From the NCBI RefSeq assembly GCF_902832845.1, contig NZ_CADFDB010000004.1, forward strand, positions 310,001 through 374,000: DNA of 64,000 bases, in the 5' to 3' direction. Shown piece after piece: positions 1 through 64,000 of the stretch. Below the pieces are notes generated by a model. The model did not search any database and was not told the origin of the DNA. It was given only the letters and a program-made list of their open reading frames with translations. This DNA comes from Burkholderia metallica. GTDB lineage: Bacteria; Pseudomonadota; Gammaproteobacteria; Burkholderiales; Burkholderiaceae. A program made the position numbers and the translations under genes. Within the stretch, counting starts at the first letter, position 1; every line of letters starts with the position of its first letter.

Positions 1-981
1 GAATTCAAGCCGGAAGATTCGCTCGCGCCGGTCGCGAAGCGCCTCGCCGAGCTGCTCGGCCGTGACGTGCCGCTCGTGTCGAACTGGGTCGAGAACGGCG
101 TGAACGTCGCGCCGGGCCAGGTCGTGCTGCTCGAGAACTGCCGCGTGAACAAGGGCGAGAAGAAGAATTCGGACGAGCTCGCCCAGAAGATGGCGAAGCT
201 CTGCGACGTGTACGTGAACGACGCATTCGGCACCGCGCACCGCGCGGAAGCGACCACGCACGGGATCGCGAAGTACGCGCCGGTCGCGTGCGCGGGCCCG
301 CTCCTGGCCGCCGAACTCGACGCGCTCGGCAAGGCGCTCGGCAACCCGGCGCGCCCGCTGGTGGCGATCGTCGCCGGCTCGAAGGTGTCGACCAAGCTCA
401 CGATCCTGAAGTCGCTGGCCGGCAAGGTCGACCAGCTGATCGTCGGCGGCGGCATCGCGAACACGTTCATGCTCGCGGCCGGCCTGTCGATCGGCAAGTC
501 GCTCGCGGAAGCCGACCTCGTCAACGAGGCGAAGGCGATCATCGACGAAGCGCGCGAGCGCGGCGCGTCGGTGCCGATCCCGACCGACGTCGTCACCGCG
601 AAGGAATTCTCGCCGACGGCCGCGGCCACGGTGAAGCAGGTCGCCGACATCGAAGCGGACGACATGATCCTCGACATCGGCCCCGATACGGCCAAGGCGC
701 TCGCGAGTCAGCTCGAGAAAGCCGGCACGATTGTCTGGAACGGCCCGGTCGGCGTGTTCGAGTTCGACCAGTTCGGCAACGGCACCAAGACGCTCGCGGA
801 AGCGATCGCCAAATCGTCCGCGTTCTCGATCGCGGGCGGCGGCGACACGCTCGCGGCCATCGCGAAGTACGGCATCCACGACCAGGTCAGCTACATCTCG
901 ACGGGCGGCGGAGCCTTCCTCGAGTTCCTCGAAGGGAAGAAGCTGCCGGCGGTGGAAGTGCTCGAAACGCGGGCGGCCTGA
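1..981 (+). CDS. pgk: Phosphoglycerate kinase, 5' end outside window
   Basis: Glycolytic/gluconeogenic enzyme that interconverts 1,3-bisphosphoglycerate and 3-phosphoglycerate with ADP/ATP in the cytosol. The reading frame is open from the first base; 326 codons are present, so about 70 N-terminal residues of a usual ~397-residue enzyme lie upstream. Visible family marks are [29 protein letters not shown] and the C-terminal nucleotide-binding stretches [17 protein letters not shown] and [13 protein letters not shown]. It is followed on the same strand by pyk after about 285 bp. No internal break is seen. Identification is secure; only the missing start limits it. Confidence 0.97.
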
Positions 982-1265
982 GCGTGGCGGCGCGCGCAGG
1001 GGTGACGAAGGCCGCGCGCTCCGCGAAAGCGGAGCAGCCGGCCGGCGCGGGCAAGCGCAAACGCGCGCCCGCGCGGGCGAACACCGCCCCGCGCGCACCG
1101 GCGGCTGCCGGCGACGCGGCCGAGCAACACCACGAGATTCAGAACAAAGCGATGCCGGGCGCAAGCACCGGCACGCCCCCCGGAACGGCCGCCGCTGGGC
1201 CTGCCGCTTCCGGCTCTCGCAGCGTTTCACCCAGCGCATCCACCTTGATCCAGATGAGGAGTTTC

Positions 1266-2702
1266 ATGCAGCGCGCCACCAAGATAGTCGCCACGATCGG
1301 CCCGGCTTCCAGTTCGCCGGAGATTCTGCTGCAGATGATGCAGGCGGGCCTCGACGTCGTGCGGCTCAATTTTTCGCACGGCACCGCCGACGATCACCGC
1401 CAGCGCGCCGAGATGGTGCGCGAGGCCGCCCGCAAGGTCGGCCGCGAGATCGCGATCATGGCCGACCTCCAGGGCCCGAAGATTCGCGTCGGCAAGTTCG
1501 AGAACGGCAAGACGACGCTCGAGCCGGGCCAGGCCTTCATCCTCGACGCGGGCTGCGAGCTTGGCAACGACGAGCGCGTCGGCCTCGACTACAAGGAACT
1601 GCCGCGCGACCTGCGCACGGGCGACCTGCTGCTGCTGAACGACGGCCTGATCGTGCTGACCGTCGAGCGCGTGCTCGGCGACGAGATCCACACGATCGTC
1701 AAGGTGGGCGGCGAGTTGTCGAACAACAAGGGCATCAACCGCCAGGGCGGCGGCCTGTCGGCGCCGGCGCTGACCGCGAAGGACATGGAAGACATCCGCA
1801 CCGCGATGTCGCTCGGCGCGGACCTGGTGGCGGTGTCGTTCCCGAAGAACGCAACCGACATGGAAATGGCGCGCCAGCTCGCGAACATCGCGGGCGCGCC
1901 GTACGGCATCAAGCCGAAGATGATCGCGAAGATCGAGCGTGCGGAAGCGATTCCGGCGCTGCAGAGCATTCTCGACGCGTCCGACGGCATCATGGTCGCG
2001 CGCGGCGACCTCGCGGTGGAAGTGGGCAACGCGGCCGTGCCGGCGCTGCAGAAGCGGATGATCCGGATGGCGCGCGAGTCGAACAAGCTCGTGATCACCG
2101 CGACGCAGATGATGGAATCGATGATCCACGCACCGGTGCCCACGCGTGCGGAAGTGTCGGACGTCGCGAACGCGGTGCTCGACGGCACCGACGCGGTGAT
2201 GCTGTCGGCCGAGACGGCCGCCGGCAAGTACCCGGTCGTCACGATCGAGACGATGTCGGCCGTGTGCGTCGAGGCGGAAAAGTCCGAAGAAGTCGAGCTG
2301 GACAAGGATTTCCTCGACCGCACGTTCACGCGGATCGACCAGTCGATCGCGATGGGCGCGCTGTTTACCGCATATCACCTCGGCGCGAAGGCGATCATCG
2401 CGCTGACCGAATCGGGCGCGACCGCGCTGTGGATGTCGCGTCACTACACGCACGTGCCGATCTTCGCGCTGACGCCGCGCGTCGGCAGCGAGCGCACGAT
2501 GGCGCTGTACCGCAACGTGACGCCGCTGCACGTCGACTTCAACAGCGATCGCGACTCGGCGCTGCAGGCCGCGCTCGAAATCGTCGTCAAGCAGGGCTAT
2601 GTGCAGCACGGCGACATGGTCGTGCTGACCGTCGGCGAGCCGATGGGGCAGGCGGGTGGCACCAACACGCTGAAGATCGTGCGCGTCGGCGAGCACTATT
2701 GA
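1266..2702 (+). CDS. pyk: Pyruvate kinase
   Basis: Last step of glycolysis: phosphoenolpyruvate plus ADP to pyruvate plus ATP. The 478-residue product begins [13 protein letters not shown] and carries [18 protein letters not shown], the catalytic lysine region [10 protein letters not shown], the Mg/K-binding [12 protein letters not shown] and [12 protein letters not shown], in the usual order, with a normal C-terminal allosteric domain. The ATG at 1266 was chosen because a GAGGAG ribosome site sits about 6 bases ahead and the protein then starts like its relatives. The same frame is open back into pgk, which would add a lysine/alanine/proline-rich tail; I regard that as untranslated. A strong terminator follows at 2771. 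Confidence 0.96.
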
Positions 2703-3003
2703 GCACCGGCCGGGCAGTTGCCCGGCCCGAAACGGTCGCCCGAGACGATCTGGCGCCGATTTTCGACGAAAGCCGCGCGGGGTCGCATGCCCCGCGCGGC
2801 TTTTTTTCTCTTTTTTGCCCGCATTGTGCCGTGCGAACGTAACAAATTGCGAGCAGGCGCTACCGGCCGGTCGGAATCGGAGGCGCTTCGCGATAAAATG
2901 CCGCTATTCGACGCTCAGCCGCGCCGCGCCATCCCGGTCTCGCCGGGAGCGAGCGCCGCGCCGGCGTCAGGGCGCACCGGTTTTCATTCCAAGGAGTTCC
3001 ACA
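2703..3003 (+). other. pyk-fbaA intergenic region
   Basis: About 300 bp without a gene. It holds the pyk terminator, then the presumed fbaA promoter: a TAAAAT -10-like hexamer at 2894-2899 whose -35 position (TCGGAA) is poor, so the promoter call is weak. The fbaA ribosome site AAGGAG lies at about 2991-2996. Confidence 0.5.
2771..2807 (+). terminator. Intrinsic terminator after pyk
   Basis: A perfect 12-bp GC-rich stem (2771-2782 with 2790-2801), 7-base loop, then seven T from 2801 and another T-rich run to 2816. It closes the pgk-pyk transcript and separates it from fbaA. Confidence 0.92.
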
Positions 3004-4068
3004 ATGCCTCTCGTATCAATGCGTCAATTGCTGGACCACGCGGCAGAGCACGGTTACGGCCTGCCGGCCTTCAACGTGAACAACCTGGAGCAGGTCCAGG
3101 CGATCATGGCGGCGGCGGACCAGGTCGGCGCGCCCGTGATCATGCAGGCATCGGCCGGCGCGCGTAAGTATGCGGGCGAGCCGTTCCTGCGCCACCTGAT
3201 CGAAGCGGCGGTCGAATCGTATCCGCACATCCCGGTCGTGATGCACCAGGATCACGGCCAGTCGCCGGCCGTCTGCATGGCCGCGATCCGCAGCGGCTTC
3301 ACCAGCGTGATGATGGACGGCTCGCTGGAGGCCGACGGCAAGACGGTCGCGTCGTACGAGTACAACGTCGACGTGTCGCGCAAGGTCGTCGAGATGGCGC
3401 ACTCGATCGGCGTGACGGTCGAAGCCGAACTCGGCGTGCTCGGCTCGCTCGAGACGATGAAGGGCGACAAGGAAGACGGCCACGGCGCGGAAGGCACGAT
3501 GACCCGCGAGCAGCTGCTGACCGATCCGGAGCAGGCCGCCGACTTCGTGAAGCTCACGCAGTGCGATGCGCTCGCGATCGCGATCGGCACGTCGCACGGC
3601 GCGTACAAGTTCTCGAAGAAGCCGACGGGCGACATCCTGTCGATCCAGCGCATCAAGGAAATCCACGCACGCATCCCGAACACGCACCTCGTGATGCACG
3701 GTTCGTCGTCGGTGCCGCAGGAGCTGCTGGCCGAGATTCGCGAATTCGGCGGCGACATGAAGGAAACCTACGGCGTGCCGGTCGAGGAAATCCAGGAGGG
3801 CATCAAGCACGGCGTGCGCAAGATCAACATCGATACCGACCTGCGTCTCGCGATCACCGGCGCGATCCGCCGCTACCTGTTCGAGAACCCGGGCAAGTTC
3901 GATCCGCGCGACTACCTGAAGCCGGCACGTGAAGCGGCGAAGCAGGTCTGCGTCGACCGTTACCTCGCGTTCGGCTGCGAAGGCCAGGCCGGCAAGATCA
4001 AGCCGGTGGCGCTCGACAAGATCGCCGAGCAGTACAAGTCCGGCGCGCTCGCGCAGGTCGTGCGCTGA
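3004..4068 (+). CDS. fbaA: Class II fructose-1,6-bisphosphate aldolase
   Basis: Zinc-dependent aldolase cleaving fructose 1,6-bisphosphate to glyceraldehyde 3-phosphate and dihydroxyacetone phosphate. The 354-residue protein starts [13 protein letters not shown] after an AAGGAG site. It shows the HQDHG motif near residue 80 (zinc ligand and catalytic Asp), EAELG, SHGAYK and VMHGSSSV with further zinc histidines, and KINIDTDLR near the C-terminus, typical of the longer proteobacterial (CbbA-like) class II enzymes. It follows pgk-pyk but has its own transcription unit, being bracketed by the terminator at 2771 and the hairpins at 4181-4271. Confidence 0.96.
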
Positions 4069-4180
4069 GACTGTAGTACGATTGCCGCGCCCGATGGTGG
4101 CATCGGGCGAACGCGCGGCTGCCCGGCCGGGATCTGATCCGGCCCCGCAACCGTTCCGTCCGGCCGAACGAGGGCCGGCC

Positions 4181-4216
4181 GGCAACCGCCCGGGCGCCGT
4201 CGCCCGGGCGGTTGCC
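4181..4216. repeat. Perfect 16-bp hairpin between fbaA and purC
   Basis: Arms 4181-4196 and 4201-4216 are exact inverted complements around a CCGT loop. No T-run follows directly, so it is not a classical terminator by itself; it may stabilise the fbaA 3' end or act with the hairpin just downstream. Confidence 0.7.
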
Positions 4217-4232
4217 GACGTATTGCAAGACC

Positions 4233-4271
4233 GCCGTTCCCGCCTGCCGCGGGGAACGGCGTTTCCCTTTT
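4233..4271 (+). terminator. Probable terminator after fbaA
   Basis: A 9-bp stem GCCGTTCCC (4233-4241) pairs with 4252-4260 and is followed by a mixed T-rich tail (4261-4271). It ends about 30 bases before the purC start. Confidence 0.6.
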
Positions 4272-4299
4272 GGTTTGGCTCCTTATCTGCGAAAAGACG

Positions 4300-5190
4300 A
4301 TGTCTACCCTCTACGAATCCACGCTCCGTTCGCTGCCGCTCCTCGGTCGCGGCAAGGTCCGCGACAACTACGCGGTCGGCAACGACAAGCTCCTGATCGT
4401 CACGACCGATCGCCTGTCGGCTTTCGACGTGGTGATGGGCGAGCCGATTCCGAACAAGGGCCGCGTGCTGAACCAGATGGCGAACTTCTGGTTCGGCAAG
4501 CTCTCGCACATCGTGCCGAACCACCTGACGGGCGATGCGCCGGAAGCGGTGGTCGCGGCCGACGAGGTCGAGCAGGTGAAGGGGCGTGCCGTGGTCGTCA
4601 AGCGCCTCGAGCCGATCATGATCGAAGCGGTCGTGCGCGGCTACCTGGCCGGCAGCGGCTGGAAGGAATACCAGGCGTCGGGCGCCGTGTGCGGCGTGCC
4701 GCTGCCGGAAGGCCTGCAGAACGCGCAGAAGCTGCCCGAGCCGATCTTCACGCCGGCCGCGAAGGCCGAGATGGGCGAGCACGACGAGAACATCACGTTC
4801 GAGGAAACGGAGCGCCGCATCGGCACCGAGCTGGCCGCGACGATCCGCGACATCTCGATCAAGCTGTACAAGGAAGCGGCCGACTACGCGGCGACGCGCG
4901 GCATCATCATCGCCGACACGAAGTTCGAATTCGGCCTCGACAACCACGGCCAGCTGTACCTGATGGATGAAGTGCTGACGGCCGATTCGTCGCGCTTCTG
5001 GCCGGCCGACCAGTACGAAGTCGGCACCAACCCGCCGTCGTTCGACAAGCAGTTCGTGCGCGACTGGCTCGAAGCGCAGCCGTGGGGCAAGACGGCGCCG
5101 GCACCGGCGCTGCCGGCCGACGTGGTCGAGAAGACGGCCGCGAAGTACCAGGAAGCGCTCGAGCGCATCACGGGCCAGACGCTGGCCTGA
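4300..5190 (+). CDS. purC: SAICAR synthetase
   Basis: Purine synthesis step 8: joins CAIR with aspartate using ATP to give SAICAR. The 296-residue product starting [24 protein letters not shown] has the family's GKVRDxY nucleotide loop, [27 protein letters not shown] and IADTKFEFG. An in-frame upstream ATG at 4270 exists but overlaps the terminator tail; 4300 gives the usual N-terminus although its ribosome site (GAAAAGA) is weak. It heads a purC-purE-purK cluster, so CAIR formation and use are encoded together. Confidence 0.95.
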
Positions 5191-5206
5191 TCGGGGAACG
5201 GAACAC

Positions 5207-5728
5207 ATGAGCGAAGTTCAGACTGCCCACACGCACAGCGCGCCGCTCGTCGGCGTGCTGATGGGTTCGAGTTCCGACTGGGACGTGATGAAGCACGCGG
5301 TCGCCATCCTGCAGGAATTCGGCGTACCGTACGAAGCGAAGGTCGTGTCCGCGCACCGGATGCCCGACGAGATGTTCGACTATGCGGAGAAGGCGCGCGA
5401 GCGCGGGCTGCGCGCGATCATCGCGGGCGCCGGCGGCGCCGCGCACCTGCCCGGCATGCTGGCCGCGAAAACCACGGTGCCGGTGCTCGGCGTGCCGGTC
5501 GCGAGCAAGTACCTGAAGGGTGTCGATTCGCTGCACTCGATCGTGCAGATGCCGAAGGGCGTGCCCGTCGCGACGTTCGCGATCGGCGAGGCCGGCGCCG
5601 CGAACGCCGCGCTGTTCGCGGTGTCGATCCTGTCCGGCCACTCGGTCGACTACGCGAACCGGCTCGCCGCGTTCCGCGTGCGCCAGAACGAAGCCGCGCA
5701 CGCGATGGTGCTGCCGCCGCTGGAATGA
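5207..5728 (+). CDS. purE: N5-carboxyaminoimidazole ribonucleotide mutase
   Basis: Class I PurE; converts N5-CAIR, made by PurK, to CAIR for PurC. 173 residues, including a short His/Thr-containing N-terminal extension before [10 protein letters not shown]. The phosphate-binding MGSSSDW loop, the catalytic SAHRMPDEM histidine and [11 protein letters not shown] are all present, as expected for the mutase rather than the animal carboxylase type. It lies 16 bp after purC and is followed 81 bp later by purK, so the three are probably one transcript. Confidence 0.96.
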
Positions 5729-5809
5729 CGGCGCACCGGCGGCCGCGTGTCGCGGCTGCCTGACCCACCCCACTGCGGCGGGCAGCGCCCGCCGCGACCG
5801 ACCACTGAC

Positions 5810-7006
5810 ATGACCGCAACTCCTGATTCCGTTTCCCCGATCCTGCCCGGCGCGTGGCTGGGCATGGTCGGCGGCGGCCAGCTCGGCCGCATGTTCTGCT
5901 TTGCCGCCCAGTCGATGGGCTATCGCGTCGCCGTGCTCGATCCCGATCCGGCGAGCCCCGCCGGCGCGGTCGCCGACCGCCACCTGCGCGCGGCCTACGA
6001 CGACGAAGCCGCGCTCGCCGAACTGGCCGCCCTGTGCGAAGCCGTTTCGACGGAGTTCGAGAACGTGCCGGCCGCGAGCCTCGATTTCCTCGCGCGCACG
6101 ACATTCGTCGCGCCGGCCGGCCGCTGCGTCGCGATCGCGCAGGACCGGATCGCGGAGAAGCGCTTCATCGAAGCGTCGGGCGTGCCCGTCGCGCCGCACG
6201 TCGTGATCGAATCGTCGGCGGCGCTCGCCGCGCTCGACGACGCGGCACTCGACGCGGTGCTGCCGGGCATCCTGAAAACGGCGCGCCTCGGTTACGACGG
6301 CAAGGGCCAGGTGCGCGTGAGCACCGCCCGGGACGTGCGCGACGCGCATGCGGCGCTCGGCGGCGTAGCGTGCGTGCTCGAGAAGCGCCTGCCGCTGAAA
6401 TACGAAGTGTCGGCGCTGATCGCGCGCGGCGCGGACGGCCGCTCGGCCGCCTTCCCGCTCGCGCAGAACGTGCATCACAACGGCATCCTCGCGCTGACGG
6501 TCGTGCCGGCGCCGGCCGCCGATGCCGCGCGTGTCGAAGAGGCGCAGCAGGCGGCCGTGCGGATTGCCGATACGCTTGGCTACGTCGGCGTGCTGTGCGT
6601 CGAATTCTTCGTGCTGGAAGACGGTTCGTTCGTCGCGAACGAGATGGCGCCGCGCCCGCACAACTCCGGCCACTACACGGTCGATGCGTGCGCAACGAGC
6701 CAGTTCGAGCAGCAGGTGCGCGCGATGACGCGCATGCCGCTCGGCAATCCGCGCCAGCATTCGCCGGCCGCGATGCTGAACATTCTCGGCGACGTGTGGT
6801 TCCCGAACGGGGCGGGGGCGGATCCCGTCACGCCGCCGTGGAACACGGTTGCGGCGATGCCCGCCGCGCACTTGCACCTGTACGGCAAGGAAGACGCGCG
6901 TGTCGGCCGCAAGATGGGCCATGTGAACTTCACGGCCGAAACGCGCGACGAAGCCGTTGCCGCGGCCAACGCGTGCGCGCAGTTGCTGCGCGTGCCGCTC
7001 GACTGA
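5810..7006 (+). CDS. purK: 5-(carboxyamino)imidazole ribonucleotide synthase
   Basis: ATP-grasp enzyme that carboxylates AIR with bicarbonate and ATP to N5-CAIR, the substrate of the neighbouring PurE. 398 residues: N-terminal [11 protein letters not shown] pre-ATP-grasp fold, central ATP-grasp region with [23 protein letters not shown] and FFVLEDGS, and the metal/ADP-binding [14 protein letters not shown]. An earlier in-frame ATG at 5747 would add 21 residues of non-homologous sequence; the start at 5810 gives the ordinary N-terminus. The stop is 11 bp before the next gene, suggesting co-transcription. Confidence 0.95.
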
Positions 7007-7017
7007 GGCGCGGGCCG

Positions 7018-8046
7018 ATGTCCATCGATCTCCCGACCACCGTGACGCGCGCGCAGATCGACGCGGCCGCCGCGCTGCTCGACGCGGGCCAGCTCGTCGC
7101 GTTTCCGACCGAGACCGTCTACGGGCTCGGCGGCGATGCGGCGAATCCCGAGGCCGTCGCGCGCATCTACGCGGCGAAGGGGCGGCCCGCGAATCACCCG
7201 GTGATCGTGCACCTGCCGCCGGGCGGCGATCCCGGCTACTGGGTGCACGAGTTGCCGGCCGATGCGCAGGCATTGATCGATGCGTTCTGGCCGGGCCCGC
7301 TCACACTGATCCTGAAGCGCCATGCGCGCATTCCGGACGCCGTGAGCGGCGGGCAGGATTCGGTCGGGCTGCGCTGTCCGTCGCATCCGGTCGCGCAGGC
7401 GCTGCTGGCCGCGTTCAGCGCACGGCGCGGCGGGCATGGCGGCGTGGCCGCGCCGTCGGCGAACCGCTTCGGCCATGTGAGCCCGACCACCGCCCAGCAC
7501 GTGCGCGACGAATTCGGCGATACGGTTCACGTGCTCGACGGCGGCGCATCGGAAGTCGGGATCGAATCGACGATTCTCGACCTGTCGCGCGGGTTCCCGG
7601 CGCTGCTGCGCCCGGGCCACGTGACGCCGCAGCAGATCGCCGACGTGCTCGGCCGCGCGCCGCGGCTGCCGGACGGCAGCGACGCGACCGCACCGCGCGC
7701 GTCGGGCACGCTGAAGGCGCACTATGCGCCGCGCACGCCGCTCGCGCTGCTGCCGTTCGACGCGCTCGAGCCGCTGCTTGTGGCTGCGCAAACCGATGGC
7801 GAGCGTGTCGCGCTCGTCGCACGCGCATCGCGCGCGGGGCGTTGGGCGCAGGCCGACGGCGTGCATTTCGTCGCGGCGCCGGAAGATCCGCAGGCGTATG
7901 CGCGCGATCTATACGGGATGCTGCGTGCGCTCGATCGCGCGCAGGTTGCGCGGATTCTCGTCGAGAAGCTGCCCGAGACCGTCGAATGGATCGCGGTCAA
8001 CGATCGCCTCGGCCGCGCGGCTGCCGCGTTCGAAGCGCGCGACTGA
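7018..8046 (+). CDS. Sua5-type L-threonylcarbamoyladenylate synthase
   Basis: Makes threonylcarbamoyl-AMP from threonine, bicarbonate and ATP for the t6A modification of ANN-decoding tRNAs. The N-terminal ~200 residues are a YrdC/TsaC domain (FPTETVYGLGGDA near residue 30, RCPSHP, APSANRFG, ESTILDLS). The 342-residue length and the GTLKAHYAPRTPL hinge followed by ~110 residues show the two-domain Sua5 form rather than the short TsaC form. It sits 11 bp behind purK, apparently the last gene of the purine operon, with a strong terminator after it. Confidence 0.92.
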   Translation: MSIDLPTTVTRAQIDAAAALLDAGQLVAFPTETVYGLGGDAANPEAVARIYAAKGRPANHPVIVHLPPGGDPGYWVHELPADAQALIDAFWPGPLTLILKRHARIPDAVSGGQDSVGLRCPSHPVAQALLAAFSARRGGHGGVAAPSANRFGHVSPTTAQHVRDEFGDTVHVLDGGASEVGIESTILDLSRGFPALLRPGHVTPQQIADVLGRAPRLPDGSDATAPRASGTLKAHYAPRTPLALLPFDALEPLLVAAQTDGERVALVARASRAGRWAQADGVHFVAAPEDPQAYARDLYGMLRALDRAQVARILVEKLPETVEWIAVNDRLGRAAAAFEARD

Positions 8047-8070
8047 CGAAGCCGACTGCTTCCGGAATGA

Positions 8071-8104
8071 AAAACGCCCGACCGGCGAACCGGTCGGGCG
8101 TTTT
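8071..8104. terminator. Bidirectional terminator between convergent genes
   Basis: An 11-bp perfect stem (8075-8085 with 8090-8100) with a CGAA tetraloop is preceded by AAAA and followed by TTTT. It can therefore end both the purine operon (+) and the GDSL lipoprotein transcript (-). Confidence 0.92.
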
Positions 8105-8127
8105 CGTTTGAGCGCGTGGCCGGCTGC

Positions 8128-9258
8128 TTACTTGCCGACGCCGGACTTTGCGATCTGCTGTTCGACGTACTGCGCGAACAGCGCATGCAGGCGCGTCGTC
8201 GGATGGACCGTGTCGGCGAACATGTAGGTCTGGTCCGCGTTCGCGACCGTGTACGTCTGCGGCGAGCAGAACAGCGACGAGCCGAATGCGGTCGCGTTCG
8301 CGACGCCGTATTGCGTCGCGGCCTGGACCATCGCCTTCAGGTTGCACGCGGTGTCGGTGTTCGACACGCTGAAGCCGTTCGCCTGATAGTTCGCGAGGAT
8401 GCCGTCCTGCCACGTGAACGTGTCGAGCAGCACGTATTTGGTCGTGTCGACCTTGAGTGCCTGCAGCGTCGCGGCGAGCGTGCCGTTGAACAGCATCGAC
8501 AGTTGCGTGAGGGTCGTCTGCGTGCCGCCCTGGAGCGCGAGCGGCGTGCCGCCGATATCCGGCACGTTCGAGACGAACACGTGGGTCGCGCCGGCGGCGA
8601 CGATCTGCTGGACGAGACCCGCGAGCTGTTGCGCTGCGGCGCCGATGTTCTGCTGCAGTTGCGTCGGCGTGATGGCGCCTGCCTGCAGGGCCGCGACCTG
8701 ATAGAAGATGTCGTTCGCGCCGCCGTTCAGCAGCACGATCTGGTTCGCGTTGAAGCTGCCGTGCTGCTGCAGGTACTGCGCGAGCTGGCTCGCGATCGGC
8801 GTCGTGGTCGCCTGCGCGTAGTCGGCGTTCGGCACGCTCGCGTCCGCATGGCCGATGCCCGGCTGTTGCGTCACGCGCGAACCGCCCTGTGCGTAGCCAA
8901 GACCGCCGGTGGCCTGCAGCGGAATGCCGAAACCGCCCTGGTTGGCGGGCTGCAGCGTGTCGCCGTAATACTGCGCGACGTTCTGCGTCCACACCTGGCC
9001 CGGGTTGGTCGTGAAGCGGCCGCCGCCGAAGCCGAGCTTGATCTGCGAGTAGGTGCCGGCGTCGGACAGCGAGTCGCCGAACGACACGACCTGCATTTTC
9101 ACGCCCGACGGCGGCGTGTTCGATGCGTTGCTGCTGTTGTTGTCGTCGCCGCCGCCGCATGCGGCGAGCAGTGCGAGCGCGGCGCCGGCGATCGCGACCT
9201 GCGCGGTGCGCAGCATGCGCCGACGGGTGCGGGCGGGTGCGTGTTGTTGTGTCTGCAT
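8128..9258 (-). CDS. SGNH/GDSL-family hydrolase, predicted lipoprotein
   Basis: Probable envelope esterase or lipase of unknown substrate. 376 residues. The N-terminus is basic (RTRRRM), then a hydrophobic stretch and a lipobox LLAAC with the lipidation cysteine at residue 34, followed by a Gly/Asp/Asn/Ser linker. The hydrolase fold begins at VVSFGDSLSDAG (nucleophile Ser63); block III is GGANDIF and the C-terminal catalytic pair is in DTVHPTTRLH. The start is supported by a GAGGAGATC ribosome site. It lacks an autotransporter beta-barrel, unlike EstA-type relatives. Two genes on this strand (9354, 10665) lie upstream but are not tightly linked. Confidence 0.9.
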   Translation of the reverse strand: MQTQQHAPARTRRRMLRTAQVAIAGAALALLAACGGGDDNNSSNASNTPPSGVKMQVVSFGDSLSDAGTYSQIKLGFGGGRFTTNPGQVWTQNVAQYYGDTLQPANQGGFGIPLQATGGLGYAQGGSRVTQQPGIGHADASVPNADYAQATTTPIASQLAQYLQQHGSFNANQIVLLNGGANDIFYQVAALQAGAITPTQLQQNIGAAAQQLAGLVQQIVAAGATHVFVSNVPDIGGTPLALQGGTQTTLTQLSMLFNGTLAATLQALKVDTTKYVLLDTFTWQDGILANYQANGFSVSNTDTACNLKAMVQAATQYGVANATAFGSSLFCSPQTYTVANADQTYMFADTVHPTTRLHALFAQYVEQQIAKSGVGK

Positions 9259-9353
9259 CGTTCGATCTCCTCGTAGATATGGCCTGATGTGTTTCTCATC
9301 TGCCGCGTGCCTGCTCGGTTCCGGGCTGCGCGGCGGCCGTTGGCTGAAACGGT

Positions 9354-10268
9354 TTATTGGTGTCGCGCAGCCGCAGGCGGCACGGTGCGCGGATCGGGGT
9401 TCGCGGCCTCGGCAATCAGCGCATGATAAGCGCTCGCCCACTCGGGCGGGCCGAAAATCGCGCGCAGCTTGTTGCGCCAGCCGTCGACGCGCAACGCGTC
9501 GCCGGCCATCGATACCCACTCGTGAAACGTCGCGACGAGCGGGTTGTTCGAGCCGAGCCGCTCGACGATCCCGTACTGCGGCGGATCGTCGGGCGTTTCC
9601 TCCACATAGCTGCCGAACAGGCGATCCCAGATCACCAGGACGCCTGCGTAATTGCGGTCGATGTAGCGCGGGTTGCGCGCGTGGTGCGCGCGATGGATCG
9701 ACGGCGTGTTCAGCACGTATTCGAGCCAGCCGAGCTTGCCGATCGCCTGCGTGTGCACGAAGAACTGGAACGCGAGATTGATCAGCACGATGCCGACCAC
9801 CTGTTGCGGCGGAAAGCCGGCGAACGCGAGCGGCAGCCAGAACACCCACATCCCCGCGACCGGATACATGAGGCTCTGGCGGAACGCGGTCGAGAAATTC
9901 ATTCGCTCGGACGAGTGGTGCACGACGTGCGCGGCCCACAGCCAGCGCACGCGATGGCTCGCGCGATGGAACACGTAGTAGAGGAAATCCTGCGCGACGA
10001 ACAGCACTGCGAACGACAGCCAGCCGTCTTGCCACGTGAACAGCCGATAGTGCCGGTAGCAGTATGCGTAGACGGGAATCACGAATAGCCACGCGATCTT
10101 GTCGGCGCCCTGGTGCATCAGCGCGAGCGCTGCGTTGCACAGCGTGTCGCGCCACGCATAAACGTGGTCCTGCGCACGAGTGCGGGCGAGGTGCCAGGCC
10201 TCCCACGCGATGCACAGCAGGAAGACGGGCGCCAGCGCGAGCAGAAGCAATTCGACGTCGAATCGCAT
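9354..10268 (-). CDS. Sterol desaturase / fatty acid hydroxylase family membrane protein
   Basis: Integral membrane di-iron oxygenase family of uncertain substrate (lipid hydroxylation or desaturation is typical). 304 residues with hydrophobic segments at the N-terminus (LLLLALAPVFLLCIAW), around FVIPVYAYCY, FAVLFVAQDFLYYVF and VAGMWVFWLPLAFAGF. The iron-binding histidine clusters HRASH, HVVHH and HRAHH are all present in order. The start at 10268 is preferred over 10295 because AAGGAGA lies just ahead of it. The gene is 95 bp upstream of the GDSL gene on the same strand; a functional link is not shown. Confidence 0.88.
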   Translation of the reverse strand: MRFDVELLLLALAPVFLLCIAWEAWHLARTRAQDHVYAWRDTLCNAALALMHQGADKIAWLFVIPVYAYCYRHYRLFTWQDGWLSFAVLFVAQDFLYYVFHRASHRVRWLWAAHVVHHSSERMNFSTAFRQSLMYPVAGMWVFWLPLAFAGFPPQQVVGIVLINLAFQFFVHTQAIGKLGWLEYVLNTPSIHRAHHARNPRYIDRNYAGVLVIWDRLFGSYVEETPDDPPQYGIVERLGSNNPLVATFHEWVSMAGDALRVDGWRNKLRAIFGPPEWASAYHALIAEAANPDPRTVPPAAARHQ

Positions 10269-10664
10269 GGGCGTGTCTCCTTCTTTCCCCTGCAAGCCGT
10301 GAGGCCGGGCGTATGGCCCGTTGTAGATATCAGTCAGGCCAACAGCCTACGCAATCGCCACGCGCTAGGCGAGGGGGCAGCGTAGAGGGTTCCCTCTGAG
10401 GACAGGGTTTCTACGGAAGCCGCGCGGCGCGGGGCCGGGCGGTGCGGCCCTGTTTTACGGGCACGGTTGGCGCGCGGTGCGTCGCGCGCCAGCGGCCGGG
10501 GGCGTTTCAAACCGGGAGGGCAGAATTCCGTGTGCGGACGCGCCGCCAGGCCGCGCCCGACCGAGCGCCGGTGCGGCACGCTGCGCCGGGCCGCCCGGGG
10601 CCGATGCAAAGTCGACGCGAACCTACGGCGCGGCACCACCGCCGTGTCGCGTCGCCCGGAAACG
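10269..10664. other. Gene-free stretch between dacB and the hydroxylase gene
   Basis: About 400 bp. The only structure I see is a perfect 9-bp GC hairpin (10468-10476 with 10483-10491) without a T-run on either strand, 175 bp beyond the dacB stop. It presumably also contains the promoter for the membrane hydroxylase gene, but no convincing boxes are visible. Confidence 0.4.
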
Positions 10665-12197
10665 TCAGTGCGCGCCCGCGTAGATCCATTCGAGCAGCGA
10701 GTCGTGCGCGGCGCGCGCGCCTTCCGCGTGGTCGTTGTTGATGAAGCTGACGACGATGTAGCTCTGGCCGTCGGCGCCGGCGACGTAGCCGGCGATCGCG
10801 CGCACGTCGCGCAGCGTGCCGGTCTTGATGTGCGCGTTGCCGAGCACGCCGGCATTGGTGAGGCGGTTCTTCATCGTGCCGTCGATGCCGGCGATCGGCA
10901 GCGAATCGACGAAGGTCTGCGCGACCGGGCTCGCGTTCGCGGCCTGCAGCAGCGCGGCCAGCGACAGCGCGCTCACGTGCTCTTCGCGCGACAGGCCCGA
11001 GCCGTTCTCGAGCACGAGGTCGGGCATCGCGATGCCGTTCTTCTGCAGGAACGCCTGGATCACGCGGCTCGACTGCTCGGGCGTCGCGGGCGGCTTGCCG
11101 CCGACCGCGCCGATCGTCAGGAACAGGTTGCGCGCCATCACGTTGTTGCTGAACTTGTTGATGTCGTAGACGATGCTGCCGAGCACCGGGCTGTGATGCA
11201 CGGCGAGCGGCCGCGCGTTGGCGGGCACCTTGCCTTCGCTCACCGGCCCCGCGATCGTGCCGCCGTCCTGCTGCCACAGTGCGAGGAAGCCGCGCGCGAA
11301 GAACGTCGTGTGATCGAGGATCGCGAGGTTGGTCGTGTGCGCGCCGCATCGCAGCGGGTAGTCGCCGGCGAACGAGGCGGTCATGATCCCGCCGCCGGCC
11401 GTCAGCGTCGGGCGTGCGGCTGCGGCGGCCGCGCTGCACGAGCCCGAGCCTTCGACCAGCTGGTTGTCGATCGACAGGTTCGCGAGCGGCGGCAGCACGT
11501 CGACGGCGACCTTGCCGTCGTCGCCCGGGGTGACCGTGAACGACACGGCCTTGAATGCGTACAGCAGCGGATCGGGGCCGACGTTGTACGGTGCGCTCGC
11601 GTCGTCGTCGAACGAAGGGAGATCGCGCGTCGACGCCGCGAAGTAGCTCTTGTCGAGTACGAGGCCGCCGGCCACGCGCTTGACGCCGGCCTTGCGCAGC
11701 TTGTCGACGAGGTCGATCAGCTCTTCGGGCACGAGCTTCGGATCGCCGGTGCCCTTGATGTACAGGTTGCCCTGCAGCGTGCCGTCGGGGTCGACCGTGC
11801 CGTCCGTGTAGGCGGTCGTGCGCCAGCGATAGTCGGGGCCGAGGATCGACAGGCCCGAGAAGGTCGTCACGAGCTTCATCGTCGACGCGGGCAGCATCGG
11901 CCGGCTCGCGTTCCACGCGATCAGCGGCTCCGGATCGCCGACGCGCTCGACGACGACGCTCATCGCCGACGCCGGCACCTTCGCGCGCTGCAGCGCGACG
12001 AGCACGGACGCCGGCAGGCCGGCCGCGCGCGCGGCCGGCGACACGACGGCCGTCTTGTGCGCTTCCTTGTGGGTTTTCTTGCGTGCCTGCGCGGCGGGCG
12101 CGAATGCGAGGGCCGTGCAGGTGGCGACGATGGCGGCGGCCCGCAGGCAGACGCGGGCGCGGGGGGCGAACCGGTTGGACAGATCGGAAATCGGCAT
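10665..12197 (-). CDS. dacB: D-alanyl-D-alanine carboxypeptidase/endopeptidase (PBP4 type)
   Basis: Periplasmic class C penicillin-binding protein that trims or cleaves peptidoglycan cross-links. 510 residues. An N-terminal signal peptide ends at AAQA (about residue 38). The active-site serine motif is ASTMK (Ser105, Lys108), then a long inserted domain typical of PBP4, the SNN motif in KFSNNVMARNL, and KTG in HIKTGTLRD near the C-terminus. The start at 12197 gives the clean signal peptide, although no strong ribosome site precedes it; an in-frame ATG farther upstream exists. It is divergent from the two-component genes, sharing a 185-bp intergenic region. Confidence 0.93.
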   Translation of the reverse strand: MPISDLSNRFAPRARVCLRAAAIVATCTALAFAPAAQARKKTHKEAHKTAVVSPAARAAGLPASVLVALQRAKVPASAMSVVVERVGDPEPLIAWNASRPMLPASTMKLVTTFSGLSILGPDYRWRTTAYTDGTVDPDGTLQGNLYIKGTGDPKLVPEELIDLVDKLRKAGVKRVAGGLVLDKSYFAASTRDLPSFDDDASAPYNVGPDPLLYAFKAVSFTVTPGDDGKVAVDVLPPLANLSIDNQLVEGSGSCSAAAAAARPTLTAGGGIMTASFAGDYPLRCGAHTTNLAILDHTTFFARGFLALWQQDGGTIAGPVSEGKVPANARPLAVHHSPVLGSIVYDINKFSNNVMARNLFLTIGAVGGKPPATPEQSSRVIQAFLQKNGIAMPDLVLENGSGLSREEHVSALSLAALLQAANASPVAQTFVDSLPIAGIDGTMKNRLTNAGVLGNAHIKTGTLRDVRAIAGYVAGADGQSYIVVSFINNDHAEGARAAHDSLLEWIYAGAH

Positions 12198-12382
12198 GGG
12201 CAAATACGGGAGAAGCACGGCGTTCGGGCAGGGCGCGCGCGGCGCCAAAGCGCACATTGTAGAGACAAGTCCGGACAGCTCCCTTGCAATCCGCCTTTCT
12301 GTTGCATTGCACGGTGCCGCGTGCGGGGTTCGCGGCGCTACAATGGTCGGCGTGTCCGACTGCCCGATGGAAGCCTGTCCCG

Positions 12383-13045
12383 ATGCGGATTCTGCTTGTC
12401 GAAGATGATCGAATGATTGCCGAAGGCGTGCGCAAGGCGCTGCGCTCGGACGGCTTTGCAGTCGACTGGGTGCAGGACGGCGACGCCGCACTGACGGCGC
12501 TCGGCGGCGAGACGTACGACCTGCTGCTGCTCGATCTCGGGCTGCCGAAGCGCGACGGCATCGACGTGCTGCGCACGCTGCGCGCACGCGGCCTCGCGCT
12601 GCCGGTGCTGATCGTCACCGCGCGCGACGCGGTGGCCGATCGCGTGAAGGGGCTCGACGCCGGCGCCGACGATTACCTCGTCAAGCCGTTCGACCTCGAT
12701 GAACTGGGCGCGCGGATGCGCGCGCTGATCCGCCGCCAGGCCGGGCGCAGCGAATCGCTGATCCGGCACGGCGCGCTGACGCTCGATCCCGCTTCGCACC
12801 AGGTCACGCTCGACGGCGCGCCCGTCGCGCTGTCAGCGCGCGAGTTCGCGCTGCTCGAGGCGCTGCTCGCGCGGCCGGGCGCGGTGCTGTCGAAGAGCCA
12901 GCTCGAGGAGAAGATGTACGGCTGGGGCGAGGAGATCGGCAGCAACACGGTCGAGGTCTACATCCACGCACTGCGCAAGAAGCTCGGCTCGGACCTGATT
13001 CGCAACGTGCGCGGGCTCGGCTACATGGTCGTCAAGGAAAGCTGA
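12383..13045 (+). CDS. OmpR/PhoB-family response regulator
   Basis: DNA-binding half of a two-component system. 220 residues: receiver domain with acidic pocket Asp8/Asp9, phospho-acceptor Asp51 in LLLLDLGLP, switch Thr in IVTARD and Lys in DYLVKPFD; then a winged-helix domain ending NTVEVYIHALRKKLG and VRGLGYMV. Best resembles the QseB/PmrA subgroup. The start at MRILLVEDD was chosen over an upstream ATG that adds unrelated residues. The kinase gene begins 3 bases after its stop. The TTAAG boxes at 14423-14460 fit the PmrA-type recognition pattern, making the downstream protease gene a likely target. Confidence 0.93.
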   Translation: MRILLVEDDRMIAEGVRKALRSDGFAVDWVQDGDAALTALGGETYDLLLLDLGLPKRDGIDVLRTLRARGLALPVLIVTARDAVADRVKGLDAGADDYLVKPFDLDELGARMRALIRRQAGRSESLIRHGALTLDPASHQVTLDGAPVALSAREFALLEALLARPGAVLSKSQLEEKMYGWGEEIGSNTVEVYIHALRKKLGSDLIRNVRGLGYMVVKES

Positions 13046-13048
13046 CGC

Positions 13049-14395
13049 GTGAGGTCGATTCGTCATCAATTGCTGATCTGGCTGCTCGCGATCGTCGTCG
13101 CGGGCGTGGGCATCGCGGGCTGGCTCATCTACCGGCAGGCGCTCGCGGAGGCGAACGAACTGTTCGACTACCAGCTGCAGGAAATCGCCGCGGCGCTGCC
13201 GTCGGAGCCGTTCTCGCAGGTGTTCGGCTCGCGCACCAACGGCGACGAAGGCATCGTGATCCAGATCTGGAATCGCAACGGCGTGCTGATGTACTTCTCG
13301 CATCCGCGTGCGCCGATCGCGCCGCGCGCGGAGCTCGGCTTCTCGACCGAGCGCACCGATCGCGGCGAATGGCGCGTGTACGGTGCGATCGTTGGCGACA
13401 ACGTCGTGCAGCTCGCGCAGCCGGTGTCGGTGCGCAACCGGCTGGCGGCGAACGTCGCGCTGCGCACGCTGTGGCCGCTGATCGTGCTGCTGCCGTTCCT
13501 CGGCGCGGCCGTGTGGGTGATCGTCGGGCGCGGGCTCGCGCCGCTCGGCCGCGTGACGCGCGCGGTCGAGGCGCGCCGGCCGGAAGCGCTCGATCCGCTG
13601 CCCGATGCGCGCCTGCCGCTCGAAGTGCAGCCGCTCGTGCGCGCGCTGAACGGGCTGCTCGCGCGGCTGTCGGCCGCGCTCGACACGCAGAAGGCGTTCG
13701 TGGCCGACGCCGCGCACGAACTGCGCACGCCGCTCGCGGCCGTGCAGATCCAGGCGCAGCTCGTCGCCCGCGCGAAGGACGACGCGTCGCGCCGCGAGGC
13801 GGTGGCGGATCTACAGGACGGCGTGTCGCGCGCGACGCGTCTCACCGAGCAACTGCTTGCGCTCGCACGCGCCGAACCGGATGGCGCGACGATGCGCGAG
13901 CCGGTCGACCTGCAGTCGCTGCTCGCCGAATGCGTGGCCGCGCTCGCCCCGCTCGCGCAGCGGCGCGGCATCGATCTCGGCTTCGAGGAAACGCGTGCGG
14001 CAAGCGTCGTCGCCGACGTCGGCGCGCTGCGCGTGATGTTCGGCAACCTGCTCGACAACGCGGTGAAGTACACGCCGGACGGCGGCCGCATCGACGTGTC
14101 GCTGACCCGCGACGCGGCCGGCCGCGCATGCGTGCAGATCGGCGACAGCGGGCCGGGCATTCCGGCCGACGAGCGCGAGCGCGTGTTCGACCGCTTCTAC
14201 CGCGACAGCTCGGCGCGGGCGCGCACCGACGTGGCGGGCAGCGGGCTCGGGCTCGCGATCGTCAAGCGCGTGGCCGCGCAGCAGGGCGCGACGGTGTCGC
14301 TCGGCGACGCGGCCGCGGGCGGCCTGCTCGTCAGCGTCGTGTTCCGCGATGCCGAAATGCCGGCCGAGGCGCCGCAATCGTCGGCATCGGCCTGA
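13049..14395 (+). CDS. Sensor histidine kinase (QseC/PmrB-like)
   Basis: Inner-membrane sensor partner of the preceding regulator. 448 residues. It begins at a GTG, the only suitable start. Transmembrane segments lie at the very N-terminus (LLIWLLAIVVAGVGIAGWLIY) and near residues 144-166 (LWPLIVLLPFLGAAVWVIVG), enclosing a periplasmic sensor domain of ~120 residues. A HAMP-like linker leads to the H-box ADAAHELRTPL with His223, then NLLDNAVKYTP, GDSGPGIP and GSGLGLAIVKR of the ATPase domain. The periplasmic part has no obvious acidic iron-binding ExxE cluster, so the signal cannot be read from sequence. Confidence 0.92.
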   Translation: MRSIRHQLLIWLLAIVVAGVGIAGWLIYRQALAEANELFDYQLQEIAAALPSEPFSQVFGSRTNGDEGIVIQIWNRNGVLMYFSHPRAPIAPRAELGFSTERTDRGEWRVYGAIVGDNVVQLAQPVSVRNRLAANVALRTLWPLIVLLPFLGAAVWVIVGRGLAPLGRVTRAVEARRPEALDPLPDARLPLEVQPLVRALNGLLARLSAALDTQKAFVADAAHELRTPLAAVQIQAQLVARAKDDASRREAVADLQDGVSRATRLTEQLLALARAEPDGATMREPVDLQSLLAECVAALAPLAQRRGIDLGFEETRAASVVADVGALRVMFGNLLDNAVKYTPDGGRIDVSLTRDAAGRACVQIGDSGPGIPADERERVFDRFYRDSSARARTDVAGSGLGLAIVKRVAAQQGATVSLGDAAAGGLLVSVVFRDAEMPAEAPQSSASA

Positions 14396-14422
14396 AGCCG
14401 GCGCCGCGCGCGCCGGCGGTCG

Positions 14423-14460
14423 CTTAAGCCCCGCTTAAGGCGGATTAAGCCTCCTTTAAG
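14423..14460. promoter_or_regulatory. Four tandem (C/T/A)TTAAG boxes before htrA
   Basis: CTTAAG at 14423-14428 and 14434-14439, ATTAAG at 14444-14449 and TTTAAG at 14455-14460. Gaps are 5, 4 and 5 bases, so the boxes recur about once per helical turn. The first pair, CTTAAG-N5-CTTAAG, matches the known PmrA-type direct repeat. They lie between the kinase stop and the htrA start; the last box ends 43 bases before the ATG, where a promoter -35 region would be. Confidence 0.75.
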
Positions 14461-14503
14461 TCAGGGTCGTTACGCTGCGTCCTAACAAAGAGGAGGTCCT
14501 ACG

Positions 14504-15988
14504 ATGAATACCCGATTCCTTGCGCGCGGCGCCGTCGCGGTCGCCGTGGCGGCCGCCCTGTCCGCCGGCTATGTGGCCGGCACCCGCCGCGCCGATCCGC
14601 AGATCATCACGCCCGCGCAGGCAGCTGCGCTGATGCCGGCCGAAGCAGCCGCGAAGACCGGCATCCCCGATTTCTCCGGGCTCGTCGAGACCTATGGTCC
14701 GGCGGTCGTGAACATCAGCGCGAAGCACGTCGTGAAGCAGGTGTCGCGGCGCGTGCCGCAGCCGCAACTGCCGATCGATCCGAGCGATCCGTTCTACCAG
14801 TTCTTCAAGCACTTCTACGGCCAGGTGCCGGGCATGGGCGGCGACGCGCAGCCGGACGACCAGCCGAGCGCGAGCCTCGGTTCCGGGTTCGTCATCAGCT
14901 CCGACGGGTACATCCTCACCAATGCGCACGTGATCGACGGCGCGAACGTCGTCACGGTGAAGCTGACCGACAAGCGCGAATACAAGGCGAAGGTCGTCGG
15001 CTCCGACAAGCAGTCCGACGTCGCGGTGCTGAAGATCGACGCGAGCGGCCTGCCGACCGTGAAGATCGGCGATCCGGCGCAGAGCAAGGTCGGCCAGTGG
15101 GTTGTCGCGATCGGTTCGCCGTACGGCTTCGACAACACGGTCACGTCGGGCATCATCAGCGCGAAGTCGCGTGCGCTGCCGGACGAGAACTACACGCCGT
15201 TCATCCAGACCGACGTGCCGGTGAACCCCGGCAACTCGGGCGGCCCGCTGTTCAACCTGCAGGGCGAGGTGATCGGCATCAACTCGATGATCTACTCGCA
15301 GACGGGCGGCTTCCAGGGCCTGTCGTTCGCGATCCCGATCAACGAGGCGATCAAGGTGAAGGACGAGCTCGTGAAGACGGGCCACGTGAGCCGCGGCCGC
15401 CTCGGCGTCGCCGTGCAGGGGCTGAACCAGACGCTCGCAAGCTCGTTCGGACTGCAGAAGCCCGACGGCGCGCTCGTCAGCTCGGTCGATCCGAACGGCC
15501 CGGCCGCGAAGGCCGGCCTGCAGCCGGGCGACGTGATCCTGTCGGTCAACGGCTCGCCGGTCGCCGATTCGACGTCGCTGCCCGCGCAGATCGCGAACCT
15601 GAAGCCGGGTTCGACGGCCGACCTGCAAATCTGGCGCGACAAGTCGAAGAAGTCGATCAGCGTGACGCTCGGCGCAATGGCCGACGCGAAGCTCGCGTCG
15701 AACGACGGCGGCCCGGTCGAGCAGGGGCGCCTGGGCGTGGCGGTGCGTCCGCTGTCGCCGCAGGAGCGCAGTGCCGACAGCCTGTCGCACGGGCTGATCG
15801 TGCAGCAGGCCAGCGGGCCGGCCGCCAACGCGGGCATCCAGCCCGGCGACGTGATCCTCGCGGTCAACGGTCGCCCGGTCACGAGCCCCGAGCAGCTGCG
15901 CGACGCGGTCAAGGGAGCGGGCAACAGTCTTGCTCTGCTGATCCAGCGCGATAATGCACAGATCTTCGTGCCGGTCGACCTGAGCTGA
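14504..15988 (+). CDS. htrA: HtrA/DegP-family periplasmic serine protease with two PDZ domains
   Basis: Envelope quality-control protease/chaperone. 494 residues: an N-terminal hydrophobic signal or anchor (residues ~8-27), a trypsin-like domain with catalytic His142 (TNAHVID), Asp172 (SDVAVLKID) and Ser245 (GNSGGP), then two PDZ domains (about 300-385 with AGLQPGDVILSVNG, and 405-490 with AGIQPGDVILAVNG). A strong AAGAGGAGG site precedes the ATG. It lies 108 bp behind the two-component genes and behind the TTAAG array, so it is probably both co-transcribed and separately activated. From memory, the equivalent B. cenocepacia protease is needed for heat and osmotic stress survival. Confidence 0.95.
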   Translation: MNTRFLARGAVAVAVAAALSAGYVAGTRRADPQIITPAQAAALMPAEAAAKTGIPDFSGLVETYGPAVVNISAKHVVKQVSRRVPQPQLPIDPSDPFYQFFKHFYGQVPGMGGDAQPDDQPSASLGSGFVISSDGYILTNAHVIDGANVVTVKLTDKREYKAKVVGSDKQSDVAVLKIDASGLPTVKIGDPAQSKVGQWVVAIGSPYGFDNTVTSGIISAKSRALPDENYTPFIQTDVPVNPGNSGGPLFNLQGEVIGINSMIYSQTGGFQGLSFAIPINEAIKVKDELVKTGHVSRGRLGVAVQGLNQTLASSFGLQKPDGALVSSVDPNGPAAKAGLQPGDVILSVNGSPVADSTSLPAQIANLKPGSTADLQIWRDKSKKSISVTLGAMADAKLASNDGGPVEQGRLGVAVRPLSPQERSADSLSHGLIVQQASGPAANAGIQPGDVILAVNGRPVTSPEQLRDAVKGAGNSLALLIQRDNAQIFVPVDLS

Positions 15989-16091
15989 CCGGTCGCGGCC
16001 GCGGCCGGCCAGGCCGGCTGCGGCGGGCGCCGACGTCGTTCGAATGCGCGACGATGCGCGCTGTATGTGTTCCGACCCCAAGGAGAGAGCC

Positions 16092-16529
16092 ATGCAATAT
16101 CTACGCAACGTGTCCCGATTTGCCGTCGCCGCGGCGCTGGCCGCCGGCCTCGCAGCCGGCGCGACCGGCGCGTACGCGCAGTCGGACGGTCTGCCCGACG
16201 CGATCCAGCAGGGCGACGTGTCCTTCGTGTCAGGCGGTATCGGGAAAGACCAGTCGACGGCGTTCGAGCGCAACGAAGCCGCGTGGCCGCTGGCGCTGCG
16301 CTTCACCGGCAAGGGCGGCGAGTTCCTGGCCGATGTTCATGTGCGGATCGTCGACGGCAAGGGCGCCGAGGTGCTGAAGGCCGACGCGCGCGGGCCGTAC
16401 ATGCTCGTGAAACTGCCGCCGGGGCGCTACACGGTGCATGCGTCCTACCAGGGTAGCGACGAGTCCCGTGCCGTCACGGTCGGTGCCAAGGGCGGCGCGA
16501 AAGCCGCGTTCCAGTGGAGCGCGCAGTAA
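16092..16529 (+). CDS. Small secreted protein with carboxypeptidase-regulatory-like fold
   Basis: 145-residue predicted periplasmic protein of unknown role. The start has a near-ideal AAGGAGAGAG site. A signal peptide runs to about AYAQ (residue ~31). The mature part contains ADVHVRIVDGKG, GPYMLVKLPPGRYTVHASYQG and VTVGAKGGAKAAFQW, a beta-sandwich pattern like the carboxypeptidase regulatory-like or transthyretin-like domains often found on envelope proteins. It lies 103 bp after htrA on the same strand and is closed by the terminator at 16588, so it may be the last gene of the envelope-stress unit. No catalytic residues are evident. Confidence 0.8.
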   Translation: MQYLRNVSRFAVAAALAAGLAAGATGAYAQSDGLPDAIQQGDVSFVSGGIGKDQSTAFERNEAAWPLALRFTGKGGEFLADVHVRIVDGKGAEVLKADARGPYMLVKLPPGRYTVHASYQGSDESRAVTVGAKGGAKAAFQWSAQ

Positions 16530-16587
16530 CGCGCCGCGTGCGGCCCGGGCCCGGGCCGCGCAATCGGACGAAGTTTCGCCCATAATG

Positions 16588-16616
16588 AAAGCCACGGCCG
16601 CGTGCCGTGGCTTTTT
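16588..16616 (+). terminator. Intrinsic terminator
   Basis: Stem AAAGCCACGGC (16588-16598) pairs perfectly with 16604-16614 around a 5-base loop, with TTTTT at 16612-16616. It ends the htrA-small protein unit just before the DUF427 gene. Confidence 0.9.
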
Positions 16617-16658
16617 CGTTTCCTGCCCCCGGCCCGCCGGCCGCCCGAAGGAGAAACG

Positions 16659-17018
16659 ATGTCCGATCCAGCCGACCCTCGACTCGAAATCGTGCCGAAC
16701 CGTCATCGCGTGCGCGTGATCCATCGCGGCATCACGTACGCCGATTCGCAGGGCGCGCTGACCGTGCGCGAAACGGGCCTGCCGGACATCCACTACCTGC
16801 CGCGCAAGGACGTCAACATGCGTCGGCTCGTGAAATCGGCCGTCACGTCGGCCTGCCCGGTCAGGGGGAAGGCCGTGCATTTCGACTTGCAGACGGAAGA
16901 CGGCATGGTCGAGAACGCCGCATGGAGTTACGAGGAACCGAAGGAGGGGGCGTCCGCGCTCGCGAGCTACGTCGCCTTCGATGCCGCACGGATCGACAGC
17001 CTCGTCGAGACGTCCTGA
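16659..17018 (+). CDS. DUF427-family protein
   Basis: 119 residues of the DUF427 family, small beta-rich cytosolic proteins whose biochemical role is not established. The recognisable pattern is VRVIHRGITYADSQGALTVRETGLPDIHYLPRKDV followed by KAVHFDL and ENAAWSYEEP. An AAGGAGAAACG ribosome site precedes the ATG. It starts 43 bases after a terminator, so its promoter must lie within or just after that hairpin or depend on read-through. The CoxG-like gene follows 28 bp later and is likely co-transcribed. Confidence 0.85.
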   Translation: MSDPADPRLEIVPNRHRVRVIHRGITYADSQGALTVRETGLPDIHYLPRKDVNMRRLVKSAVTSACPVRGKAVHFDLQTEDGMVENAAWSYEEPKEGASALASYVAFDAARIDSLVETS

Positions 17019-17046
17019 TGCGGCGCGCGTTCGTCGGGGAGGCGTC

Positions 17047-17754
17047 ATGGAACTGAACGACACATTACGCGTACCGCTCGCGCCGCCGGTCGTGCGGGAG
17101 GCGTTCGAGGATCTCGCGCTGCTGCGCGCGAGCTTCGACCATTGCGAATCCTTCGTGAAGCTGGCGCCCGGCGCGTTCGCGCTGACGATCACGGTCGCGC
17201 TCGGCCCGCTGCGCGCCCGCTACGACGTGCGTGCGCATGCGGCGGCCGAGCGGGGCGACGCGGAAGGGCAACCGCGCCGCGTGCTCAACTTCAAGGCGCG
17301 GGCCGACGGGCTCGGCGCGCTGCGCGGTCAGGTCGAACTCGTGCTGAGGCCGGACGACGACGCGAACGCCACGTGCATCGAGTACGTGGTCTGGGCGACG
17401 GCGAGCGGGCCGCTCACCGAGCTGCCCGGGCGGCAGATCGAAAATGCGCTGCGCGAATGGACCGACGATTTCTTCCGCGAATTCTGCGCGGTCGTCCAGG
17501 CGAAGCACGGGCTCGCGCCGAATCGCGCGCGCTCGGCCGCGCCGCGGCGCCAGCACGTGTTTCTGCGGCCGGCGGCGCTGGTGGCCGCGACCAAGCGCTC
17601 GCTGCCGCCGCATCTCGGCGGCGCGTTGACCGGGCGTGCCGCCAGTGCGCTCCCGCATCGCGGTTCCGGCACGGTGCCCGTCTGGGCGTGGGCCGCGATG
17701 ATCGTTTTCGTCGCGCTGTTGCTTTACGCGGCGCGCTGGATCAACGGCGGCTGA
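17047..17754 (+). CDS. CoxG-like SRPBCC protein with C-terminal membrane anchor
   Basis: 235 residues. The N-terminal ~150 residues read like the carbon-monoxide-dehydrogenase subunit G / polyketide-cyclase fold (VPLAPPVVREAFEDLALLRASF, CESFVKLAPGAFALTITVALGPLRARY, WATASGPLTELPGRQIENALREW). The C-terminus has a basic/proline linker and one transmembrane helix (VPVWAWAAMIVFVALLLYAARW). CoxG proteins help recruit or mature molybdenum CO dehydrogenase, but no cox genes are in this window, so its partner is unknown. GGGGAGG precedes the ATG at 17047. Confidence 0.82.
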   Translation: MELNDTLRVPLAPPVVREAFEDLALLRASFDHCESFVKLAPGAFALTITVALGPLRARYDVRAHAAAERGDAEGQPRRVLNFKARADGLGALRGQVELVLRPDDDANATCIEYVVWATASGPLTELPGRQIENALREWTDDFFREFCAVVQAKHGLAPNRARSAAPRRQHVFLRPAALVAATKRSLPPHLGGALTGRAASALPHRGSGTVPVWAWAAMIVFVALLLYAARWINGG

Positions 17755-17796
17755 GCGGCCGGCCGGTTTCCCGGCAACGTGCGCCCGCCGCGCGCG

Positions 17797-18816
17797 TTAC
17801 CGCATCGCGTCGGCGCCCGTCACTACACCCGCGCCGCGAAATTCCCTTCGATACGCCGACGGCGACGTGCCGAGCGCGCCCGCGAAATGCTGGCGCAGCG
17901 ACACGCTCGACCCGTAGCCGGCCGCCTGCGCGATCGCATCGATCGACTGCCCGGTGGTTTCCAGCAGATGCTGCGCGCGCGCCAGCCGCTCGGCCTGCAA
18001 CCATGCGGTGACGGTCGTGCCGGTGGCCTGGCGGAAGTGGCGCGTGAACGTGCGCCGGCTCATCAGCACGCGTTCGGCGAGCGAATCGACGCTGTGCGCG
18101 ACGTCGAGGTGTGCGCGCACCCAGTCGAGCAGGCCTGCGAGTCGCGCATCGCGCGGGTGCGCGGCGACCGGTTGCGCCACGTATTGCGCCTGCCCGCCCT
18201 GACGATGCGGCGGGATTACGAGGCGGCGCGCGATCCGGTTCGCGGCGTCCGAGCCGAAGCGCCGCCGCACGACGTGCAGGCAGCAGTCGAGCCCCGCGGC
18301 CGTGCCGGCCGACGTCATCAGGTTGCCGTCGTCCACGTACAGCACGTCCGGATCGAGCTTCACGCGCGGAAAGCGTTGCGCGAAGTCGTCGGCCCATGCC
18401 CAGTGCGTGGTGGCCGGGCGGCCGTCGAGCAGGCCGGCCGCGGCGAGCACGTACGCGCCGAGGCACAGCCCGACGAGTTGCGCGCCGCGCGCGGCGACCG
18501 CGCGGACGGCGTCGAGCAGCACGTCCGGCGGTGCTTCGTCCGGATCGCGCCAGGCCGGCACGATGACGATGTCCGCGTCGTCTAGCCCGTCGAGTCCGTA
18601 TGGCGCGGTGATCGTGAAGCCGCCGGTCGTCGACAGCGGGCCGCGCTCGGCCGAGCAGACGCGGAACTCGAATACGGGCGACGTGGCCGCATCGCGCTCG
18701 TTGCCGAACACGACGGACGGCACCGACAAGTGGAACGGGCTGATGCCGTCGTACGCGATCACGGCGACTATGGTCGGAACCGGTAGGGCGGGCCGGGCGG
18801 ACGAGGCGGCGGTCAT
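17797..18816 (-). CDS. GlxA-family transcriptional regulator (DJ-1/PfpI + AraC HTH)
   Basis: 339 residues. The N-terminal ~190 residues form a class I glutamine-amidotransferase-like (DJ-1/PfpI) domain with GLCLGAYVLAAAGLL carrying the nucleophile-elbow cysteine; the C-terminal ~100 residues are an AraC/XylS helix-turn-helix pair (SLAERVLMSRRTFTRHFRQATG, SIDAIAQAAGYGSSVSLRQHF). Such FtrA/GlxA proteins usually regulate an adjacent enzyme in nitrogen-compound metabolism. It is transcribed away from the cysteine hydrolase at 18969, sharing a 152-bp region, which makes that gene its most likely target. Confidence 0.9.
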   Translation of the reverse strand: MTAASSARPALPVPTIVAVIAYDGISPFHLSVPSVVFGNERDAATSPVFEFRVCSAERGPLSTTGGFTITAPYGLDGLDDADIVIVPAWRDPDEAPPDVLLDAVRAVAARGAQLVGLCLGAYVLAAAGLLDGRPATTHWAWADDFAQRFPRVKLDPDVLYVDDGNLMTSAGTAAGLDCCLHVVRRRFGSDAANRIARRLVIPPHRQGGQAQYVAQPVAAHPRDARLAGLLDWVRAHLDVAHSVDSLAERVLMSRRTFTRHFRQATGTTVTAWLQAERLARAQHLLETTGQSIDAIAQAAGYGSSVSLRQHFAGALGTSPSAYRREFRGAGVVTGADAMR

Positions 18817-18968
18817 GGCGGGCTCGGAAATCGCGATGGCCCGATTTTATCGAAGAATGGCTATCGGGCCACTGTCGGCATGCGCGATGCGCACCGACAA
18901 TGCATCGCATCGCGCCGCTGGCCGTCCCGTTCCGGGGCGGGGCCGCGCTCCCGGACCAGGAGCCCGCC

Positions 18969-19646
18969 ATGTCGAATGCCGTCCCGCCTTCCGTTTCCCG
19001 TTCCGCCGCTCATCCGGCTTCCCGTCGCGCGCTGATCGTGATCGACGTCCAGAACGAATACGTGACGGGCAACCTGCCGATCGAATACCCGCCGCTCGAC
19101 GTATCGCTCGCGAACATCGGCCGCGCGATCGATGCCGCGCACGCGGCCGGCGTGCCGGTGATCGTCGTCCAGCACGTCGCGCCGGCCGGCGCGCCGATCT
19201 TCGCACCGGGCACCGATGGCGTCGCGCTGCACGCGGTCGTCGCCGACCGGCCGTTCGCGCATCGAATCGAGAAGAAGCAAGCCAGCGCGTTTGCCGGGAC
19301 CGACCTTGCCGCGTGGCTCGACGCGCACGCGATCGACACGCTCGCGGTGGCCGGCTACATGACGCACAACTGCAATGCGTCGACGGTCTATCACGCGGCG
19401 CATGCGGGGCTGAACGTCGAGTACCTGGACGACGCGACGGGCGCGCTGCCGTACGAGAACGAAGCCGGCGCGGCGAGCGCCGAGGAGATTCACCGTGCGT
19501 ACACGGTGGTGTTCCAGTCGAATTTCGCGGCCGTGATGTCGACCGATGCGTGGATCGCGGGACTGGCCGGCGCACCCATGCGAAAGCGCGATTCGGTCGC
19601 CGCGTCGAACCGGCGGGCGCGTGCGCAACGCGCGAAGGCGGCCTGA
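18969..19646 (+). CDS. Isochorismatase-family cysteine hydrolase
   Basis: 225 residues, amidase-type isochorismatase fold. The catalytic triad is visible: Asp26 (VIDVQNEY), Lys102 or Lys103 (EKKQASAF) and Cys135 (MTHNCNAST), with a cis-peptide-like GYMTH turn before the cysteine. Family members hydrolyse nicotinamide, N-carbamoylsarcosine, biuret or isochorismate; the sequence does not decide between them. AGGAG precedes the ATG. The last ~25 residues are Arg/Ala-rich and probably disordered. The divergent GlxA-type gene suggests substrate-induced expression. Confidence 0.85.
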   Translation: MSNAVPPSVSRSAAHPASRRALIVIDVQNEYVTGNLPIEYPPLDVSLANIGRAIDAAHAAGVPVIVVQHVAPAGAPIFAPGTDGVALHAVVADRPFAHRIEKKQASAFAGTDLAAWLDAHAIDTLAVAGYMTHNCNASTVYHAAHAGLNVEYLDDATGALPYENEAGAASAEEIHRAYTVVFQSNFAAVMSTDAWIAGLAGAPMRKRDSVAASNRRARAQRAKAA

Positions 19647-19740
19647 AACGGGCAGAAAGACAAGGAGGCGGGCCGCGCGCGGACGAAACCGGCGCGCCGC
19701 CCGGTGAAACGAACACCGCGCGCGAACGCTCGCCGTGCGG

Positions 19741-20382
19741 TCAGTCGCCGTCCTTCAGCATCGCCGGGCTGTAGCGCAGCATGTCGAAACAGCCGTCGAC
19801 GAGCTTTTCCGCATGCTGCTCGGCGTCGATCTCGTCGGGCAGCATCAGCATGTCGCGCACGAATCCGCTGACGAGCGTGTGCAGCATCAGCGTCGCGCGC
19901 CACGTATCGAGCCGCTCGGGCAGCAGCTTGAGCCGCACCGCCACCGCGAGATCCGCATCGATCGCGTGCAACGCCTCGCTCATCCCCGCGCGGTTGCGCT
20001 GCAGCAGCGGCTCGAGGTCCGCGACGTATTCGCACTTCATGAACAGGATGCTGAACACGCGGCGCAACTGCGCGTCGCGCTGCACGCCGAGCAGGCACCA
20101 GATCAGGATCTGGCGGATCTTGTCGAGCGGATTGCCGCCCGGCGCGTCGAGCGGCATGCGCTTCAGCTCGTCGATCGGCAGAAACACGCGGTCGAACATC
20201 GCATCGAACAGTTCACTCTTGTTCGCGAAATGCCAGTAGATCGCGCCGCGCGTCACGCCGGCGTGCTGCGCGATGTCCGCGAGCGATGTGTGCGACACGC
20301 CCTTCTCGAAGAACACGTGCTCGGCGGCGTCGAGAATGCGATTGCGCGTCTCGAGCGCCTCCTCCTTGGTACGTCTGACCAT
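19741..20382 (-). CDS. bpeR: TetR-family repressor of the RND efflux operon
   Basis: 213 residues. The N-terminal helix-turn-helix (TSLADIAQHAGVTRGAIYWHFANK, about residues 33-56) and the VRRTKEEALETRNRILDAAEHVFFEKG lead are characteristic of AcrR/TtgR/AmrR repressors of multidrug RND pumps; the C-terminal helical domain would bind drugs. It is divergent from the pump operon, separated by ~400 bp that contain an AcrR-type palindrome at 20517-20540. The start MVRRTKEEA is conserved in the family although its ribosome site is weak. The symbol is given by analogy with the B. pseudomallei BpeR-BpeAB-OprB system. Confidence 0.88.
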   Translation of the reverse strand: MVRRTKEEALETRNRILDAAEHVFFEKGVSHTSLADIAQHAGVTRGAIYWHFANKSELFDAMFDRVFLPIDELKRMPLDAPGGNPLDKIRQILIWCLLGVQRDAQLRRVFSILFMKCEYVADLEPLLQRNRAGMSEALHAIDADLAVAVRLKLLPERLDTWRATLMLHTLVSGFVRDMLMLPDEIDAEQHAEKLVDGCFDMLRYSPAMLKDGD

Positions 20383-20514
20383 GTGCAGGCCTGATTGGAT
20401 CGATCGTAGGTGAATATAGGGTCTGCAACCCTCGGCGCCGTCATATAGACTGGCTATGCTTGCGGCTGGTAACAATCTGTAAGAATGGACAGCCGGCGGG
20501 GCATAAACGGGCTT

Positions 20515-20544
20515 TTTACATACATTCATGAATGTATATACAAT
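20515..20544 (+). promoter_or_regulatory. Promoter of the RND efflux operon
   Basis: TTTACA (20515-20520), 18-base spacer, TACAAT (20539-20544), each one mismatch from sigma-70 consensus. The operator palindrome occupies the spacer, so repressor binding would block polymerase directly. Confidence 0.75.
20517..20540. promoter_or_regulatory. AcrR-type operator palindrome
   Basis: The core ATACATTCATGAATGTAT (20520-20537) is a perfect 18-bp palindrome; with flanks the 24-bp element differs from the classic E. coli AcrR box at only three positions. It fills the space between the -35 and -10 of the pump promoter, the expected place for the TetR repressor encoded next door. Confidence 0.85.
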
Positions 20545-20784
20545 ACCACCCTACGATCGAATGACCCAAGTGGCAATCAGTTAATATCCCACTCTGCTGA
20601 TTCCCGCCAAGTACCAAGTCCGCAGTTGCGGGGCAACCTGTCGGCACGGAGGTTTCGTGCCGCTTGCTGTATCTAGCAGTCCAGTAATTCAGGTGTTCGA
20701 TCTGCGCCGTGAGGCGCATCCGTGTCGCGCTCGCTCCGGTCGGGTGCGGCACTTATTCCATTGGTTATACACAGAGGTCGCTCC

Positions 20785-22059
20785 ATGCGCGTCGAACGGG
20801 TTCCATACCGCTTAATCACTGTCGCGACGGCCGCCGTTTTCCTGGCCGCGTGCGGGAAAAAAGAATCGGCACCGCCGCCGCAAACGCCGGAAGTCGGCGT
20901 CGTCACCGTCCAGCCGCAGGCCGTACCGGTCTACACCGACCTGCCGGGTCGCACCAGCGCCTTCCTCGTCGCGCAGGTCCGCGCGCGGGTCGATGGCATC
21001 GTGCTGCGTCGTGAGTTCACCGAAGGCACCGACGTCAAGGCCGGTCAACGCCTGTACAAGATCGATCCGGCGCCGTACATCGCCGCGCTGAACAGCGCGA
21101 AGGCGACGCTCGCGAAGGCGCAGGCGAACCTCGTCACGCAGAACGCACTGGTCGCGCGCTACAAGGTGCTGGTGGCCGCGAACGCGGTCAGCAAGCAGGA
21201 CTACGACAACGCGGTGGCCACGCAAGGCCAGGCCGCGGCGGACGTCGCGGCCGGCAAGGCAGCGGTCGATACCGCGCAGATCAACCTCGGCTATACGGAT
21301 GTCGTGTCGCCGATCTCCGGCCGTGTCGGCATTTCGCAGGTGACGCCGGGCGCATACGTGCAGGCGAGCCAGGCGACGCTGATGTCGACCGTGCAGCAGC
21401 TCGATCCGGTGTACGTCGACCTCACGCAGTCGAGCCTCGAAGGGCTGAAGCTGCGTCAGGACGTGCAGAGCGGGCGCCTGAAGACGAGCGGCCCGGGCGC
21501 GGCGAAGGTGTCGCTGATCCTGGAAGACGGCAAGACCTACTCGGAGCCGGGCAAGCTGCAGTTCTCGGACGTGACGGTCGACCAGACCACCGGTTCGGTG
21601 ACGATCCGCGCGGTGTTCCCGAACCCGGGCCGCGTGCTGCTGCCGGGGATGTTCGTGCGTGCACGGATCGAGGAAGGCGTGAACGAGAACGCGTTCCTGG
21701 TGCCGCAGATCGGCGTCACGCATGACCAGAAGGGCCAGGCGATCGCGATGGTGGTGAACGCCAGCAACAAGGTCGAGCCGCGTCCGCTGAAGACGACCGG
21801 CATGCAGGGCCAGAACTGGGTCGTCGAAGGCGGTCTGCAAGCGGGCGATCACGTGATCGTGCAGGGCGGCGAAAAGGTGCGCCCGGGTGCGACCGTGAAG
21901 ACCGTCCCCGCGCAGCTCGCACCGGCGGCCGACGCCGCATCGGGTGCCGCTGCGACCGCCGCGCCGGCTGCTGCCGGTTCCGGCGCCGCTGCCGCTTCCG
22001 GTGCTGCCGCATCGGGCGCCGCGCCGGCGAGTGCTGCCGCTGCTTCGAGCGCGCAATAA
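20785..22059 (+). CDS. bpeA: RND efflux membrane fusion lipoprotein
   Basis: Periplasmic adaptor joining the inner-membrane pump to the outer-membrane channel. 424 residues: signal peptide with lipobox LAAC (Cys23), biotinyl-lipoyl-like halves (VRARVDGIVLRREFTEGTDVKAGQRLYKID and TDVVSPISGRVGISQVTPG), a coiled-coil hairpin rich in Ala/Lys between them, then beta-barrel and membrane-proximal domains. The last ~50 residues are an Ala/Gly/Ser/Pro low-complexity tail, longer than in MexA or AcrA. It is the first gene of the three-gene operon; the pump gene starts 15 bp after it. Symbol by analogy with BpeA. Confidence 0.93.
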   Translation: MRVERVPYRLITVATAAVFLAACGKKESAPPPQTPEVGVVTVQPQAVPVYTDLPGRTSAFLVAQVRARVDGIVLRREFTEGTDVKAGQRLYKIDPAPYIAALNSAKATLAKAQANLVTQNALVARYKVLVAANAVSKQDYDNAVATQGQAAADVAAGKAAVDTAQINLGYTDVVSPISGRVGISQVTPGAYVQASQATLMSTVQQLDPVYVDLTQSSLEGLKLRQDVQSGRLKTSGPGAAKVSLILEDGKTYSEPGKLQFSDVTVDQTTGSVTIRAVFPNPGRVLLPGMFVRARIEEGVNENAFLVPQIGVTHDQKGQAIAMVVNASNKVEPRPLKTTGMQGQNWVVEGGLQAGDHVIVQGGEKVRPGATVKTVPAQLAPAADAASGAAATAAPAAAGSGAAAASGAAASGAAPASAAAASSAQ

Positions 22060-22074
22060 CAGGGAGCCTGTTTC

Positions 22075-25000
22075 ATGGCAAAGTTTTTTATCGATCGCCC
22101 GATCTTCGCGTGGGTGATCGCCATCATTCTGATGCTGGCCGGGGTTGCGGCGATCTTCACGCTGCCGATCTCGCAGTATCCGACGATCGCGCCGCCATCG
22201 ATCCAGATCACCGCGAACTACCCGGGCGCTTCCGCGAAGACGGTGGAAGACACGGTAACGCAGGTGATCGAGCAGCAGATGAGCGGTCTCGACAACTTCC
22301 TGTACATGTCGTCCACCAGCGATGACTCGGGCAACGCGACGATCACGCTGACCTTCGCGCCGGGCACCAACGCCGACATCGCGCAGGTCCAGGTGCAGAA
22401 CAAGCTGTCGCTCGCGACGCCGGTTCTGCCGCAGGTCGTGCAGCAGCTCGGTCTGTCGGTGACGAAGTCGAGCAGCAGCTTCCTGCTGGTGCTCGCCTTC
22501 AACTCCGAAGACGGCAGCATGAACAAGTACGACCTCGCGAACTTCGTGGCGTCGCACGTGAAGGATCCGATCAGCCGGTTGAACGGCGTCGGTACCGTCA
22601 CGCTGTTCGGCTCGCAGTACGCGATGCGGATCTGGCTCGACCCGAACCGCCTGACGAACTACGGCCTCACGCCGGTCGACGTCAGCACCGCGATCAGCGC
22701 GCAGAACGTGCAGATCGCGGGCGGCCAGATCGGCGGCACGCCGGCGAAGCCGGGCACGATGCTGCAGGCGACGATCACCGAATCGACGCTGCTGCAGACG
22801 CCCGCGCAGTTCGGCAACATCCTGCTGAAGGTCAACCAGGACGGCTCGCAGGTGCGTCTGAAGGATGTCGCGAAGATCGAACTCGGCGGCGAAAACTACA
22901 ACTTCGACACGAAGTACAACGGTCAGCCGACCGCGGCACTCGGTATCCAGCTCGCGACCAACGCGAACGCGCTGGCCACCGCGAAGGCCGTGCGCGCGAA
23001 GATCGACGAACTGGCGCCGTTCTTCCCGCACGGCCTCGTCGTGAAGTATCCGTACGACACGACGCCGTTCGTGAAGCTGTCGATCGAGGAAGTGGTCAAG
23101 ACGCTGCTTGAAGGGATCGTGCTCGTGTTCCTCGTGATGTATCTGTTCCTGCAGAACCTGCGGGCGACGATCATCCCGACGATCGCGGTGCCGGTCGTGC
23201 TGCTCGGTACGTTCGCGATCATGTCGATGGTGGGCTTCTCGATCAACACGCTGTCGATGTTCGGCCTCGTGCTCGCAATCGGCCTGCTGGTCGACGATGC
23301 GATCGTGGTGGTGGAGAACGTCGAGCGCGTGATGGCCGAAGAGGGGCTGTCGCCGAAGGAGGCGACCCGCAAGGCGATGGGCCAGATCACCGGCGCACTC
23401 GTCGGCGTGGCGCTCGTGCTGTCGGCGGTGTTCGTGCCGGTGGCGTTCTCGGGCGGCTCGGTCGGTGCGATCTATCGTCAGTTCTCGCTGACGATCGTGT
23501 CGGCGATGGTGCTGTCGGTGCTCGTCGCGTTGATTCTGACGCCGGCACTGTGCGCGACGATCCTCAAGCCGATCCCGCAAGGGCATCACGAAGAGAAGAA
23601 GGGCTTCTTCGGCTGGTTCAACCGCACGTTCAACAACAGCCGCGACAAGTACCACGTCGGCGTGCACCACGTGATCAAGCGCTCGGGTCGCTGGCTCATC
23701 ATCTATCTGGTCGTGATCGTCGCGGTCGGGCTGCTGTTCGTGCGCCTGCCGAAGTCGTTCCTGCCCGATGAAGACCAGGGCCTGATGTTCGTGATCGTGC
23801 AGACGCCGTCGGGTTCGACGCAGGAAACGACCGCGAAGACGCTCGCGAACATTTCCGACTATCTGCTGAAGGACGAGAAGGAAATCGTCGAATCGGCGTT
23901 CACGGTCAACGGCTTCAGCTTCGCGGGCCGCGGCCAGAACTCCGGTCTCGTGTTCGTGCGCCTGAAGGACTACGCGCAGCGTCAGCATGCGAACCAGAAG
24001 GTGCAGGCGCTGATCGGCCGGATGTTCGGGCGCTACGCGGGTTACAAGGACGCGATCGTGATCCCGTTCAACCCGCCGTCGATTCCCGAACTCGGTACGG
24101 CTGCCGGCTTCGACTTCGAGCTGACGGACAACGCCGGTCTCGGCCACGATGCGCTGATGGCCGCGCGTAACCAGTTGCTCGGGATGGCCTCGAAGGATCC
24201 GACGCTGCAAGGGGTGCGCCCGAACGGCCTGAACGACACGCCGCAGTACAAGGTCGACATCGATCGCGAGAAGGCGAACGCGCTCGGCGTGACCGCGGAT
24301 GCGATCGACCAGACGTTCTCGATCGCATGGGCGTCGAAGTACGTGAACAACTTCCTGGATACCGACGGCCGGATCAAGAAGGTGTACGTGCAGTCGGATG
24401 CGCCGTTCCGGATGACGCCGGAAGACATGAACATCTGGTACGTGCGCAACGGGTCGGGCGGGATGGTGCCGTTCAGCTCGTTCGCGACCGGTCACTGGAC
24501 GTACGGTTCGCCGAAGCTCGAGCGCTACAACGGTGTGTCGGCGATGGAAATCCAGGGTCAGGCCGCACCGGGCAAGTCGACCGGTCAGGCGATGGCCGCG
24601 ATGGAAGGGCTCGCGAAGAAGCTGCCGGTCGGTATCGGCTACTCGTGGACCGGCCTGTCGTTCCAGGAAATCCAGTCCGGCTCGCAGGCGCCGATCCTGT
24701 ACGCGATCTCGATCCTCGTCGTGTTCCTGTGTCTCGCGGCGCTGTATGAAAGCTGGTCGATCCCGTTCTCGGTGATCATGGTGGTGCCGCTCGGCGTGAT
24801 CGGCGCACTGCTCGCGGCGACGATGCGCGGCCTCGAGAACGACGTGTTCTTCCAGGTCGGCCTGCTGACGACCGTGGGCTTGTCCGCGAAGAACGCGATC
24901 CTGATCGTGGAGTTCGCGCGCGAACTGCAGATGACGGAGAAGATGGGGCCGATCGAGGCCGCGCTGGAAGCGGCGCGCCTGCGGCTGCGTCCGATCCTGA

Positions 25001-25275
25001 TGACGTCGCTCGCGTTCATTCTCGGCGTGATGCCGCTCGCGATCAGCAACGGCGCGGGTTCGGCCAGCCAGCACGCAATCGGCACGGGCGTGATCGGCGG
25101 GATGATCACGGCGACGTTCCTCGCGATCTTCATGATCCCGATGTTCTTCGTGAAGATCCGCGCGATCTTCAGCGGCGAGAAGGAAGACGTCGACGAGGCG
25201 CTGCGCCTGGCTCAGGAGCACTCGCACCACGAAGAGAAGCCGGGCAACGGCGACGAAGGCAACAAGGGACAGTGA
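22075..25275 (+). CDS. bpeB: RND multidrug efflux pump, HAE1 family
   Basis: Inner-membrane proton/drug antiporter of the AcrB/MexB type. 1066 residues with twelve predicted transmembrane helices and two large periplasmic loops. Starts [20 protein letters not shown] as in AcrB. The proton-relay residues fall almost exactly on AcrB numbering: Asp407 and Asp408 in [12 protein letters not shown] and Lys939 in [13 protein letters not shown]. The C-terminal tail is His/Glu/Asp/Gly-rich. Its stop codon overlaps the start of the outer-membrane gene by one base, implying translational coupling. Orthologous pumps in the genus export aminoglycosides, macrolides, fluoroquinolones or acyl-homoserine lactones depending on species; the substrate range here is not readable. 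Confidence 0.95.
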
Positions 25276-26798
25276 TGATGCAAAAACACGCTTTGACTGC
25301 AATCGCGGTCGCGCTCTTTGCCACGGGCTGCACGATGGCGCCGCATTACAAGCGGCCCGACGCGCCCGTCGCGCAGGCGTACCCGGCCGGCGGCGTCTAC
25401 GCGACGCAGCCGGGTGCGGCCGGCGCGCGCAGCGCGAACGGGCAAGCTGCGACCGCCATCGGCTGGCGCGAGTTCTTCGTCGATCCGCGCCTGCAGCGGC
25501 TGATCGAGATCGCGCTGAAAAACAACCGCGACCTGCGCGTGTCGGTGCTGAACATCGAGGCGGCGCGCGCGCAGTACCAGATCACGCGCGCGGGGCTGTT
25601 CCCGACGCTCGACGGCACCGGTACGGGCACGATTCAGCGCTATCCGCAGGGTGTTTCGCCGACAAGGCAGGCAACCATCTCGCGCACCTACAACGTCGGG
25701 CTTTCGGCGTCGTGGGAGCTCGACCTGTTCGGCCGCGTGCAGAGCCTGAAGGACCAGGCACTCGCGCAGTACCTGTCGACCGCGTATGCGCGGCAGGCGT
25801 CGGAAATCTCGCTGGTGTCGCAGGTGGCCGACCAGTACCTGACGCTGCTGTCGACCGACGATCTGCTGAAGATCACCGAGAACACGCTGAAGACGGCGCA
25901 GGACTCGTACAACCTGACGAAGCTGCAGTTCGACAATGGCACGGGCTCTGAACTCGAGCTGCGTCAGGCGCAGACGGTCGTCGAGACGGCGCTTGCAAAC
26001 CAGCAGGCACAGGCGCGAGCCCGCGCGCAGGCGTTGAACGCGCTGGTGCTGCTGATCGGCGAACCGCTGCCGGACGATCTGCCGCCGGGCATGCCGCTCG
26101 ACGCGCAGAACCTGCTGGCGGACGTGCCGGCCGGCCTTCCGTCGGATCTGCTCACGCGCCGTCCGGACGTGATGCAGGCCGAGCAGACGCTGCTGGCCGC
26201 GAACGCGAACATCGGTGCAGCGCGTGCGGCGTTCTTCCCGAAGATTTCGCTGACGGCTGCGTTCGGCACCGCGAGCCCGACGCTCGGCGGTCTGTTCAAG
26301 GCCGGTACGGCGGCATGGTCGTTCGCGCCGAACATCGCGTTGCCGATCTTCGAGGGCGGCTCGAACATCGCGAACCTCGATCTTGCACACGTGCAGAAGC
26401 GCATCGAGATCGCGAACTACGAGAAGGCGATCCAGTCGGCATTCCGCGAAGTGTCGGACGGTCTGGCCGCACGCGGGACGTACGACCAGCAGATCGCGGC
26501 GCTCGAGCGCAACGAGCACGCGCAACAGAGGCGCTTCGACCTGTCGGACCTGCGTTACAAGAACGGTGTCGACAGTTACCTGTCGGTGCTGACCGCGCAG
26601 ACGGATCTGTATTCGGCGCAGCAGTCGCTGATCAGCGCGCGTCTCGCACGCTGGACGAACCTGGTCGATCTGTACCGCGCACTGGGCGGCGGGTGGATCG
26701 AGCGGGCCGGCGAAGCGCCGCGCGCGCCGGATGCGCCGGTCGACTACGACAAGGCGGCCGCACCGGCGCCTGCGTCGGCAACTGCGACGAACGGGTAA
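25275..26798 (+). CDS. oprB: Outer-membrane efflux lipoprotein (OprM/NodT family)
   Basis: TolC-like outer-membrane channel completing the tripartite pump. 507 residues with a lipobox FATGC (Cys19), two tandem OEP domains, and the family marks GWREFFVDPRLQRLIEIAL, SWELDLFGRV, TRRPDVMQAEQTL and PNIALPIFEGG. The start is ambiguous among GTG 25272, ATG 25275 and ATG 25278; 25275 overlaps the pump stop by one base (TGATG). A low-complexity Ala/Pro/Thr tail ends the protein. The operon terminator lies 64 bp downstream. The symbol follows the Burkholderia efflux name and is not the Pseudomonas glucose porin. Confidence 0.92.
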   Translation: MMQKHALTAIAVALFATGCTMAPHYKRPDAPVAQAYPAGGVYATQPGAAGARSANGQAATAIGWREFFVDPRLQRLIEIALKNNRDLRVSVLNIEAARAQYQITRAGLFPTLDGTGTGTIQRYPQGVSPTRQATISRTYNVGLSASWELDLFGRVQSLKDQALAQYLSTAYARQASEISLVSQVADQYLTLLSTDDLLKITENTLKTAQDSYNLTKLQFDNGTGSELELRQAQTVVETALANQQAQARARAQALNALVLLIGEPLPDDLPPGMPLDAQNLLADVPAGLPSDLLTRRPDVMQAEQTLLAANANIGAARAAFFPKISLTAAFGTASPTLGGLFKAGTAAWSFAPNIALPIFEGGSNIANLDLAHVQKRIEIANYEKAIQSAFREVSDGLAARGTYDQQIAALERNEHAQQRRFDLSDLRYKNGVDSYLSVLTAQTDLYSAQQSLISARLARWTNLVDLYRALGGGWIERAGEAPRAPDAPVDYDKAAAPAPASATATNG

Positions 26799-26861
26799 GC
26801 GCTAGGAAGGCAGGCGCGGTTTATTGCGCCTGTTTTTCGAACCGGCTGTATGCGGAAGAGA

Positions 26862-26893
26862 AAAACGCCACGGATGAAAGTCCGTGGCGTTTT
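26862..26893 (+). terminator. Terminator of the RND efflux operon
   Basis: A 13-bp perfect stem (26862-26874 with 26881-26893), 6-base loop and flanking A/T runs. The A-run on its left would also make it work for transcription from the right. Confidence 0.92.
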
Positions 26894-27112
26894 CTTTTGT
26901 GCTGCCGAATCATGCGGGGCGAAGATTGTTGGCGTAGCGATGCGCGCGGTTCGCTGACATCGCTGAAGTCGCTCACGCCAGCCACGCCGACCACACCAGC
27001 CACACTGATTCGCCCCACCAATCGACGTCCCGCACCACGCACCCGCGGCCAGCCTTCACGCGCCCGGCACGCTCACCCGCGCATCCCTCACTGTCCATCC
27101 CCGCAAAAAACA

Positions 27113-27138
27113 AAACGCCACGGCACCCCGTGGCGTTT
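27113..27138. terminator. Terminator of the xanthine permease gene
   Basis: An 11-bp perfect stem (27113-27123 with 27128-27138) around a CACC loop, flanked by AAAA and TTT. It shares the ACGCCACGG stem core with the terminator 250 bp to its left. On the minus strand it ends the permease transcript. Confidence 0.88.
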
Positions 27139-27176
27139 CTCGTTACCGCTTCGCGCCGTCACCCGGCGCGTGGCGA

Positions 27177-28553
27177 TCAGTGATGCACGTCGACGGGACG
27201 TCCGTCGAAGTCGTGTCCGGCGCGGCGGATGTCGCAGCGCGCATCCTTTTCGCCTTTCACGCCGTTGAACACGATGTTCAGGATCACGGCCGACGCGGAC
27301 GCCAGCAGGATGCCGCTGTGCAGGATCGGCGCGAGCGCGGGCGGCAGCTTCGAGAAGAAGTGCGGCGACACGACCGGCACGAGCCCCATGCCGACGCTCA
27401 CGGCGACGATGAACAGATTGTGCGTGTTGTTCACGAAGTCGACCTTCGACAGCACCTTGATGCCGTTCGCCGCGACCATCCCGAACATCACGATGCCCGC
27501 GCCGCCGAGCACGAACGGCGGCACCGATGCGACGACCTGCGCCATCTTCGGGAACAGCCCGAGCAGCACGAGGATCACGCCGCCCGTCGCGCACACGAAG
27601 CGGCTCTTCACGCCCGTCACGCCGATCAGCCCGACGTTCTGCGAGAACGACGTATGCGGGAACGAGTTGAAGATGCCGCCGATCAGCGTGCCGAGGCCGT
27701 CGACGCGCAGGCCGCGCACGAGGCGCTCCTGGTTGACCGGGCGATCGACCATGTCGCCGACCGCGAGGAACATGCCGGTCGATTCGATGAACGTGACGAA
27801 CATCACCGTGACCATCGTCACGATCGACAGCGGGTCGAAATGCGGCAGGCCGAAGTGGAACGGCATCACGAAGCCGACCCACGGTGCGTGCGCGACGCCG
27901 TCGGTATTCACGCGGCCGATCGCGAACGCGATCGCGAAGCCGGCGACGATGCCGAGCAGCACCGAGATGTTCGCGATGAAGCCGCGGCCGAATTTGTTGA
28001 TCAGCAGGATCAGCGTGAGCACCAGCAGGGACAGGCCGAGATAGACGGGGCTGCCGTACTCGGGGTTGCCGACGCCGCCGGCCGCCCAGTTGATGCCCAC
28101 TTCCATCAGCGACAACCCGATCACCGCGATCACGGTGCCGACCACCACCGGCGGGAAGAACCGCAACAGCTTGCCGATCATCGGTGCCAGCACGATGCCG
28201 ATGATGCCGGCCGCGATGGTCGAGCCGAAGATGTCGAGGATGCCGAGGCCGGGATTCGTGCCGATCGCGATCATCGGGCCGACGGCCGCGAACGTGCAGC
28301 CCATGATGACGGGCAGGCGGATCCCGAAGATCCACAGGCCGAGCGTCTGGATCAGCGTGGCGATGCCGCACGAAAACAGATCGGCGCTGATCAGGAACGC
28401 GATCTGGTCTTTCGGCAGCTTGAGCGCGGCGCCGACGATAAGCGGCACGGCGACAGCGCCGGCGTACATGACGAGGACGTGCTGCAGGCCAAGCGTTACC
28501 AGCTTGCCGGTCGGCAGCACCTCATCGCACGGATGGACCGTGTTCGATTGCAT
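27177..28553 (-). CDS. NCS2-family xanthine/uric acid permease
   Basis: Proton-coupled purine base importer of the inner membrane. 458 residues, almost wholly hydrophobic with about 12-14 membrane spans. The nucleobase-ascorbate transporter signature QNVGLIGVTG is intact; the Gly at its end and the following VKSR resemble E. coli XanQ/XanP more than the uracil permease UraA. The start MQSNTVHP has GGAG 8 bases upstream; a farther ATG at 28619 lies in a stretch able to fold as an RNA hairpin. It is a single-gene unit between its terminator and a 440-bp divergent region. Confidence 0.9.
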   Translation of the reverse strand: MQSNTVHPCDEVLPTGKLVTLGLQHVLVMYAGAVAVPLIVGAALKLPKDQIAFLISADLFSCGIATLIQTLGLWIFGIRLPVIMGCTFAAVGPMIAIGTNPGLGILDIFGSTIAAGIIGIVLAPMIGKLLRFFPPVVVGTVIAVIGLSLMEVGINWAAGGVGNPEYGSPVYLGLSLLVLTLILLINKFGRGFIANISVLLGIVAGFAIAFAIGRVNTDGVAHAPWVGFVMPFHFGLPHFDPLSIVTMVTVMFVTFIESTGMFLAVGDMVDRPVNQERLVRGLRVDGLGTLIGGIFNSFPHTSFSQNVGLIGVTGVKSRFVCATGGVILVLLGLFPKMAQVVASVPPFVLGGAGIVMFGMVAANGIKVLSKVDFVNNTHNLFIVAVSVGMGLVPVVSPHFFSKLPPALAPILHSGILLASASAVILNIVFNGVKGEKDARCDIRRAGHDFDGRPVDVHH

Positions 28554-28992
28554 CTGTCTCACTCCATGATCTTGTTTTCGGGGTGATACGAAGTTATTCG
28601 GAATGAATCCATGCAACAAGAGCGCTGGGTACTATTCCGCTCTTTGCTGGTTCGATATGCCAATTCGGCATGGAACAGGGTGTCGATCATCGGGAAACTG
28701 CCGCAGGAGTGAGGTTCCCCGGTTTTATAGCCCTTCAAAATAGCGCCGGCCCCCATGCCAAATATAGGTCGCCTTATGGTGTGTATCGGGTGGGCCGCAT
28801 AGTGGCAAAAAGTGCCTGCTGAAAATCGTGCCGGGTTAACCCGCGAACGGCCGTCTTTGCCCGCAAGGTGCAGCCGGGTGACACCCGGCAGGCGACGGCC
28901 GTTCCGTCATGCCGCGACAGCTACAGAAAACGGGGCGCGCATCGCGGTCCCGTTATCATGGCTATCCGTTCATTCGAATTCGCCCACACGTC
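28554..28992. other. Divergent region, xanthine permease / xylulokinase-like gene
   Basis: About 440 bp. In the permease leader (minus strand) a 10-bp bulged stem forms between 28613-28624 and 28638-28647 with a 13-base loop. No sure promoter boxes are seen on either strand, and the region before the kinase gene shows nothing recognisable. Confidence 0.45.
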
Positions 28993-30444
28993 ATGCGCCT
29001 GCTCGGAATCGACCTCGGCACCGGCTCCGTCAAACTCGTCACGCTCGATGCCGGCGGCGTCGAGCGCGCGGTCGCGAGCGAACCTTATGCGCTGTCGTCG
29101 CCGCGGCCGGGCTGGGCCGAGATCGCCCCCGATACCTGGTGGCACGCGCTCGTGCGCGCGGCCGCGCGGTTGCCGGCCGTCGAGCGCGCGCAGGTCGCGG
29201 CGATCGGCTTCTCGGGGCAGATGCACGGGGTCGTGCTGATCGACGCGGCCGGGCAACCGGTACGGCCCGTGCTGCTGTGGCCTGACACGCGCGCGGTGCG
29301 CGAAGCGAACGCGCCCGCGTGGCACGCCGCCGGTCTGCCCGTTGCGCCGAATCCCGTCGCGCCCGGCATGGCCGGCCCGCTGCTGCGCTGGCTGGCCGTG
29401 CACGAACCCGATGCGCTGCGCGCCGCGCGCTGGGCCGTGCAGCCGAAGGACTGGCTGCGCATCGCGCTGGGCGGCGACGTCGCGGCCGATCCGAGCGACG
29501 CCTGTGCGACCGCGCTCGCGACGCCCGACGGCAGGTGGGATACCGCGTTGATCGACACGCTCGGGCTGCCGGCCGACCGCTTCGCGCCGGTTCGCGCGTC
29601 GACCGCGCGCTGCGGCGCGCTCGGCGCGCACGCGGCGGCCGCGCTCGGGCTGCCGGCCGGCGTGCCGCTCGCGACGGGCGCGGCCGACACCGCATGCGCG
29701 GCGCTCGGCAGCGGGCTCGCCGCCGCCGGCGATGCGCTGCTGACGACGGGCAGCGGCGGCCAGATCGTCGTGCTCGCCGACACGCTGCCGCCCGCGCGGC
29801 GCGGGCTGCATCGCTATCGCGCGGCGGCCGGCGTCGGCTATTACACGATGGCCGCGATGCAGAACGTCGGGCTGGCGCTCGAAGCGGTGCGCGGCTGGCT
29901 CGGCTACGCGCAGTGGACCGATGCGTACGACGATGCGTTTGCCCACGATGCGTCGGAGCGCCTGTGCTTCCTGCCGTACCTGACGGGCGAGCGTTCGCCG
30001 TGGATGAACCCCGATGCGCGCGGCGGCTGGCTCGGTCTCGGGCTCGGCGACACGCGCGGCGCGATGATGCGCGCCGCGTTCGAGGGCGTCGCGTTCGCGT
30101 TGCGCGCCGGGCTCGATGCGATCCGCGACGCCGATCGCCGCGACCCGGTCGCGACCTTGCGTCTCGCAGGCGGCGGCTCGGTCGATCCGCGCTGGCGCCA
30201 GCTGCTGGCCGATGCGCTGGGCGCATCGCTCCACGCGATCGACTGCCCGAACGCCGCGACGCGCGGTGCCGCGCTGCTCGCGGGCGTCGCGATCGGGCAC
30301 TGGCGGGAGGACGCGCTGCACGCGCTGGCGCCGGCCGCGTCGCCGGTGGCCGAGCCGCGCGACGATCGCGCGCTGGCCGCGCGCCGTGCGCGCTTTGTCG
30401 ATCTGTATGCGCGAACGGATGCATGGTTCACGACGGGCGTTTAA
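28993..30444 (+). CDS. xylB: FGGY-family carbohydrate kinase, xylulokinase-like
   Basis: 483 residues with both actin-like ATPase halves. N-terminal GIDLGTGSVKLV phosphate loop (Asp6), FSGQMHGVVL, catalytic Asp232 in GAADTACAALG, and C-terminal LPYLTGERSPWMNPDARG and RLAGGGSVDPRWRQLLAD, the usual XylB pattern. Predicted reaction is D-xylulose to xylulose 5-phosphate with ATP, but a related pentulose or deoxy-ketose is possible because no pentose genes flank it. The start at 28993 gives the normal N-terminus. A second xylulokinase (49150-50631) sits in the polyol regulon, so this copy is a paralogue. Confidence 0.82.
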   Translation: MRLLGIDLGTGSVKLVTLDAGGVERAVASEPYALSSPRPGWAEIAPDTWWHALVRAAARLPAVERAQVAAIGFSGQMHGVVLIDAAGQPVRPVLLWPDTRAVREANAPAWHAAGLPVAPNPVAPGMAGPLLRWLAVHEPDALRAARWAVQPKDWLRIALGGDVAADPSDACATALATPDGRWDTALIDTLGLPADRFAPVRASTARCGALGAHAAAALGLPAGVPLATGAADTACAALGSGLAAAGDALLTTGSGGQIVVLADTLPPARRGLHRYRAAAGVGYYTMAAMQNVGLALEAVRGWLGYAQWTDAYDDAFAHDASERLCFLPYLTGERSPWMNPDARGGWLGLGLGDTRGAMMRAAFEGVAFALRAGLDAIRDADRRDPVATLRLAGGGSVDPRWRQLLADALGASLHAIDCPNAATRGAALLAGVAIGHWREDALHALAPAASPVAEPRDDRALAARRARFVDLYARTDAWFTTGV

Positions 30445-30717
30445 ACTCGAGCACTTGTTCTTTTGCGTCAGCGATGACGCATCGTGGCAAGCCGGCGACC
30501 GTTTCCCGCACGCGATGCGTGGCCGGACCGGCGATCATGGCGAGCACGCGATTCTTTCGCCGTGCCGCGCGCGACGCCGCGCGGCACGGCTTCGACAGCT
30601 TTGCATGGAACCCGGTGCGAAGCATGCGCCCGGCGTCGGTTCTCGCGCCCACGCCGGTCGACACGAGCGCTGACGCGCCAACCCGGGCCGACCTCACACA
30701 CAGACAGGAGTCACACG

Positions 30718-31824
30718 ATGAAGACGAAAGCCGCGATTGCATGGAAGGCGGGTGCGCCGCTGACGATCGAGGAAGTCGATCTGGAAGGGCCGCGCGCCGG
30801 CGAAGTGCTGATCGAGGTGAAGGCGACGGGCATCTGTCACACCGACTACTACACGCTGTCGGGCGCCGATCCGGAAGGGATCTTCCCGGCGATCCTCGGC
30901 CATGAAGGCGCGGGCGTGGTGGTCGACGTCGGCCCCGGCGTCGGCACCGTGAGAAAGGGCGACCACGTGATTCCGCTCTACACGCCCGAATGCCGCGAGT
31001 GCAAGTTCTGCCTGTCGCGCAAGACCAACCTGTGCCAGAAGATCCGCGCGACGCAGGGCAAGGGCCTGATGCCGGACGCGACTTCGCGCTTCTCGCTCGA
31101 CGGCAAGCCGCTGTTCCACTACATGGGCACGTCGACGTTCTCGAACTACATCGTCGTGCCGGAAATCGCGGTCGCGAAGGTGCGCGAGGACGCGCCGTTC
31201 GACAAGATCTGCTACATCGGCTGCGGCGTGACGACGGGCGTCGGCGCGGTCGTGTACTCGGCGAAGGTCGAGGCCGGTGCGAACGTGGTCGTGTTCGGCC
31301 TCGGCGGGATCGGCCTGAACGTGATCCAGGGCGCGAAGATGGTCGGCGCGGACAAGATCATCGGCGTCGACATCAACCCGAAGCGCGTCGAGCTCGCGAA
31401 GAAGTTCGGGATGACGCACTTCATCAACCCGAACGAAGTCGAGAACGTCGTCGACCATATCGTGCAGCTGACCGACGGCGGCGCCGACTACTCGTTCGAA
31501 TGCGTCGGCAACGTGAAGCTGATGCGCCAGGCGCTCGAATGCACGCACAAGGGCTGGGGCCAGTCGTTCATCATCGGCGTGGCGGCAGCGGGCGAGGAAA
31601 TCAGCACGCGTCCGTTCCAGCTGGTGACGGGCCGCGAGTGGAAGGGCTCGGCGTTCGGCGGCGCGCGCGGGCGCACCGACGTGCCGAAGATCGTCGACTG
31701 GTACATGGAAGGCAAGATCAACATCGACGACCTGATCACGCACACGCTGCCGCTCGAGCGGATCAACGAAGGCTTCGATCTGATGAAGGCCGGCGAGTCG
31801 ATCCGTTCTGTCGTGCTGTACTGA
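30718..31824 (+). CDS. frmA: S-(hydroxymethyl)glutathione dehydrogenase (class III alcohol dehydrogenase)
   Basis: Oxidises the glutathione-formaldehyde adduct to S-formylglutathione with NAD. 368 residues. Catalytic zinc ligands Cys40 (GICHTDYY) and His62 (GHEGAG); the structural zinc loop [17 protein letters not shown] has four cysteines; the Rossmann motif is [25 protein letters not shown] precedes the ATG. The S-formylglutathione hydrolase gene follows after 16 bp, so the two-step formaldehyde detoxification is encoded as a unit. No FrmR-type regulator lies beside it. The 270 bp upstream contain a 13-bp GC hairpin (30559-30590) without T-run. Confidence 0.95.
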
Positions 31825-31840
31825 CCGGGAGCGCACCGCG

Positions 31841-32689
31841 ATGCTCGAACTCGTTTCCTCGCATGCGTGCCACGGCGGCGAGCAGCGTTTCTACCGTCAC
31901 GCGTCGGCGGCCATCGGCCTGCCGATGAAGTTCTCGGTGTACCTGCCGCCGCAGGCCGCGCAGGGGCGCGTGCCGGCGCTGTTCTATCTCGCGGGGCTCA
32001 CGTGCACCGACGAGACTTTCCCGATCAAGGCCGGCGCGCAGCAATACGCGGCGCAGCACGGGATCGCGCTCGTGATGCCCGACACGAGCCCGCGCGGCGC
32101 GGGCGTGCCGGGCGAGACCGATGCGTGGGACTTCGGCGTCGGCGCGGGCTTCTACGTCGATGCGACCGAAGCGCCGTGGTCGACGCATTACCGGATGGAG
32201 TCGTACGTGACGGGCGAGCTGCGCGAACTCGTTGCGGCCGAGCTGCCGATCGACGGCGCGCGGGTCGGGATCTTCGGCCACTCGATGGGCGGGCACGGTG
32301 CGCTGACGCTCGCGTTGCGCCATCCGGGCCTGTACCGGTCGGTGTCGGCGTTCGCGCCGATCGCCGCGCCGACGCGCTGCCCGTGGGGCGAAAAGGCGTT
32401 CTCGGGCTACCTCGGCGCCGATCGCGAAGCGTGGAAGGCGCACGACGCAAGCGAGCTGGTCGCGCGTGCGGACGCGCCGAAGTTCGCGGAAGGCATCCTC
32501 GTCGATCAGGGGCTCGCCGATCAGTTCCTCGCGAACCAGCTGAATCCGGACGTGTTCGAAGCCGCCTGCGCGAAGGCCGGCCAGCCGCTGACGCTGCGCC
32601 GCCATCCGGGCTACGATCACGGCTACTACTTCATCTCGACGTTCATCGCCGATCACCTCGCGCATCACGCGAGCGTGCTTGTGCGGTGA
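31841..32689 (+). CDS. fghA: S-formylglutathione hydrolase
   Basis: Alpha/beta-hydrolase of the esterase D family that releases formate and glutathione from S-formylglutathione. 282 residues. The oxyanion region is YLAGLTCTDETF; the nucleophile elbow is GHSMGGHG with Ser148; the late Asp and His lie in DQGLAD and GYDHGYYF. It completes the pathway started by the dehydrogenase immediately upstream and is followed by a strong terminator at 32746. Confidence 0.95.
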   Translation: MLELVSSHACHGGEQRFYRHASAAIGLPMKFSVYLPPQAAQGRVPALFYLAGLTCTDETFPIKAGAQQYAAQHGIALVMPDTSPRGAGVPGETDAWDFGVGAGFYVDATEAPWSTHYRMESYVTGELRELVAAELPIDGARVGIFGHSMGGHGALTLALRHPGLYRSVSAFAPIAAPTRCPWGEKAFSGYLGADREAWKAHDASELVARADAPKFAEGILVDQGLADQFLANQLNPDVFEAACAKAGQPLTLRRHPGYDHGYYFISTFIADHLAHHASVLVR

Positions 32690-32745
32690 GAGAAACGGGA
32701 AGCAGGTGACGCAAGCCTCGCCACACGCGATGGCGGGCGCATGAG

Positions 32746-32783
32746 AAAACGCCGGCGCTGCCCTCGGGCACGCCGGCGTTTTT
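32746..32783. terminator. Terminator after fghA
   Basis: Stem of about 10 bp (AACGCCGGCG, 32748-32757, with 32771-32780) capped by a second 5-bp stem, with AAAA before and TTTTT after. It lies between convergent units and may also end znuB transcription. Confidence 0.9.
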
Positions 32784-32816
32784 CACTTCGTCGGGCGATG
32801 ATCTGCCAGGCGGCGA

Positions 32817-33599
32817 TCAGTGACGCCGCAACAAGCTCGCGCCGTACACGAGCGCCGACAGCGCGGTGATCCAGAAGCTCGTCGGCCAGTCGGTGTGATA
32901 CGCGAGCACGATGCCGGCCCACGCTTCGAACAACGCGAACAGCGCGGCAAGCAGCACGCCGGTCGACAGCCGCGTCGACACGTTCTGCGCAGCCGCCGCC
33001 GGCCCGACCAGTAGCGTGAACACCAACAGCACGCCGACGATCTGCGTCGCCGCGGCCACCGCGAGCGCGCACACCGCGAGGAACAGCATCGACACCGCGC
33101 GCAGCGACACGCCCTTGGCTTCGGCCAGCTCGGGCTGCAGCGACGCGAACAGCAACGGCCGCGCGATCAGCGCGAGCGCGGCGAGGCTCACCGCGCCGAT
33201 GCCGGCGAGCACCGCGAGCGTGTCGCGGCTCACCGCGAGCACGTTGCCGAACAGCAGCGCGGTGACCTGCGTCGCGAACGACGTATAGAAATGCAGGAAC
33301 AGCAGCCCGAAGCCGAGCGCACCCGACAGGATCACGCCGATCGCGACGTCGCGGCCCGCGAGCCTTTCGCCGAGGGCGCCCATCCCGACGCCCGCCGCGA
33401 GCGTGAAGCCGACCATCCCCCAGATCGGCGAGATGCCGAGCAGCACCGCGCCCGTCGCACCGGTGAAGCCGACGTGCGACAGCGCATGGCCGGCGAACGT
33501 CTGCCCGCGCAGCACCAGGAAATAGCCGACGATGCCCGCGAGCACCGCGACGATCCCCGCCGCCGCGAAGGCGTTGATCATGAAATCGTATTCAAACAT
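32817..33599 (-). CDS. znuB: Zinc/metal ABC transporter permease
   Basis: Inner-membrane channel of a ZnuABC-type metal importer, ABC-3 family. 260 residues with about eight hydrophobic helices and the family pattern LRGQTFAGHALSHVGFTGATGAVLLG near residues 30-55. The start MFEYDFMINAF lies inside the end of znuC, an 8-base overlap indicating translational coupling. Last gene of the zur-znuA-znuC-znuB run. Confidence 0.92.
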   Translation of the reverse strand: MFEYDFMINAFAAAGIVAVLAGIVGYFLVLRGQTFAGHALSHVGFTGATGAVLLGISPIWGMVGFTLAAGVGMGALGERLAGRDVAIGVILSGALGFGLLFLHFYTSFATQVTALLFGNVLAVSRDTLAVLAGIGAVSLAALALIARPLLFASLQPELAEAKGVSLRAVSMLFLAVCALAVAAATQIVGVLLVFTLLVGPAAAAQNVSTRLSTGVLLAALFALFEAWAGIVLAYHTDWPTSFWITALSALVYGASLLRRH

Positions 33600-34482
33600 C
33601 GTGCGAATGCCCGGGATGAGCGTGTCCGTGGTGATGATGGCCGTGGCCGCCGCCACCGCCGTGCGAGTGGCCGTCGTCGTCCTCGTGTTCGTGGTCGTGC
33701 TTCTCGATCTCGACGTCGCCCGACATCACGAAGATCCTGCCGTTCACGCGCATCACGTCGATCGGTGAACCGTAGAGCCGCGACAGCACCGGCTTCGTGA
33801 TCACCTCGTCGACGGTGCCGAGCGCCGCGACGCCGTTGCCGAGATACAGCACGCGGTCGAGCGCGTTCAGCAGCGGATTCAGTTCGTGCGCGGAGAACAG
33901 CACGGTGATGCCGAGCTCGCGCTGCACATTGCGCACGAGTTCGACCACGCCGCGCTGGTGGTTCGGATCGAGGCTGATCAGCGGCTCGTCGAGCAGCAGC
34001 AGCTTCGGGTTGCCGAGCAGGCATTGCGCGAGCAGCAGGCGCTGCCGCTCGCCGCCCGACAGTTCCGACAGCGGCCGGCGCGCGAGCGTTTGGCCGCCGA
34101 CGAGGTCGAGCACGCGATCGACGTCGCGGCGCGTCGCGGCATTCGTGTGCGGCAGCCCCCAGCGGTGGCCGTCGGCGGCCATCGCGACGAAGTCGTAGCC
34201 GCGCATCCGGCGGCTCGCGAGGCCGCTGCGGATCTGCGGCATGTAGCCGATCGACGCGTTGCCGCGCGCGACCGGCACGCCGCCCACCGACAGCGTGCCG
34301 GCCGATACGGGCACGAGCCCGAGCACGGCGCGCATCAGCGTGGTCTTGCCCGCGCCGTTCGGCCCGAGCACGCCGACGAATTCGCCGGGCTCGATCGAGA
34401 AGCTGACGTCGCGCAGGATCGCGCGTCCGCCCAGTTCGAGCGTGACGCGATCGACGGCGAGGGCGTGAGGGGTTGCGGTCAT
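33592..34482 (-). CDS. znuC: Zinc/metal ABC transporter ATPase with histidine-rich tail
   Basis: ATP-hydrolysing subunit of the metal importer. 296 residues: Walker A GPNGAGKTT, Q-loop MPQ, signature LSGGERQR, Walker B LLLLDEP, H-loop in FSAHELNP. The last ~35 residues (about 262-296) are made of His, Asp, Glu and Gly with about 14 histidines, a probable cytoplasmic metal-binding tail that E. coli ZnuC lacks. It starts 14 bp after znuA and overlaps znuB by 8 bases. Confidence 0.93.
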   Translation of the reverse strand: MTATPHALAVDRVTLELGGRAILRDVSFSIEPGEFVGVLGPNGAGKTTLMRAVLGLVPVSAGTLSVGGVPVARGNASIGYMPQIRSGLASRRMRGYDFVAMAADGHRWGLPHTNAATRRDVDRVLDLVGGQTLARRPLSELSGGERQRLLLAQCLLGNPKLLLLDEPLISLDPNHQRGVVELVRNVQRELGITVLFSAHELNPLLNALDRVLYLGNGVAALGTVDEVITKPVLSRLYGSPIDVMRVNGRIFVMSGDVEIEKHDHEHEDDDGHSHGGGGGHGHHHHGHAHPGHSHDV

Positions 34483-34496
34483 GTCGTGACGGTCGT

Positions 34497-35411
34497 TTAT
34501 TGCTTGCCGGCAGCGAGCGCGGCCGAGAGCGCGTCGAGCTGGGCGGCCATCCATTGCTGGAAGGTCTTGCCCGCCGGCTGCGTCTCGGTGACGCTGACGG
34601 TCGGCACGCCGCCGTCGTGCGCGATCTTCAGCATGCGCTTGGTCATCGGCTCTTCAGCCTGGCTGTTGTAGATCAGCACGCGCACCTGCTTCTTGCGCAG
34701 GTCGTTCTCGAACGCGGCGACGTCCTGCGCGCTCGCTTCGGTGTCGTTCATCGTCGCGAGCTGGAAGCGCAGGTTGCGCATGTCGAGGCCGATCGCGTCG
34801 GACATGTAGCCGAACACGGGCTCGGTGGCCGTGACCGGCAGCCCCTTGTACTGCGCGCGCAGCGCGGCGACCTTGTCGTCGACGGGCTTCAGCGATGCGA
34901 CGAACTTCTGCAGGTTCGCGTCGTATTCGGTCTTGTTCGCCGGATCGGCACGGCCGAGCGCTGCCGCAATCGCGCGCGCGGCGGCCGGCATCGTCGCCGG
35001 GTCGTACCACAGGTGCGGGTTGTCGCCGGCTTTCTTGCCGACCAGATCGGCGACGACGATCGTCGCGCGCTTCGCCTGCTTCGACGCGCCGAGCAGCTTG
35101 CCCATCCACGGATCGTAGTTGGCGCCGTTGTAGATCACGACCTGCGCATGCTGGAGTGCGCGGGCCGTCTTCGGGCTCGCTTCGAACAGGTGCGGGTCCT
35201 GGTCCGGATTGCTGAGGATGCTCGTCACCGCGACGTGGCTGCCGCCGATCTGCGACGCGACGTCGCCGTAGAAATTCTCGGCGGCGACGACGTTGACGGT
35301 CGCGGCCTGCGCGAACGCGGGCGCCGCGAGCGACAGCGCGGCAACGGCGGCGGCGAGCCAGCGGACAGGCGACAGGGCGCGCCGCGGCGCGCGCTTCAGG
35401 GCAATGGACAT
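34497..35411 (-). CDS. znuA: Periplasmic metal-binding protein of the Znu importer
   Basis: Cluster A-I solute-binding protein. 304 residues with a cleavable signal peptide (AAPAFAQA). Two predicted metal histidines are in QDPHLFEASP and DNPHLWYDP. The long His/Asp-rich loop of typical ZnuA proteins is absent. Where zinc-specific relatives have a third histidine before the FGY element, this protein has TEPVFGY, that is glutamate, as in the His-His-Glu-Asp site of manganese-binding relatives. The genetic context (Zur-like Fur protein, znuC, znuB) still favours zinc. GAGGAGTT precedes the ATG. Confidence 0.88.
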   Translation of the reverse strand: MSIALKRAPRRALSPVRWLAAAVAALSLAAPAFAQAATVNVVAAENFYGDVASQIGGSHVAVTSILSNPDQDPHLFEASPKTARALQHAQVVIYNGANYDPWMGKLLGASKQAKRATIVVADLVGKKAGDNPHLWYDPATMPAAARAIAAALGRADPANKTEYDANLQKFVASLKPVDDKVAALRAQYKGLPVTATEPVFGYMSDAIGLDMRNLRFQLATMNDTEASAQDVAAFENDLRKKQVRVLIYNSQAEEPMTKRMLKIAHDGGVPTVSVTETQPAGKTFQQWMAAQLDALSAALAAGKQ

Positions 35412-35457
35412 GGAACTCCTCGTTGGAAGGGGCGGTACGGGTGCCGTGCGATACGCG

Positions 35458-35919
35458 TCAGCGCTGCGCGGGCTTTTGCTTGCAGTGCCCGCACAGGCCG
35501 CTCAGCTCGACGACCTGATGGTGGACTTCGAAACCGTGCGCGGGCTCGCTCGCGGACAACTGCTTCGCGAGGTCGCCGCCGGGAATCTCGACGGTGTCGC
35601 CGCACGAATCGCAGATCAGGAACTGGCCTTCGTGCGGCACGCCGATCTCGCAGCATGCGAAGAACGCGTTCTTCGATTCGATCCGGTGGATGAAGCCGTG
35701 CTCGACGAGGAAATCCAGCGCGCGATAGACGGTCGTGGGCGGCACGCGGCCGCGCTGCGGTTCGAGTTCGGCGAGCAGGTCGTACGCGCCGATCGGGCGC
35801 TGCGCGGCCAGCACGCGTTCGTAGACCTGACGGCGCAACGGCGTCCACGCGAGCCCGTGCTCGGCGGCGAATGCGTCGGCCCGGGACAGCCGGGCGTCAT
35901 TGGACGATGAGGTAGCCAT
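35458..35919 (-). CDS. zur: Fur-family zinc uptake regulator
   Basis: 153 residues. Winged helix (TPLRRQVYERVLAAQRPIGAYDLLAEL, PPTTVYRALDFLVEHGFIHRIESKNAFFAC) resembling Zur more than Fur, and a C-terminal dimer domain with structural zinc cysteines CDSCG and CGHC. Represses zinc uptake when zinc-loaded. The first gene of the zur-znuACB run (46 bp before znuA), with a 24-bp candidate operator 30-53 bases upstream, so autoregulation of the whole operon is likely. The start at 35919 is chosen; the frame extends upstream without homology. Confidence 0.9.
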   Translation of the reverse strand: MATSSSNDARLSRADAFAAEHGLAWTPLRRQVYERVLAAQRPIGAYDLLAELEPQRGRVPPTTVYRALDFLVEHGFIHRIESKNAFFACCEIGVPHEGQFLICDSCGDTVEIPGGDLAKQLSASEPAHGFEVHHQVVELSGLCGHCKQKPAQR

Positions 35920-35948
35920 GGCGTGAAGCAGCGCGATGAAACAAAGTA

Positions 35949-35972
35949 CGGCGATGATATAACGTATCGCCG
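35949..35972. promoter_or_regulatory. Candidate Zur operator
   Basis: Arms CGGCGAT (35949-35955) and ATCGCCG (35966-35972) flank an A/T-rich centre that reads GTTATAT on the zur-coding strand, recalling the GTTATA half of known Zur boxes. The match to a full Zur consensus is partial, so this is tentative. Confidence 0.45.
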
Positions 35973-36132
35973 CGCCGTGCAGCGCGAATTCCCTTTCCGC
36001 CCTCGCTCCGTTCCCTTCATCACCGATTCGACCGCGCCGCACCGTGCGGGCTGCGCCTTGCCGGGCGCGCGCGGCGGCCCGTTGCCGTGCGTCGTTGTGC
36101 GGCGGCGCATCATAGAAAGCCGTCACGCCGCC

Positions 36133-36161
36133 TTGACAGCGCGAATCGCGTATCCGATCAT
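36133..36161 (+). promoter_or_regulatory. Promoter of the polyol dehydrogenase/ABC operon
   Basis: Consensus TTGACA (36133-36138), 17-base spacer, GATCAT -10 (36156-36161). The -10 is part of the left half of the operator that follows. The same layout drives the second polyol operon at 52203-52175. Confidence 0.8.
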
Positions 36162-36188
36162 TCGATCACTAACAGAGCAATTGATCGG
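36154..36188. promoter_or_regulatory. Polyol regulon operator, copy 1
   Basis: Two 14-bp half-sites in inverted orientation: CCGATCATTCGATC (36154-36167) and GAGCAATTGATCGG (36175-36188), with a 7-bp spacer. The half-site consensus shared with copy 2 is CGATCATT(C/T)GCTC. It covers the -10 and the expected transcription start, as a repressor site would. Confidence 0.8.
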
Positions 36189-36248
36189 CTAGCGAGCGTT
36201 CGCTCACCTCGCCAGCCGTCGTCAAGCAGAACGAACCGGAGACAGCCA

Positions 36249-37025
36249 GTGAGACTGGAAGACAAGGTCGCGATCCTGACGGGCGCCGCAAGCGGCATCG
36301 GCGAAGCGGTCGCGCAACGCTATCTGGACGAGGGCGCGCGCTGCGTGCTGGTCGACGTGAAGCCGGCGGACGGGTCGCTCGCGCGGCTCATCGAGGCGAA
36401 TCCCGGCCGCGCGGTGGCCGTCACCGCGGACGTTACGCGCCGCCACGACATCGAGCGCATCGTCGCCACGGCGATCGAGCGCTTCGGCGGCGTCGACATC
36501 CTGTTCAACAATGCGGCGCTGTTCGACATGCGCCCGCTCCTCGACGAATCGTGGGACGTGTTCGACCGGCTGTTCGCGGTCAACGTGAAGGGGCTGTTCT
36601 TTCTGATGCAGGCGGTCGCGCAGCGCATGGTCGAGCAGGGGCGTGGCGGCAAGATCGTCAACATGTCGTCGCAGGCCGGACGGCGCGGCGAGGCGCTCGT
36701 TTCGCACTATTGCGCGACCAAGGCGGCGGTGATCAGCTACACGCAGTCGGCCGCGCTCGCGCTCGCGCCGCACCGGATCAACGTGAACGGCATCGCGCCG
36801 GGCGTCGTCGATACCCCGATGTGGGAGCAGGTCGACGCGCTGTTCGCGCGCTACGAGAACCGGCCGCTCGGCGAGAAGAAGCGGCTCGTCGGCGAAGCCG
36901 TGCCGCTCGGCCGTATGGGCGTGCCGGGCGACCTGACGGGCGCCGCGCTGTTTCTCGCGTCGTCCGATGCCGACTACATCACCGCCCAGACGCTGAACGT
37001 CGACGGCGGCAACTGGATGAGCTGA
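36249..37025 (+). CDS. Short-chain polyol dehydrogenase (sorbitol/galactitol type)
   Basis: NAD-dependent oxidoreductase converting a hexitol to a ketose. 258 residues starting at GTG, with CGGAGACAG ahead. Cofactor loop GAASGIGE (residues 12-19), NNAA, catalytic Ser141 (NMSSQAG), Tyr154 and Lys158 (SHYCATK), and the C-terminal LNVDGGNWMS of sorbitol dehydrogenases such as SmoS. First gene of an operon with a PfkB kinase, a KbaZ-like protein and a polyol ABC transporter. Sorbitol to fructose or galactitol to tagatose are the likely reactions. Confidence 0.85.
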   Translation: MRLEDKVAILTGAASGIGEAVAQRYLDEGARCVLVDVKPADGSLARLIEANPGRAVAVTADVTRRHDIERIVATAIERFGGVDILFNNAALFDMRPLLDESWDVFDRLFAVNVKGLFFLMQAVAQRMVEQGRGGKIVNMSSQAGRRGEALVSHYCATKAAVISYTQSAALALAPHRINVNGIAPGVVDTPMWEQVDALFARYENRPLGEKKRLVGEAVPLGRMGVPGDLTGAALFLASSDADYITAQTLNVDGGNWMS

Positions 37026-37124
37026 CATGGCGCCGCTCGCCCGCACCAACCGCCGGCCGGCGCGTGACGCAGCGGCAGCGCCGCACGCCGCGGCTGCCGC
37101 CGTTGCTCGAGGAGGGGTCGCCTG

Positions 37125-38081
37125 ATGGCCGAGATCGTCGTCGCCGGCGAACTGCTGGCGGAATTCGTCGCCGCCGAGCGCGGCCAGGGTTTCGATACGC
37201 CGGGTCAGTTCGCGGGACCGTTTCCGAGCGGCGCACCGGCGATCTTCGCCGACCAGGCCGCACGGCTCGGCGCACGCGTCGCGTATGCGGGCTGCGTCGG
37301 CCGCGACGCGTTCGGCGACGCGATCGTCGCGCGGCTCGAACGCGACGGCGTCGACGTCGCGCGCATCCGCCGCGTCGCACGTCCGACCGGCACCGCATTC
37401 GTCGCGTATCGCGACGACGGCTCGCGCAGCTTCGTCTTCAGCCTGTCCACCAGCGCGGCCGCGTGCGTCGATGCATCCGACGTCGATACCGCGATGTTCG
37501 ACGGCTGCCGCTACTTCCACGTGATGGGCTCGTCGCTGACGAGCGAATCCGCGATCGCGGCGGTGCAGCGCGGCGTGATCGAGGCCGCGCGCGCCGGCGC
37601 GAAGGTGTCGTTCGATCCGAACGTGCGCCCCGAGATGCTGAGCTTCCGGCCGATGCGCGCGGCGCTCGACGAGATGCTCGCGGCCTGCCACCTGTTCCTG
37701 CCGAGCGAAGCCGACCTGCCGTTCTTCTGCGGACCGCAGCCGGCCGAGCGCGCGATCGCGGGCCTGCTCGCGACCCATCCGCTGCTCGAGCGCGTCGTGC
37801 TGAAACGCGGCGCGCAAGGCAGCGTCGCGTTCGACCGCGCGAATCGCGCCGAAGCGCCGGCGTTCGCGGTCGACGAAATCGACCCGACCGGCGCCGGCGA
37901 CTGCTTCGGCGGCACGCTGGTCGCGAGCCTCGTCGCAGGCGTGCCGATCGACGTCGCGCTGCGCCGCGCGAACGCGGCAGGCGCGATCGCGGTCACACGG
38001 CGCGGGCCGATGGAAGGCAACAGCAGCGCGGCCGAGATCGACCGTTTCCTGACCGAACGAGGTGTCGCATGTCCGGCCTGA
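37125..38081 (+). CDS. PfkB-family sugar kinase
   Basis: Ribokinase-fold kinase, 318 residues. N-terminal GELLAEFV, substrate-side PSGAPAIFADQAARLG, and the C-terminal signature DPTGAGDCFGG carrying the catalytic Asp; SFDPNVRPEM is typical of ketohexose/keto-deoxy sugar kinases. The neighbouring KbaZ-like protein, whose start overlaps this gene by 13 bases, suggests the substrate is D-tagatose or fructose, giving the 6-phosphate. A 99-bp gap separates it from the dehydrogenase gene. Confidence 0.82.
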   Translation: MAEIVVAGELLAEFVAAERGQGFDTPGQFAGPFPSGAPAIFADQAARLGARVAYAGCVGRDAFGDAIVARLERDGVDVARIRRVARPTGTAFVAYRDDGSRSFVFSLSTSAAACVDASDVDTAMFDGCRYFHVMGSSLTSESAIAAVQRGVIEAARAGAKVSFDPNVRPEMLSFRPMRAALDEMLAACHLFLPSEADLPFFCGPQPAERAIAGLLATHPLLERVVLKRGAQGSVAFDRANRAEAPAFAVDEIDPTGAGDCFGGTLVASLVAGVPIDVALRRANAAGAIAVTRRGPMEGNSSAAEIDRFLTERGVACPA

Positions 38082-39421
38082 CGACCTTCGCCGAACGCCC
38101 GCGCACCGCCCATGCGGACGCCGTGCTGCGGATGATCTTCGATGCGAACCGCGCGGATGCGCAGCGCGGCATCTATTCGATCTGCAGCGCGCACCGGCTC
38201 GTGCTGGAAGCCGCGTGCGAAGCCGCGCGCGCGGACGGTTCGCCGCTGCTGATCGAGGCGACCTGCAATCAGGTGAACCATCTCGGCGGCTATACGGGCA
38301 TGACGCCCGTCGATTTCCGCCGCGACGTCGACGCGATCGCCGCGCGTTGCGGGCTGGCGCCGTCGGCGCTCGTGCTCGGCGGCGATCATCTCGGCCCGAA
38401 TCCGTGGCGGCATCGCCGCGCGGCCGACGCGATGCGCGAAGCCGGCGCGATGGTCGCCGCGTACGTCGAGGCCGGCTTCGAAAAGATCCATCTCGATGCG
38501 AGCATGGCGTGCGCGGACGATCCCGCGCGGCTCGACGATCGCACGATCGCCGCGCGCGCGGCCGAGCTGTGCCGTGCGGCGGAAGAGGCGGCTGCGCGCG
38601 CCGGCATCGCGCCCGTCTACGTGATCGGCACCGAAGTGCCGACGCCGGGCGGCGAACTCGGCGGCAGCGACGGCGATGCGGCGATCGCGCGGATCGCGGT
38701 CACGCGCGCCGACAGCATCGCGGCGACGCTCGACGCGCACCGCCGTGCGTTCGCCGCGGCCGGGCTCGACGCGGCGTGGGCGCGCGTCGTCGCGATCGTC
38801 GCGCAGCCGGGCGTCGACTTCGACGATCGCCACGTGCTCGACTACGACAGCGCGAAGGCCGCGTCGCTCGGCGCGAGTATCCTGCAGACACCGCGCCTCG
38901 TGTTCGAAGCGCATTCGACCGACTACCAGACCGAGGGCGCGCTCGCCGCGCTGGTGCGCGACCACTTCGCGGTGCTGAAGGTCGGGCCCGCGCTGACGTT
39001 CGCGTTGCGCGAGGCGCTGTTCGCGCTGACCTTCATCGAGGATGCGTTGATCGGTGAGCCCGCGCAGCGCTCGCGGTTGCGCGACGTGGTCGACGCCGCG
39101 ATGCGCGCGCAGCCCGAGCACTGGGCGCCGTACTACCGCGGCGACGAGACCGAGCAGCGGCTCGCGCGCCAGTTCAGCTACAGCGACCGGATCCGCTACT
39201 ACTGGCTGCAGCCGGCCGTCGCGGCCGCGGTCGAGCAGCTGTTCGACAACCTTGCGCGGCAGGCGGTGCCGGAGACGCTCGTCGCGCAGTGGCTGCCGGA
39301 CGTGTATGCGGCATGCCGCGCGGGCGGGCTCGCCAGGGAGCCGCGCGCGTGGGTGCGCCACCGGATACGCGACGTGATCGCGCACTACGCGCGCGCGTGC
39401 GGAATGCAGCGGCCGGCATGA
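38069..39421 (+). CDS. KbaZ/GatZ-like protein, possible D-tagatose 6-phosphate 4-epimerase
   Basis: 450 residues of the family long named tagatose-bisphosphate aldolase non-catalytic subunit. TIM-barrel marks include LLIEATCNQVNHLGGYTGM, LGGDHLGPNPW, KIHLDASMAC, VIGTEVPTPGG and EAHSTDYQ. The catalytic partner KbaY/GatY is absent from this operon; fbaA at 3004 is an ordinary fructose-bisphosphate aldolase. From memory, orphan members beside a PfkB kinase were shown in Agrobacterium to epimerise tagatose 6-phosphate to fructose 6-phosphate, and the present context fits that role better. Start overlaps the kinase stop region by 13 bases. Confidence 0.78.
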   Translation: MSGLTTFAERPRTAHADAVLRMIFDANRADAQRGIYSICSAHRLVLEAACEAARADGSPLLIEATCNQVNHLGGYTGMTPVDFRRDVDAIAARCGLAPSALVLGGDHLGPNPWRHRRAADAMREAGAMVAAYVEAGFEKIHLDASMACADDPARLDDRTIAARAAELCRAAEEAAARAGIAPVYVIGTEVPTPGGELGGSDGDAAIARIAVTRADSIAATLDAHRRAFAAAGLDAAWARVVAIVAQPGVDFDDRHVLDYDSAKAASLGASILQTPRLVFEAHSTDYQTEGALAALVRDHFAVLKVGPALTFALREALFALTFIEDALIGEPAQRSRLRDVVDAAMRAQPEHWAPYYRGDETEQRLARQFSYSDRIRYYWLQPAVAAAVEQLFDNLARQAVPETLVAQWLPDVYAACRAGGLAREPRAWVRHRIRDVIAHYARACGMQRPA

Positions 39422-39479
39422 CGGGCCGCGAACGAAACGCAGTACCGACGACACTTCGAACAAACACAGGAGACATGCC

Positions 39480-40805
39480 ATGCAACGAAAGATGCTCGAT
39501 GCCGCCGCACGCTGTTTCGCCGGAGCCGCGCTCGCGACGGCGGCCTGCGCCGCGTCCGCCGGCACGGTGACGATCGCGACGCTGAACAACCCGGACATGA
39601 TCGAGTTGAAGAAGCTGTCGCCGGCGTTCGAGAAGGCGAACCCGGACATCAAGCTGAACTGGGTGATCCTCGAGGAGAACGTGCTGCGTCAGCGCGCGAC
39701 CACCGACATCACGACCGGCAGCGGCCAGTTCGACGTGATGGCGATCGGCACCTACGAGGCGCCGCAGTGGGGCAAGCGCGGCTGGCTCGCGCCGATCACG
39801 GGCCTGCCTGCCGACTACGACCTGAACGACATCGTGAAGACCGCGCGCGACAGCCTGTCGTACAACGGCCAGCTGTATGCGCTGCCGTTCTACGTCGAGA
39901 GCTCGATGACGTTCTACCGCAAGGACCTGTTCGCGGCGAAGGGGCTGAAGATGCCCGACCAGCCGACCTACGACCAGATCGCCGAATTCGCGGACAAGCT
40001 CACCGACAAGGCGAAGGGCACCTACGGGATCTGCCTGCGCGGCAAGGCCGGCTGGGGCGAGAACATGGCGTACGTGTCGACGGTCGTGAACACGTTCGGC
40101 GGGCGCTGGTTCGACGAGAACTGGAATGCGCAGCTCACGTCGCCCGAGTGGAAGAAGGCGATCACGTTCTACGTGAACCTGCTGAAGAAGAACGGCCCGC
40201 CGGGAGCGAGCTCGAACGGCTTCAACGAGAACCTGACGCTGACGGCCTCCGGCAAGTGCGCGATGTGGATCGACGCGACGGTCGCGGCCGGCATGCTCTA
40301 CAACAAGCAGCAGTCGCAGGTGGCGGACAAGATCGGCTTCGCGGCCGCGCCGGTCGCCGTCACGCCGAAGGGCTCGCACTGGCTGTGGGCGTGGGCGCTG
40401 GCCGTGCCGAAGACGTCGAAGCAGCAGGACGCCGCGCGCAAGTTCATCGCGTGGGCGACGTCGAAGCAGTACATCGAGATGGTCGGCAAGGACGAAGGCT
40501 GGGCGTCGGTGCCGCCTGGCACGCGCACGTCGACCTATCAGCGTGCCGAGTACAAGGCCGCCGCGCCGTTCTCGGACTTCGTGCTGAAGGCGATCGAGAC
40601 GGCCGACCCGAACGATCCGTCGCTGAAGAAGGTGCCGTACACGGGCGTGCAGTACGTCGGGATTCCTGAATTCCAGTCGTTCGGCACGGTGGTCGGCCAG
40701 TCGATCGCGGGTGCGGTGGCCGGCCAGATGACGGTCGATCAGGCGCTCGCCGCCGGGCAGGCCGCCGCCGATCGCGCGGTGCGCCAGGCCGGCTACAAGA
40801 AGTAA
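39480..40805 (+). CDS. smoE: Polyol ABC transporter substrate-binding protein
   Basis: Periplasmic receptor of the SmoE/MtlE family for sorbitol, mannitol and related polyols. 441 residues with a signal peptide ending near ASA; the mature protein begins GTVTIATLNNPDM and has QRATTDITTGSGQFDVM, FYVESSMTFYRKDLF, GKCAMWIDATVAAG and the ARKFIAWATSKQY of this cluster. AGGAGACATGCC precedes the chosen ATG at 39480; an out-of-frame ATG at 39475 is ignored. It lies 58 bp after the KbaZ-like gene, and the two permease genes follow. Confidence 0.9.
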   Translation: MQRKMLDAAARCFAGAALATAACAASAGTVTIATLNNPDMIELKKLSPAFEKANPDIKLNWVILEENVLRQRATTDITTGSGQFDVMAIGTYEAPQWGKRGWLAPITGLPADYDLNDIVKTARDSLSYNGQLYALPFYVESSMTFYRKDLFAAKGLKMPDQPTYDQIAEFADKLTDKAKGTYGICLRGKAGWGENMAYVSTVVNTFGGRWFDENWNAQLTSPEWKKAITFYVNLLKKNGPPGASSNGFNENLTLTASGKCAMWIDATVAAGMLYNKQQSQVADKIGFAAAPVAVTPKGSHWLWAWALAVPKTSKQQDAARKFIAWATSKQYIEMVGKDEGWASVPPGTRTSTYQRAEYKAAAPFSDFVLKAIETADPNDPSLKKVPYTGVQYVGIPEFQSFGTVVGQSIAGAVAGQMTVDQALAAGQAAADRAVRQAGYKK

Positions 40806-40904
40806 CGCGGCCCGCACCGTGCGCGATGGCGCACGGTGCGCGTCGTCGAAGCTGACAGGCGGGCAGGCTTTCGCGCCCGCGCATCAACCGGAGGGACTCC
40901 GATC

Positions 40905-41858
40905 ATGCGTCACCTGCGTCTTCCCCTGAGCCATGCTCACGCCCCGTCGGTCGGCGACGCGTCGTCGCCGCCGGGCGCGCCGCGTCGCGCGCGCGGCGGC
41001 GCGAGCTGGCTCGTCTCGCCGTCCGTCGCGGTGCTGCTGCTGTGGATGTCGATTCCGCTCGCGATGACGATCTGGTATTCGTTCTCGCGCTACAACCTGC
41101 TGAACCCGGACGTGAAGGGCTTCGCCGGGTTCGACAACTACCGCTTCCTCGCGACCGATCCGTCGTTCCTGCCCGCGATCTGGCACACGCTCGTGCTGAT
41201 CGGCGCGGTGCTCGCGATCACGGTGATCGGCGGCGTGCTGATGTCCGTGCTGTTCGACCGCAAGTTCTACGGGCAGGGCGTCGCGCGCCTGCTCGCGATC
41301 GCGCCGTTCTTCGTGATGCCGACGGTGTCCGCGCTGATCTGGAAGAACATGATCCTGCACCCGGTGTACGGGCTCGTCGCGACCGCGATGCGCGCGCTCG
41401 GGATGACGCCGATCGACTGGTTCGCCGATTACCCGCTCACCGCGGTGATCATCATCGTCGCGTGGCAGTGGCTGCCGTTCGCGTTCCTGATCCTGTTCAC
41501 CGCGATCCAGTCGCTCGACCAGGAGCAGAAGGAAGCCGCGCGCATCGACGGCGCGGGCCCGATCGCGATGTTCTTCTACATCACGCTGCCGCACCTGAAG
41601 CGCGCGATCGCGGTGGTCGTGATGATGGAGACGATCTTCCTGCTGTCGATCTTCGCGGAAATCTACACGACGACCGGCGGCGGCCCCGGCGACGCGACGA
41701 CCAACCTGTCATATCTGATCTACGCGCTCGGCCTGCAGCAGTTCGACGTCGGCCTCGCGTCCGCCGGCGGCATCATTGCCGTCGTGGTCGCGAACGTCGT
41801 GTCGTTCTTCCTCGTGCGGATGCTCGCGCGCAACCTGAAGGGGGAGTACGAGAAATGA
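40905..41858 (+). CDS. smoF: Polyol ABC transporter permease 1
   Basis: Inner-membrane permease of the MalF/SmoF type, 317 residues. A ~35-residue cytoplasmic lead rich in Pro/Arg/Ala is followed by six hydrophobic helices starting at WLVSPSVAVLLLWMSIPLAM. The ATPase-contacting EAA loop is EAARIDGAGPIAMFFYITLPHL. GGAGGGACTCC precedes the ATG. Its stop overlaps the next start in an ATGA junction, implying coupled translation of the two permeases. Confidence 0.92.
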   Translation: MRHLRLPLSHAHAPSVGDASSPPGAPRRARGGASWLVSPSVAVLLLWMSIPLAMTIWYSFSRYNLLNPDVKGFAGFDNYRFLATDPSFLPAIWHTLVLIGAVLAITVIGGVLMSVLFDRKFYGQGVARLLAIAPFFVMPTVSALIWKNMILHPVYGLVATAMRALGMTPIDWFADYPLTAVIIIVAWQWLPFAFLILFTAIQSLDQEQKEAARIDGAGPIAMFFYITLPHLKRAIAVVVMMETIFLLSIFAEIYTTTGGGPGDATTNLSYLIYALGLQQFDVGLASAGGIIAVVVANVVSFFLVRMLARNLKGEYEK

Positions 41859-42706
41859 GCGACCTGACCCTGGAAGGCCGGCGCACGCCGGCCGTGTTCG
41901 ACCTCGTGCGGCGCGCGCTGCCCGGCACGCTCGCGTGGCTGATCGCGCTGCTGCTGTTCTTCCCGATCTTCTGGATGGCGATCACCGCGTTCAAGACCGA
42001 GCAGCAGGCGTATGCGTCGACGCTGTTCTTCATGCCGACGCTCGACAGCTTCCGCGAGGTGTTCGCGCGCAGCAACTACTTCTCGTTCGCGTGGAATTCG
42101 GTGCTGATCTCGGCGGGCGTCACGGTGATCTCGCTGCTGTTCGCGGTGCCGGCCGCGTACGCGATGGCGTTCTTCCCGAACCACCGCACGCAGAAGGTGC
42201 TGCTGTGGATGCTGTCGACGAAGATGATGCCGTCGGTCGGCGTGCTCGTGCCGATCTACCTGCTGTGGAAGAACGCCGGGCTGCTCGATACCGTATCGGG
42301 CCTCGTGATCGTCTACACGCTGATCAACCTGCCGATCGCGGTGTGGATGACCTTCACGTACTTCAACGAGATTCCGAAGGACATCCTGGAAGCCGGACGC
42401 ATCGACGGCGCGTCGACGTGGCAGGAGATCGTCTACCTGCTGATGCCGATGGCGCTGCCGGGGCTCGCGTCCACCGCGCTGCTGCTGGTGATCCTGTCGT
42501 GGAACGAGGCGTTCTGGAGCATCAACCTGTCGAGCTCGAACGCGGCGCCGCTGACCGTGTTCATCGCGTCGTACTCGAGCCCTGAAGGGCTGTTCTGGGC
42601 CAAGCTGTCCGCCGCTTCGCTGCTCGCGGTCGCGCCGATCCTGATCGTCGGCTGGCTGTCGCAGAAGCAGCTCGTGCGCGGGCTCACGTTCGGAGCGGTC
42701 AAATGA
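41855..42706 (+). CDS. smoG: Polyol ABC transporter permease 2
   Basis: MalG/SmoG-type permease, 283 residues, six transmembrane segments beginning LAWLIALLLFFPIFWMAITAF, and the EAA loop EAGRIDGASTWQEIVYLLMPMALPG. Starts inside the stop of the first permease (ATGA) and ends in an identical ATGA overlap with the HAD phosphatase gene, so permeases and phosphatase are translationally chained. Confidence 0.92.
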   Translation: MSDLTLEGRRTPAVFDLVRRALPGTLAWLIALLLFFPIFWMAITAFKTEQQAYASTLFFMPTLDSFREVFARSNYFSFAWNSVLISAGVTVISLLFAVPAAYAMAFFPNHRTQKVLLWMLSTKMMPSVGVLVPIYLLWKNAGLLDTVSGLVIVYTLINLPIAVWMTFTYFNEIPKDILEAGRIDGASTWQEIVYLLMPMALPGLASTALLLVILSWNEAFWSINLSSSNAAPLTVFIASYSSPEGLFWAKLSAASLLAVAPILIVGWLSQKQLVRGLTFGAVK

Positions 42707-43386
42707 CGACGAACGTCCTGATCTGCGATTGCGACGGCGTATTGATCGACAGCGAGGCGGTGGCGGCCGACGTGCTCGTGCGCGAGCTCAATGCGCGCTG
42801 GCCGGGCATCGACGCGCGGCCGGCCGTGATGCCGCTGCTCGGGCTGCGCATCGAGCGCGTGCTGGCCGGCGCGGGCGAAGCGCTGGGCCGCACGCTGTCG
42901 AACGACGACGTCGCCGACATCCGCGCGGCGGTGGAGGACGCGGCCGTCAATGCGCCGATGGTCGACGGCATCGATGCGGCGCTGGCGGCGATCGAACTGA
43001 CGAAGGCGTGCGCGAGCAACAGCTACCGCGCGTACGTCGACGCGGCGCTCGCGCGCACCGGCCTCGCGCGCTTCTTCGGCGACCGGCTGTTCTGCGCGGA
43101 CGCCGTCGCGCGGCCGAAGCCGGCGCCGGACGTGTATCTCGCGGCCGCGCGCACGCTCGGCGTCGCGCCTGCGCAGTGCCTCGTGGTCGAGGACAGCGCG
43201 ACCGGTATCACAGCGGCCGCCGCGGCCGGCATGACCGTGCTCGGCTTCGTCGGCGGCGGGCATGCGTCGGCCGCGCAGATCGACGCGCTGCGCGGGATCG
43301 GCGCGCGTCACGTATTCGACGACATGCACGAGCTGCCCGGCTACGTCGCGCGCTGGCAGGCGACCGGCGCGGTGCTGCCGAACTAG
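42703..43386 (+). CDS. HAD-superfamily sugar phosphatase or phosphoglucomutase-like protein
   Basis: 227 residues. HAD motif I DCDGVLIDSE (Asp nucleophile and acid/base two residues later), motif II ASNS, motif III Lys in RPKPAPDVYL, motif IV VEDSATG, with a helical cap of beta-phosphoglucomutase type. Likely dephosphorylates a sugar or polyol phosphate, possibly clearing dead-end phosphates from the operon's kinases. It is wedged between permease and ATPase genes, linked to the permease by an ATGA overlap; 62 bp separate it from the ATPase gene. Confidence 0.85.
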   Translation: MTTNVLICDCDGVLIDSEAVAADVLVRELNARWPGIDARPAVMPLLGLRIERVLAGAGEALGRTLSNDDVADIRAAVEDAAVNAPMVDGIDAALAAIELTKACASNSYRAYVDAALARTGLARFFGDRLFCADAVARPKPAPDVYLAAARTLGVAPAQCLVVEDSATGITAAAAAGMTVLGFVGGGHASAAQIDALRGIGARHVFDDMHELPGYVARWQATGAVLPN

Positions 43387-43448
43387 CCACCCCGAATGAT
43401 TGCGCGCCGCGTTCGACGCGGCGCATCACGAACGAACGGAGACAGATC

Positions 43449-44558
<1,110 letters not shown>

Positions 44559-44584
44559 TGCGTCGGCACGTGCGCCTGCGGTGC

Positions 44585-45469
44585 TTAGAGGCGCAGGTGC
44601 CCGGCCACGTAGTCGACGAACGCGCGCAGCTTCGGCGTCGGATGGCGGCCTGACGGCCACAGTACGTAGAACGGCGTGCGGCTCTCGACGTGTTCGTCGA
44701 GCACCGTGCGCAGCGTGCCGTCGGCCAGCGCGTCATGTACGAAAAACTCGGGCAGGCATGCGATGCCGAGCCCGCGCAGCGCGAAGCACAGCCGTGTTTC
44801 CGCGTTGTTGCTGACCATCGATACCGGCACCTCCGGCGGTGTGCCGGCGCGCGACGCGCGCAACGGCCAGATCTCGAGCCGGCCGCTGCTGGGGAAGCGG
44901 TAGTGCAGGCAGCGGTGCCGCGCGAGATCGGCTGGCGTGAGTGGCGTGCCGTGCCGCTCGAGGTAGTCGGGCGACGCGACGAGGTGCTGGCGGAAATGGC
45001 CGAGCAGCCGCGACGACAGCCGCGAATCCGACGGTTGGCCGGTGCGCAGCACAGCGTCGAACCCTTCGTCGACCACGTCGACGAGCCGGTCGCTGAAATC
45101 GATGTCGAGCTCGATCTCCGGATACGCAGCCATGAAATCGGCGAGCACCGGCAGCAGCAGCGTGCCGATCGTCGGCAGGCTCACGCGCAGCCGCCCGCGC
45201 GGCGCTTCGGCGCTGTGCGTCAGTTCCTGCTCGGCCGCGTCGATCTCCGCGATCACGCGCCGGCACCGTTCGAGAAAGCGCGCGCCTTCGGCCGTCAGCG
45301 TGATGCTGCGCGTGCTGCGGTGAAACAGTCGCACGTTGAGGCGCGCTTCCAGGCGCGCGATGCGCTTGCCGATCGCCGAGGCCGACAGCCCGAGCGCGCG
45401 GCCGGCCGCGACGAAGCTGCGTGTTTCCGCGACCTGAACGAATACGACGAAACCGCCCAGATTTTCCAT
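44585..45469 (-). CDS. LysR-family regulator
   Basis: 294 residues. N-terminal winged helix (SFVAAGRALGLSASAIGKRIARLEARLNVRLFHRSTRSITLTAEG) followed by a type 2 periplasmic-binding-like effector domain starting at LRVSLPTIG. It is divergent from the esterase-like/MFS pair at 45583, and the 113-bp gap holds a perfect 14-bp palindrome. Closest in style to the DsdC/CrgA-like aromatic-response LysR proteins; effector unknown. Confidence 0.9.
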   Translation of the reverse strand: MENLGGFVVFVQVAETRSFVAAGRALGLSASAIGKRIARLEARLNVRLFHRSTRSITLTAEGARFLERCRRVIAEIDAAEQELTHSAEAPRGRLRVSLPTIGTLLLPVLADFMAAYPEIELDIDFSDRLVDVVDEGFDAVLRTGQPSDSRLSSRLLGHFRQHLVASPDYLERHGTPLTPADLARHRCLHYRFPSSGRLEIWPLRASRAGTPPEVPVSMVSNNAETRLCFALRGLGIACLPEFFVHDALADGTLRTVLDEHVESRTPFYVLWPSGRHPTPKLRAFVDYVAGHLRL

Positions 45470-45485
45470 GCAGGTTCCCGATTGT

Positions 45486-45499
45486 GGACATCGATGTCC
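45486..45499. promoter_or_regulatory. Palindrome in the LysR/esterase control region
   Basis: GGACATCGATGTCC is a perfect 14-bp palindrome lying 17-30 bases upstream of the LysR start; direct TCCGGA repeats follow to its right. Position fits an autoregulatory LysR site, though the classic T-N11-A is not obvious. Confidence 0.45.
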
Positions 45500-45582
45500 G
45501 GAGTGTCCGGAACTCTACCCCGGTTTTTCTTCACGCGTCGGCTCCCTACGATGGGCGTTCTTTCATCGTTCGAGGTCACGCC

Positions 45583-46779
45583 ATGTCATCCCTGCCTGTC
45601 ACCACCCACCGCGGAGAACCGGACGCCGCGCTGCGCGCGCGGCTCGACGCCGTGCTCGATCGCGCGCTGGCCGACGCGCGCGTGGTCGGCGCGGTCGTGC
45701 TGGTCGCCCGCGACGGCGAATTGCGTTATGCACGCGCGGCCGGGCTGGCCGATCGCGAAGCCGGCACGCCGATGCGCGAGGGCACGGTGTTCCGGCTCGC
45801 GTCGGTGTCGAAGCCGATCGTGACGGCCGCCGCGATGCGGCTGGTCGCGGCAGGCCGCATCGGGCTCGACGAGCCGGTCGCGCGCTGGTTGCCCGCGTTC
45901 ACGCCGACGCTCGCGGACGGCACGCCGGTGAACATCACGTTGCGGCATCTGCTGTCGCATACGGCCGGCCTCGGCTATCGCTTCTTCGAAGCGGACGGCG
46001 ACGGCCCGTATGCGCGTGCAGGCGTATCCGACGGGATGGATCGCGCGAGCCAGTCGCTCGCCGAGAACGTGCGGCGCATCGCCGGTGTGCCGCTGCAGTT
46101 CGCGCCCGGCACGTCGTGGGGCTACTCGCTCGCGACCGAAGTGGTGGGTGCGTTGATCGAAGCGGTCGACGGCCGCCCGCTCGCGCAGGCGGTGGCCGCG
46201 CTCGTCACGACGCCGCTCGGGATGACCGATACCGGATTCGTCGCGCCCGACGCCGCGCACGTCGCGACGCCTTACGTGAGCACGCCAGGCGCGCCGCGCC
46301 GGATGGCCGACGACGATCTCGTGCCGGTGTTCGACGGCACGGTCGGCATCCGCTTCGAGCCGGCGCGCGCGTTCGATGCCACCGCGTGGCCATCAGGCGG
46401 CGCGGGCATGGTCGGCACCGCACACGACTGCCTGACGCTGCTCGATACGCTGCGCACGGGCCTCGACGGCTGGCTCGCACCGCGCTGGATCGACGAGATG
46501 GCGCGGGTGCAGCCGGGCGCGCACGACTTGCCGGATGCGCCGGGATTCGGTTTCGGGCTCGGCTTTTCGGTGCTGCGCGATCCGGCGGCCGCGCAGTCGC
46601 CGGAGTCGGTCGGCACCTGGCGCTGGGGCGGCGCATACGGGCATGCGTGGTTCGTCGACCGTGCGGCCGGGCTGACGGTCGTCGCGCTGACCAATACGTT
46701 GTACGAAGGGATGCACGGGCGCATCGTCACCGACGTGCGCGATGCGGTGTATGGCGTCGACGACCGGAGCGCGGCATGA
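45583..46779 (+). CDS. Serine hydrolase of the beta-lactamase-like / family VIII esterase group
   Basis: 398 residues. Active-site SVSK near residue 80 (RLASVSKPIVTAA), Tyr in WGYSLATEVVG, and the C-terminal WRWGGAYGHAWFVD that replaces the KTG box of true class C beta-lactamases and is typical of EstB-like esterases. No signal peptide is seen from the chosen start MSSLPV, so it is probably cytoplasmic, another argument against a resistance enzyme. It overlaps the following MFS gene in an ATGA junction and is divergent from a LysR gene. Confidence 0.85.
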   Translation: MSSLPVTTHRGEPDAALRARLDAVLDRALADARVVGAVVLVARDGELRYARAAGLADREAGTPMREGTVFRLASVSKPIVTAAAMRLVAAGRIGLDEPVARWLPAFTPTLADGTPVNITLRHLLSHTAGLGYRFFEADGDGPYARAGVSDGMDRASQSLAENVRRIAGVPLQFAPGTSWGYSLATEVVGALIEAVDGRPLAQAVAALVTTPLGMTDTGFVAPDAAHVATPYVSTPGAPRRMADDDLVPVFDGTVGIRFEPARAFDATAWPSGGAGMVGTAHDCLTLLDTLRTGLDGWLAPRWIDEMARVQPGAHDLPDAPGFGFGLGFSVLRDPAAAQSPESVGTWRWGGAYGHAWFVDRAAGLTVVALTNTLYEGMHGRIVTDVRDAVYGVDDRSAA

Positions 46780-48023
46780 GCGAATGCGTATCCGCTTCCC
46801 CGTCCGTTTCCGTGTCGGGGGCCGACCGGGCTGCCGATTCTGCAGCCGGCTCGTCTGCACCGGGCCGCGCGCGCCTGCCCGTCGCGAACCTGCTCGCGCT
46901 TGCCACCGCCGGCTTCATCACGGTGCTCACCGAAGCGCTGCCGGCCGGCCTGCTGCCGCTGATGAGCGTCGACCTGCGCGTGACCGAGGCGCTGATCGGC
47001 CAGCTCGTGACCGTGTATGCGCTCGGCTCGATCGTCGCGGCGATTCCGCTCGTCGCCGCGACGCGCGCGATGCGCCGGCGCGGCCTGCTGCTCGCGGCGC
47101 TCGCCGGGTTCGTCGTGTCGAATGCGGTGACGGCCGCGTCGCCGTACTACGCGCTCACGCTGGCCGCGCGCTTCGTCGCCGGGATGTCGGCCGGGCTGCT
47201 GTGGGCGCTGCTGGCGGGCTACGCGAGCCGGCTGGTCGACCCGTCGCTGCGCGGCCGGGCGATCGCGGTCGCGATGCTCGGCATACCGGCAGCAATGTCG
47301 ATCGGCATTCCGGCCGGCACCGCTGTCGGCGCGACGTTCGGCTGGCGCGTCGCGTTCGCGGCCATCACGGTCGCGGCGCTCGCGCTGATCGGCTGGATCC
47401 GCTTGCGCGTACCCGATTACCCGGGGCAGCAGGCCGGCGCACGCGAGCCGGTGCTCGGCGTGATGACGCTGCCCGGCGTGCGGCCGGTGCTGACCGTGAT
47501 GTTCGCGTACGTGCTTGCGCACAACATGCTGTACACATACGTTGCGCCGTTTCTCGCCGGCGTGCGGATGGGCGCGCAGATCGATGCGGTGCTGCTGGTG
47601 TTCGGTATCGCGTCGCTCGCCGGCATTGCGCTGACGGGCGCCTGGATCGGCGCCGCGCAGCGACGCCTGACGCTCGCCAGCATCGCGCTGTTCGCGGTCG
47701 CGGCGGCGATGCTCGGCGCCGGTTCCGGAATGGTGATCGTCTACGTGGGCGTCGCGTTGTGGGGGCTCGCGTTCGGCGGCGCGCCGACGCTGTTCCAGAC
47801 CGCTGCCGCGAATGCGGCAGGGGAGTCGGCCGACGTCGCGCAATCGATGCTCGTGACGGTGTGGAATCTCGCGATCGCCGGCGGCGGCATCGCGGGCGGG
47901 ATGCTGCTCGGCGCGACCGGCGCGGGCGCGATTCCGTGGGTGCTCGTCGCGCTGCTGGCGGCTGCGTGGGTCGGCGCGTGGCGTGCGCGCCGCCATGCGT
48001 TTCCGGTGCCGCACGGGGCTTGA
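46776..48023 (+). CDS. MFS exporter, drug:H+ antiporter-1 type
   Basis: 415 residues, twelve predicted helices after a ~35-residue polar N-terminus. Motifs ALPAGLLPLMSVDLRVTEALIGQLVTVYALGSI, RFVAGMSAGLLWALLAGYASRLV and IGIPAGTAVGATFGWRVAF match the DHA1/AraJ-like sugar-efflux and drug-export group. Coupled by ATGA to the esterase-like gene, suggesting the pair modifies and exports one compound class. It converges on the SorC regulator gene with a 43-bp gap containing a GC dyad but no T-run. Confidence 0.88.
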   Translation: MSECVSASPSVSVSGADRAADSAAGSSAPGRARLPVANLLALATAGFITVLTEALPAGLLPLMSVDLRVTEALIGQLVTVYALGSIVAAIPLVAATRAMRRRGLLLAALAGFVVSNAVTAASPYYALTLAARFVAGMSAGLLWALLAGYASRLVDPSLRGRAIAVAMLGIPAAMSIGIPAGTAVGATFGWRVAFAAITVAALALIGWIRLRVPDYPGQQAGAREPVLGVMTLPGVRPVLTVMFAYVLAHNMLYTYVAPFLAGVRMGAQIDAVLLVFGIASLAGIALTGAWIGAAQRRLTLASIALFAVAAAMLGAGSGMVIVYVGVALWGLAFGGAPTLFQTAAANAAGESADVAQSMLVTVWNLAIAGGGIAGGMLLGATGAGAIPWVLVALLAAAWVGAWRARRHAFPVPHGA

Positions 48024-48066
48024 GCGTTCGACTGCCGCGCGCGGTGCGCCGTGCGCGGCTTCGGCG

Positions 48067-49023
48067 TCAGGCCGCTTTCGCGTCGAGCGCGGCGCGCGCG
48101 CAGGTTTCGTCGGTGACGAGCCCCGACAGCCAGCCGCCGCGCAATGCGGCGATCACCGCGTCGCGTTTCTTCGGGCCGCCGGCGAACGCGATCGTCGGGC
48201 GCTTCGGCGGCGTGGCGAGCGAGACGCTCGTCACGCGCGCACTCGTCGACACGGCGATCCGCGTGCCCTGCGCGTCGATCGGCACGCCGAGCAGCTCGGC
48301 CACCGCGCCGAGCGCGGTCATCTCGTCGCGCTCCTGTTCGGTGATGAAGCCGTCTTCGTAGAGCGGGCAGTGCGGGCCGATGTTGCCGATCCCGACGAAC
48401 GCGACGTCGGCCTGGCCCGACAGCGCCTCGACGATCCGGTACAGCCGGTGATTGCACCACTGCGCGCGCTCGGCGTCGCTGTCGGCGAACAGCGGCGCGG
48501 GCAGCAGGAAGTGCTTGCTGCCGGTTTTCTCGGAGATGTACTGCGCGACGTCGTAGCGGTTCGACGACCCGTCGGCCGCGATCGCGCCGACCATCGACAC
48601 GAGCCGGTGCTGCGGGCGATCGATCTGCGCGATCTGCGCGACCGCGGCCTTCAGCGTCCGGCCGCTGCTGACCGCGATCACCATCGGCCGCGTTTCGTTC
48701 AGGTAGCGCTCCATCACCTGCGCGCCCGCGACCGCGAGCTTGCGGTCGATCGCATCGGGCGCATCGGCATCGACGGGCACGACTTCGCACATCGCGAGGC
48801 CGTAACGCTTCGACAGCTGCGCGCCGAGATCGAGACAGTCGGCGAGCTGGTGGTCGACACGGACGCGGATCAGGTTCTTCTCGACCGCGAACGCGACGAG
48901 GCGCTGCGCGACCGGGCGCGAGACCTGCAGCTTTTCCGCGATTTCGTTCTGCGTGTCGCCCGCGACGTAGTAGAGCCACGCGGCACGCGTGGCGAGATCG
49001 AGTTTTTCTGAGGACTTGGACAC
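48067..49023 (-). CDS. SorC/DeoR-type sugar-responsive regulator
   Basis: 318 residues. N-terminal helix-turn-helix (TQNEIAEKLQVSRPVAQRLVAFAVEKNL, about residues 24-51) and a C-terminal SorC sugar-phosphate-binding domain (SSGRTLKAAVAQI, VGIGNIGP, DAQGTRIA, AFAGGPKKRDAVIAALRGGWLSGLVTDE). The GTG at 49023 gives the usual family length; an ATG at 49092 would add 23 residues translated through a run of nine C. Encoded last in the arabinitol operon and the only plausible regulator for the shared operators at 36154 and 52148. Inducer is probably a polyol-derived sugar phosphate. Confidence 0.87.
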   Translation of the reverse strand: MSKSSEKLDLATRAAWLYYVAGDTQNEIAEKLQVSRPVAQRLVAFAVEKNLIRVRVDHQLADCLDLGAQLSKRYGLAMCEVVPVDADAPDAIDRKLAVAGAQVMERYLNETRPMVIAVSSGRTLKAAVAQIAQIDRPQHRLVSMVGAIAADGSSNRYDVAQYISEKTGSKHFLLPAPLFADSDAERAQWCNHRLYRIVEALSGQADVAFVGIGNIGPHCPLYEDGFITEQERDEMTALGAVAELLGVPIDAQGTRIAVSTSARVTSVSLATPPKRPTIAFAGGPKKRDAVIAALRGGWLSGLVTDETCARAALDAKAA

Positions 49024-49149
49024 GATAGCGATTCGGTTTGGAGCTGGGGGGGGGCCGCCCCGCGGGCCGGCCGGCGGCCCGCATGACGGCATCCACTGTA
49101 CCGCATGTCGCGCGCGCGGCCAGGCGCCGGTGCGCGCGGCGGGCGGCGC

Positions 49150-50631
49150 CTACGCGAGCCGCGCGCGCGACGGTTCGTACAGCGGCCGCACGTGGCGGTA
49201 CAGCGCGCGGTACGCGTCGAGGCGTTCGCGCAGCCGCGCGTGGCGGCCGGCATCCGGCGCGTATTCGGCGCGCACCGGCGGCTTCGTCAGCACCGCATGC
49301 GGATCGCCGCCGACGGCCAGCCAGCCGAGCCGCGCCGCGCCGAGCGCCGCGCCCGTTTCGCCGCCGCCGTGCTGGCGCGTGCGCACGTTCAGCGCATCGG
49401 CGATCAGTTGCGCCCAGTACGCGCTGCGTGCGCCGCCGCCGATCAGCGACAACTGGTCGGTTTCGACGCCGGCCGCATGCAGCGCGTCGAGACCGTCGGC
49501 GAGGCCGAGCGTCACGCCTTCGAGCACCGCGTAGCCGAGATGCGCGCGTTCGGTCGCGTGCGTCATTCCGAAGAACGCCCCTTGCGCATACGGATCGTTG
49601 TGCGGCGTGCGTTCGCCGGACAGGTAGGGCAGGAACAGCGGCGCGGTCGCGAGCGCGTCGGCGTCGAGCGCCTCGACTTCGGCGAGCAGCGCGGGTTCGT
49701 CGGTGCCGGTCAGCTTGCAGACCCAGCGCAGGCAGCTCGCGGCCGACAGCACGACGCTCATCAGTTGCCAGCGATCGGGAATCGCGTGGCAGAACGCGTG
49801 CACGGCCGACGCGGGATTCGGCATGAAGCGGTCGCCGACCACGCTGAGCACGCCGGACGTGCCCAGCGACACGAAGCCGTCGCCCGCATGGGTCGCGCCG
49901 ATGCCGAGCGCGCTCGTCGCGTTGTCGCCGCCGCCGCCGGCCACCACGACGGCCTCCGACAGCCCGAGCTGGCGCGCGATGTCCGCGCGCAGCGTGCCGG
50001 ACGGCGCGTTGCCTTCGACGATGCGCGGCATCTGGTCGCGCGTCATCCCGCACGCGGCGAGCAGCGCGTCGGACCAGTCGCGGCGCGCGACGTCGAGCCA
50101 CAGCGTGCCGGCCGCGTCGGACGGATCGGATACTTTCGCGCCGGTCAGCCGGAACCGCAGGTAGTCCTTCGGCATCAGCACGCACGCGGTTGCGGCGAAG
50201 ACTTCCGGCTCGTGCTTCGCGACCCACAGCAGTTTCGGCGCGGTGAAGCCGGGCATCGCGAGGTTGCCCGCCAGTGCGTGGAGATCGGGCGCGCGTTCGG
50301 TGAGCAGCGCGCATTCGTCGGCGCTGCGCATGTCGTTCCACAGGATCGCGGGGCGCAGCACGCGATCGTCGCGGCCGAGCAGCACCGCGCCGTGCATCTG
50401 GCCCGAGAGGCCGATACCGCGCACGGCCGCGAACGCGTCGCGGTGCCGTTCGCGCAGCGCCGCGAGCGCGGCGAGCGTGCCTTGCCACCAGTCGTCCGGA
50501 TGCTGTTCGGCCCAGCGCGGATGCGGCCGCGACACGGTGAACGGCGAGCCGGCCGTGCCGACGACCGTGCCGTCCGGGGCGAGCAGCAGCACCTTCACTT
50601 CCGAGGTGCCGAGGTCGATGCCGAGGTACAT
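49150..50631 (-). CDS. xylB: Xylulokinase
   Basis: Phosphorylates D-xylulose to xylulose 5-phosphate, feeding the pentose phosphate pathway. 493 residues: GIDLGTSEVKVLLL, LSGQMHGAVLL, catalytic Asp in AGGGGDNATSALG, LPYLSGERTPHNDP and LIGGGARSAYWAQL. Lies 83 bp behind the D-arabinitol dehydrogenase gene, whose product would be D-xylulose, so the two make a complete arabinitol-to-xylulose-5-phosphate route. The SorC regulator gene follows on the same strand. Confidence 0.93.
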   Translation of the reverse strand: MYLGIDLGTSEVKVLLLAPDGTVVGTAGSPFTVSRPHPRWAEQHPDDWWQGTLAALAALRERHRDAFAAVRGIGLSGQMHGAVLLGRDDRVLRPAILWNDMRSADECALLTERAPDLHALAGNLAMPGFTAPKLLWVAKHEPEVFAATACVLMPKDYLRFRLTGAKVSDPSDAAGTLWLDVARRDWSDALLAACGMTRDQMPRIVEGNAPSGTLRADIARQLGLSEAVVVAGGGGDNATSALGIGATHAGDGFVSLGTSGVLSVVGDRFMPNPASAVHAFCHAIPDRWQLMSVVLSAASCLRWVCKLTGTDEPALLAEVEALDADALATAPLFLPYLSGERTPHNDPYAQGAFFGMTHATERAHLGYAVLEGVTLGLADGLDALHAAGVETDQLSLIGGGARSAYWAQLIADALNVRTRQHGGGETGAALGAARLGWLAVGGDPHAVLTKPPVRAEYAPDAGRHARLRERLDAYRALYRHVRPLYEPSRARLA

Positions 50632-50714
50632 GAGCGATCCGTTCCGTCAGTGGGGAGTCGCTACTTTAGCCGCGCGGCCGCACACGTGCCAAGGCAGGTT
50701 CGCCCGGATGCGCG

Positions 50715-52109
50715 TCAGTGCGCCGCGAGCCACGCATCGACGCGCGCGAGCCCGGCGCGTAGCGCGTCGACGAGCGCCGCGTTGCCGGCGAGCGAGCCCC
50801 ACAGCGCGCGGCTCGCGCACAGCGCGACGACCGGATCGTCGGCGGCGACGATCGCGCGCGCGGCGCCGTCGTCCATCACGCCGTCCTGGTACGCGTACGG
50901 CAACGCGCCGCGCGCCCAGCGTTCGAGAAAGCGCAGGAACAGCGCGGGCAGCACCGCGGTCGCGACCGGCGCCGCGCCGCGTGCGAACGATTCGACGAGC
51001 GTCGGCGCGATGAAGCCGGGAATCTTCGAGAAGCCGTCGGCCGCGACGCGCTGGTTCGTGTCGAGCACGTACGGGTTGCCGAAGCGTTCGAGCACGACGT
51101 CGCGGTAGCGCGCGAGATCGAGCGGGCTCGGCGTGAGGCACGGGATCACGTCCTGTGTCACGTAGTCGTGCGCGAAGCGGCGGATCGCCGCGTCGTGCGT
51201 GCCTTCGTGGATGTACGTGTGGCCCGCGAGCGTGCCGGCCCACGCGATGCAGCTGTGCGTCGCGTTGAGGATGCGGATCTTCGCTTCCTCGTACGGGTGC
51301 ACGTCGTCCACCAGTTCGGCGCCGGCCAGCTCCCAGCGCGGCCGGCCGGCCGCGAAACGGTCCTCGATCACCCACTGGATGAACGATTCGCCCATCACCG
51401 GGCATGCATCGTCGAAGCCGGTCGCCGCGAGCACGCGCTCGCGCACGTCGGCGGTCGGGCGCGGCGTGATGCGGTCGACCATCGCGCTCGGCGTCGCGAC
51501 GTGCGCATCGAACCACGCGAGCAGGTCTGCCTGCCCGCGCCGTTCGAGGAATTCGCGCATGCCCGCGCGAAAGCGCGCGCCGTTGTTGCGCAGGTTGTCG
51601 CAGCTTTGCAGCGTGAGCGGGCCCGCGCCGCGCCGCACGCGTTCGGCGAGCAGCGCCGCGAGCGCGCCGTACAGCGTCGTGCGCGCGCCCTGCAGGTCGG
51701 CGGCGAGATCGGCGTTCGCGATGTCGAGCCGGTTGTGTTCGTCGAGGTAGTAGCCGCCTTCGGTGACGGTAAACGACACGATCCGGCAGGCCGGATCGGC
51801 GCCGGCGTCGATCAGCGCCGCGAGGTCGATCGACCACGGCAGCACGCGCGTGATCGCGCGGATCGTCTCGTATGCGCGTTCGCCTTGCGGCGTGACGGTT
51901 TCGAGCGTGTAGGCGCCGTGCTGCGCGGCGAGCGCGTCCATCGTCGCGCGCATGTCGTCGCGGATGTTGCCGACGGCGAGCGACCAGCGCTCGTCGGCCG
52001 GCACGGCCGCGTTCACGCGATGCAGATACCACGCCTGGTGCGCGCGGTGAAACGAGCCCGCGCCGATGTGCAGCAGCACGGGCGTGCGGGCGGAGGGCGA
52101 AGCGCTCAT
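50715..52109 (-). CDS. dalD: D-arabinitol 4-dehydrogenase / mannitol dehydrogenase family
   Basis: 464 residues of the polyol-specific long-chain dehydrogenase family. N-terminal HIGAGSFHRAHQAWYLHR, TVTEGGYYLDEHN, QSCDNLRNNG, MVDRITP, and the catalytic Lys/Asn/His stretch EEAKIRILNATHSCIAW. The N-terminal wording is closer to Klebsiella DalD than to mannitol 2-dehydrogenase, and the xylulokinase neighbour supports arabinitol as substrate; mannitol to fructose cannot be excluded. AGGAGACACC precedes the ATG. First gene of the operon driven from 52203. Confidence 0.87.
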   Translation of the reverse strand: MSASPSARTPVLLHIGAGSFHRAHQAWYLHRVNAAVPADERWSLAVGNIRDDMRATMDALAAQHGAYTLETVTPQGERAYETIRAITRVLPWSIDLAALIDAGADPACRIVSFTVTEGGYYLDEHNRLDIANADLAADLQGARTTLYGALAALLAERVRRGAGPLTLQSCDNLRNNGARFRAGMREFLERRGQADLLAWFDAHVATPSAMVDRITPRPTADVRERVLAATGFDDACPVMGESFIQWVIEDRFAAGRPRWELAGAELVDDVHPYEEAKIRILNATHSCIAWAGTLAGHTYIHEGTHDAAIRRFAHDYVTQDVIPCLTPSPLDLARYRDVVLERFGNPYVLDTNQRVAADGFSKIPGFIAPTLVESFARGAAPVATAVLPALFLRFLERWARGALPYAYQDGVMDDGAARAIVAADDPVVALCASRALWGSLAGNAALVDALRAGLARVDAWLAAH

Positions 52110-52147
52110 CCGGTGTCTCCTGTTCGTGCCAGACTGTTCTGTCGAAT

Positions 52148-52182
52148 ACGATCATTTGCTCTTTGTGTGAGCGAATGATCGT
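52148..52182. promoter_or_regulatory. Polyol regulon operator, copy 2
   Basis: Half-sites ACGATCATTTGCTC (52148-52161) and GAGCGAATGATCGT (52169-52182) around a 7-bp spacer. The dyad extends to 52143-52187, giving 19-bp arms with one mismatch. Same half-site and spacing as 36154-36188. Confidence 0.85.
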
Positions 52183-52203
52183 ATTCGGGCGCGCGAAAGT
52201 CAA
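52175..52203 (-). promoter_or_regulatory. Promoter of the arabinitol operon
   Basis: Read on the minus strand: TTGACT (52203-52198), 17-base spacer, GATCAT -10 (52180-52175). The -10 lies in one operator half-site, exactly as in the promoter at 36133. Confidence 0.8.
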
Positions 52204-52254
52204 GGCGGGAAAACGGCCTTTCGATGGTGCGCTGCGGCGTGCGTGCGTGCGTGC

Positions 52255-52288
52255 GGGCGGGAAGGGAGCGGGCGGGAGGGAGGGCGGG
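52255..52288 (+). other. Eight consecutive GGG runs (potential G-quadruplex pair)
   Basis: GGG triplets at 52255, 52259, 52264, 52270, 52274, 52278, 52282 and 52286 with loops of 1-3 bases, enough for two adjacent quadruplexes on the + strand. A short GCGT/GTGC tandem run lies just left. It is in the gap between the LysR stop and the arabinitol promoter. Confidence 0.75.
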
Positions 52289-52321
52289 CGAACGAACGGG
52301 CGGCCGGTGGTCGACGCGCGG

Positions 52322-53233
52322 TCAGCGTCCTTCGCGCGTCAACGCGACGAGTTCGTCGAGCAGCTTGCCGGCCGGCCCCGGCAGGATGCCGTGGCGGCGC
52401 CGGAACGCGGTGAGCGTGCGCACCGCGACGACTTCGCGCACCGGCAGCGTGTCGATCGTGCCGGCGCGCTGCTCGGCGCCGTACATCGGCTCGGCCATCC
52501 AGCTCAGGAAGCCGGCATGCGCGACGAGGCTTTTCAGCGTCGTCACCGAGCGTGTTTCGACCGCGATGTCGGGCAGCGGAAGCCCTTGCGCGTCGAAGGT
52601 CGCGCGCATGTGGTCGAACGGCGCGGTGCCGCGCGGCGGAATCGCCCAGCGCGCGTGCAGCGTATCGGCGAGCGTCGGCGCGCGGCCGAGCGCGCGCAGC
52701 GGATGCTGCGGCGCCGCAACGATGTGGCTGCGATCCTCCCAGCGGCATTCGGGAATCGCGACGATCTCGTCGGTGTCGGGCCCGTGCGCGGACAGCGCGA
52801 GATCGATCTCGTGCTTGTTCAGCCCTTCCGCGAGCCGGTCCCACACGCCTTCGAGGATCTCGACGCGCAGGTTCGGCCAGCGGTCGAGCACGCGACCCAC
52901 CGCGACCGGCAGCACGAGGCTCGCAATGCTGCCCACCGTGCCGACCTTGATCGTGCCCTTCGCGAAGCCGCGCATCGCGTCGAGCTCCTCGCGCGCATGC
53001 TCGGCCTCGTGCTGCAGCAGCGTCGCATGCGGCAGCAACGCGTCGCCGAACGCGGTCAGCTGCATGCCCTTCGAGTGGCGCTCGAACAGCGGCGCGCCGA
53101 CCTGGTCTTCGAGCCGCTTCAGGATCCGGCTCAGCGCGGGCTGCGTGACATGCAGCGCGTCGGCCGCGCGGCCGAGGCTGCCGCACGCAACGATCGTCGT
53201 GAAGGCGCGCAATTGTCGGAGATCGAAAGTCAT
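52322..53233 (-). CDS. LysR-family regulator of the benzoylformate cluster
   Basis: 303 residues. N-terminal FDLRQLRAFTTIVACGSLGRAADALHVTQPALSRILKRLEDQVGAPLFERHSKGMQLTAFG is a canonical LysR helix-turn-helix; the effector domain begins KVGTVGSIAS. Divergent from the mdlC gene with 99 bp between the starts, so it should control the decarboxylase cluster; an ATACAGTAT palindrome at 53262-53270 with a related ATACTGTGG at 53292-53300 is a possible binding site. The start at 53233 gives the family N-terminus. Confidence 0.9.
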   Translation of the reverse strand: MTFDLRQLRAFTTIVACGSLGRAADALHVTQPALSRILKRLEDQVGAPLFERHSKGMQLTAFGDALLPHATLLQHEAEHAREELDAMRGFAKGTIKVGTVGSIASLVLPVAVGRVLDRWPNLRVEILEGVWDRLAEGLNKHEIDLALSAHGPDTDEIVAIPECRWEDRSHIVAAPQHPLRALGRAPTLADTLHARWAIPPRGTAPFDHMRATFDAQGLPLPDIAVETRSVTTLKSLVAHAGFLSWMAEPMYGAEQRAGTIDTLPVREVVAVRTLTAFRRRHGILPGPAGKLLDELVALTREGR

Positions 53234-53332
53234 GTCGGAGCGGTATGGCTTTTTGCAGAAAATACAGTATCCGAGAATGGCTTGCGCTTCGATACTGTGG
53301 AAACCGCCAAGCGATCTAGGAGACCCCCGAGC

Positions 53333-54940
53333 ATGTCCGGCCATCCGCCCCTTTCCGCCGCATCGATCACCGTTCGCGATGCGGTCGTCGATCTGCTCCG
53401 CCAGTTCGGCATCGACCGCGTGTTCGGCAATCCCGGTTCGACCGAGCTGCCGATGTTCCGCGATTTCCCGGACGATTTCCGCTACGTGCTCGGCCTGCAT
53501 GAAGCCGTCGTGGTCGGGATGGCCGACGGCCATGCGCAGGCCACCGGCAATGCGGCGGTCGTCAACCTGCATTCGGCGGCGGGCGTCGGCAACGCGATGG
53601 GCAATCTCTTCACCGCGTTCAAGAACCGCACGCCGCTGATCGTCACCGCGGGCCAGCAGGCGCGGGCGATCCTGCCGTTCGACCCGTTCCTCGGTGCGAC
53701 GCAGGCCGCCGAGCTGCCGAAGCCGTACGTGAAATGGAGCATCGAGCCGGCGCGCGCGCAGGACGTGCCGGCCGCGATCGCGCGCGCGTACCGCATCGCG
53801 ATGCAGGAGCCGCGCGGCCCCGTGTTCGTGTCGATCCCGGTCGACGACTGGGACCAGCCGGCCGAACTGCTGCCGCGCCGCGCCGTCAGCAGCGTCGTGC
53901 GGCCCGACCCGGACGCGCTCGCGCGGCTCGGCGACGCGCTCGACGCCGCGCGGCGTCCCGCCTTCGTGGTCGGCGCGGCCGTCGATCGCGCCGGTGCGTG
54001 GGACGAGGTCGTGCGGCTCGCCGAGCGGCATCGTGCACGCGTGTACGTCGCGCCGATGTCGGGGCGCTGCAGCTTTCCCGAGGACCATCCGCTGTTCGCC
54101 GGCTTCCTGCCCGCGATTCGCGAGAAGATCGTCGCGCGGCTCGACGGGCACGACCTCGTGTTCGCGCTCGGGGCGCCCGCGTTCACCTATCACATCGAGG
54201 GCTTCGGCCCGCACGTGCCGCCGGGTGCGACGCTCGTGCAGCTCGTCGACGATCCGGGCATCGCCGCGTGGACGCCGTCGGGCGATGCGGTCGTCGGCAA
54301 CCTGCGGCTTGCCGCCCGCGACCTGCTCGAACGCCCGGCACCGCCCGAGCGGCCGATGCCCGCGCCGCGGCCGCCGCACGTGCGCGTCGAACCGCCGGCC
54401 GACGGCGAGCGCATGTCGGTCGCGTTCGCGCTGCAGACGCTCGCCGACGTGCGCGACGCACGCGACATCGTCGTCGAGGAAGCGCCGAGCGCGCGGCCGG
54501 TGATGCAGGCGCATCTGCCGTTCACGCACAGCGGCACGTTCTACACGATGGACAGCGGCGGGCTCGGCTACGGGATGCCGGCCGCCGTCGGGGTCGCGCT
54601 CGCGCGGCCGGGGCGGCGCGTGATCGGGCTGATCGGCGACGGCTCGAGCCTGTATTCGATCCAGGCGCTGTGGAGTGCCGCGCAGCTGAAGTTGCCGATC
54701 ACGTTCGTGATCCTGAACAATCGGCGTTACGCGGCGCTGCAGGATTTCGCGCCGGTGTTCGGCTTCGGCCCCGGCGACCCCGTGCAGGGCACCGATCTGC
54801 CGAACCTGGATTTCGTCGCGCTCGCGCAGGGCATGGGCTGCCGAGGCGTGCGCGTGAGCGCGGCCGCGCAACTCCGCGAGACGCTGACCGACGCGCTGCG
54901 TGCGGCGACGCCGGTCGTGGTCGAAGTCGAGATTGCCTGA
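53333..54940 (+). CDS. mdlC: Benzoylformate decarboxylase
   Basis: Thiamine-diphosphate enzyme turning benzoylformate into benzaldehyde and CO2. 535 residues with the three ThDP domains. Active-site residues expected from the Pseudomonas enzyme are present: Ser36 (GNPGSTELP), Glu57 (GLHEAVVVG), His80 (NLHSAAGVGN) and His287 (FTYHIEG). The ThDP/Mg motif is GDGSSLYSIQ...ILNN in the C-terminal domain. AGGAG lies ~15 bases before the ATG. First gene of a cluster with an aldehyde dehydrogenase; mandelate racemase and mandelate dehydrogenase genes are not in the window. Confidence 0.9.
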   Translation: MSGHPPLSAASITVRDAVVDLLRQFGIDRVFGNPGSTELPMFRDFPDDFRYVLGLHEAVVVGMADGHAQATGNAAVVNLHSAAGVGNAMGNLFTAFKNRTPLIVTAGQQARAILPFDPFLGATQAAELPKPYVKWSIEPARAQDVPAAIARAYRIAMQEPRGPVFVSIPVDDWDQPAELLPRRAVSSVVRPDPDALARLGDALDAARRPAFVVGAAVDRAGAWDEVVRLAERHRARVYVAPMSGRCSFPEDHPLFAGFLPAIREKIVARLDGHDLVFALGAPAFTYHIEGFGPHVPPGATLVQLVDDPGIAAWTPSGDAVVGNLRLAARDLLERPAPPERPMPAPRPPHVRVEPPADGERMSVAFALQTLADVRDARDIVVEEAPSARPVMQAHLPFTHSGTFYTMDSGGLGYGMPAAVGVALARPGRRVIGLIGDGSSLYSIQALWSAAQLKLPITFVILNNRRYAALQDFAPVFGFGPGDPVQGTDLPNLDFVALAQGMGCRGVRVSAAAQLRETLTDALRAATPVVVEVEIA

Positions 54941-54969
54941 CGCGCGGTGCGCGTCTTTCCGGAGAGTTC

Positions 54970-56421
54970 ATGCAAACCGTATCGATGCTGATCGGCGGCG
55001 AACGCCGTCATTCGTCCAGCGGCGCGACCTTCGTGCGCCGCAACCCGCTCGACGGCGAAATCGCGTCCGAAGCGCCGGCGGCCACCGTCGACGATGCGCG
55101 CGCGGCGGCCGACGCAGCCGCCCGTGCGTTTCCCGACTGGGCCGCGCTCGGCCCCGGCGCGCGCCGCGCGCTGCTGCTGAAAGCGGCCGCCGCACTCGAA
55201 GCGAAGCACGCGCAGTTCGTCGCGGCGATGGCGGCCGAGACGGGCGCATCCGCACTGTGGGCCGGCTTCAACGTGCAGCTCGCCGCGAGCGGGCTCGTCG
55301 AGGCCGCGTCGCTGACCACGCAGGTCGGCGGCGAGCTGATTCCGTCCGACGTGCCCGGTTCGCTCGCGATGGGCGTGCGCCAGCCGGCCGGCGTCGTGCT
55401 CGGCATCGCGCCGTGGAATGCGCCGGTGATCCTCGCGACGCGCGCGCTCGCGCTGCCGCTCGCGTGCGGCAATACGGTCGTGCTGAAGGGCTCGGAGCTG
55501 TGCCCCGTCACGCACGGGCTGATCGTCGAGGCGCTTCAGGAAGCCGGCTTGCCGCCGGGCGTCGTGAACTTCGTGACGAACGCGCCCGAGGATGCGGGCG
55601 CCATCGTCGATGCGTTGATCGCGCATCCGGCCGTGCGCCGCGTGAATTTCACGGGCTCGACGCGTGTCGGCCGGATCGTCGCCGAAGCGTGCGCGCGCCA
55701 CCTGAAGCCGTCGGTGCTGGAACTCGGCGGCAAGGCGCCGTTCGTCGTGCTCGACGATGCCGATCTCGACGCGGCGGTCGCGGCGGCCGCGTTCGGCGCG
55801 TTCGCGAATTCCGGGCAGATCTGCATGTCGACCGAGCGCATCGTGGTCGATTCGAGCGTCGCCGATGCGTTCGTCGCGAAGCTCGCCGACAAGGCCGCGT
55901 CGCTGCCGCTCGGCGATCCTCGCAACGGGCCCGTCGTGCTCGGTTCGCTGATCGACATGAAGGCCGTCGAGCGCTGCAACGCGCTGATCGACGATGCGCT
56001 CGCGCACGGCGCAACGCTCGTGTGCGGCGGCAAGGCCGACAACACGCTGTATCCGGCCACGCTGCTCGACCGTGTCACGCCGGCGATGCGCCTCTATGCG
56101 GAGGAGTCGTTCGGCCCGGTGAAGGGCATCGTGCGCGTCGACGGCGAGGACGCCGCGATCCGCTGCGCGAACGACAACGCGTTCGGGCTGTCGTCGGCCG
56201 TGTTCAGCCGCGATGTCGCGCGCGCGATGCGCGTCGCCGCACGCATCGAATCGGGCATCTGCCACGTGAACGGCCCGACCGTGCACGACGAGGCGCAGAT
56301 GCCGTTCGGCGGCGTGAAGGACAGCGGTTTCGGCCACTTCGGCGGCAAGGCCGGCATCGCCGCGTTCACGGACCTGCGCTGGATCACTGTGCAGACCGCG
56401 CCGCGCCACTATCCGTTCTGA
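54970..56421 (+). CDS. Aldehyde dehydrogenase (benzaldehyde/vanillin/salicylaldehyde type)
   Basis: NAD(P)-dependent oxidation of an aromatic aldehyde to the acid; here presumably benzaldehyde from MdlC to benzoate. 483 residues with GIAPWNAPVIL, NFTGSTRVGR, catalytic Glu in ELGGKAPFVV and Cys in NSGQICMSTERI. GGAGAGTTC precedes the ATG, 29 bp after mdlC. The KPR-like gene follows 14 bp after its stop, so the three are one transcript. Confidence 0.9.
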   Translation: MQTVSMLIGGERRHSSSGATFVRRNPLDGEIASEAPAATVDDARAAADAAARAFPDWAALGPGARRALLLKAAAALEAKHAQFVAAMAAETGASALWAGFNVQLAASGLVEAASLTTQVGGELIPSDVPGSLAMGVRQPAGVVLGIAPWNAPVILATRALALPLACGNTVVLKGSELCPVTHGLIVEALQEAGLPPGVVNFVTNAPEDAGAIVDALIAHPAVRRVNFTGSTRVGRIVAEACARHLKPSVLELGGKAPFVVLDDADLDAAVAAAAFGAFANSGQICMSTERIVVDSSVADAFVAKLADKAASLPLGDPRNGPVVLGSLIDMKAVERCNALIDDALAHGATLVCGGKADNTLYPATLLDRVTPAMRLYAEESFGPVKGIVRVDGEDAAIRCANDNAFGLSSAVFSRDVARAMRVAARIESGICHVNGPTVHDEAQMPFGGVKDSGFGHFGGKAGIAAFTDLRWITVQTAPRHYPF

Positions 56422-56435
56422 CGAGGGCGCCGACG

Positions 56436-57368
56436 ATGAGAATCGCGATTCTGGGCGCGGGTGCGATGGGCTCGCTGTTCGGCGGGCGGCTCGCCGAAAG
56501 CGGCGAAGCCGTCACGCTGATCGACGTGAACGACGCGCATCTCGATGCGATCCGTCGCGACGGGTTGCGCATCGACGACGCTCGCGGCGAGCGGCGCGTT
56601 CGTACGCTGCGGGCCGTGCGGCCGGAAGCCGCGCAGGCGGAGGCAGGCACATCGTTCGACCTGCTGATCGTTTTCACGAAATCGCTGCATACGCGTGCCG
56701 CGCTCGACGGCGTGCGCGCGCTGCTGACGCCGGACACGCACGTACTGACGCTGCAGAACGGGCTCGGCAACGTCGAGGCGCTGAATGCGTTCGTGCCGCT
56801 CGAACGCATCCTGGTCGGCGTGACGACGTGGCCGGCCGACGCCGCGGGGCCCGCGCACGTGCGCTCGCACGGCGCCGGCACGATCCGCATGATGACGGCT
56901 GACGGCGCGGCGCGGCCGTTTGCGGCGACGGTGGCCGATACGTTGTCGCATGCGGGGCTCGCGTGCACGCTCGATGCCGACGTGTGGGCCGCGATCTGGG
57001 AGAAGGTCGCGTTCAACGCGGCGCTCAACACGCTGTGCGCGGCGACCGGCTGTACGGTCGACCAGCTCGGCAACCATCACGACGGGCCGCGGCTCGCGCT
57101 CGCTATCGCGGCCGAGGTGGCCGCCGTCGCGCGCGCGAAGGGCATCGCGGTCGACGGCGAAAGGATCGCGCGCAACGTCGAGCACGCGATTTGCGAGCAT
57201 CGCGGCCATCGCCCGTCGATGCTGCAGGACGTGCTCGCGGGCCGCCGCACGGAAATCGACGCGATCAACGGCAAGGTCGTCGCGGCCGCGCGCGAAGCGG
57301 GCGTCGCGGTGCCGCATGCCGAGACGCTGCTCGCGCTCGTCCGGCTGATCGACGCGCGGCTCGACTGA
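56436..57368 (+). CDS. Ketopantoate reductase-like 2-oxoacid reductase
   Basis: 310 residues with the PanE/ApbA architecture: N-terminal GAGAMGSLFGGRLA NADP loop, TLQNGLGN, and the catalytic Lys region WEKVAFNAALNTLCAATGCTVDQL in the helical C-terminal domain. Although annotated routinely as 2-dehydropantoate 2-reductase, its place behind benzoylformate decarboxylase and aldehyde dehydrogenase genes suggests a specialised paralogue acting on another 2-oxo acid, perhaps an aromatic one. No pantothenate genes are nearby. Confidence 0.83.
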   Translation: MRIAILGAGAMGSLFGGRLAESGEAVTLIDVNDAHLDAIRRDGLRIDDARGERRVRTLRAVRPEAAQAEAGTSFDLLIVFTKSLHTRAALDGVRALLTPDTHVLTLQNGLGNVEALNAFVPLERILVGVTTWPADAAGPAHVRSHGAGTIRMMTADGAARPFAATVADTLSHAGLACTLDADVWAAIWEKVAFNAALNTLCAATGCTVDQLGNHHDGPRLALAIAAEVAAVARAKGIAVDGERIARNVEHAICEHRGHRPSMLQDVLAGRRTEIDAINGKVVAAAREAGVAVPHAETLLALVRLIDARLD

Positions 57369-57556
57369 GCATCGGGCCGGCGGCGCGGCGTGCGCGGCAC
57401 GACGGGACGGGCGCGTCGCGCGCAGGCGACGGCGCACTGGATCGAAACAGGTTGGACGAGACACCGGAGCCGGCGCCGTTGCGTCGACGCCGGCCGACTG
57501 CGCAGTACGAGATCGGGGCATGCGCGAGCGCGCCAGCCCGGACCACCGGAGACACC

Positions 57557-57640
57557 ATGAAAACCATCGAATGCCGTTGTCTTGCCGCGCGCCGTTCGCG
57601 CACGTTGCCGCCGGCGTGCGGCGCACGGGAGGGGGCATGA
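57557..57640 (+). CDS. Possible 27-residue leader ORF before the aromatic acid transporter
   Basis: ATG at 57557 with a good GGAGACACC ribosome site encodes MKTIECRCLAARRSRTLPPA and seven more residues, ending in an ATGA overlap with the transporter start at 57637. Rich in Arg and Cys. No homology is known to me; it could be a translational-coupling leader peptide or chance. Confidence 0.4.
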   Translation: MKTIECRCLAARRSRTLPPACGAREGA

Positions 57641-59034
57641 GTACGCGCGACGGATTGCAGCCGCCGCCGGTCGACATCGGCGCGACGCTCGACGACGGGC
57701 CGTTCACGACGATGCAGCGCTGCGTGGTGCTGCTCGCCGCGCTCGCGATCGTGCTCGACGGCTTCGACGGCCAGTTGATCGGCTTCGCGATTCCGGTGCT
57801 GATCCGCGAATGGGGCATCACGCGCGGCGCGTTCGCGCCGGCGGTGGCGGCCGGGCTGATCGGGATGGGCATCGGCAGCGCGTGCGCGGGGATCGTCGCG
57901 GACCGCTTCGGCCGCCGCCACGCCGTGATCGGCAGCGTGTTCCTGTTCGGCATCGCGACCTGCGCGATCGGCTTCGCACCCGACGTCACCGCGATCGCGC
58001 TGCTGCGCTTCTGCGCGGGGCTCGGGATCGGCGGCGCATTGCCGACGGCCACGACGATGACGGCCGAATACACGCCCGCGCGGCGCCGCACGATGATGGT
58101 GACCGCGACGATCGTCTGCGTGCCGCTCGGCGGGATGCTGGCCGGCCTGTTCGCGCACGAGGTGCTGCCGCGCTACGGCTGGCGCGGGCTGTTCTTCGCG
58201 GGCGGCGCGTTGCCGCTCGTGCTCGGCTTCGTGCTGGTGCGCGCGCTGCCCGAATCGCCGCGCTATCTCGCGCGTCGCCCCGCGCGCTGGCCGGAACTCG
58301 GCGCGCTGCTCGCGCGCATGGGGCGGCCCGTCGCGCCGGGCACCGCCTTCACCGACATGACGGACGCCCGCGCGGCCGGCGGCCGCGGCGGCTTCGGCGC
58401 GCTGTTCGCGAGCGGCCACGCGCGCGACACGATCGCGCTGTGGTGCGCGTTCTTCATGTGCCTGCTCGCCGTATATGCGGCGTTCAGCTGGCTGCCGACG
58501 ATGCTCGCGGCGAGCGGGTTGAGCGTGTCGGTCGCGGGCTCGGGGCTCACCGCGTACAACCTCGGCGGCGTGATCGGCGCACTGCTGTGCGCGTGGGCGA
58601 TCGCGCACGCGGGGTCGCGCTGGCCGCTCGCGCTGTGCAGCATCGGCGGCGCGGCGAGCGCGGTGTGGCTGATGGGTGTCGATGCCGGCCGCCATACGGG
58701 CTGGCTGATCGTCGGACTCGGCCTGCACGGGCTGTTCGTGAACGCGGTGCAATCGACGATGTATGCGCTCTGTGCGTACATCTATCCGACCGCCGTGCGC
58801 GCGACGGGCACCGCAAGCGCGCTCGCGTTCGGCCGGCTCGGCGCGATCCTCAGCGCGTTCGCGGGCGCGCTCGTGATCACCGCGGGCGGCGCCACGGCCT
58901 ACCTGACGATGCTGGCGGCGGCGATGGGGATCGTCTGCGTCGCGCTGCTCGTCGTGCGACGGCATATCCCGCGACTGTCGCGCGCGGCCGTGCAGCCGCG
59001 CGAAGGGGAGGAACTGGCCCGCACGTCGTCGTGA
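57637..59034 (+). CDS. MFS aromatic acid:H+ symporter (AAHS family)
   Basis: 465 residues with twelve predicted helices. The first helix carries DGFDGQLIGFAIPVL, the DGxD motif of benzoate/4-hydroxybenzoate/vanillate symporters, and loop 2-3 has GIVADRFGRRHAV; RALPESPRYLARRP follows helix 6. Likely imports an aromatic acid such as benzoylformate, mandelate or benzoate for the adjacent enzymes. GGAGGGGG precedes the ATG, which overlaps the 27-residue ORF. Converges on kynA with 31 bp between the stops. Confidence 0.88.
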   Translation: MSTRDGLQPPPVDIGATLDDGPFTTMQRCVVLLAALAIVLDGFDGQLIGFAIPVLIREWGITRGAFAPAVAAGLIGMGIGSACAGIVADRFGRRHAVIGSVFLFGIATCAIGFAPDVTAIALLRFCAGLGIGGALPTATTMTAEYTPARRRTMMVTATIVCVPLGGMLAGLFAHEVLPRYGWRGLFFAGGALPLVLGFVLVRALPESPRYLARRPARWPELGALLARMGRPVAPGTAFTDMTDARAAGGRGGFGALFASGHARDTIALWCAFFMCLLAVYAAFSWLPTMLAASGLSVSVAGSGLTAYNLGGVIGALLCAWAIAHAGSRWPLALCSIGGAASAVWLMGVDAGRHTGWLIVGLGLHGLFVNAVQSTMYALCAYIYPTAVRATGTASALAFGRLGAILSAFAGALVITAGGATAYLTMLAAAMGIVCVALLVVRRHIPRLSRAAVQPREGEELARTSS

Positions 59035-59065
59035 CGGCGGGCGGGCGCCGGGGGCGCGGCGCGCG

Positions 59066-60013
59066 TTACAGCGTGGTGCGCACGTGCCAGAGTTCGGGGA
59101 ACAGCACGACGTCGAGCATCTTGCGAAGGTACGGCGCGCCGCTGGTGCCGCCGGTGCCCTGCTTGAAGCCGATGATGCGCTCGACCGTCGTCACGTGACG
59201 GAAGCGCCACTGGCGGAACGCGTCCTCGAGATCGACGAGTTCCTCGGCCATCTCGTACAGCTCCCAGTGCTGCTGCGGGTGACGGTACACCTCGAGCCAC
59301 GCGGCCTCGACCGTCTCGTCGTGCCGCATCGGCTGCGTCCAGTCGCGTTCGAGCCGCTCCGGCGCGATCGCAAAGCCGCGCCGCGCGAGCAGGCGCACGA
59401 CTTCGTCGTAGAACGACGGCGCCTCGAGCGTCGCGCGCACCTGTTCGAGAATGTCGGGGCGGTGCGCATGCGGCTGCAGCATCTGCACGTTCTTGTTGCC
59501 GAGCAGGAATTCGAGCTGGCGATACTGGTACGACTGGAAGCCCGACGACTGGCCGAGATACGGGCGCATCGCCGAATACTCGGACGGCGTCATCGTCGAC
59601 AGCACGTTCCACGCCTGCACCAGCTGTTCGAGGATCCGCGACACGCGCGCGAGCATCTTGAACGCGCTCGGCAGCGCGTCGGTGCGCACTGCGTCGAGTG
59701 CGCCGCGCAGCTCGAACAGCGCGAGCTTCATCCACAGCTCGCTCGTCTGATGCTGGATGATGAACAGCATCTCGTTGTGATCGGGCGACAGCGGATGCTG
59801 CGCGTCGAGGATCGAATTCAGCGACAGGTAGTCGCCGTAGCTCATCGACTTCGAGAAATCGAGCTGCGCGTCGTGCCAGCCGGCGTCGCCGGGCACGTGC
59901 GTCGCTTCGTGCGTCGCGTGTGCCGCTTGCGCCGGCTGTGCGGCGCGTGCGCCCGAGAACGGGCAGCCCGCCGGCGCGTCGCCGCCGGGTGGCTGCATAT
60001 GACCAGAATTCAC
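59066..60013 (-). CDS. kynA: Tryptophan 2,3-dioxygenase
   Basis: Heme enzyme opening the indole ring of tryptophan to N-formylkynurenine. 315 residues; a ~45-residue flexible N-terminus rich in Ala/His/Pro, then [43 protein letters not shown], and [23 protein letters not shown] with the heme histidine. The start is GTG at 60013 with GGAGAGC ahead; ATG at 59998 is the alternative. Last gene of kynB-kynU-kynA. Confidence 0.95.
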
Positions 60014-60077
60014 GATGCTCTCCAGATTGGAATGACGGGGGCGCGGCGCGCGCGCTGCAGGCGCCGCGCGAAGCGGA

Positions 60078-61331
60078 TCAGGTCACCGCGCCGCGTTCGG
60101 CGAACTCGGGCGCCTTCCACGCGTCGGTGGCGAGGATGTCGCGCAGCGTCTCGACGGCATCCCACACGTCGACGAAGCGCGTGTAGAGCGGCGTGAAGCC
60201 GAAGCGCAGCACGTACGGCTCGCGGTAGTCGCCGATCACGCCGCGCGCGATCAGCGCCTGCATCACCTCGTAGCCGTGCGGATGTTCGAAGCTCGCCTGC
60301 GAACCGCGCTGGTGATGCGCGCGCGGCGTGACGAGCTTCAGCGACTGGCCCGCGCAGCGCGCTTCGACGAGCGCGACGAACGCGTCGGTCAGCGCGAGCG
60401 ACTTGCGGCGGATCGCGTGCATGTCGGTCTGCAGGAACGCGTCGAGCCCGCATTCGACCATCGACATCGACACGATCGGCTGCGTGCCGCACAGGAAGCG
60501 CGCGATGCCGGGGTCGGGCGCGAAGCCCGGCTCCATCGCGAACGGTGCGCGGTGGCCCCACCAGCCGGACAGCGGCTGCGAGAACTGCGCGTGATGACGC
60601 TGCGGCACCCACACGAAGGCCGGCGAACCGGGGCCGCCGTTCAGGTACTTGTACGTGCAGCCGACCGCGCCGTCCGCGCGCGCGCCGTTCAGGTCGACCG
60701 GCACCGCGCCGGCCGAGTGCGCGAGATCCCACAGCATCAGCGCGCCCGCGTCGTGCACGAGCTGCGTGACGGCCGCCATGTCGTGCATGTAGCCGGTGCG
60801 GTAGTTCACGTGCGTGATCATCGCGACGGCCGTGTCCGCGCCCAGCGCGCCGGGTAGGTCCGCTGGGTCGTCGATCAGCCGCAGTTCGTAGTCGCCGCCG
60901 AGCTGTTCGATCAGCCCCTGCGCGATGTACAGGTCGGTCGGGAAGTTCGAGCGTTCCGACACGATCACGCGGCGCTCGGGCGCGCGCCCGGCCTGGTGGC
61001 GCACCATCGCCGACAGCAGCTTGAACAGGTTGATCGAGATGGTGTCGGTCACGACCGTTTCGCCGGGGGCGCCGCCGATCAGCGTCGCGAGCTTGTCGCC
61101 GAGACGGCGCGGCAGCGCGAACCAGCCGGCCGTGTTCCAGCTGCGGATCAGGCCGTTGCCCCATTCGGCGCCGATCACCTGCTGCGCGCGGGCGGCCGAT
61201 GCGCGCGGCTGCGCGCCGAGCGAGTTGCCGTCGAGGTAGATCACGCCGTCGGGCAGCGAGAACTGGTTGCGCAGCGGGGCGAGCGGGTCGTCGCGGTCTA
61301 GCGCGAGCGCGTCTTCACGGGTCTTGATCAT
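60078..61331 (-). CDS. kynU: Kynureninase
   Basis: PLP enzyme cleaving kynurenine to anthranilate and alanine. 417 residues. [12 protein letters not shown] near the N-terminus, [27 protein letters not shown] (PLP Asp) and the Schiff-base lysine in [13 protein letters not shown], then [12 protein letters not shown]. It lies 25 bp after kynB and 64 bp before kynA, giving the three-step tryptophan-to-anthranilate pathway as one operon. Confidence 0.95.
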
Positions 61332-61356
61332 GATGTTGGGTCGTCGGTCGGGGTAA

Positions 61357-61998
61357 TCAGGCGGCACGCGCGGGCAGCGCGCGCAGCACGGCGCGCACGG
61401 GGCTCGCGTCGAGCGTCGCGAACTTCAGCGGCAGTGCGATCAGTTCGTAGTCGCCGGGCGGCACGTCGTCGAGCACGATGCCTTCGAGGATCGCCATCCG
61501 GTGGGCGCGCACGCGGTGATGCGCATCCATCGTCTTCGATTCCTGCGGGTCGAGCGACGGCGTATCGATGCCGATCAGCGTCACGCCGTGCGCGGCGAGC
61601 AGGTCGACCGTTTCGGGCGCGACCGCGCAGAAATTGCTGTCCCACTGCTCGACGCTGGCGCGCGCACAGGTGCGCAGCAGCACGCGCGGCGGCACGCCGT
61701 CGAGTGCGTGCGCGACATCGGCCGGCTGCACGACCGGCGACGCGCCGATGCAATGGATCACGCGGCACGGGCCGAGATAGGTGTCGAGCGGCACGGCGCC
61801 GATCGGCGCGCCGTCGGCGTCGTAGTGCAGCGGCGCGTCGCAGTGCGCGCCCGTGTGCGGCGACAGCGTCAGGCGCGCGACGTTGACCGGCGAGCCGGCC
61901 TCCATCCGCCACACGCGTTCGACGGAAACCGGCGTATCGCCCGGCCACACGGGGGTGGCAGGGCTCACGGGCGGCGAGATGTCCCAGAGGGTGTCCAT
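61357..61998 (-). CDS. kynB: Kynurenine formamidase
   Basis: Hydrolyses N-formylkynurenine to kynurenine and formate. 213 residues of the bacterial cyclase-like metal-dependent family: [19 protein letters not shown] at the N-terminus, the metal-binding [12 protein letters not shown], and [19 protein letters not shown]. First gene of the operon, divergent from kynR. A possible -10 on its strand is TATCAT (62035-62030). Confidence 0.95.
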
Positions 61999-62071
61999 GG
62001 CATGACGATTCGGTGACTCGATCCTTCGAATGATAGGTGGACGCTCGCAGAAAGTGCTTGCGAAATAAACA

Positions 62072-62099
62072 TGGACAATCCGCCGGATTGGCAGATAAT
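62072..62099 (+). promoter_or_regulatory. kynR promoter
   Basis: TGGACA (62072-62077), 16-base spacer, GATAAT (62094-62099), each one mismatch from consensus, 30 bases before the kynR ATG. Confidence 0.65.
62076..62090. promoter_or_regulatory. Candidate KynR operator
   Basis: CAATCCGCCGGATTG is a perfect dyad with 7-bp arms around one base, a length typical of Lrp/AsnC sites. It sits between the -35 and -10 of kynR and about 40-55 bases upstream of the possible kynB -10, suiting self-repression plus kyn operon activation. Confidence 0.6.
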
Positions 62100-62128
62100 T
62101 CGACTCAGAGGGAAAACGGGGACCAAAA

Positions 62129-62629
62129 ATGCACGCGATCACGCTCGATGCCACCGACTGCCGGATTCTGGCGGTCCTGCAGGAAGAGGGCAGAATCAGC
62201 AATCTCGACCTGGCGGAACGCATTTCGCTTTCGCCATCCGCCTGCCTGCGCCGCATGCGCCTGCTCGAAGAGCAGGGCGTGATCGAGCACTATCGCGCGT
62301 GCCTGAGCCGCGAGAAGCTCGGTTTCGAGCTCGAGGCGTTCGTGCAGGTATCGATGCGCAACGAAGAGAATCAATGGCACGAGCGTTTCGCGGAAGCGCT
62401 GCGCGAATGGCCGGAGGTGGTCGGCGCGTTCGTCGTGACGGGCGAGAGCCACTATCTGCTGCGCGTGCTCGCGCACAACCTCAAGCACTATTCGGATTTC
62501 GTGCTGAACCGGCTCTACAAGGCGCCGGGCGTGATGGACATCCGTTCGAACATCGTGCTGCAGACGCTGAAGGACGAAGCCGGCGCGCCGGTCGGGCTGG
62601 CGCGCACGGGGGCGATCAAAGCGGTGTGA
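62129..62629 (+). CDS. kynR: Lrp/AsnC-family regulator of the kynurenine pathway
   Basis: 166 residues. N-terminal AsnC helix-turn-helix ([44 protein letters not shown]) and a C-terminal RAM ligand domain ([25 protein letters not shown]). Divergent from kynB; by analogy with Pseudomonas KynR it should activate kynBUA in response to kynurenine. Its 3' end overlaps the end of the convergent flavin reductase gene by 14 bases. Confidence 0.93.
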
Positions 62630-63128
62630 GGCCGTGGAAGCCGCCGCCGTGGAACACGAGCGGCGGTGTCGTGTCCGATACCGCGCGCACGCCGCAGCGC
62701 TCCACTTCACCGACGAAGATCACGTGGTCGCCCTCGTCGTAGCGGCTGCGGTTGTGGCATTCGAACCACGCGAGCGCGCCGTCGAGCACGGGCATCCCCG
62801 AGTTGCCGGCCGCATGCGCGATCCCCTCGAAGCGGTCGCCCTTGTAGGTCGAGAAGCGCTTGCACAGGTCGAGCTGCGATGCCGCGAGCACGTTCACCAC
62901 GTAATGGCTGTTGCCGCGGAACACCGGCGTCGACGCCGATTTGTGCGCGAGGCTCCACAGCACGAGCGGCGGATCGAGCGAAACCGAGTTGAACGAGCTG
63001 GCCGTGATGCCGATCAGCTGGCCGGACGGCGCGCGCGTCGTGATCACCGTCACGCCCGTCGCGAACTGGCCGAGCGCCTGCCGGAAGGCGGCCGAGTCGA
63101 AATCCGGCGGATTGGCGTGGCTCATCAT
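62616..63128 (-). CDS. Flavin reductase-like domain protein
   Basis: 170 residues of the FMN-binding split-barrel (DIM6/NTAB, HpaC-like) family. Begins FDSAAFRQALGQFATGVTVITT; flavin-contacting GITASSFNSVSLDPPLVLWSLAHKSAS, then CKRFST and a late GDHVIFVGEVERC. Such proteins supply reduced FMN/FAD to two-component monooxygenases; the partner is not in the window. Two adjacent ATGs (63128, 63125) are possible starts. It ends inside the last codons of kynR on the other strand. Confidence 0.88.
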   Translation of the reverse strand: MMSHANPPDFDSAAFRQALGQFATGVTVITTRAPSGQLIGITASSFNSVSLDPPLVLWSLAHKSASTPVFRGNSHYVVNVLAASQLDLCKRFSTYKGDRFEGIAHAAGNSGMPVLDGALAWFECHNRSRYDEGDHVIFVGEVERCGVRAVSDTTPPLVFHGGGFHGLTPL

Positions 63129-63443
63129 CGCGCGGCCATCCGGAACGAGACGGGCGGACGCGGCGCGACGCGGGTGGAGCGGGCACGGCGGACGAAAGGC
63201 GACAAGGCGGTCGAAGGAGAAGGGATGCGCATGGCCCGATTTTAGCGGAATCGGCGCCGCCGGGCCCGGCCGGACGGCGCATCGCGGGGGCAAGGTGAGG
63301 TAGCGAACACTGTCGCGCGGGGCCGGGTGCGTCGCGTAGACGCCGCCGGCAGGGCCGTTCCGCCACGCGTCCGCCACCCATTTCGTGCGCCGCCGCCGCT
63401 TCGTCCGGCGCCGCCGCGCCGCATCTGCCGACGATCCCCCGCG
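63129..63443. other. Gene-free stretch before the flavin reductase gene
   Basis: About 315 bp, extremely GC-rich, with CCGCCG-type simple runs near 63390-63425. It should contain the flavin reductase promoter, but I see no convincing boxes, hairpin terminator or small gene. Confidence 0.4.
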
Positions 63444-63995
63444 CTATCGCGCCGCCGCCAGTCCGAGCGACAGCGCACCCGTCACGATCAGGCTCGATGC
63501 CCACACCGCGTCGAGATTGAACCAGCTCCGCGCGACGAACTTCAGCCCGAGATAGCGATAGACGAGCCACGCGAGCCCGCCGCCGGCGCCAATCATCGCA
63601 ACCGCATGCACGGCCGCGACGACGAGCGCCATCCCGAGGTGCGTATCGACGAGCGCAGCCGCCGCGCGATGGCCGGCATCACGGTCGAGCCCGCAGAGCC
63701 CCAGGTAGATCGGCACCAGCATCAGCCCCGCGCCATGCGCGATCGCGACCGCGAACGACCACAGGCCGAGCCGCGCGGGCGGAATGCGCGCGAGCGCACG
63801 CGGATGCCGGCGCCGGATCAGCAGCACGGCGCCGAAGCCGATCACGAGCGCGCTCGCGCCGATCCGGATCGCCGTCTGCCACGCGAGCAGCGCGGCGAGC
63901 AGCCCGAACGGCAGCATCACCGTGAACACCGCGAGCGCATGGCCGAGCGCGAGATAGCCGAGCGCCGCGACGAGCGCGCCGCCGCGGCGCGTCAT
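63444..63995 (-). CDS. Hypothetical integral membrane protein
   Basis: About 183 residues, unrecognised. It has roughly five hydrophobic segments (LGYLALGHALAVFTVMLPFGLLAALLAW, IGASALVIGFGAVLLI, LWSFAVAIAHGAGLMLVPIYLGL, LGMALVVAAVHAVAMIGAGGGLAW, VWASSLIVTGALSLGLAA) with an Arg-rich cytoplasmic loop (IRRRHPRALARIPPARLG). Histidines in GHALAV, AHGAG and VHAVA could bind metal but this is speculative. The ATG at 63995 is near the window edge; a TTG at 63998 or a start beyond the window is possible. Confidence 0.65.
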   Translation of the reverse strand: MTRRGGALVAALGYLALGHALAVFTVMLPFGLLAALLAWQTAIRIGASALVIGFGAVLLIRRRHPRALARIPPARLGLWSFAVAIAHGAGLMLVPIYLGLCGLDRDAGHRAAAALVDTHLGMALVVAAVHAVAMIGAGGGLAWLVYRYLGLKFVARSWFNLDAVWASSLIVTGALSLGLAAAR

Positions 63996-64000
63996 CAATG

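Follow-up and report, generated by a model that had tools for sequence, protein, structure and literature searches.

Two polyol operons of Burkholderia metallica share one promoter-operator design, and the two copies are genuine, lying far above chance expectation. The predicted operator unit is a 12-bp palindrome, about GAKCAWWTGMTC, repeated in tandem at 19-bp steps, and it is a well-supported reading of the sequence that both operons form a single regulon controlled by a SorC-family protein encoded in one of them. The window, meaning the whole stretch of DNA analyzed, comprises 64,000 nucleotides.

Promoters, boxes and genes of the two operons

The initial annotation described TTGACA or TTGACT, a 17-bp spacer and GATCAT as -10 at both promoters, and the sequence confirms this shared design with its coordinates and strands, GATCAT lying at 36156-36161 (+) in the SDR operon promoter and at 52180-52175 (-) in the dalD promoter. 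TTGACA is the -35 consensus, and GATCAT agrees with the -10 consensus TATAAT at four of six positions, which makes it a weak -10. The inverted arms, 7 bp apart and identically placed relative to the -10 at both promoters, were also correctly described. The proposed half-site CGATCATT(C/T)GCTC fits the second site, but the arms of the SDR site, CGATCATTCGATC on the left and GAGCAATTGATCG on the right, deviate from it letter for letter, and the strict dyad pattern has one match in the window, at the second site only (none in 100 shuffles). We rejected the 14-bp half-site as the unit because each arm is itself a near palindrome and because a third box at 36194-36205, previously overlooked, repeats the identical 19-bp step. 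Two boxes precede dalD-xylB-sorC and three precede the SDR-PfkB-KbaZ-ABC operon:

36133..36138 (+): -35 hexamer TTGACA of the SDR operon promoter, read from the sequence and found in the same place in 107/107 SDR promoters examined
36156..36167 (+): predicted SorC box A of the SDR promoter, GATCATTCGATC, which opens with the presumed -10 GATCAT (from sequence and three-box conservation)
36175..36186 (+): predicted SorC box B of the SDR promoter, GAGCAATTGATC, 19 bp from box A
36194..36205 (+): predicted SorC box C of the SDR promoter, GAGCGTTCGCTC, 19 bp from box B
52198..52203 (-): -35 hexamer of the dalD promoter, TTGACT in 62/62 Burkholderia loci
52169..52180 (-): predicted SorC box A of the dalD promoter, GATCATTCGCTC, overlapping the presumed -10
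52150..52161 (-): predicted SorC box B of the dalD promoter, GAGCAAATGATC; box pair in 62/62 Burkholderia loci

No fourth box was seen two steps (-38, +38) from the box pair in the Burkholderia SDR and dalD promoters, the mean matrix scores at -38/+38 being -13.2/-14.1 for SDR and -10.9/-16.2 for dalD, and those of the boxes 11.9 to 16.3. The genes behind the two promoters are the following, the SDR operon first:

36249..37025 (+): SDR dehydrogenase of the L-iditol 2-dehydrogenase type, SmoS-like (NCBIfam NF005472, 479.2 bits, cut-off 338)
37125..38081 (+): PfkB kinase (PF00294; nearest tagatose kinase model NF049991, 332.7 bits, below its cut-off of 420)
38069..39421 (+): GatZ/KbaZ-like protein, start codon provisional (PF08013, 604.8 bits)
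39480..40805 (+): ABC transporter solute-binding protein (PF01547)
40836..41858 (+): ABC transporter permease 1 (PF00528); open reading frame as listed, the actual start probably further in
41855..42706 (+): ABC transporter permease 2 (reading frame, and orthologues adjoining permease 1 in relatives)
42703..43386 (+): HAD-family phosphatase (PF00702)
43449..44558 (+): ABC transporter ATPase (PF00005, PF17912, PF08402)
50715..52109 (-): D-arabinitol 4-dehydrogenase, DalD (NF043014, 744.8 bits, cut-off 600)
49150..50631 (-): xylulokinase (TIGR01312, 558 bits, cut-off 380.25)
48067..49092 (-): SorC-family regulator, last gene of the dalD operon (PF04198, 178.5 bits, cut-off 27)

The regulator carries the C-terminal sugar-binding domain of the SorC family and is the only protein of the source genome above the PF04198 cut-off. 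Its residues 27-79 match DeoR chain 7bhy (E 5.9e-8), pointing to a DeoR-type helix-turn-helix, and no Pfam helix-turn-helix model reaches its cut-off on this protein. It aligns nearly full length with the LsrR and DeoR structures, and falls below the equivalog cut-offs for LsrR (NF011947, 124.9 vs 486 bits) and Bacillus DeoR (NF053881, 118.1 vs 420 bits). As for SmoC-type regulators, its gene is linked to genes for a smo-type transporter and for polyol dehydrogenases. The motif SRxxxQR occurs in all 40 relatives among the matches listed, and QRL in 39 of the 40.

Conservation of the sites and of the regulator

A relaxed dyad pattern that fits both sites and specifies 26 positions around N7 has exactly two matches in the 7.55-Mb, 37-contig source genome at up to three mismatches, and the reversed control pattern matches none at the same threshold in that genome. 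As support, the initial annotation named conservation of both sites in Burkholderia plus few others near polyol genes. The two sites are conserved; at up to three mismatches the source genome contains none besides them, and the regulon looks smaller than was allowed for. Conservation in relatives, on which the proposal hinged, is extensive, with sites in 63 of 65 Burkholderia genomes and a SorC orthologue in 62 of the 65. Two near-complete genomes (G016 and G040) lack sites, SorC match and DalD match together, and in G057, which is 82% complete, a single site occurs in the absence of any SorC match.

TTGACA-17-GATCAT followed by three boxes at 19+19 bp is present in 107/107 of the SDR promoters that we examined across Burkholderia and its near relatives, a count made on promoters anchored on the three boxes. 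When the SDR promoters are instead registered on their best pair, the TTGACA tally is mixed (6/59 and 20/48), because that pair is often B-C. The dalD box pair is found in all 62 Burkholderia loci carrying the SorC regulator; for L163, L164 and L167 the 250 bases upstream were too short to include it, and a wider scan finds all three. Among near-relative loci having dalD, the pair is found in 48 of 49; at the 49th just the gene's end is present, and L090, counted among the 48, duplicates L041. Conservation is concentrated in the arms, at 1.84 (SDR) and 1.89 (dalD) bits a column, whereas the 7-bp gaps have 1.06 (SDR) and 1.22 (dalD), and the 40 bp downstream 1.16 (SDR, where the stretch includes box C) and 0.38 (dalD).

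Box pairs outside the family and comparison with known systems

We built the box matrix from Burkholderia alone and scored pair spacing across whole loci of SorC relatives. The best spacing is 19 bp in 20/26 outside-family loci, against 10/260 shuffles, although three of these 20 score below 15 and seven fall below the largest shuffled value (20.0); another spacing is best in the remaining 6/26. Pair scores of at least 20 are reached in 13/26 loci and 1/260 shuffles. A 19-bp pair scoring above 15 lies beside sorC, before the adjoining operon or before HAD-sorC in 6/6 loci from other families of the order and in 11/20 from other Pseudomonadota; in all six of the former the paired box occupies the gap that separates sorC from a single polyol operon. 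Six named records likewise have the pair in the gap preceding either the operon or HAD-sorC; among the named loci, spacing 19 ties with 23 at L227 and ranks third at L229. These pairs, the lone PF04198 protein and the co-occurrence of sites and SorC support the single regulon put forward initially. Separately, a 19-bp pair above 15 is found in 16/20 outside-family loci having A before QR in the recognition helix and in 1/6 having V, a post hoc comparison among related sequences to which we give no weight as evidence.

The best solved-structure match to the SorC protein is LsrR of Escherichia coli (4go1, E 2.7e-28), which controls genes other than the polyol operons considered here. LsrR is a tetramer, and DeoR and CggR, two Bacillus subtilis members of the SorC family, bind two-part operators as tetramers (PMC11229326). 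DeoR (8r7y matches residues 28-336, E 4.2e-26) has a palindromic operator half of similar size, and its complex in solution was seen only with the full operator; that operator, however, is 39 bp long, asymmetric and located at -60 to -21 (PMC11229326), whereas the boxes here are regular and extend from the presumed -10 downstream. CggR binds two palindromic half-operators as a dimer of dimers, and the half-operator centres are by our own count about 20 bp apart, but its DNA-binding domain type and operator sequence differ and the operator lies at +32 to +77 (PMC11229326).

Another close system is the smo (sorbitol mannitol oxidation) operon of Sinorhizobium meliloti with its same-family regulator SmoC; the regulator in the S. 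meliloti record used here is 41.9% identical to the SorC protein. As here, the smo-order locus contains an ABC transporter, L-iditol-type and mannitol-type dehydrogenases, a HAD protein and a sugar kinase; the link to smo is one of gene order, because the record (CP090106.1) is titled pSymB and the published smo is chromosomal (PMC10433430). This locus, L226, has a 19-bp pair scoring 21.0 at 11083, between the regulator and solute-binding protein genes. S. meliloti has one operon with one predicted box pair there, whereas in Burkholderia two boxes precede one convergent operon and three the other, and PfkB and KbaZ-like genes are present in addition. In the smoC mutant the smo operon is constitutive, indicating negative control by SmoC (PMC10433430).

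Proposed regulation and alternatives

We consider it likely that a SmoC-like SorC repressor, whose gene closes the dalD-xylB operon, controls both polyol operons and itself, and that it covers the -10 and the start region as a dimer of dimers. Each 12-bp palindrome would be the site of one DNA-binding dimer, and one tetramer would grip a pair of palindromes, which at a 19-bp step sit on almost the same helix face; SorC-family complexes that have been studied are likewise dimers of dimers. Since the arrays start on the presumed -10 and probably extend over the start region at both promoters, a tetramer sitting there would keep RNA polymerase out. The protein would leave the DNA when its sugar-binding domain takes up a sugar alcohol or one of its breakdown products, the clusters staying off until then. 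The boxes, their phasing and conservation, the promoter geometry and the co-occurrence with SorC are direct observations, from which SorC binding, tetramer formation, repression, autoregulation and an inducer are inferred. In the six loci from other families of the order, one operon and a divergent sorC have the operator in the gap they share. In Burkholderia and near relatives the genes form two convergent operons, each preceded by an array, and the array of the transporter promoter has three boxes.

It is unlikely that SorC bound at the boxes mainly activates, or both activates and represses. With box A on the presumed -10 and the remaining boxes downstream of it, a bound protein would more probably block polymerase than recruit it, and the SDR promoter already has a consensus -35. 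Both modes are reported for EryD, a related regulator, but S. meliloti SmoC acts negatively (PMC10433430). We think it improbable that another regulator, such as one of the flanking LysR-type proteins, reads the boxes with SorC as a bystander, even with two such genes near the operons:

44585-45469 (-): LysR-type protein
ending at 52322 (-): second LysR-type protein

The incomplete genome with a site and no SorC match would suit such a reader, but the joint absence of both sites and SorC from two near-complete genomes argues against it, as do the outside-family pairs placed beside sorC, its operon or HAD-sorC, and regular palindromes suit the two-part operators of the SorC family (PMC11229326). 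That the inverted repeats act in the transcript as a leader hairpin is very improbable: boxes B and C would fall within the 5' leader if GATCAT is the -10, but box A would contain the -10 and hence not be wholly transcribed, and the dalD box-to-start-codon distance varies from 62 to 332 bp among the loci listed while the box step stays at 19.

Few SorC-family operators have been worked out, the structures in PMC11229326 being of two Bacillus proteins, and the arabinitol, sorbitol and mannitol pathways were reconstructed in PMC5507952. The parts examined of PMC11229326, PMC5507952, PMC10433430 and PMC4746261 do not describe the operator found here, and a search of an open-access library of papers returned no description of it. 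The boxes give the polyol branch of the family a clear, testable operator, tied to a type of regulator whose mutant phenotype is known. They also mark sugar-alcohol regulons for annotation in Burkholderia and its relatives, may supply polyol-inducible promoters, and offer a natural comparison of two and three boxes under one regulator.

Three boxes fit a simple one-tetramer model poorly. We tentatively suggest, with more doubt than confidence, that 12-bp palindromes at exactly 19 bp are common to SmoC-like polyol regulators across much of Pseudomonadota and that the three-box array at the Burkholderiaceae transporter promoter permits one tetramer a choice between A-B and B-C registers, or permits a second dimer to join. 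If so, the transporter and arabitol genes would respond at different regulator levels.

Layout of the operator arrays

The two polyol operons, named here after their SDR and dalD genes, have promoters of the same design, as seen on direct reading of the sequence:

36133-36205 (+): SDR promoter array, TTGACA, 17 bp, GATCATTCGATC, 7 bp, GAGCAATTGATC, 7 bp, GAGCGTTCGCTC
52203-52150 (-): dalD promoter array, TTGACT, 17 bp, GATCATTCGCTC, 7 bp, GAGCAAATGATC

The SDR operon encodes an SDR of the L-iditol 2-dehydrogenase type and a PfkB kinase (nearest model tagatose kinase, with a score under the model's cut-off). It also encodes a GatZ/KbaZ-like protein and, together with an ABC transporter, a HAD phosphatase. 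The dalD operon encodes a D-arabinitol 4-dehydrogenase, a xylulokinase, and a SorC-family protein, which is the only protein genome-wide to pass the PF04198 cut-off, a second match falling below it, and which is 96-98% identical in the best named Burkholderia relatives.

Each operator arm is by itself a 12-bp near palindrome; another occurs in the stretch after the SDR pair. When a symmetrised matrix was scored at every offset in Burkholderia, the peaks coincided with the box positions, 19 bp apart, and no fourth box appeared in the array of either promoter. The putative operator unit is a 12-bp near palindrome repeated at a 19-bp step, not the 14-bp half-site of the initial annotation, which fits the second site and is inexact for the first. 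That annotation gave the promoter geometry correctly at both sites and recognized two arms of the operator, overlooking the third SDR box (box C).

The strict dyad matched once in the window and in 0 of 100 shuffles. Across the 7.55 Mb genome, a pattern fitting both promoters and tolerating up to three mismatches hit these two places only; a reversed control pattern gave no match there at this tolerance.

Both promoters share a further element, approximately CAT-GAAA (36110-36119, +; 52226-52219, -, CATCGAAA at dalD), whose GAAA starts 18 bp (SDR) or 19 bp (dalD) before the -35. It is conserved across the genus, more strongly at dalD than at SDR, and is possibly an upstream promoter element or an activator site.

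A Fur-family gene (PF01475; 35458-36126, -) is transcribed away from the SDR promoter, with which it shares a short gap, and an ABC ATPase gene lies near it (33592-34554). Between the two polyol operons are a LysR-type regulator (44585-45469, -) and a beta-lactamase-family hydrolase (45421-46779, +).

Conservation in Burkholderia and near relatives

Matches to the pattern were found in 63 of 65 Burkholderia genomes and a close SorC orthologue in 62. Genomes G016 and G040 (99 and 100% complete) gave no site, SorC match, or DalD match, and G057 (82% complete) has one site, yet no SorC or DalD match; this DalD search had no positive control, dalD nevertheless being found in 62 SorC loci.

We compared the locus with its counterpart in each of the other 61 SorC-bearing genomes, fetched as 10 to 20 kb of DNA surrounding SorC. 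The dyads, whose conservation in related genomes was the check set by the initial annotation, are indeed retained: the dalD box pair is present in 62/62 loci and the SDR site in 59/59, a count that leaves out L041, L142, and L144, where the SDR gene is outside the fetched stretch. Anchored on the three boxes, all 59 SDR promoters show 19 + 19 bp spacing and, 17 bp ahead of box A, the hexamer TTGACA. Mean information in the operator arms is 1.84 (SDR) and 1.89 (dalD) bits per column. The 7-bp gap has 1.06 (SDR) and 1.22 (dalD). For the 45 bp upstream, where the -35 and a further conserved element are included, the means are 1.36 (SDR) and 1.55 (dalD); for the 40 bp downstream they are 1.16 (SDR, box C included) and 0.38 (dalD).

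In L142 (genome G049), the 20 kb fetched hold no SDR gene, the contig continues, and the genome has two sites; the two operons may be further apart there. Across the Burkholderia loci compared, the ATPase gene and sorC are separated by roughly 0.2 to 5 kb. PfkB and KbaZ (37125-39421) have no match above 60% identity in 6 of 59 Burkholderia loci and none above 38% in the near-relative loci compared; the operator is kept in both cases.

The near-relative set comprises 53 loci; the 51 with names are mostly Paraburkholderia, with some Burkholderia sp. and one Trinickia. The three boxes at 19 + 19 bp, with TTGACA 17 bp before box A, occur in 48/48 SDR promoters examined; in the other five loci the sequence available does not cover the gene or its upstream DNA, and one of these, L090, is the same contig as L041. 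The dalD pair is present in 48 of the 49 loci having dalD, L090 included, with TTGACT (45) or TTGACA (3) as the -35; the exception, L075, contains only the end of the gene. At all loci where both promoters were examined, SDR and dalD differ in box number, suggesting a different strength or order of response.

Probable mode of regulation

Residues from about 30 to 336 of the window's SorC protein align with the structures of LsrR and DeoR. PMC11229326 describes two-part operators that DeoR and CggR, both of the SorC family, occupy as a dimer of dimers; in size-exclusion experiments DeoR formed no complex with single operator parts. PMC10433430 describes the S. meliloti smo operon as induced by sorbitol in the wild type and constitutively expressed in a smoC mutant. 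Because box A lies on the presumed -10 (GATCAT) and the other boxes downstream, the simplest reading is that SorC bound over them would block polymerase.

Prior work has established the SorC family and its two-part operators, as well as the polyol locus. We found no description of the 12-bp code with its 19-bp step, its spread, or the three-box promoter in the open-access literature searched; RegPrecise entries, supplements, and subscription papers may differ.

Operator pairs beyond the family

SorC relatives (E ≤1e-60) occur in 10/300 genomes of the order and 34/299 of the phylum. Six loci from other families of the order and 20 of 31 further ones of the phylum set (26 in all) were scanned over their whole length with a matrix built from Burkholderia boxes only, allowing spacings of 12 to 30 bp. 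The best pair has a 19-bp spacing in 20/26 loci, versus 10/260 shuffled controls, and scores above 15 in 17 loci, 13 reaching 20; control scores averaged 8.6, the largest being 20.0, with 1/260 at 20 or more. Judged on mapped genes (loci without annotation may hold others), the pairs scoring above 15 lie between genes, beside sorC, before the adjoining operon or HAD-sorC. The six loci not following the 19-bp rule are L215 to L219 and L222. A scan of shorter loci, a set overlapping the 26, gave 19 bp as best in 27/33.

In six named plasmid records, chosen from 40 of 171 matches listed, a pair precedes the solute-binding protein gene or HAD-sorC in every case (scores 21.0, 12.9, 18.9, 15.9, 17.9, and 15.0). 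A spacing of 19 bp is the sole best in four, ties with 23 in L227, and ranks third in L229. One of the six, from S. meliloti Ak57, has the gene order of the published smo locus; it is titled pSymB, whereas smo is chromosomal according to PMC10433430.

The recognition-helix residue before QR is V in six relatives (L215, L217, L218, L222, L223, and L225), five of which have no 19-bp pair scoring above 15; this residue possibly reflects a change of DNA specificity. Among the matches listed, SorC relatives about 39-42% identical are also found on plasmids of Klebsiella, Citrobacter, Enterobacter, and E. coli.
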